A DNA stretch of 20,415 nucleotides from a virus. The notes beneath the pieces were generated by a model. It did not search any database. It had not been told where the DNA came from and worked only from the letters and a program-made list of their open reading frames with translations. A program made the translations under genes and the position numbers. Positions 1 through 20,415 of the stretch are shown in pieces. Each line of letters opens with the position of its first letter. Position 1 is the stretch's first letter. The DNA is taken from IMG/VR virus record IMGVR_UViG_3300003873_000610, positions 1 to 20,415 of that record; one strand, 5' to 3'.

Positions 1-144
1 ACCCTCTAGAGAAGTTAATTGATTTCTTTCACAATAAAAATCACCATTTACAGTCTTTGGAGCACCCTCTAGAGAAGTTAATTGATTTCCTTCACAATCA
101 AAAAATCCATTTACCGTCTTTGGTGCACCCTCTAGAGAAGTTAA
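1..144 (-). repeat. 63-bp coding tandem repeat (21-residue units)
   Basis: The block accctctagagaagttaa begins at bases 1, 64 and 127, giving an exact 63-bp period. Bases 1-63 and 64-126 are nearly identical, so the units look recently duplicated. The third copy marks the start of the array. All copies stay in frame with the overlapping leftward gene. Confidence 0.85.
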
Positions 145-222
145 TCCTAATTCAGAAACATCTATATTACCTTCATAAGTTTGTCCTGATAAATCTCCAT
201 ATTTTGTATCACTAAATTTCAT
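1..222 (-). CDS. Leucine-rich-like repeat protein, 5' end only (runs off the window)
   Basis: The first 74 codons are visible and the gene continues past base 1. After an N-terminal stretch of about 25 residues (MKFSDTKYGDLSG...), the protein enters 21-residue units of the form LTSLEGAPKTVNGDFYCEGN. These resemble the short leucine-rich-like repeats found in many phage and bacterial accessory proteins. Three LTSLEG cores are present before the edge. The ATG is preceded by GAAGGATAG and by a strong promoter-like block, so it is probably the first gene of its transcript. Such repeats commonly form curved solenoids that bind proteins or glycans, but nothing here identifies the partner. A role as virion adhesin or host-protein binder is speculation. 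The open frame and repeat regularity make the coding call firm; the function is unknown. Confidence 0.8.
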   Translation of the reverse strand, partial: MKFSDTKYGDLSGQTYEGNIDVSELGLTSLEGAPKTVNGFFDCEGNQLTSLEGAPKTVNGDFYCERNQLTSLEG

Positions 223-253
223 CTATCTATCCTTCTTTCTCTTTATATAATAT

Positions 254-276
254 ATTATAGTATAATAAAGATTAAA
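254..276 (-). promoter_or_regulatory. Promoter (TTTAAT-11-TATAAT) for the repeat protein
   Basis: Read leftward, TTTAAT at 276-271 is followed after 11 nt by TATAAT at 259-254. The ATG at 222 lies about 32 nt downstream. The flanking sequence (TTTAATCTAACTTTAA upstream, TATTATACTATAATATA across the -10) is nearly the same as upstream of the gene starting at 14834. This implies a shared promoter class. No canonical -35 TTGACA is present. Confidence 0.65.
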
Positions 277-282
277 GTTAGA

Positions 283-639
283 TTAAATAACTAATTGAGG
301 ATATCTTTCAGATATATCTTTTATAAAATTTTCTAATTTTTTATCCTTATCTGTACTAGAGAGATCATACAGCTTAGAAATTTTAATATAAAATTCTCTA
401 GGTGTTTCGGATATTGAATCAGATAGTAACTCTGAGCTGAATTTTCTTTTATTATCTGAATAGTGACCTTTTTTAGTTTGTATCTTAAAATACATTACTG
501 AATTTATGAACTTTTCTACTCTTAACTTAGTAAAAGATATAACTGCCTTATTATAATGCTTTTTATTAGGTTTAGTCCTTTTCTTATGAAGTATTTTAAT
601 AATAAAGTATGTTTTACCTTCCTCTAAACTATGAGTCAT
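283..639 (-). CDS. Hypothetical basic protein, 118 aa
   Basis: I do not recognise this protein. It is lysine-rich, with no signal peptide, membrane segment or cysteine. It begins MTHSLEEGKTYFIIKILHKK, where GKTYFIIKI suggests a small beta-strand start. The basic middle (KPNKKHYNKA, TKKGHYSDNKRKF) would suit nucleic-acid binding, and the C-terminal third looks helical. The start ATG immediately follows the TAA of the zinc-ribbon gene (TAAATG), with AAGGG about 5 nt upstream, so the two are translationally coupled. It is the last gene of the little cluster 975-283 and ends just before the promoter of the repeat protein. Coding is supported by the tight packing; function is unknown. Confidence 0.7.
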   Translation of the reverse strand: MTHSLEEGKTYFIIKILHKKRTKPNKKHYNKAVISFTKLRVEKFINSVMYFKIQTKKGHYSDNKRKFSSELLSDSISETPREFYIKISKLYDLSSTDKDKKLENFIKDISERYPQLVI

Positions 640-819
640 TTAAGAACCCTTAAATCCGTCAGATGTTTTGACACCTACAGGTTTAAAAACCCTAATCATT
701 TCTTTTTTACATACATCACAATACTCAGGATTACTAGACTCAGAGATAGGTTTATTAATTTCTATCTCTAACTCAAAGCTATCACAATCTTTATTATCAC
801 AAGTGTATACATATATCAT
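640..819 (-). CDS. Small FmdB-like zinc-ribbon protein, 59 aa
   Basis: The 59-residue protein starts MIYVYTCDNKDCDSFELEIE. It carries two cysteine pairs, C7-x4-C12 near the start and C34-D-V-C37 near the middle, as expected for a zinc ribbon. It then ends with a segment (VFKPVGVKTSDGFKGS) like the end of FmdB-type putative regulatory zinc ribbons, whose usual pattern is an aromatic-rich start, CxxC, CPxC and a Gly-Phe end. The first cysteine pair is spaced C-x4-C instead of the usual C-x2-C. AAGGAAGTATA precedes the ATG. The stop abuts the next ATG. FmdB-like proteins are widespread in phages and poorly understood; proposed roles are transcriptional or metal-binding. The assignment rests on the cysteine layout and end motif and is moderately secure. 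Confidence 0.65.
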   Translation of the reverse strand: MIYVYTCDNKDCDSFELEIEINKPISESSNPEYCDVCKKEMIRVFKPVGVKTSDGFKGS

Positions 820-828
820 TATACTTCC

Positions 829-975
829 TTATATTTTTCTACTAGAAACAGAGATATCTTTATTATACATATTCTCATGCTCATCACCAGAGCAAATATC
901 ATTAATATCAACTGACTTTTGGGGTCTATTATCTAGTTTTTGTAAAAACTCTATTAATATTCGTAGAATTTTCAT
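829..975 (-). CDS. Hypothetical small protein, 48 aa
   Basis: A 48-residue ORF beginning MKILRILIEFLQKLDNRPQK, with an amphipathic helical start and an acidic second half. AAAGGAAAAAAT directly precedes the ATG. The TAA is followed after 9 nt (carrying AAGGAAG) by the zinc-ribbon start. It is the first gene after a promoter-like element at 1002-1024. No family is recognised. It could be a short regulatory or inhibitor peptide typical of phage early or middle regions, but this cannot be shown from sequence. Support comes from the good ribosome-binding site and perfect fit between its neighbours. Confidence 0.6.
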   Translation of the reverse strand: MKILRILIEFLQKLDNRPQKSVDINDICSGDEHENMYNKDISVSSRKI

Positions 976-1001
976 ATTTTTTCCTTTCAAAGATAGGTTA
1001 T

Positions 1002-1024
1002 ATTATATATAAAACCATCTTAAA
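1002..1024 (-). promoter_or_regulatory. Promoter (TTTAAG-11-TATAAT) for the small-gene cluster
   Basis: Leftward, TTTAAG at 1024-1019 is followed after 11 nt by TATAAT at 1007-1002, in the short gap between rnh and the 48-aa gene. It has the same spacing as the elements at 254-276, 8167-8189 and 14862-14884. Confidence 0.6.
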
Positions 1025-1030
1025 TACTCT

Positions 1031-2056
1031 TTAAAATTGAGGAATTTTACCTATTAGATTAAAAAGATTATTGTTAAGAAAATACTCATTAAGAACTTTA
1101 GGATTTTTAGATCCCTGATCTCTATCATATTCTCTAATCACCTTTTCTCTAATCTCGTCAGGTATATACTCAGGAAGAGAAATCAACTTATTAAGATTAT
1201 AATTTAATCTATATATAGGATTTCTATCTAGAAACTCCTCATTAGTAAAGCCTTCTTTTGCTTGTTTTTTATAGTATGACTTAGCTCCAAATCTGGGATG
1301 TTTATAGGCTGACTCGTCATATTTTTCTTTAAATTTTTGATCTATTTCAAATCTTTTAGGCCATGCTTGTAATTCGGTGATATCTGGATAAACCTCTTTA
1401 AACTTATCAGAAAATTGAGAAAAAGCTACTACAGATAGAATATTATCTCCGGGATCTCCAAAGAAAACATGTTCAAATTTCATTCTATTAAGTTCTTCTT
1501 TATTAAATTCCACATATCCACAATCTTTACTACTTACGTGATGTTTAACTTGCCAATATTTTACATTTGCATATGCTAAGCAATAATAAATATCATGATC
1601 TATAGATTTTACGATTACTTCTTGACCTCTATCACTTAATTCTTTACTAAGAATAAAAAGTATATCATCACCCTCTATTCCAGGAATTTTCATTAATTTG
1701 ATATCGGAATTATCTTTTAAAAGTTCAGATATTTCAGAAGTAATTTTGTTAAGATTATCCCAATCTATTCCGGACTTATCATTAATTTTACGTCCGTGTT
1801 TATAGCCGGGCCAGATATCTTTTCTCCAATATGGTTTAGCATCTATAGCTAATACTACCTCATCTACCTGAAACCTATTTTTCATACCAACAATACTATT
1901 TAATACATTATATATGAAAATATCTTTAAATTCATTAAGAGGATATATACCGTTTTCATCTGGTTTAAGTTTTAGTTGAGTTTTAGCTATTTGTACACTA
2001 GAAAAGGCATATCTATAAAAAACAGGACTAGCATCTAAAATTAAAGTTTTTTTCAT
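1031..2056 (-). CDS. rnh: T4-type RNase H (FEN-1-like 5' nuclease)
   Basis: The 341-residue protein matches the T4 RNase H/FEN-1 family, which removes RNA primers and adjacent DNA during lagging-strand synthesis. Metal-binding acids appear in family order: D8 (LILDAS), D72 (AIDAKPYWRKDIWPGYKHGR, the arch-like basic motif), E128/D130/D131 (GIEGDD), D153/D155 (SIDHD) and D201/D204 (GDPGDN). The length is slightly above T4 RNase H (305 aa). It follows gene 32 by 37 nt, and AAAGGAACTAG precedes the ATG. In T4, rnh also lies near gene 32, and gp32 stimulates RNase H processivity. A hairpin terminator sits in the intergenic gap, so expression probably depends on readthrough. All catalytic acids are intact, so an active nuclease is expected. 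Confidence 0.92.
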   Translation of the reverse strand: MKKTLILDASPVFYRYAFSSVQIAKTQLKLKPDENGIYPLNEFKDIFIYNVLNSIVGMKNRFQVDEVVLAIDAKPYWRKDIWPGYKHGRKINDKSGIDWDNLNKITSEISELLKDNSDIKLMKIPGIEGDDILFILSKELSDRGQEVIVKSIDHDIYYCLAYANVKYWQVKHHVSSKDCGYVEFNKEELNRMKFEHVFFGDPGDNILSVVAFSQFSDKFKEVYPDITELQAWPKRFEIDQKFKEKYDESAYKHPRFGAKSYYKKQAKEGFTNEEFLDRNPIYRLNYNLNKLISLPEYIPDEIREKVIREYDRDQGSKNPKVLNEYFLNNNLFNLIGKIPQF

Positions 2057-2075
2057 CTAGTTCCTTTAAAAATTT

Positions 2076-2099
2076 GATTAAGAGGAGGTCCTCTTAATC
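2076..2099 (-). terminator. Hairpin terminator at the end of gene 32
   Basis: Leftward, a perfect 10-bp stem GATTAAGAGG / CCTCTTAATC closes a 4-nt loop and is followed by AAATTTTT. The stem includes the gene 32 stop codon. Partial termination here would let gp32 be made in excess over RNase H, as a stoichiometric ssDNA-binding protein requires. The T-run is interrupted, so termination is probably incomplete. Confidence 0.65.
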
Positions 2100-3032
2100 T
2101 AAGTCAGCTAGTAAGTCATCTAGATCACTATCTGAGCTTTCTTTTGAAGCTTGAGAGGCTTCTTCTTTAGGTGTTTCTGAATTTAGGTTTAATCCAGTAG
2201 ATACTTGTGTTTCTGTCTTAGTATCTTCTTTCACTCCACTTGTTTGTTGAACAGCTTGCTCAGCTTGCTCTTGACCTTTAGGAGCATATTTACCCTCTTT
2301 TAGAAATTTATCTAAAAGATCTTTTAGTTCTTCATAAGATAAGAAAGCATCTTCTTTCAAGAATTCTGAAAGAGCATATGCGTTTTCTTTAATATCTTTT
2401 TCTGCATCGGTAGCCGAATCATAGATAGCTGAAGAAGAATCTGCAAATTTAGAACTTGAATATGTGATAATATCGTTTTCACCCATTTTAGATTTGATTA
2501 GAAAATTATGACCGTCAATAGGATTAAAAACCTGAATAGGCTTTTCTCCTAGAGCTTTCATTTGCTCTGTCTCAATCATAACTTCTTTTAACATCTCTAA
2601 CATAGTTTTTGACATATCGAAAAGAAAGATCTTTCCTTCATTTTCAGGATTAGCAGGATCTTTAATAACTTTGATGTTAGTAAAGAATCTATTACTTCTT
2701 CCTAATGTTTTTGCCTTGTCTTTTTGACCTGAACCCCATAATTCAAGAAATTTTTCGTTAAATGGGTCTGGCTTTCCAATAGTTAGTGGAGACCATTCAC
2801 TTACGAAGAATCCTTTTTGACCTTTAGGTAGTTGAGCATTAATTTTTATCATATTGATAAAAGGAACACCCTCTGGATCAGGTAAAAATCTAATTACAGC
2901 CGCTCCATTTCCATTTTCGTCTTTTGATAGAGTCCAAAATCTTGTATCTACCTCTTTTTTTGTATAACCTTGCTTGTCAGCGAACGCATTTGGTTGAAGC
3001 TTTGCTTGCATTGATTCCCAAGAAAAATCCAT
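2094..3032 (-). CDS. 32: Single-stranded DNA-binding protein gp32
   Basis: This 312-residue protein is homologous to T4 gp32 (301 aa), which coats ssDNA during replication, recombination and repair. Family landmarks are GNGAAVIRFLPDPEGVPF (about residues 41-58), the NRFFTNIKVIKDPANPENEGK block (about 113-133; T4 has a matching KDPAAPENEGK) and the acidic tail SDLDDLLADLD, which recruits partner replication proteins. The region between the core and tail is Ser/Thr/Glu/Gln-rich linker. Oddly, there is no cysteine anywhere, so the structural zinc site of T4 gp32 (His-Cys3) is absent; the corresponding loop reads SEWSPLTIGKPDPFNEKF. AAAAAGGATTTAAAAA precedes the ATG. A 131-nt structured leader lies upstream, suggesting autoregulation as in T4. 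Confidence 0.93.
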   Translation of the reverse strand: MDFSWESMQAKLQPNAFADKQGYTKKEVDTRFWTLSKDENGNGAAVIRFLPDPEGVPFINMIKINAQLPKGQKGFFVSEWSPLTIGKPDPFNEKFLELWGSGQKDKAKTLGRSNRFFTNIKVIKDPANPENEGKIFLFDMSKTMLEMLKEVMIETEQMKALGEKPIQVFNPIDGHNFLIKSKMGENDIITYSSSKFADSSSAIYDSATDAEKDIKENAYALSEFLKEDAFLSYEELKDLLDKFLKEGKYAPKGQEQAEQAVQQTSGVKEDTKTETQVSTGLNLNSETPKEEASQASKESSDSDLDDLLADLD

Positions 3033-3163
3033 TTTTTAAATCCTTTTTTTTTACTTTTGAGGAAACTTCCTCTACCCTACCGGGTTCTACTACTTTTTAA
3101 AGCACCTTGTGACATTTTCAACTGGGCTTACATAGAATATATCTAAAGCCAATTTATAATATT
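3033..3163 (-). promoter_or_regulatory. Structured leader between genes 45 and 32
   Basis: This 131-nt gap is long for the window and has unusually GC-rich patches. Leftward it contains three candidate hairpins. One is at 3150-3125 (GGCTT/AAGCC outer stem, TAGA/TCTA inner stem). One is ACCC/GGGT with a 4-nt loop at 3085-3074. One is GAGGAA/TTCCTC with a 2-nt loop at 3072-3059. They end about 30 nt before the gp32 ATG. T4 gene 32 is autoregulated through a pseudoknot-containing leader; a comparable role here is inferred. The first hairpin may instead mark the 3' end of the gene 45 transcript. No tRNA fold is evident. Confidence 0.5.
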
Positions 3164-3853
3164 TTATATTACTGTACTTAAAATAAACTTAAATATGTTA
3201 TTAGTTAGTGTTACTCTGTATTGTCCATTTTTCTCTTTAATAGATAGATTAAAGTTAATTAGAGGAAGTGAAAGAAAATTATCGATAGGAATAGCTATTT
3301 CGAAATCATCTCCTCTAGATAATTCAGGCTCTAATTTAATAGAATATGAGTTCTCTTTAGAATTAAATTTCTTTTTATTACCTGTACGAATAAAAAACTC
3401 ATTACCCTCTTTAACTAGAAACAGGTCCTTAAGAGTTTTAAAAACATTAGCACCTTTTCTAATTCTATTAATAGTATCAGTATTAATCTCCACCTCTAGA
3501 ACAGAATCCGCTTGAAGAGTTGTAGTAACTTTACTCGGAGTTGTAGTAAAATCTTGTAGTGCAGACGGGTAACTTGTAACAAACTGAATTTCACTATCAG
3601 AATCTTTTGCAATAATAGAATTTTCTTTAAGTTCTATTGTAGGATTATCTAAAACGGATAGTGCTCCTAAAAAATTTGATAGATCAAAAATTCCGAATTC
3701 ATCCCAACCTTCATCTTCCTTTTGACTAAAGTCAATAATACCTATTACATCTTTATTATAATTCTGAATTACTGTCTGTGGATATGAGATAATCGCTGAA
3801 TTAGTAATACCTGTGATGCTTTGTAGAATTTGTAAAGTATCTTTATTTAACAT
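3164..3853 (-). CDS. 45: Sliding clamp gp45 (DNA polymerase processivity factor)
   Basis: The protein is 229 residues, against 228 for T4 gp45. This trimeric clamp tethers the DNA polymerase and, in T4-type phages, also activates late transcription by contacting the late sigma and co-activator. Similarity is clearest in the N-terminal domain, where FGIFDLSNFLGALSVLDN (about residues 53-70) parallels the T4 YDLNGFLGILSLVND segment. The remainder has the alternating strand pattern of a clamp. GAGGAG lies at optimal distance before the ATG. A promoter-like element at 3878-3899 sits directly upstream, in the gap after the 3' half of uvsW, so clamp and gp32 could be expressed together. No abnormality seen. 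Confidence 0.88.
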   Translation of the reverse strand: MLNKDTLQILQSITGITNSAIISYPQTVIQNYNKDVIGIIDFSQKEDEGWDEFGIFDLSNFLGALSVLDNPTIELKENSIIAKDSDSEIQFVTSYPSALQDFTTTPSKVTTTLQADSVLEVEINTDTINRIRKGANVFKTLKDLFLVKEGNEFFIRTGNKKKFNSKENSYSIKLEPELSRGDDFEIAIPIDNFLSLPLINFNLSIKEKNGQYRVTLTNNIFKFILSTVI

Positions 3854-3877
3854 CTATTCTCCTCTTTTAATTATTTA

Positions 3878-3899
3878 ATTATATAATATATTTATTAAA
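3878..3899 (-). promoter_or_regulatory. Promoter (TTTAAT-10-TATAAT) for gene 45
   Basis: Leftward, TTTAAT at 3899-3894 is followed by TATAAT at 3883-3878, 25 nt before the gp45 start. The spacing is one base shorter than in most other copies and the match is weaker, so this is a less certain member of the promoter set. Confidence 0.5.
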
Positions 3900-3905
3900 T
3901 TAGAC

Positions 3906-4820
3906 TTAATTATACTTTGAAAGATCTATTTCTTTCTCTATAATAATATGATTCTCTTGATTATATGCAGCTAATCGTTCCCAGAAATGTCTCATTGAGT
4001 ATGATTCTTTTTTATAAGGAAATACATCTATAAGATCGAAAATCCTAGCTTTAATTTTTCCAGATTTTTTTCTAAAAACTCTACCAAGACTTTGAAGAAT
4101 TGTGACATAGCTTTTAGTACTACTTAATAAAATAAGATTAGTTAAATTCGGTAGATTAATACCAGTACTAAATACTTTATAATTAGCAATTATAACTCCC
4201 TTATCTAGATGCTCTGTATATTTTCTAATCTCTTCTCTAACCTTACCTCTAGTTTTTCCATTTATTAAAAACACATTATATTTTTTCATAGTCTCGATAT
4301 CATTAGGTTTTACATCTATACCCGTTAATGATCTAAATGTATTTTCTCCATGTTCATTATGAGCATATAGACAAACAGTAAGACCTGGAAGCTTTTGTAA
4401 AAAACTTTTGACGAACTTCATTCTAGATTCAGATTGTTTAATAAACTTAACTTCATCTTGATATTTTAGTCCAGATCTTAGACCATCTTGACCTTTTCTA
4501 TATTTCAGAAATAGTGGTGTAATTGTACTATCAGTAAGTAATCCCATATTCATTAATTCTCTAGCGGTAATTAAAAAATCAGGTTCTCCAAATACTTGGG
4601 TAATAGCTAATCTATCTACTGAGATAATAGGAACACTTCCTGTCATCCCTAGCTTTATTTTAAAAGGATTTTTAAGAATTAACTGCATAGATTCAGAAGA
4701 TGCCAGGTGGCAATTTGATACACATAATCCATTAGCAAAATAATTATGATTATCTTTAACATGAAGATTAAATGTGTCTCCTTCATACTCGATTTTTTTT
4801 ATATTTTTAACTATTGCCAT
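3906..4820 (-). CDS. uvsW: UvsW helicase, C-terminal half fused to a C-intein
   Basis: The 304-residue product starts with a 36-residue C-intein. Its splice-junction region is HVKDNHNYFANGLCVSN followed by Cys (N36/C37). The rest is the C-terminal part of an SF2 helicase of the UvsW type: CHLASSES (completing motif II), GMTGS (motif III, about 58-62), VFSTGINLP (motif V, about 216-224) and QSLGRVFRK (motif VI, about 243-251). UvsW unwinds branched recombination and replication intermediates and R-loops. Trans-splicing with the product of the gene starting at 6864 would rebuild a 226+268 = 494-residue helicase, close to the 503 of T4 UvsW. AGGAGAAAGA precedes the ATG, and the gene overlaps the homing endonuclease gene by 14 nt. 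Neither half alone could be a working helicase. Confidence 0.9.
   Translation of the reverse strand: MAIVKNIKKIEYEGDTFNLHVKDNHNYFANGLCVSNCHLASSESMQLILKNPFKIKLGMTGSVPIISVDRLAITQVFGEPDFLITARELMNMGLLTDSTITPLFLKYRKGQDGLRSGLKYQDEVKFIKQSESRMKFVKSFLQKLPGLTVCLYAHNEHGENTFRSLTGIDVKPNDIETMKKYNVFLINGKTRGKVREEIRKYTEHLDKGVIIANYKVFSTGINLPNLTNLILLSSTKSYVTILQSLGRVFRKKSGKIKARIFDLIDVFPYKKESYSMRHFWERLAAYNQENHIIIEKEIDLSKYN
4713..4820 (-). other. Split intein, C-terminal fragment (36 aa)
   Basis: Residues 1-36 of the downstream uvsW gene form the C-intein. Block F is NLHVKDNHNYFANG and block G is LCVSN, with terminal Asn36 and Cys37 as the first C-extein residue. The penultimate residue is Ser instead of the usual His, a variant also known in DnaE split inteins. 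It has its own ATG and ribosome-binding site. Confidence 0.88.
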
Positions 4821-5901
4821 TCTTTCTCCTAATCTTATAAAAATTACCTATAGAATTATTAATCTTTCTTCGTGATTCATCATCTAATTTCGTATGATAT
4901 GCTAATTGTTCTAATACTTCTAGTCTTTCTATGAACCAGTCATCGGATATAATGATAAATTTATAGTCGTTGTTTATACACCAATTTTTAGCAGCCTTGA
5001 ATTTTAATTGATTAATTAGTGTATTTTTCTCAGAACTAGGTTTAATTTCATATAAAATCCTCTCCTTCTTATCCTCAAAGTCTACTATATAGTTATGGAT
5101 ATCTTCATCTATTTTATACTCTATTCTAACAGCTTCGTAATCTAAAGAAGGGTTATATAATAGGAATAGAGCATCCCAGGAACTTCTCGTCGGTATTCCG
5201 TTTATAACTACTCTACTCCTACTCCAGGAGTTAGTGACACAGGGGGTAAATTCTCCTCTTTTTATTTTCTCTTTCATAGACTTCGATTGTTTTTTATACT
5301 TTATTTTAAGTTCTGAGTCAGTTAGTTTACTTAAGGGGTTATCATCTTTCATTCTCCTAGACGATAATATACTCTCACACTCCCTAGAACAGGTTTTTCT
5401 ACCTCTGCTATGATTCTCTGATCTTAGGAGTATTTTCTTACAATTTTTACATGTTCCTATAGGAAATAACTTATCAGCTAATTCTTCTCTACTTAAATCT
5501 AAAAGATGTTCAATATAAATATCAATGCCGTGTTTAAAAAAATATCTTAAAAATGGAGATTTATATGTTATTAAAGTGGAGTTTTTATAATAGGTTGATG
5601 TATAAAATATTTTCTTCGAGATCTCTGTTTCTTTATATATAGGTTCTTTTATTAATCTTTTATCATAATCCCAATCTCCGAATACCAGATTCATGTCATA
5701 TATATCATTTATATATGCGTAATATATAAACTTAATATTTTCTCTTATTTTAGAAATCTCTTTCAGATCACTTCTAAATTCGAATATTTTACTTATAATA
5801 ACTCTAACTCTTTTTGTACTCTTACAATTTTTAATATCGAAGGTCTTTAGATACTCATCAAATTCATTTTTCTTCAACTTTTTTAATTCTATTAATTTCA
5901 T
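4807..5901 (-). CDS. Free-standing homing endonuclease inside the split intein
   Basis: The 364-residue protein has an uncharacterised N-terminal region (1-145), a zinc-finger-like module (C151-x2-C154 ... C171-x3-C175), a basic linker and a C-terminal nuclease domain. The nuclease core is RSSWDALFLLY (239-249), IDEDIHNYIVDF (264-275) and YEIKP (284-288). This gives D267, H269, D274, E285 and K287, a PD-(D/E)xK/Vsr-like arrangement similar to the EDxHD homing endonucleases reported with fractured phage genes. It probably cuts intein-less uvsW alleles so that the cassette spreads by repair. It starts 3 nt after the uvsW-N stop with no clear ribosome-binding site, suggesting translation by reinitiation, and overlaps the uvsW-C start by 14 nt. 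Nuclease class is moderately certain; the homing role follows from location. Confidence 0.78.
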   Translation of the reverse strand: MKLIELKKLKKNEFDEYLKTFDIKNCKSTKRVRVIISKIFEFRSDLKEISKIRENIKFIYYAYINDIYDMNLVFGDWDYDKRLIKEPIYKETEISKKIFYTSTYYKNSTLITYKSPFLRYFFKHGIDIYIEHLLDLSREELADKLFPIGTCKNCKKILLRSENHSRGRKTCSRECESILSSRRMKDDNPLSKLTDSELKIKYKKQSKSMKEKIKRGEFTPCVTNSWSRSRVVINGIPTRSSWDALFLLYNPSLDYEAVRIEYKIDEDIHNYIVDFEDKKERILYEIKPSSEKNTLINQLKFKAAKNWCINNDYKFIIISDDWFIERLEVLEQLAYHTKLDDESRRKINNSIGNFYKIRRKNGNS

Positions 5902-5904
5902 AGT

Positions 5905-6864
5905 TTATTTATATGATATAATATCATCCCCCTCCATCACAGTATCTACACGAATCCAACCTCTTTTGGTAAGAACTTTATGATTTCCAGTTATTCTTAT
6001 GGTTTCCTCATCGGTTTCTATCTCATACATACTTTCTTTTGATAAATTCTTATGTACTTTCACTACTTCTTTTAATTCTATATTTTCATTATCCTCATTT
6101 ATAGTATATACTTTATCCCCAGGTTTAATATGTTTAATAGCAATACTACCTCTTTCGGTTTTAATTAGAGTATCTGGGTGCAAACACTCATCGGTTAAAA
6201 TGTAATCATAAGATTTCATATCTTCTCGAACCTTAACAAGACTCTGATATGTCCCAATTACTAGAGGTTTATTCAATGTCTTATCATTATTTTCTCCCCC
6301 AATAAGTTTAATATCATTTAGGAATTTTTCTGGAGCTTGATAATCTTTGAAATCACCAAACATCTGAGAGACTAAAGAAATAGTAGGAACTAATAAAATA
6401 CCCTTAAGACCTTTCTCATAAAAATATCTCAATGTAATATAAGCCACGAGAGACTTACCAGAACCTGTACACATACTAGGTAAATAATAAGATTTTCTTA
6501 TCATATTAAGGACAGCTTTTAACTGATATTCTCTAGGTTTAAAGGGAAGTGATTTTACTATATCTTTAATAATTTTTTTATCTTCAGGTTCTAAAGTTTT
6601 ATCTTTTTTAATATCTATAGAATCAAATTTAATATTTTTTAATAATCTTTCTTTAAATCCTCTTGAAATTATAAAAAGAATACCTCCCTCCATCCTCTTA
6701 GTACTATAAAATCTAGTTCTTCCATCTGTAGCCCCTGATTGATATCTTGGCTCATATTCATATCCAGGTCTTAAAGCAGAAAGTAAATTATCAATTTTCT
6801 TGATAATATCTCTCTTATTAGTAAATACTTGAATCTCATTATCTAGTTCTCTTATAGCGGTCAT
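5905..6864 (-). CDS. uvsW: UvsW helicase, N-terminal half fused to an N-intein
   Basis: Residues 1-226 are the N-terminal half of the UvsW helicase. They contain FKPREYQLKAV (about 108-118, Q-motif-like), Walker A MCTGSGKS (131-138), LLVPTISLVSQM (motif Ia, about 157-168) and the start of motif II, YILTDE (221-226). Residues 227-319 are an N-intein beginning with Cys227 (CLHPDTLIKT, block A) and including TGNHKVLTKRGW (block B) and a TVMEGDDI segment. The product stops at SYK without any endonuclease domain. Joining DE226 to Cys37-His of the other half gives DECHLASS, an intact DExH box. AGGAAAT precedes the ATG. The gene starts 7 nt after the preceding small gene. Function depends on trans-splicing, which is inferred from complete splice motifs. 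Confidence 0.9.
   Translation of the reverse strand: MTAIRELDNEIQVFTNKRDIIKKIDNLLSALRPGYEYEPRYQSGATDGRTRFYSTKRMEGGILFIISRGFKERLLKNIKFDSIDIKKDKTLEPEDKKIIKDIVKSLPFKPREYQLKAVLNMIRKSYYLPSMCTGSGKSLVAYITLRYFYEKGLKGILLVPTISLVSQMFGDFKDYQAPEKFLNDIKLIGGENNDKTLNKPLVIGTYQSLVKVREDMKSYDYILTDECLHPDTLIKTERGSIAIKHIKPGDKVYTINEDNENIELKEVVKVHKNLSKESMYEIETDEETIRITGNHKVLTKRGWIRVDTVMEGDDIISYK
5908..6186 (-). other. Split intein, N-terminal fragment (93 aa)
   Basis: The intein begins at Cys227 of the upstream uvsW gene, exactly between DE and CH of the helicase motif II. Block A is CLHPDTLIKT, and block B is ITGNHKVLTKRGW with the conserved T-x-x-H. Together with the 36-residue C-intein this makes a 129-residue mini-intein, a normal size for a split intein lacking an endonuclease. 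Confidence 0.9.
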
Positions 6865-6871
6865 TAATTTC

Positions 6872-7144
6872 CTATATCATCTTATTTGCATTCATTTCTA
6901 TAATTGTTTCTTTAGAAATTAAAATTTCATCTGGTATTTCTTTATCTATAATTCTAACATATTCTACTGTATCTGTATAATTCATAAAATGTTGAAATAT
7001 ATAAAATAACATATCCTTTAGGCTACATACAGGGGTAGACATTAAATACCAGTCCTTAACATCCTCTATAGGGATATTAGAAATTACAATATCGAGAGTA
7101 TTATACATTCCGTCTTGTTTAATATATAGTTGAAAATCTAGCAT
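6872..7144 (-). CDS. Hypothetical protein, 90 aa
   Basis: The protein begins MLDFQLYIKQDGMYNTLDIV. I chose the ATG at 7144 because it overlaps the preceding stop by one base (TAATG), a classic coupling arrangement; a GTG three codons upstream is possible but less likely. No recognised domain is visible. The sequence is mixed alpha/beta with a tryptophan and a single cysteine (about residue 40), and no signal peptide or membrane helix. It lies directly upstream of the split uvsW and downstream of the GGDEF cluster, so it is probably co-transcribed with both. Function unknown. Confidence 0.65.
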   Translation of the reverse strand: MLDFQLYIKQDGMYNTLDIVISNIPIEDVKDWYLMSTPVCSLKDMLFYIFQHFMNYTDTVEYVRIIDKEIPDEILISKETIIEMNANKMI

Positions 7145-7269
7145 TATAACCACATAGAATTAAATGGCATCCATAATCTTTTAATTTCATCTACTATATG
7201 CTTAATAGGATCTTCTAATCCTATTTTCTGTAGTTCTATATCTAACATTTCAAATAATTTCTTATCCAT
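7144..7269 (-). CDS. Hypothetical small protein, 41 aa
   Basis: A 41-residue ORF (MDKKLFEMLDIELQKIGLED...) that looks largely helical and ends MPFNSMWL. Evidence for translation is good despite its size: AAGGAGT sits at ideal distance before the ATG, this site overlaps the stop of the upstream gene, and its own stop overlaps the next start as TAATG. No family is recognised. It may be a coiled-coil or adaptor peptide, but this is a guess. Confidence 0.6.
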   Translation of the reverse strand: MDKKLFEMLDIELQKIGLEDPIKHIVDEIKRLWMPFNSMWL

Positions 7270-7279
7270 TTTTTACTCC

Positions 7280-7552
7280 TTATATAAAAAATTGAGGCTT
7301 TAGTTCTTTGCATTCATTAATAGATATTTCGTATTCTGAGAGATACTCATAATACTTTATCTTTACCTTTTTGCTAATAATATATTTCTTATTTTTATAT
7401 TCATAAATAGGTACTATACTATCGTCTCCATCAAAAACTCCTAAACTGTCAACTAAAATATCCTCATTATGAGTTTTATCTATATGTAATTTATATCCTA
7501 ATGCTTTAATTAGTTCTAATGATCTTAATTTAGCACATTTACATATCTTCAC
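7280..7552 (-). CDS. Hypothetical protein, 90 aa
   Basis: The product begins MKICKCAKLRSLELIKALGY, with two cysteines at positions 4 and 6, and continues into a mixed alpha/beta sequence rich in Lys, Tyr and acidic residues (IYEYKNKKYIISKKVKIKYYEYL). The likely start is a GTG overlapping the end of the GGDEF gene by 14 nt, with AGGTAGG just upstream; no in-frame ATG occurs in the first half. No domain is recognised. Because it is translationally coupled to the GGDEF protein, a partner or effector role is conceivable but unsupported by any motif. Confidence 0.6.
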   Translation of the reverse strand: MKICKCAKLRSLELIKALGYKLHIDKTHNEDILVDSLGVFDGDDSIVPIYEYKNKKYIISKKVKIKYYEYLSEYEISINECKELKPQFFI

Positions 7553-7994
7553 ATCGCCTACCTAGACTTGCCTTTTTTTCTATTAGTAATCTATCTGCTT
7601 CCTTTATGATATCTTCAATAGTTTCGAATCCTTTTGAATATACACATGAGATCGAAGCTTTATTACACCGAATATCTATCTCATCTAAAGAGATAGCAAA
7701 AAATTCATCTCCTCCAATATGAAATACATGTAAATTATTAATGAGAATAAGTCTATCTGCTACACTCCTAAGTATACTATCTCCAACAGACATACCCTGC
7801 TCTCTGTTAATTTTATGAAGATTATTAACATCTATAAAATAGAAATAAAAATTCTCATTATTATCTAGCAGGCTATTAGCAAAATTAAAGAAGTCATGTC
7901 TTCCTAAGAGACCCGTTACGTAATTTCTTCTATAGAACTCTAGCTTACGCTCTAGGTTTTTTATTTTTAATTTTAATCTGTCCTCATTACTCAT
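7539..7994 (-). CDS. Stand-alone GGDEF domain protein (predicted diguanylate cyclase)
   Basis: The 151-residue protein is almost only a GGDEF domain, the enzyme fold that condenses two GTP into cyclic di-GMP. Visible family motifs are a short charged N-terminal helix (1-22), YVTGLLGRHDFF (25-36, matching the usual DxLTGLxNRxxF), FIDVNNLHKINREQGMSVGD (53-72) and a perfect GGDEF at 94-98, followed by ADRLLIEKK (133-141). Residues equivalent to the metal-binding Asp (D55), guanine-binding Asn (N63) and Asp (D72), and both GGDEF acids are present. There is no RxxD inhibitory site before GGDEF and no sensor domain, so activity would be unregulated by the usual means. The ATG at 7994 overlaps the sigma-4-like gene by 8 nt; a GTG four codons upstream is the alternative start. 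Confidence 0.85.
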   Translation of the reverse strand: MSNEDRLKLKIKNLERKLEFYRRNYVTGLLGRHDFFNFANSLLDNNENFYFYFIDVNNLHKINREQGMSVGDSILRSVADRLILINNLHVFHIGGDEFFAISLDEIDIRCNKASISCVYSKGFETIEDIIKEADRLLIEKKASLGRRCEDM

Positions 7995-8139
7995 CGTTAT
8001 TTTCACTTATATTTACATAATCCCAGAATTTTTGATTCTCTTTGGAGGGCATTTTAAGTTTTCTCATAGCTCTATCATATATTTTAATAGCTTCTGACTT
8101 ACTAATTCCTAATCTCTTAGCTATTTCATCAAAACTCAT
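7987..8139 (-). CDS. Small sigma-70 region-4-like helix-turn-helix protein, 50 aa
   Basis: The sequence MSFDEIAKRLGISKSEAIKI followed by YDRAMRKLK closely resembles sigma-70 region 4.2, whose consensus is roughly LeEIAerLGIS...V..ie..AL.KLR. The remaining 20 residues are a hydrophilic tail. Nothing else of a sigma factor is present, so it cannot be a complete sigma. It might bind the RNA polymerase beta flap or promoter DNA as an activator or anti-sigma-like factor. In T4 the co-activator gp33 plays a flap-binding role for late transcription; an analogy is possible but untested. AAAAAAGGATATAG precedes the ATG and a promoter-like element lies at 8167-8189. The gene leads the GGDEF cluster and overlaps it by 8 nt. 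A generic HTH regulator is the alternative. Confidence 0.7.
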   Translation of the reverse strand: MSFDEIAKRLGISKSEAIKIYDRAMRKLKMPSKENQKFWDYVNISENNDE

Positions 8140-8166
8140 CTATATCCTTTTTTCTTATTATTTAAT

Positions 8167-8189
8167 ATTATAGTGAAATTTAGCTTAAT
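8167..8189 (-). promoter_or_regulatory. Promoter (ATTAAG-11-TATAAT) for the sigma-4/GGDEF cluster
   Basis: Leftward, ATTAAGCT begins at 8189 and TATAAT lies at 8172-8167 with an 11-nt spacer. It overlaps the last codons of the last radical SAM gene and lies about 30 nt before the 8139 start. It separates the radical SAM operon from the GGDEF cluster. Confidence 0.6.
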
Positions 8190-9096
8190 TTTTGATTAAT
8201 TTCCTATAGTCTTTTGGAGATAATTGTATAAATGTCTCCCATAATGAAGGGTATGGACAATTCATATCACAATTAATAAATCCATATTCTAATCTCCACG
8301 ATAATATATTAGAGCGAATATCTCTACATTGATCTATAATTACTAAATTAGAAAAATCAAACTCATATTGTAAAACATTACAATACTTTATATTCGACAT
8401 AGAAATGTCATTCTTACTCTCATATTTGTATCCGTATTGACCGTCTTCATTATGACCTATTTTCAATAATTTATCATAAATTATATTAACATAATCTGGT
8501 AATAAAGATCTATGCTTATTAAAAAAATTCATCATTCTAATAAAATCAGGACTTTTACTCTCAAGAAATGTAAGATCAAACACAAAACTTTTAAATACAG
8601 ATAATTCTTTTATTTTATTTAATGCACTAATCATCTTTTTTTCTGTAGTAAAATATGTCTCATGAAAGGTAGCATGTATTATTGGATTAACTAAATTAGT
8701 TTTTAATCCTACAAATTTTTGAAAAAACTCTAATTTTCCTGTAAAATTAGTTAACAATACTAGATTCAATTCTATATTATATTTAGTGCTCTGATCTATT
8801 ATAAAATTAAAATAATCAAAATATTTATTTTGCTCATATAGTACAGATAGCTCTCCTCCTAAAACAGACATTGATAGTTTTACTTTCTTATCTAGAGTTG
8901 ATAATTCTTTAAAAAATTTAGTCATCACTAGTTTAAATATATTAAAATTAACAGGTTTATACTTTTTATGAGTATATTCCCCTTGACAACAATAATGACA
9001 TTTCAGATTACAGAACTCAGTTAATTCTACTGAAGAATCTACTTGGATATAATCTCTTCTTTTATATTCTTCTAAAGTATTAATTTTAACAGACAA
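8185..9096 (-). CDS. Radical SAM protein (seventh of seven)
   Basis: The 303-residue protein has the radical SAM iron-sulfur motif CNLKCHYC (C29, C33, C36) near the N terminus and a GGE-type SAM-binding motif in SVLGGELSVL. Extra cysteines in the C-terminal third (YCNVL, IDQC, NCDMNCPYPS) suggest an auxiliary cluster or SPASM-like region. Radical SAM enzymes cleave S-adenosylmethionine to a 5'-deoxyadenosyl radical; the substrate here is unknown. The start appears to be TTG, because an in-frame TAG lies just upstream (two codons before the TTG) and no ATG precedes the cysteine motif. The gene overlaps its upstream neighbour by 11 nt. It is the last gene of the operon and shows little resemblance to the other six beyond the core motif. 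Confidence 0.85.
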   Translation of the reverse strand: MSVKINTLEEYKRRDYIQVDSSVELTEFCNLKCHYCCQGEYTHKKYKPVNFNIFKLVMTKFFKELSTLDKKVKLSMSVLGGELSVLYEQNKYFDYFNFIIDQSTKYNIELNLVLLTNFTGKLEFFQKFVGLKTNLVNPIIHATFHETYFTTEKKMISALNKIKELSVFKSFVFDLTFLESKSPDFIRMMNFFNKHRSLLPDYVNIIYDKLLKIGHNEDGQYGYKYESKNDISMSNIKYCNVLQYEFDFSNLVIIDQCRDIRSNILSWRLEYGFINCDMNCPYPSLWETFIQLSPKDYRKLIKN

Positions 9097-9976
9097 AATC
9101 TAATCCCATTTTTTCTATAAACATTTTTGTTTTCCTTTCACATAAAAAGCAGTTATCATATTTAAAATTTAGAATATCTGTATAATCAAAATCATCACCC
9201 TTAAATATATTCTCAGGATGGTATTCAAAGTGCGTATAACATGCACTAATCCTACCAGTTTGATCTATATATATTTTTCTATCTTCTATAGATTTGCATT
9301 GTATTTCACATTTTTTTTGACACCTATTATTGAATATCCATTTTATAAGTCTATCTCTAGTTTCTAAAGGTCTTACCGAGGAGTTTTCAGGTACTACTTT
9401 ATCATTATATAATCTATCACCCTCAGAGTCTACTACATAAAAATTTGTAAAGCCTAATTTTTTTACGTTTTCTAAATCATCTTTATTATAAATGAATCTA
9501 ATAAACTGACAATAATCAATAGACCTAATATCTCTTACTGCTTTTGCATTTGACAAAAGCTTTTGAAGATTACTACCAACTCTATATTTTTCATGAAGTT
9601 CTTGTGTACTTCCACAAATAGTAAAATGAATTTGATCTGAATCATCTAATATCTCAGCCACTTCTCTCCAAAAATTTTCATCTCTTGTACTTCCGTTAGT
9701 AAATAGCTCAATATATATGTTACGTCTTTTTAGATATCTGAGATAGTCTAGAAAGTCGGGATAAAGTGTTGGTTCGGATACCTGACCTGCTAAAAAAGTT
9801 CTCTTTAGATTAGGAAATGTATCTAATTGTTGTTTAATTTCATCTAGAGTTCTTATATTTTTATATACCATATGCTGAGCATGTGTATAATTTCTCGAAC
9901 ATAGAGGACAGCTTAAATTACAAACGCCGGTAAGATCCATCTCAAACTCTTCGAAATAGTCTCTAGAAATCTTCAT
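9086..9976 (-). CDS. Radical SAM/SPASM-like protein (sixth of seven)
   Basis: This 296-residue protein has the cluster-binding motif CNLSCPLC (C19, C23, C26), a barrel continuing through LAGQVSEPTLYPDFLDYL and IELFTNGS, and a cysteine-rich C terminus (CQKKCEIQC, TGRISACYTHF, NCFLC) that fits a SPASM-type auxiliary cluster region. Such proteins often modify peptides, but other substrates are known. It is a paralogue of the next gene upstream (9963-10841): both contain FTICGSTQ-x-LHEKYRVGSNL, encoded by 61 bp with only four differences. It overlaps its neighbours by 11 and 14 nt. The ATG start is unambiguous. The classical GGE is replaced by AGQ, so SAM-binding details may differ. Confidence 0.87.
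   Translation of the reverse strand: MKISRDYFEEFEMDLTGVCNLSCPLCSRNYTHAQHMVYKNIRTLDEIKQQLDTFPNLKRTFLAGQVSEPTLYPDFLDYLRYLKRRNIYIELFTNGSTRDENFWREVAEILDDSDQIHFTICGSTQELHEKYRVGSNLQKLLSNAKAVRDIRSIDYCQFIRFIYNKDDLENVKKLGFTNFYVVDSEGDRLYNDKVVPENSSVRPLETRDRLIKWIFNNRCQKKCEIQCKSIEDRKIYIDQTGRISACYTHFEYHPENIFKGDDFDYTDILNFKYDNCFLCERKTKMFIEKMGLDFVC
9567..9627 (-). repeat. 61-bp block shared by two radical SAM paralogues (copy 1)
   Basis: It matches 10438-10498 at 57 of 61 positions by eye. It encodes FTICGSTQELHEKYRVGSNL here and the same residues with one Glu-to-Lys change in the other copy. Flanking DNA is far more diverged. Confidence 0.8.
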
Positions 9977-10841
9977 TAGATCTTCCTATGTATAATTCTT
10001 CCTCAGATTCTTCATCCTCACCCTCAGATATTCTATATATTTTATTTTCTCTCAAAATCTTTTGATTCTTTTTTGAACACTCCCAACAATGTTCGTTTTC
10101 AAATAATTTTTCTAATGAGCAGAGATTTACTCTTCCTTTATAATCTATCATACGAAATCCGTACTTTAAGGAAGGACATTCTATATCATCATCATATCTA
10201 TCTAATAATTTATAGGCATTTCTTAGGTTCTTAGGTAGATGAATCCCAGGAATCTCAGGATATTCAAAATGTTCCTGAAAGGGTAAAGTATAGAAAAAAT
10301 GAGTATTAAACATTTTACTATATTTTTTATAATTCTTTTTAAAATCATTTTGATTATAATCAAATACTATATAAGTAAGAATTTCCTTTCCTACGGAATA
10401 TTTTTTAACTATCTCGGTTCTCCTCAAAACGTTTTCTAGATTACTCCCAACTCTATATTTTTCATGGAGTTTTTGAGTACTTCCACAAATAGTAAAATAT
10501 ATATGTCCTCTGGCTTTTTGAAATTTTATTCCTAACTTTTTATACCATACATCGTTTCTCAAATCTCCATTAATAAATAACGAGATTTCTATATCTCTTT
10601 GAACTAAATAATCTATTAAGTCGAATAATCTATCATAACTAGCAGGTTCCGAAATAGCTCCTGCTAAAGTTACATACTTTAAATTAGAAAAGGATTCTAG
10701 CTGAGATATTAGTTCATCATAATCTCTTTGAATAATTTTCTTGTCTAAATTATAATGAGTGTTCCTTAAGCATAGAGGACACTCTAGATTACAATAATTA
10801 GTGAGTTCTATTTCTACTCTATATATAGATAATCTGTCCAA
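9963..10841 (-). CDS. Radical SAM/SPASM-like protein (fifth of seven)
   Basis: The 292-residue paralogue of the 9086-9976 gene has CNLECPLC (C17, C21, C24), LAGAISEPASYDRLFDL, FTICGSTQKLHEKYRVGSNL, and a C-terminal cysteine set (ECPSLKYGFRMIDYKGRVNLC, HCWEC) typical of SPASM-like auxiliary cluster regions. The GRVNLC element matches the usual G-x-V-x-x-C of SPASM domains. A Glu/Asp-rich tail (SEGEDEESEEEL) follows. The start appears to be TTG with AAAGGAAAAAG just upstream, lying inside the end of the preceding gene (23-nt overlap). Substrate is unknown. The near-identical internal block in the two paralogues suggests either a constrained active-site element or gene conversion. Confidence 0.87.
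   Translation of the reverse strand: MDRLSIYRVEIELTNYCNLECPLCLRNTHYNLDKKIIQRDYDELISQLESFSNLKYVTLAGAISEPASYDRLFDLIDYLVQRDIEISLFINGDLRNDVWYKKLGIKFQKARGHIYFTICGSTQKLHEKYRVGSNLENVLRRTEIVKKYSVGKEILTYIVFDYNQNDFKKNYKKYSKMFNTHFFYTLPFQEHFEYPEIPGIHLPKNLRNAYKLLDRYDDDIECPSLKYGFRMIDYKGRVNLCSLEKLFENEHCWECSKKNQKILRENKIYRISEGEDEESEEELYIGRSNEDF
10438..10498 (-). repeat. 61-bp block shared by two radical SAM paralogues (copy 2)
   Basis: This is the partner of 9567-9627, differing at four positions. Both copies lie in the same place in the barrel of their respective proteins, so the pair is homologous by descent and not an inserted element. Confidence 0.8.
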
Positions 10842-11424
10842 AATCTTTTTCCTTTATTAGTCTCTTTAATGATTTCTTACTTATATTTTTAAATTTTTTA
10901 AATGATGTAAGTAACTTAACTCTATTTTTATAGCTTAATGTACTATCAAGTCCTCCATCTGCTGCTGTAGCTGCTACAACATCAAATACTATATCTTTAT
11001 TATTTTCCATAAAACTTTCAAAATTCTTAAAGTTAATATCATCTACAACTATCATGTAGTCTAGATTTTTATACTCGTAGGTCTTTACTATATCGTCTAG
11101 ATTTTCAGAACAATGATATAAAATATAATCTAATCTATTTGTAAGATCAGGATACCTTTCTAAAAATAGACCATTAGTATTTAGAGATAGAGAATTAGAA
11201 ATAGGTTTAAGATAATCTATAATAAACTCGAGCTCTTCTCTTTTCATTGTACCTAATTCTCCACCACTTAAGGTAATATTATAATCAGGATAATTATTTC
11301 TTATATATATTAACTTTTCTTTTACCTCTTCAAAGCTAAGTCTAGGTCTATTATGTGTATCTACAGCACAAAAAGTACAATCCCAATTACATTTGTATGT
11401 GACTATTAGTTCTATTTCATTCAT
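10819..11424 (-). CDS. Short radical SAM protein (fourth of seven), 201 aa
   Basis: This is a compact radical SAM protein with CNWDCTFC (C12, C16, C19), TLSGGELGT (SAM-binding GGE, about residues 51-59) and NTNGLFLERYP. At about 200 residues it has just enough length for a partial TIM barrel and no auxiliary-cluster domain, in the size range of small activase/QueE-like members. It is a paralogue of the genes at 11421-12002 and 12985-13554: with the latter it shares NGLFLERYP, DYILYHCSENLD and a NFKN-x-x-SF segment. ATG start; it overlaps its upstream neighbour by 4 nt (ATGA). Function unknown. It could act with the longer SPASM-like members or as an activating enzyme. Confidence 0.85.
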   Translation of the reverse strand: MNEIELIVTYKCNWDCTFCAVDTHNRPRLSFEEVKEKLIYIRNNYPDYNITLSGGELGTMKREELEFIIDYLKPISNSLSLNTNGLFLERYPDLTNRLDYILYHCSENLDDIVKTYEYKNLDYMIVVDDINFKNFESFMENNKDIVFDVVAATAADGGLDSTLSYKNRVKLLTSFKKFKNISKKSLKRLIKEKDFGQIIYI

Positions 11425-12002
11425 ATTCTTGATATATCTCTACTAAACTCTCTTAGAGTTCTTTTATTAATTCTATCTTTATTATAATTAATAAACTTTA
11501 AGAATTCTTTAATTTTTATCATGCTCTCTCCACGATAATCACCCAGGATTAGAAAATCTAGTTCAGGATAGTTATCAATATAATATTGAATATCCTCAAA
11601 AGATTCATTAATAGCTACTAATATATAATATCTATTATCTTTATTCATAATATCTGAATATAATTTAAAATCTTTTTTAGTTGAAAGATCTTCTACTACA
11701 TGATAAAATATTTCATCTATATCTTGAATAAATTCTGGATGATTTTCAAAAAATAAACCATTAGTCATAAGGTCTATTTTAAGATTTTTTTCTTTAAGAT
11801 TATCTATAATAATACTTAACCTATCCTTAGATAATATTCCAGGCTCACCTCCAGAAATTGTCACACTCTTGATACTATCAGGAAGATTATTAATTTCTTC
11901 TAGAACAGTCTCAAAAGTTTTTTCGGGCTGAGCATGAGTATATGAAATGCAGTAATCACAATTCCAATTACATTTAAAAGTGACACTTAACTCATAGTTC
12001 AT
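11421..12002 (-). CDS. Short radical SAM protein (third of seven), 193 aa
   Basis: The second of the three short paralogues. It contains CNWNCDYC (C11, C15, C18), TISGGEPGIL (about 48-57) and LMTNGLFFENHPEF, followed by a FYHVVEDL segment equivalent to YHCSENLD in its sisters. No C-terminal cysteine cluster is present. ATGA overlaps link it to both neighbours, so translation is coupled. It keeps the full CxxxCxxC and GGEP motifs and so should be catalytically competent. Substrate cannot be deduced. Divergence from its two sisters is greater than between those two. Confidence 0.85.
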   Translation of the reverse strand: MNYELSVTFKCNWNCDYCISYTHAQPEKTFETVLEEINNLPDSIKSVTISGGEPGILSKDRLSIIIDNLKEKNLKIDLMTNGLFFENHPEFIQDIDEIFYHVVEDLSTKKDFKLYSDIMNKDNRYYILVAINESFEDIQYYIDNYPELDFLILGDYRGESMIKIKEFLKFINYNKDRINKRTLREFSRDISRI

Positions 12003-12988
12003 CTAAACTCCATAGGATCTTTTATTTTTTTACCTGCATCGGGATATAGTTCTTGATTTTTAATATTCTTCTCTATTCCATCACAAATATAATAGTACTT
12101 ACAACTAAAACAATCTCTAGGTTTATAATAAGTATAATTTCTTTTTATAAAAGCTTCATTATACATATCAATTACATCAAAATTTTTAGGTTCTTTTAAG
12201 TCATATACTAAAATATTCCAATCTTTTAAGTCATATATATGCTGATATGTATCACATACATATTCCTCATATCCTATCATAAAGCAATACGGAATATATC
12301 TTACATTAATTTCTATACCTGTGTCTTTAAGAATATCTATAGATTCTTTAATATACATAGATAGATTTTCATATGATTCAGGTTTCATAACTTGAGCATC
12401 ATCCCAATAATTTAGTGGAAGATAATTTAGTTGATACGGATTTATCTCTTTTATTAAATTACTATATGTATCTAAATGTCTCATATTTTTGGACGTAACC
12501 GTACAATTAATTCTTACTTGTATTCCTACTCTTTTGCAATTTTCAATTGCTGTTAAAATATCCTTAAAGGCACCACCATACCCTACTATTCTATCATGAG
12601 ACTCTTCATCATATCCGTGAAGAGAGAATAGAACTTCTTCTAATCCGTATTCAAATGACTTCTTAGTAAACTCTAAGTCTTTTAATTTTGTTCCGTTACT
12701 TAGACAAGAAACTCTATCAAAATTATCCTTACAGTACTCTAAGATTTCAAACCATTTCGAATGTATAGTAGATTCCCCTCCGGATAAATCTATTTCCTGT
12801 ATTCCAGATTTCTTAATAATATCTATTCTCTTTTTAATTTCCTCAAAAGACAATTCTGGATCATTTAAATTTTTTCTGTAATAACAGAAAAAGCATTTGT
12901 AATTACATTTAAGACCTGTATCTAACTTAGCTCTTGAATTAATAGGTTTGTTAGATATTTCAGGTCTAGAGAATTGATTATAATTCAA
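11999..12988 (-). CDS. Radical SAM protein with C-terminal cysteine cluster (second of seven)
   Basis: About 329 residues. It has CNYKCFFC near residue 30, DLSGGESTIHSKWFEIL (GGE motif), CLSNGTKL and LFSLHGYDEESHDRIVG, all typical of the MoaA/PqqE-type radical SAM core. It ends with the cysteine motif CFSCKYYYICDG, matching the terminal part of SPASM-like domains. I prefer a TTG start at 12988 because AAAGG lies 8 nt upstream and the codon overlaps the preceding TGA as TTGA. A GTG three codons earlier (12997) is the alternative but has its Shine-Dalgarno too close. This is the most canonical radical SAM/SPASM member of the operon, a family that often modifies peptides or cofactors. No precursor peptide is recognisable beside it. 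Confidence 0.86.
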   Translation of the reverse strand: MNYNQFSRPEISNKPINSRAKLDTGLKCNYKCFFCYYRKNLNDPELSFEEIKKRIDIIKKSGIQEIDLSGGESTIHSKWFEILEYCKDNFDRVSCLSNGTKLKDLEFTKKSFEYGLEEVLFSLHGYDEESHDRIVGYGGAFKDILTAIENCKRVGIQVRINCTVTSKNMRHLDTYSNLIKEINPYQLNYLPLNYWDDAQVMKPESYENLSMYIKESIDILKDTGIEINVRYIPYCFMIGYEEYVCDTYQHIYDLKDWNILVYDLKEPKNFDVIDMYNEAFIKRNYTYYKPRDCFSCKYYYICDGIEKNIKNQELYPDAGKKIKDPMEFR

Positions 12989-13554
12989 GTAGAACACCTT
13001 TCTAAAATCTTAGCTATACTATCTTTTGATATATGCTTCTTATATTTTGTAGCTAGCTCTATTTTATTTTTCATAGACAGATAATTACCCCTTTTACTAA
13101 TAGGACCTTTCGAGGCACTAAAAACTCTAAAAATTATATCAGAATTTTTTTTAAAAAAAGAACTGAGATTTTTAAAATTATTATCAGATACTGTAATTTG
13201 ATATTCTATATTTTTATCTTTATATCTCTTAAAGTCGGAGTCTAAATTTTCCGAACAATGATATAAAATATAATCGAAAGAATCTATATGTTCAGGATAT
13301 CTCTCTAAAAATAGACCATTAGTCATTAATTCTAAAGAACAATTCTTTTCTTTTAATTTATATATAATATTATCTATATGTAATTTTTCTACAGTACCTG
13401 GCTCCCCGCCCATAATACAAACTCGAGAACCGTCTGGTATATTAATTATCTCTCTATATACTTCTTCTATTTCTTTCTTCTTATTATGAGTATCTATAAT
13501 ACAATACTCACAAAACCAGTTACATTTATATGTTATATATAAATCATATATCAT
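12985..13554 (-). CDS. Short radical SAM protein (first of seven), 189 aa
   Basis: The first radical SAM gene in transcription order. Motifs are CNWFCEYC (C11, C15, C18), CIMGGEPGTV (about 47-56), LMTNGLFLERYP and DYILYHCSENLD. It is closest to the 10819-11424 gene even though two other genes separate them, indicating duplication followed by rearrangement or insertion. No auxiliary cluster domain. The ATG overlaps the stop of the nucleotidyltransferase gene (ATGA), so the two proteins are probably made in a fixed ratio. A short Ser/Arg/Lys C terminus completes the protein. Function unknown. Confidence 0.85.
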   Translation of the reverse strand: MIYDLYITYKCNWFCEYCIIDTHNKKKEIEEVYREIINIPDGSRVCIMGGEPGTVEKLHIDNIIYKLKEKNCSLELMTNGLFLERYPEHIDSFDYILYHCSENLDSDFKRYKDKNIEYQITVSDNNFKNLSSFFKKNSDIIFRVFSASKGPISKRGNYLSMKNKIELATKYKKHISKDSIAKILERCST

Positions 13555-14585
13555 TTTTTAATCAATTCTAATAAAATTTCATCTATTTTTTTAGAGTCTG
13601 CTTTTTCTGGTAGATCTGAAGTAAGTAATAGATGATCTACATTATCTAAAACATCTTGAACTCTATCAAGTACTTCTTCAGGATCTTCTAATCCTCTTTT
13701 TACATCTTTAAGATATTTTCTATCTTTAAGAGGAAATTTGATAAATTTTGTTTTGAGTAATTCTTGTACCTCTAGAGCAACCCTTAGAGCATGAGATAAC
13801 GCCTTAAAATCTGTTTTAGATTCTGTATTAGCTACTGTTTTAGTTCTATTACCGAATTGATTATATAACTTAAAAACTCTTTCTTTAAAGTATTCAATCG
13901 TAACATTACCATGAAATAATTTTCCAAGTACCGAAATATATTCAATATCTTCTTGCACTCCATTATTTTTAGGACCTGGAGCCGTTACGAACTTAATATA
14001 ATTATATTTTTTAGACTCTTCTTTTAGACTTTCAAATATTTCAGATAATTTCATTTCATTTTCTGAAACCTCTGGATTTTTAGGTAAAGATTCAAGATAT
14101 TTTACAAAAGTATCGAGTTCATTATATCTCTCACCTTTAATACCAAATTTCTTAGTTTGTCCTACGGCATATCCTATAAATGACTTCATATTTGTATTTA
14201 AGAAAAACTTATAGTTCTTCTTAATCTCATCTGTAAAGGCTTCATCTTCAAATACAATAGTTTTAGACCTAAACATAGAAAAAAGCAAATCCATAGATCC
14301 TGTTTCTGATTTTTTAAGATGATTAAAAAAATCTACAATACTATGAAGTGTAAAGTCAATGTCATTTGCACCATTCTTAGAATTACTCTGTCCTGTAGTA
14401 AATGAAATTGATTTAGGAGCCTTTCCTAAAATTAAATCGTCAGTAGATGGAATAAAAATTCCCTTATAATCTGTATCGGATTTTTCATCATTGGTTCCGT
14501 AGAGTTTTGAGCCACTTAAAGTAATATATACTACCTTAACATTGTGTTGCATCTCAATATCTTTAATGGTTTTTTGTAAATCCAT
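13551..14585 (-). CDS. RlaP-like nucleotidyltransferase (DNA polymerase beta superfamily)
   Basis: The 344-residue protein has the DNA polymerase beta-type nucleotidyltransferase signature near its N terminus: TLSGSKLYGTNDEKSDTDYK, with G25-S26 and the metal-binding D37-x-D39. This form (GSxxYG...SDxDxxG) is typical of the predicted nucleotidyltransferases, including RlaP, found beside RNA ligases in RNA-repair clusters. The remainder is helical. No RNA ligase is present here; instead the gene is coupled by ATGA to seven radical SAM genes. It may add nucleotides to RNA ends or to a protein. AGGAGAAGAAA precedes the ATG, in the 12-nt gap after the 78-aa gene. Superfamily confident, substrate unknown. 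Confidence 0.8.
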   Translation of the reverse strand: MDLQKTIKDIEMQHNVKVVYITLSGSKLYGTNDEKSDTDYKGIFIPSTDDLILGKAPKSISFTTGQSNSKNGANDIDFTLHSIVDFFNHLKKSETGSMDLLFSMFRSKTIVFEDEAFTDEIKKNYKFFLNTNMKSFIGYAVGQTKKFGIKGERYNELDTFVKYLESLPKNPEVSENEMKLSEIFESLKEESKKYNYIKFVTAPGPKNNGVQEDIEYISVLGKLFHGNVTIEYFKERVFKLYNQFGNRTKTVANTESKTDFKALSHALRVALEVQELLKTKFIKFPLKDRKYLKDVKRGLEDPEEVLDRVQDVLDNVDHLLLTSDLPEKADSKKIDEILLELIKK

Positions 14586-14597
14586 TTTCTTCTCCTA

Positions 14598-14834
14598 CTA
14601 AACTTTACCATTTCTTATATATTTCTCAAACTCTTCACGAGTAATTCTACTAAATTTATGACCTATTTCTATATATCTCTTAAATACCTCATCCATAGAA
14701 ACATTTACATCTCTAACAATTATAATATCACTACTAAATACAAAATCGAATATACGATCTTCATGAGTGTTTATTTTTCTAAACTCTGTCTGTGATATAT
14801 TAACTATCGAACTCTCTCTTATAAGAATTGTCAT
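14598..14834 (-). CDS. Hypothetical protein, 78 aa, first gene of the radical SAM operon
   Basis: The product begins MTILIRESSIVNISQTEFRK and ends FEKYIRNGKV. It looks like a small alpha/beta protein with alternating hydrophobic residues (IIIVRDVNVSMDEVF) and no cysteine. No family is recognised. It is transcribed from the promoter at 14862-14884 with AAGGATAG just before the ATG. It precedes the nucleotidyltransferase gene by 12 nt and so heads the nine-gene operon. It lacks a leader/core layout and does not look like a RiPP precursor. It could be a regulator or an accessory subunit. Confidence 0.65.
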   Translation of the reverse strand: MTILIRESSIVNISQTEFRKINTHEDRIFDFVFSSDIIIVRDVNVSMDEVFKRYIEIGHKFSRITREEFEKYIRNGKV

Positions 14835-14861
14835 CCTTCTATCCTTTTCTTTATTTTATAT

Positions 14862-14884
14862 ATTATAGTATAATATAGCTTAAA
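14862..14884 (-). promoter_or_regulatory. Promoter (TTTAAG-11-TATAAT) of the radical SAM operon
   Basis: Leftward, TTTAAGCT starts at 14884 and TATAAT lies at 14867-14862, 28 nt before the 14834 start. The upstream extension AATCTAACTTTAA is also found at the repeat-protein promoter near base 280. Confidence 0.7.
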
Positions 14885-14911
14885 GTTAGATTAAAAGATA
14901 ATTAATTAGTT

Positions 14912-14934
14912 TTTAAGCTTTTTTATACTATAAT
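14912..14934 (+). promoter_or_regulatory. Promoter (TTTAAG-11-TATAAT) of the CCA-type enzyme gene
   Basis: Rightward, TTTAAG at 14912-14917 is followed after 11 nt by TATAAT at 14929-14934, then ATATAAAATAAAG and AAGGA before the ATG at 14960. It mirrors the leftward promoter 28 nt away almost base for base from the box to the ribosome-binding site, making a divergent promoter pair. Confidence 0.7.
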
Positions 14935-14959
14935 ATATAAAATAAAGTGAAGGATAGTA

Positions 14960-15844
14960 ATGAAGAAAGAAATTCTAGGTAGAATTAATAGAAGGTTATA
15001 TAGTCATAATTTATTTGACATAGATTTACCTATTAAAACTATAGATCAAGTATTACAAATATCTAACCTAGATGTAGATTTTGAATTAAATGTCTTAGCC
15101 CAAGATTATATTCGAATAAATAAAGGTCTAGGACCATACTACTCACAGTTAGGTAGAAAATTTCGAAGAATTCAAAAAAGAGAATCTAAAAAAATTAATA
15201 CTTTTATTAATAATATTTTAGACGATACTACTTGTGAAGTAATTGAAATTTTAGAATATCTATCTCCTAATAGTTGTATAGTAGGAGGGTCTGTTAGAGA
15301 TATTATTTTATATAAAAAACCAAAAGATTTTGACTTTGTAACTGATGTAGAATATAATATTCTAAAAAATGAATTTATTAAGCAAGGTTTTAATGTAAAG
15401 GAAGTAGGAAAACAATTTTTAGTTCTATTAGTTTCTAAAAATGGAATAGATTATGAAATTGCTAATTTTAGAAAAGATAGAACCTATAAAGACGGTCGAA
15501 GACCTGAATCAGTTCAGATAGGAACTATTTTTGATGATGCTCAGAGAAGAGATTTAACTATCAATGCACTGTATTTTAATCTACTTAATAGAAAAATTCA
15601 AGATCCTAATCTTCAAGGACTATTTGATATAGATCAAAAGATATTGCGATTTATTGGTAAGCCAGAAGATAGAATTGAAGAGGATAAATTAAGAGTATTT
15701 AGATTTTATAGATTTATTCAAAAGACAGAATTTATACCTGAGAAAAATAGTTTAAAAGCAGTTCGAAGTAATTTTGAAAGGGCTATAAAAGAAACATCTT
15801 CAGAAAGAATTAAAAGTGAAGTAGAAAGAATGATTGGATTATAA
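14960..15844 (+). CDS. tRNA CCA-adding / poly(A) polymerase-type nucleotidyltransferase
   Basis: The C-terminal two-thirds of this 294-residue protein is the class II CCA/poly(A) polymerase catalytic head and neck: CIVGGSVRDIIL (106-117), metal-binding DFDF (123-126), RRDLTINAL (196-204), LFDIDQKIL (221-229) and EDKLRVFRFYRF (241-252), then the SSERIKSEVERM end. These enzymes repair or build the CCA end of tRNA or add tails to RNA. The usual C-terminal body and tail domains (family about 370-420 aa) are missing, while about 100 N-terminal residues of no recognised family are added. AAGGA precedes the ATG. It is the lone rightward gene between two leftward operons and overlaps the 3' end of the convergent gene by 6 nt. 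CCA addition versus other tailing cannot be decided. Confidence 0.82.
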   Translation: MKKEILGRINRRLYSHNLFDIDLPIKTIDQVLQISNLDVDFELNVLAQDYIRINKGLGPYYSQLGRKFRRIQKRESKKINTFINNILDDTTCEVIEILEYLSPNSCIVGGSVRDIILYKKPKDFDFVTDVEYNILKNEFIKQGFNVKEVGKQFLVLLVSKNGIDYEIANFRKDRTYKDGRRPESVQIGTIFDDAQRRDLTINALYFNLLNRKIQDPNLQGLFDIDQKILRFIGKPEDRIEEDKLRVFRFYRFIQKTEFIPEKNSLKAVRSNFERAIKETSSERIKSEVERMIGL

Positions 15845-16660
15845 GATATCCTTTAAAATATCTATAATCTTATCATCTTCAAGAAGTTCAAGAGATTTAA
15901 AATCATCTTGAATATCTCTCCATCTCCAATATAGACCAGAATCCTCTTCAAAATACTTTTGTACATCTGGATGAAATTCTATATCTTTTCCGAAGTATCT
16001 ACATTCTACTAAAAATCTAGGAGAACAATCAAACTTTCTTGATACTGGAGTATAAATGTATTTTTGAAATCTACTAAATAGGTCAAGAACAGGAAGATCT
16101 TCTTTTCTTAACTTTAAGGAGTTTTCTACATTATAATTAGTATCTCTACAATTTTCAGTAGCATATATTAAGGTCTTATTATCTTTAGTTTCAGGTTTCT
16201 TTAATTTAGATAGGAGTATCTTCTTCTTATAATTAAAAGATTTTTTAGGAATTTTAGGATACACCCTATAATCTAAAAATACAGTAGCTTCATCTTGATC
16301 TAGAATATTAAAATCTCCACAAGCGAAACATAAGATTTTCTTATATAATATATTACATCTTCTAATATTCATCCACGAACCATCTACAAAAAATATATTA
16401 TTAGTTTTAACTAAAGTAGGCTTAGTATCTATAATTGTATTATCAATAATATCCTGAATCTCATTTTCGGTAAATGAGTACTTAGATTCTATAATTTCCT
16501 CATAATTTCTAATATTCTCTGGAATAAATATTTTTACATTAAAGTGATTTTTTAAGATGTAGTAGTACTCTATGCATTCGAAAAGATGGCCAGAAACTCC
16601 ATGAGTAAAATTACCCCAAGAAAATGTTAAAAGTAATTCACTGTTATCATTTATTATCAT
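15839..16660 (-). CDS. Glycosyltransferase-like protein A, 273 aa
   Basis: The N terminus (LLTFSWGNFTHGVSGHLFEC then IEYYYILKNHFNVKIFIPE) is typical of the start of GT-B glycosyltransferases, where a glycine-rich loop meets the first helix. The C-terminal part has KYIYTPVSRKFDCSPRFLVE followed by CRYFGKDIEF, a segment I associate with phage and capsule glycosyltransferase-like proteins. Cysteines are scattered without a metal pattern. It is a distant paralogue of the next gene upstream, which carries RFIPECFYYGRELEF in the same place, and the two overlap by 14 nt. In a phage such enzymes may glycosylate modified DNA bases, virion proteins or host surface sugars. The family call is tentative. 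Confidence 0.5.
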   Translation of the reverse strand: MIINDNSELLLTFSWGNFTHGVSGHLFECIEYYYILKNHFNVKIFIPENIRNYEEIIESKYSFTENEIQDIIDNTIIDTKPTLVKTNNIFFVDGSWMNIRRCNILYKKILCFACGDFNILDQDEATVFLDYRVYPKIPKKSFNYKKKILLSKLKKPETKDNKTLIYATENCRDTNYNVENSLKLRKEDLPVLDLFSRFQKYIYTPVSRKFDCSPRFLVECRYFGKDIEFHPDVQKYFEEDSGLYWRWRDIQDDFKSLELLEDDKIIDILKDIL

Positions 16661-17429
16661 TTAATATATCCTGGATTATTTTATCATCTTTATCTAACCT
16701 ATATTTATTTAAATTTCCTGATTTACAATCATTATATCTAAAAATAGAAGAATCTTGAATCTTACACTCGTCAACAAATTCTAATTCCCTACCATAATAA
16801 AAACATTCCGGTATGAATCTATTATTGGTATCCATCGTATTGTGAATATATTTAAATGTTTTATATTTTTCAAAAATATTAATAAATGTACTTGGTTTTT
16901 TAGAATGCTTATTTCTAATGTTTTTCATACCTCCAGAAGATTCAAATTGTTCAGATTCTGAAGGAGAATCAAATTTTTTAAATATATCAAAATTTAATTT
17001 AAGTATATTATATTCATCAAAGTTTTGATATTCATAACTTCCATAATATTTAATATTTTTCATTTTAGACCTTGTTAGCACATATTCGGATTGGTCATTA
17101 TTTCCATTTACAAAAACGTAAAAATCTCCCTGAATAAGAGGACCTATAGTGTCAAAAGTTCTAATATCTAAACACAAATTCTTAGGACTTTGTGATTTAT
17201 ATACAGATTTAATATCATCAGTAGCGATAATTTTATCTAACAATGTATGATCAAATTCATATCTTTCTTTAAAAATATTTTTTACAAATTCCAAATCTTC
17301 TTCGTTTATCTTATGAATATAAAAATAAGTATCTTCAAATCTGTTAAGAAATTCAAAATATTCGAAACAATAAAATAATGTTCCGTTTACTTTTTTATTT
17401 TTTAAAAAATGATAATAAACAGAAATCAT
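16647..17429 (-). CDS. Glycosyltransferase-like protein B, 260 aa
   Basis: A paralogue of protein A: similar size, an aromatic N-terminal half (NGTLFYCFEYFEFLNRFEDT) and a C-terminal FKYIHNTMDTNNRFIPECFY then YGRELEF that aligns with the IYTPVSRKFDCSPRFLVEC segment of its neighbour. Both end with a D-D-K-I-I-x-x-I-L pattern. The glycine-rich N-terminal loop seen in A is reduced to KVNGTLF, so B may be a non-catalytic partner. The ATG directly follows the stop of the upstream gene (TAAATG). The pair probably arose by tandem duplication and may form a heterodimer. No direct evidence for substrate. Confidence 0.5.
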   Translation of the reverse strand: MISVYYHFLKNKKVNGTLFYCFEYFEFLNRFEDTYFYIHKINEEDLEFVKNIFKERYEFDHTLLDKIIATDDIKSVYKSQSPKNLCLDIRTFDTIGPLIQGDFYVFVNGNNDQSEYVLTRSKMKNIKYYGSYEYQNFDEYNILKLNFDIFKKFDSPSESEQFESSGGMKNIRNKHSKKPSTFINIFEKYKTFKYIHNTMDTNNRFIPECFYYGRELEFVDECKIQDSSIFRYNDCKSGNLNKYRLDKDDKIIQDILNDNK

Positions 17430-17993
17430 TTAGATCTTTAACTCAATAGCTTTTAATTTTTCAGTATCGTTTTCATCAGCGTATTTTAGATCTTCTAAAA
17501 CTTCTTCGAAATCTATTCTAGCTGTCTTAATAGGACTTAGTCTATCTTTAGATAATAGAAATTTCTCTAAAGTATCTATTAGATCTTCATCACCAGACTC
17601 TAAGATTTCCAAATATTTTTCTTCTTTATTATCATCTGTAATAAAAAATCCTCTAGAGTTTAAAATATTATTAGTATCGATAAAATCTATATAATATATA
17701 AGGTCTGCTGAGCCTACTATACCGTCTAATTTCTGTTTAGCTTTTTTAGCTATTCTAACTTTATTAGATTCTTTTAAAGATATTCCGTAATATGTAGCAT
17801 CACCTAACTCAACTATACCGCTTTTATTCATAGTAATAGATTTTTTATCTATATTAAGTGATATAAACTTATTTAACTTTTCATCATCTATCTCTATAGC
17901 ATTAATACCTAACTCTTCAAACTCTTTCTTAGTGATAGGTTTAAGAATAGTTAACGTATCTTCATATCTACTAACTTCGTAGTATTTAGTCAT
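17430..17993 (-). CDS. Hypothetical acidic protein, 187 aa
   Basis: The protein begins MTKYYEVSRYEDTLTILKPI. It is rich in Asp, Glu, Lys and Ile and has no cysteine, signal peptide or membrane segment. The C-terminal half looks helical and ends in a charged segment. No family is recognised. Its start overlaps the stop of the S74-type chaperone gene (ATGACTAA), with GAGGAGAAAATAA just upstream, so the two are co-translated. That context hints at a fibre-related function, for example an assembly chaperone or hinge, but the sequence alone does not show it. Confidence 0.65.
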   Translation of the reverse strand: MTKYYEVSRYEDTLTILKPITKKEFEELGINAIEIDDEKLNKFISLNIDKKSITMNKSGIVELGDATYYGISLKESNKVRIAKKAKQKLDGIVGSADLIYYIDFIDTNNILNSRGFFITDDNKEEKYLEILESGDEDLIDTLEKFLLSKDRLSPIKTARIDFEEVLEDLKYADENDTEKLKAIELKI

Positions 17994-18318
17994 TTATTTT
18001 CTCCTCTAGTTTTGTAATTCTTTGATTTAGTTCTTGAATTGATTTAATAATAGGCGATATTAATTCGTAATAGTTCACACTCATATATCCATTAGAATTA
18101 TATTGTAAAATATTAAATTCTGATGGATCCTCTCCTTGTTCGTATAAATATTTTTCTATATCTTGAGCCATTACTCCAAAATATACTTTATTGGGATCTC
18201 CCTGAAAATCGGTATATTCTTTAATATCGGGTGAATAATTATACTTCGACGGTACTAAACTATTTATAAGGTTAAGTCCGAATTTACTGTATTTAGATGT
18301 TGTATTTTCTTTTTTCAT
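17986..18318 (-). CDS. Free-standing S74-type intramolecular chaperone domain, 110 aa
   Basis: Nearly the whole protein matches the C-terminal chaperone (peptidase S74/endosialidase ICA) domain that folds and trims phage fibres: KFGLNLINSLVPSKYNY (13-29), YFGVMAQDIEKYL (46-58), YMSVNYYELISPIIKSIQEL (about 78-97) and a terminal coiled coil (NQRITKLEEKIND). Normally this domain is the C-terminal end of a long fibre and begins with the self-cleavage motif SDxRxK. Here it is a separate gene, starts just after the place where that motif would be, and lacks the catalytic Ser-Asp. The gene has no visible ribosome-binding site: TATAATATAATATAGT runs directly into the ATG, and a TAA lies in frame three codons upstream. 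It may chaperone a fibre in trans or be a relic of a rearranged fibre gene. Confidence 0.85.
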   Translation of the reverse strand: MKKENTTSKYSKFGLNLINSLVPSKYNYSPDIKEYTDFQGDPNKVYFGVMAQDIEKYLYEQGEDPSEFNILQYNSNGYMSVNYYELISPIIKSIQELNQRITKLEEKIND

Positions 18319-18323
18319 ACTAT

Positions 18324-18345
18324 ATTATATTATAAATATCTTAAA
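18324..18345 (-). promoter_or_regulatory. Promoter (TTTAAG-10-TATAAT) abutting the S74-type gene
   Basis: Leftward, TTTAAG at 18345-18340 is followed after 10 nt by TATAAT at 18329-18324. The ATG at 18318 is only 5 nt from the -10, so a transcript starting at the usual distance would be leaderless or nearly so. Confidence 0.5.
18331..18338 (+). promoter_or_regulatory. T4-type late promoter element TATAAATA
   Basis: An exact match to the T4 late -10 consensus TATAAATA, 27 nt before the ATG at 18365 and followed by AAGGAAG. T4 late promoters consist of this element alone, read by gp55-gp33-gp45-modified RNA polymerase. The downstream genes are late-type virion genes, which fits. Confidence 0.6.
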
Positions 18346-18364
18346 TAAAGATAAAGGAAGTTTA

Positions 18365-18694
18365 ATGGGATTCTCATCTTTTAAAAACGAACAAAATAAA
18401 AAAGAGTTAGAAGTAGAGTTAAAAGTTCTTAAAGAATCTCTAGGAGATGATTTACCTAGCGGTGATAAAATAGTTCTAGAAAAAAAGATCTCTAGATTAG
18501 AGAAAAAATTACGAGAGTTAGAAATTAAATTAGAAGATACTGTAGCTGGAGATATAGCTACTACCCAGATGAATCTATTCGCTAATTGTACAGGAAAAGA
18601 AGATTGTGAGTGCGGAAAATGTCAATTATTAAGAAAAGAAAAACTTAAGGAATCTAAAGAGTTTTCACCTTTTGCAGCTGTATTTGGAGCTTAA
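18365..18694 (+). CDS. Small coiled-coil protein with a Cys cluster, 109 aa
   Basis: Residues about 8-60 form a charged heptad-rich coiled coil (KKELEVELKVLKESL ... VLEKKISRLEKKLRELEIKL). Next comes a cysteine cluster CTGKEDCECGKC (about 75-86), which could bind a metal ion, and a C terminus SPFAAVFGA. No family is recognised. AAGGAAG precedes the ATG and a TATAAATA late element lies upstream. The gene ends 2 nt before the GTG of gene 15. Position suggests a late structural or assembly protein. Confidence 0.7.
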   Translation: MGFSSFKNEQNKKELEVELKVLKESLGDDLPSGDKIVLEKKISRLEKKLRELEIKLEDTVAGDIATTQMNLFANCTGKEDCECGKCQLLRKEKLKESKEFSPFAAVFGA

Positions 18695-18696
18695 TA

Positions 18697-19488
18697 GTGG
18701 AATACAGAGACGCTGAAGGAACTCTATTTTTTAATAGTACTAGAACATATACTCTTTCATTACTAACTATTTTTAGTGATATTAAACATTACGTAAGAAA
18801 AGATGACGGTACATTAGGAGAGGAAGTAATTCCTATTCAGTTTGGAAATTATGAAAAAAGTATAGCATTAGAAGATATTAAAAGTAAAGATACTAACTGG
18901 AATATAGTTCCTAGAATGATTTTAGGATTTGAGGGAATGAACAGAGCCGGTGACAGAACCCTTAATAAAGATCATAAATTTTCTATGAAGGTAGAAAAAG
19001 ATGGTTCTACGGTTTTAAGACATTCTCTTAATAGTATTCCATATGATTTTCAGTTCAGACTTTTAATTCAAGCTAGAGGGATGAATGAGGCATTTCAAAT
19101 AGTTGAACAAATTCTACCTAAATTTAGACCATCTTTTCCTGTAGAGGTTAAAGAATTTCCGTTATTCGAGGAGACTACTAAAACTCAAGTTTTAATAGCA
19201 GATCCTTCATTTGATATCATAGAAGAGATGGAGGAAGAAGATATAAATATCATAAACATATCTTTTGATATAACGTTAAGAGGGAATTTATATCCTCCAA
19301 TAAACATAATAGCTCCAATAGAAGTTATTAAAATGTTTTACTATATTATAGATAAAAATAATAAAGACGAAGCTAAAATAGCTTCAAAATTTAAGTGGAA
19401 TGTAGAGAATGGAAGTATAGTAAGTGGTACTGAAGAACATTTTTCTACATATGAACCTCCAAAAAATATAACAATTACAAAGGAATAA
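18697..19488 (+). CDS. 15: Tail sheath stabiliser and completion protein gp15
   Basis: The 263-residue protein is homologous to T4 gp15 (272 aa), which forms a hexameric ring ending the tail tube and sheath and joining the tail to the neck. The clearest shared segment is AFQIVEQILPKFRPSF (132-147; T4 has FQIVEQILPYFQPHF). It is followed, as in T4, by a strand pattern ending in LRGNLYPP (194-201; T4 VNGWMYPP). The N-terminal FFNSTRTYTLSLLTIFSDI parallels the T4 start FYNSSFRRYATLMGDLFSNI. The start is GTG, with TTTGGAG upstream, 2 nt after the preceding stop. Its presence shows the virus has a contractile tail. The next gene follows after one base. Confidence 0.88.
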   Translation: MEYRDAEGTLFFNSTRTYTLSLLTIFSDIKHYVRKDDGTLGEEVIPIQFGNYEKSIALEDIKSKDTNWNIVPRMILGFEGMNRAGDRTLNKDHKFSMKVEKDGSTVLRHSLNSIPYDFQFRLLIQARGMNEAFQIVEQILPKFRPSFPVEVKEFPLFEETTKTQVLIADPSFDIIEEMEEEDINIINISFDITLRGNLYPPINIIAPIEVIKMFYYIIDKNNKDEAKIASKFKWNVENGSIVSGTEEHFSTYEPPKNITITKE

Positions 19489-19489
19489 G

Positions 19490-20415
19490 ATGGCTACTAC
19501 TGGAATAATTCAGAGGAGAGATATAAAATCTGCATTAATAGCAGGTCAACCTTCAGCAGGTTCAGGAAATGACTGGACAGGACCGGTAATTCCTGGAGAA
19601 ATTGTTTATGCAACCGATACTAAGGAAATAGGATTTATAGATACTGGTGGAAACTTAAAATGGGTTTCTGTAGATGATATAGGAGCTGGTGTACCTGTCG
19701 GAGGAACTACAGGTCAGATAATTATTAAATCTTCTGATATTGATAGAGATGTAGCCTGGAGCGATATTCCACCTTCTGAGTTTATTAAGGATGGTAATGG
19801 TTATAGAATTGCAGGATTGTCCAGTGATGTTTTAGGTTGTAATGCTGTTAATCTAGGTTCAAGAATTGATTATAGTTATGATAGTTGTGCATCAGGATGT
19901 GGTTCATTTGCATCCGGAGCAGGAACAAAAGCATTAGCTCCATTTTCGCATGCTGAAGGGTATGGAACATATGCTTGTGGTTATAACTCACATGCCGAAG
20001 GTAAAGCCGCGTATGCATGCGGTTACACGGCACACGCTGAAGGACAATATTCATATGCAATAGGGTGTATTTCACATGCTGAGGGATATGGAACATATGC
20101 TAGTGGTCATAGCTCACATGCCGAAGGTAGATCTACGTGTGCAGCAGGGTGTATTTCACACGCTGAGGGAAATAATACTTATGCCTGTGGATGTCATTCT
20201 CACGCTGAAGGATCATCTACATATGCTGTAGGAGTCAATTCTCATGCTGAAGGAACATGGGTCTGTGCTATAGGGGATAATTCTCATGCTGAAGGGAGTA
20301 GTAGTCATGCCTGTGGAGTCAATTCTCATGCTGAGGGATATGGTACTATTGCTTTAAATACGGGTTCTCATGCCGAAGGTATGTATAATGTAGGAATAGC
20401 TACTGATACAATTCA
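19490..20415 (+). CDS. Fibre protein with YadA-like HAEG head repeats, 5' part
   Basis: The open frame runs from the ATG at 19490 (AGGAATAAG just upstream) past the window end; 308 codons are visible. Residues 1-70 (GIIQRRDIKSALIAGQ ... GEIVYATDTKEIGFIDTGG) resemble the start of phage tail or neck fibres, followed by a linker. From S153 on, eleven consecutive 14-residue repeats SHAEG-x-x-T-x-A-x-G-x-x form the left-handed beta-roll seen in YadA-type adhesin heads and many phage fibres. About half the repeats carry a Cys in the A-C-G position or next to it, unusual for this fold. Position after gp15 suggests a neck whisker or tail fibre. The 3' end, including any chaperone domain, is out of view. 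Confidence 0.88.
   Translation, partial: MATTGIIQRRDIKSALIAGQPSAGSGNDWTGPVIPGEIVYATDTKEIGFIDTGGNLKWVSVDDIGAGVPVGGTTGQIIIKSSDIDRDVAWSDIPPSEFIKDGNGYRIAGLSSDVLGCNAVNLGSRIDYSYDSCASGCGSFASGAGTKALAPFSHAEGYGTYACGYNSHAEGKAAYACGYTAHAEGQYSYAIGCISHAEGYGTYASGHSSHAEGRSTCAAGCISHAEGNNTYACGCHSHAEGSSTYAVGVNSHAEGTWVCAIGDNSHAEGSSSHACGVNSHAEGYGTIALNTGSHAEGMYNVGIATDTI
19946..20407 (+). repeat. Eleven 42-bp coding repeats (14-residue HAEG units)
   Basis: The unit core TCNCAYGCYGARGG recurs every 42 bp from 19946. Translated units include SHAEGYGTYACGYN, SHAEGNNTYACGCH and SHAEGSSTYAVGVN. The first and fourth units share SHAEGYGTYA at DNA level, hinting at recent internal duplication. The array may extend beyond the window. 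Confidence 0.88.

Follow-up and report, generated by a model that had tools for sequence, protein, structure and literature searches.

The stretch of DNA analysed here, called the window below (20,415 nucleotides), comes from a T4-like phage that has not been cultured; the Campylobacter phages CP220 and CPt10 are distant relatives. Seven adjacent genes for radical SAM (rSAM) proteins, all read leftwards, span positions 8185 to 13554 of its minus strand, where the initial annotation had reported them. The genes and signals of the region are the following:

8185–9096, minus strand: R1, 303 aa, a divergent rSAM protein; final gene of the array
9086–9976, minus strand: R2, 296 aa, rSAM protein with cysteine residues at its C-terminus; homologous to CP220 gp080, gp083 and gp084
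9963–10841, minus strand: R3, 292 aa, rSAM protein with cysteine residues at its C-terminus; paralogue of R2
10819–11424, minus strand: S4, 201 aa, short rSAM protein
11421–12002, minus strand: S5, 193 aa, short rSAM protein
11999–12997, minus strand: M6, 332 aa, MoaA-like rSAM protein with further conserved C-terminal cysteines; core gene of the cassette
12985–13554, minus strand: S7, 189 aa, short rSAM protein of a phage-specific CxWxCxYC family
13551–14585, minus strand: RlaP-type nucleotidyltransferase (PF10127, phrog_388)
14598–14834, minus strand: 78-aa open reading frame (ORF) without cysteine, first gene of the operon
14859–14872, minus strand: promoter-like motif TATACTATAATATA, at the head of the 78-aa ORF/RlaP/rSAM operon and about 25 nt ahead of its first gene
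14924–14937, plus strand: mirror copy of this motif, facing the CCA-transferase-like gene
14960–15844, divergent from the RlaP operon: CCA-transferase head-domain gene (PF01743)
15839–16660, minus strand: GTb, glycosyltransferase of GT-B fold in the adjacent operon; its linkage with the rSAM cassette recurs across phages
16647–17429, minus strand: GTb2, distant GTb paralogue (about 20% identity), probable glycosyltransferase
17430–17993, minus strand: x187; in most relatives it directly follows the S74 or fibre gene
17986–18318, minus strand: stand-alone S74 chaperone domain of tail fibre (PF13884), first gene of the S74-x187-GTb2-GTb operon
18321–18334: variant of the promoter motif, ahead of that operon
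18697–19488: gp15, adjoining the next gene
19490–20413, plus strand: tail-fibre-like protein with YadA-head repeats, its 3′ end cut by the window

The array is tightly packed. Neighbouring genes overlap by 11 (R1/R2), 14 (R2/R3), 23 (R3/S4), 4 (S4/S5), 4 (S5/M6) and 13 nt (M6/S7), and a further 4 nt are shared between S7 and RlaP. The array lies, as first noted, behind RlaP, the 78-aa ORF and a single promoter-like motif. This motif, TATACTATAATATA, has five matches in the window at one mismatch or fewer, where 0.2 are expected, and also precedes many genes in a sister phage. A generic promoter scan of the window hardly exceeded its shuffled controls (86 against 75.3, s.d. 10.1). All seven ORFs keep the CxxxCxxC motif, as first noted. 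Six exceed the gathering score of the Pfam family PF04055; R1 stays below it (23.6 bits for a cut-off of 29.5, E = 6.7e-5) and matches the rSAM family phrog_1802 (E = 1.7e-6). Motif and PF04055 score thus place the proteins in the radical SAM superfamily, with R1 under the cut-off on score. A GGE-type SAM motif is present in most of them, replaced by AGxxSEP in R2 and R3. S7, S5 and S4 are the three short paralogues (189–201 aa) already recognized in the initial annotation, and they are phage-specific.

The seven-gene operon is real and selectively maintained, not the outcome of chance or decay, because dN/dS values for S4, R3, R2 and M6 against a sister phage (L025) lie between 0.134 and 0.193, which is purifying selection, with dS close to saturation in this comparison (1.1–1.4). 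The order S7-S5-S4-R3-R2 is similar in diverged phages, and the S5 clade is well supported in a tree. Relatives of R1 are present in L016, in four copies. No decay was seen in relatives: the genes are intact wherever they are present, yet accessory. Phages of this kind carry, per record, 5 to 13 genes for radical enzymes, which are sensitive to oxygen. Gene order and purifying selection bear out the view that the phage makes a genuine multi-enzyme investment; together with the linked sugar-biosynthesis genes described below, they make a multistep pathway probable.

The seven enzymes share core fold and motifs with rSAM enzymes of the MoaA, viperin and SPASM types; all their matches there nevertheless fall far under equivalog cut-offs, and the S proteins, of about 190–200 aa, are shorter. 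The AlphaFold model of S4 (pLDDT 92.9) has the rSAM fold, with viperin, a sactipeptide maturase and MoaA as nearest solved structures. M6, 45% identical to CP220 gp163, matched viperin-like enzymes, SkfB, BlsE and MoaA when its profile was run against the PDB. It has no equivalog-level match in NCBIfam, where its best matches are generic and far under cut-off. R3 and R2 are the paralogous pair first noted, and both have C-terminal cysteines. Scores for SPASM maturases of ribosomal peptides (RiPPs) are likewise far under the cut-offs: R2, for example, has 72.9 for a cut-off of 380, and M6 84.7 against HxsC, for 267.9. The search for a precursor of such a maturase met only the 78-aa ORF, devoid of cysteine and of any match in Pfam, PHROG or NCBIfam. 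Synthesis of a viperin-type antiviral nucleotide was rejected (62.7 bits for M6, lower for the others, for a prokaryotic viperin cut-off of 180). Among 395 genomes from a single phylum, none yielded a full-length cellular relative of the S family, and a viral scan with S7 as sole query gave no confirmed relative; S relatives were obtained once alignments served as queries.

The adjacent operon brings in glycosylation. The GTb model (AlphaFold pLDDT 92.3) is confidently of the two-domain GT-B fold, a fold that does not by itself name donor or acceptor. Foldseek alone gave an E-value of only 0.03, and the VIA comparison settled the matter: the model aligns with GT-B enzymes including PimA (Z 14.1 over 235 residues), with Campylobacter PglA among them. 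x187 has no Pfam match. The two GT-B-like genes are the only sugar-related genes here, and no sugar-nucleotide gene lies within the 20 kb of the window.

Relatives show a richer picture. They keep the rSAM families in similar order, adjoining S74 tail-fibre genes, and their cassettes add glycosyltransferases, epimerases, deacetylases, an aminotransferase and an amidinotransferase. Of the 27 loci for which the S or R families were the only route of retrieval, 24 have at least one sugar gene (GTb in 17, GTb2 in 16, amidinotransferase in 16, epimerase in 15, PIG-L in 12, DegT in 11), these loci having been picked by homology to genes of the window and being partly redundant. The Pfam families met in relatives are UDPG dehydrogenase, Polysacc_synt_2, DegT, epimerase, PIG-L and GT2, while the closest PDB sequence match of the amidinotransferase is StrB1 (E = 5e-31). 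The rSAM operon is part of a swappable cassette beside tail-fibre genes. Its parts come and go: L007 and L008 have M6 and GTb without the S family, and in L047, from a sister phage, GTb and M6 are retained with no S or R gene, so that the latter are not needed for glycosyltransferase function. In Campylobacter phages the same families are spread over several loci.

The initial annotation is right that certain T4-like phages whose hosts are AT-rich have rSAM genes. Five-gene rSAM clusters of CP220 and CPt10 were described, without a function, in 2010 (Timms et al., 2010; PMC2853527), and we found no later paper showing what such phage clusters do. The window belongs with these Firehammervirus clusters in being an interchangeable set of neighbouring rSAM genes, seven of them adjacent, with homologues of the M6, R and S families. 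It is related, not identical. R2 and R3 are about 30–42% identical to CP220 gp080, gp083 and gp084, the S proteins 24–32% to CPt10 gp087, and GTb about 30% to CP220 gp077, over half its length. Here there are seven rSAM genes with RlaP at their head, instead of five; the three S paralogues stand together, and M6 lies within the array, whereas in CP220 and CPt10 it occupies a separate locus. The amidinotransferase typical of the latter is absent from the ORFs of the window, which is a fragment. A second parallel is the host-recognition cluster of pelagimyophages, a hypervariable T4-like island near the tail fibres, between VrlC and gp14, with glycosyltransferases and rSAM cassettes, where the rSAM families were not analysed (Zaragoza-Solas et al., 2020; PMC7029224). 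In the window, tail-fibre, gp15, S74 and GT-B genes adjoin; VrlC and gp14 are not in the fragment.

Cellular homologues of M6 are mostly situated in glycan loci. Seven of nine such loci carry Pfam-confirmed glycan genes and an eighth was judged by eye to do so, leaving L097 as the one without. Pieces of about 3.9 kb were too short for judging gene context, and larger ones were used. The bacterial and archaeal proteins of these loci (L069–L072, L093–L096), 29–39% identical to M6 where measured, sit between glycosyltransferases, flippases or nonulosonate-type genes; in L096 the neighbours are of PseB/DegT/NeuB type. Unlike the phage cassette, these loci also hold membrane assembly proteins, and no S family was seen there.

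In our opinion there is about an even chance that the cassette is an accessory, swappable pathway for making or tailoring a glycan that is tied to host recognition, perhaps by fibre glycosylation. The S, M6 and R enzymes would carry out successive SAM-radical steps on a sugar precursor or glycan (oxidation, epimerization, deoxygenation or cross-linking are candidates), and GTb and GTb2 may pass sugars to an acceptor. Given that the cassette keeps its place next to the fibre gene, and that few of its products are membrane proteins, an S74-type tail fibre is the likelier acceptor than a glycan of the host surface. The purpose might be to shield or tune the receptor-binding apparatus, or to alter the host surface. 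In support stand the linked sugar genes, the fold of GTb, the M6 homologues of glycan loci, the similar gene order, the dN/dS values, and the S74, fibre and gp15 neighbours. Against it we count the window's lack of a sugar-nucleotide gene, L047 with its GTb and M6 but no S or R gene, the generic matches of M6, the missing null for glycan proximity, the redundancy of the loci, the unspecific nature of the GT-B fold and the scattered families of Campylobacter phages. The rSAM genes are nonetheless now tied to a fibre-linked sugar cassette, a GT-B neighbour, cellular homologues in glycan loci and the cultured phages CP220 and CPt10. An oddity of 2010 becomes a testable matter: which molecule changes once the genes are removed? 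Were the product on the virion, radical chemistry would join the known phage modifications of receptor-binding parts; were it on the host, new sugars would enter the superinfection arms race.

The initial annotation had named nucleic acid, a peptide or a cofactor as substrate. None of these is favoured for the seven enzymes; their surroundings suggest a sugar or glycan. A RiPP-like maturation, in which the enzymes would act on residues of a virion protein such as the tail fibre, or of a small peptide, to form thioether or C–C cross-links or epimers in the manner of SPASM maturases, is possible if unlikely. The cassette of relatives does hold SPASM enzymes (families F6, F11 and F52, with the ranthipeptide maturase PapB as best NCBIfam match) that adjoin cysteine-repeat fibre-like proteins; L006 has such a protein, and it is to the S74 remainder of this one that the S74 ORF of the window corresponds, a sister phage carries the corresponding cysteine-rich part elsewhere, and R2, R3 and M6 have their extra C-terminal cysteines. 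However, the seven enzymes are outside these three families and the window has no cysteine-rich or other obvious precursor. Moreover, the searched loci or records of marine phages with M6, GTb and R yielded no matching cysteine-repeat protein, and the cellular relatives of M6 are located in glycan loci.

Rather unlikely is a remodelling of the host surface, where the module would alter lipopolysaccharide, capsule or flagellar glycan and block superinfection. The sugar chemistry is the same as in the fibre-linked pathway; only the acceptor differs. Glycosyltransferases of the pelagimyophage islands, which hold rSAM cassettes too, have been proposed to block superinfection through surface change (PMC7029224), and the flippase, heptosyltransferase and nonulosonate-type neighbours of cellular M6 homologues fit this idea. 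It does not predict a strict linkage to fibre or S74 genes, though, and a crude hydropathy scan found few membrane proteins within cassettes, albeit two in c07. It is decidedly improbable that both chemistries meet, the seven enzymes and F6/F11/F52 SPASM maturases encoded elsewhere in such phages radically cross-linking and glycosylating an S74/cysteine-repeat fibre during infection.

Some phage DNA modifications involve rSAM enzymes, and RlaP adjoins a CCA-transferase-like gene. Hypermodification of phage DNA or tRNA by the array, with RlaP acting on RNA ends, is very unlikely all the same. None of the seven reaches QueE (at most 30.1 bits for NCBIfam cut-offs of 206–260), and in a sister phage QueC (at 25.5 kb) and a QueD-like gene (at 106.1 kb) sit away from the M6 locus; a role in queuosine or 7-deazaguanine synthesis was rejected. 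The search for HMUDK, the thymidine-hypermodification kinase, gave no match and was uninformative; Rfam gave none. RlaP itself is a sound PF10127 protein (57.5 bits for a cut-off of 23, E = 2.1e-15), with no RtcB or RNA ligase partner in its operon in the window. It was first taken to suggest a nucleotidylated substrate or RNA end, but does not serve as such a guide. Its homologues number 1,488 phage records, for the most part of ordinary enterobacterial T4-like phages; they adjoin rSAM genes in three of 43 loci examined, all three in this lineage, and RlaP remains in place in the record of L047, devoid of S and R genes. From its wide distribution and its retention in that sister, RlaP is probably incidental to the rSAM genes.

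Least probable is the synthesis of a small molecule or cofactor unrelated to the virion, such as help to the fitness of the infected host under anaerobic conditions, a metabolic benefit suggested by Timms et al. (2010; PMC2853527), for although the amidinotransferase, DegT aminotransferase and deacetylase of relatives resemble aminocyclitol-type chemistry, it leaves the linkage to fibre genes and glycosyltransferases unexplained.

A separate observation concerns the fibre-like proteins of relatives, some of them extraordinarily rich in cysteine, which are paired with SPASM rSAM maturases. The DNA pattern used for cysteine octads misses repeats of seven residues, so that its zero count in CP220 does not mean absence. 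The pairing extends to this cultured phage, in which gp136 is the F6 enzyme and gp140 carries seven-residue cysteine repeats.

The window, an IMG/VR virus fragment of 20,415 bases, comes from a T4-like phage, with genes for an RNase H-like exonuclease, gp32, gp45, UvsW, gp15 and a tail fibre. Between UvsW and gp15 lies a leftward operon made of a 78-aa ORF, RlaP (PF10127) and the genes S7, M6, S5, S4, R3, R2 and R1, all seven coding for radical SAM proteins. Gene calls and family matches confirm the run of seven consecutive radical SAM ORFs behind RlaP proposed in the initial annotation, and the overlaps of 4-23 nt that it described are borne out. The operon starts about 25 nt past a promoter-like motif, TATACTATAATATA, which has five matches in the window at no more than one mismatch, against 0.2 expected. 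Sites of the motif or a variant are as follows:

14859-14872, minus strand: motif ahead of the 78-aa ORF, RlaP and radical SAM operon
14924-14937, plus strand: mirror copy, facing the divergent CCA-transferase-like gene
251-264, minus strand: motif
18321-18334, minus strand: variant, preceding the S74 gene

Because the same motif precedes many sister-phage genes, it is very likely a promoter element of the phage. The CCA-like gene separates the radical SAM operon from a second one, S74-x187-GTb2-GTb, also in the window. The UvsW helicase gene (3906-6864, minus strand) is divided: an endonuclease-like ORF with a TnsA-like match separates two ORFs that carry intein N- and C-parts, whereas in L025 and L047, the sister fragments, a single gene of 497 aa occupies this position. 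A short way downstream of the array, the phage encodes a GGDEF domain (PF00990, E 7.3e-11; 7539-8006, minus strand) in which the GGDEF motif is intact; the protein is possibly a c-di-GMP synthase. At 1-222 (minus strand) is a member of a TSLEGAP-repeat (BspA/LRR-like) family, several copies of which occur in the sister phage (L047 record, at 109859, 112342, 169642, 170385, 171313 and 181849).

This kind of cluster has been known since 2010 as an unexplained radical SAM cluster of phages, and the window holds a variant of it. Timms et al. (2010; PMC2853527) described an interchangeable cluster of five radical SAM genes with a putative glycine amidinotransferase, giving it no function, and counted 11-12 radical SAM proteins per genome. 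We find 11 PF04055 matches in CP220 and 11 in CPt10, both of them cultured Campylobacter phages; twelve related IMG/VR records, of which many are perhaps incomplete, have 5-13. Identity with these cultured relatives is 45% for M6 and 32-34% for R2. The window cluster differs from that of 2010 in its larger number of genes, in having three S paralogues, and in uniting M6 with the rest in one operon. The S and R genes are accessory, since sister fragments differ in them: L025 has M6, one S5-like gene, S4, R3 and R2, while the 183-kb record of L047 retains, of the whole set, only M6 at that place.

Together with an earlier M6 scan, three further ones, anchored on S, on R and on GTb, gave 39 contigs. 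In gene maps of relatives a recurrent order adjoins a tail-fibre gene:

First part: UDP-glucose dehydrogenase, two SPASM radical SAM proteins (families F11 and F6), Cys-rich S74 protein, x187, GTb2, GTb
Middle: M6, S7, S5, S4, R3/R2 copies, B12-binding radical SAM protein
Last part: PseB-like dehydratase, DegT-type protein, amidinotransferase, epimerase, PIG-L deacetylase

Sugar-gene families were named by Pfam, except that the amidinotransferase was recognised from its PDB match, StrB1 (E 5e-31). Of 27 loci found through S or R, 24 carry one or more sugar genes and one carries RlaP, a descriptive count as the loci were picked by homology and include near-duplicates. For the GTb model (pLDDT 92.3), structural alignment with GT-B enzymes extends over 235 residues, with Z of 14.1 for PimA, 12.9 for Campylobacter PglA and 11.6 for T4 alpha-glucosyltransferase. 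The M6 genome scan gave nine loci, three of them weak matches left out of the count; L068 and L073 look like phage contigs, and the four cellular loci, L069-L072, have glycan genes in their vicinity. (L068, Bdellovibrionales MAG MEQL01000015.1, is a 52-kb contig of phage-like DNA with the same cassette, its M6 copy having an in-frame TGA.) With five further cellular homologues from 395 genomes of one phylum, glycan genes are Pfam-confirmed at seven of nine cellular M6 loci, again a descriptive count:

L069: GT9 and GT2
L070: polysaccharide flippase
L071, L072: GT2
L093: group 1/4 glycosyltransferase
L095: cytidylyltransferase
L096: PseB/DegT/NeuB-type genes

The glycan context of L094 was judged by eye, and L097 has no glycan gene at its M6 locus.

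A surface-glycan role was already proposed for the glycosyltransferases of such islands in pelagimyophages (PMC7029224); the reading that the radical SAM cassette acts on a sugar has moderate support, and its details are new. Working one after another, the enzymes would use radical chemistry to alter a sugar or glycan, and GTb and GTb2 would carry out the transfer. The likeliest acceptor, as a candidate, would be the S74-type fibre, because of gene linkage and because membrane proteins are scarce in the cassettes (hydropathy scan; c07, with two, is the exception). Much of this evidence is common to two rivals, RiPP-like protein maturation and modification of the host surface. A nucleic-acid role is disfavoured by the spread of RlaP homologues over 1,488 phage records and by the placing of the sister-phage genes for QueC (at position 25.5 kb) and a QueD-like protein (at position 106.1 kb) away from the M6 locus. 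The literature reports dADG in Campylobacter phages of this group.

The short proteins S7, S5 and S4 (189-201 aa) belong to a family in which CxWxCxxC, GGE and YH are invariant among 33 sequences. The S4 model (pLDDT 92.9) is a shortened radical SAM barrel, nearest to viperin, a sactipeptide maturase and MoaA. In the tree, S5 clusters firmly with the S genes that come second in other phages (support 98/95), S4 groups loosely with last S genes, and the position of S7 is unresolved. A search of 395 genomes from a single bacterial phylum yielded no S homologue of full length, and the family therefore appears, for the material covered, to be phage-specific. Across 26 aligned sequences M6 is conserved, at 31-71% identity to the copy in the window; R2 and R3 are paralogues, both with C-terminal cysteines, and R1 is divergent. 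A 74-nt stretch around HEKYRVGSNL (9554-9627 and 10425-10498), common to R2 and R3 at 89% DNA identity, is the sole R3 match in a DNA search with the R1-R2 region, and gene conversion there is possible. Against L025, dN/dS is 0.193 for S4, 0.134 for R3, 0.160 for R2 and 0.139 for M6, approximate values because dS is 1.1-1.4; other, closer pairs of relatives give 0.02-0.10. Even so, decay is excluded.

A separate observation concerns the F6-type SPASM enzymes, whose best NCBIfam match, far below cut-off, is the ranthipeptide maturase PapB. Their genes have as neighbours those of fibre-like proteins in which CxC repeats are densely packed, for example (Y/F)C(T/P)C(N/D)CN heptads:

L113, L131:8772-9917, L133, L135, L128, L120, L129: Cys-repeat fibre-like proteins
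L023:1298-2368: Cys-repeat fibre-like protein
NC_027997 160932-162536: CP220 gp140, Cys-repeat fibre-like protein

The maximum is 86 Cys in 364 aa (L113). A Cys-repeat ORF lies within about 6 kb at 25 of 32 non-redundant strong F6 loci. The proportion is 7 of 23 for weak SPASM matches (p 7e-4 by Fisher's test, with a criterion reset after the first regex) and 1 of 17 for other pieces. Such a protein may possibly be a virion protein matured like a RiPP. The pair exists in a cultured phage: gp140 of CP220 has six full heptads in tandem, and gp136, four genes away, is an F6 homologue. All that Timms et al. mentioned is a 21-bp DNA repeat inside one gene per phage (CPT_0180 numbering, not equated here with gp140), and our literature search, most subscription journals lying outside it, found no paper on the pairing.

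The window S74 ORF (17986-18318, minus strand) matches the split-off S74 part of a Cys-rich protein in L006, where S74 domain and Cys-rich stalk are two abutting ORFs in different frames (6133-6944). In the sister phage (L047 record) the Cys-rich part, at 167336-167902, is about 40 kb from the S74 part; the window has the S74 part without the stalk. Also cysteine-rich is CP220 gp166 (NC_027997 138106-138531), where 27 of 141 residues are Cys, arranged in CxxC-type repeats; its gene precedes that of gp163, the M6 orthologue, by three genes.
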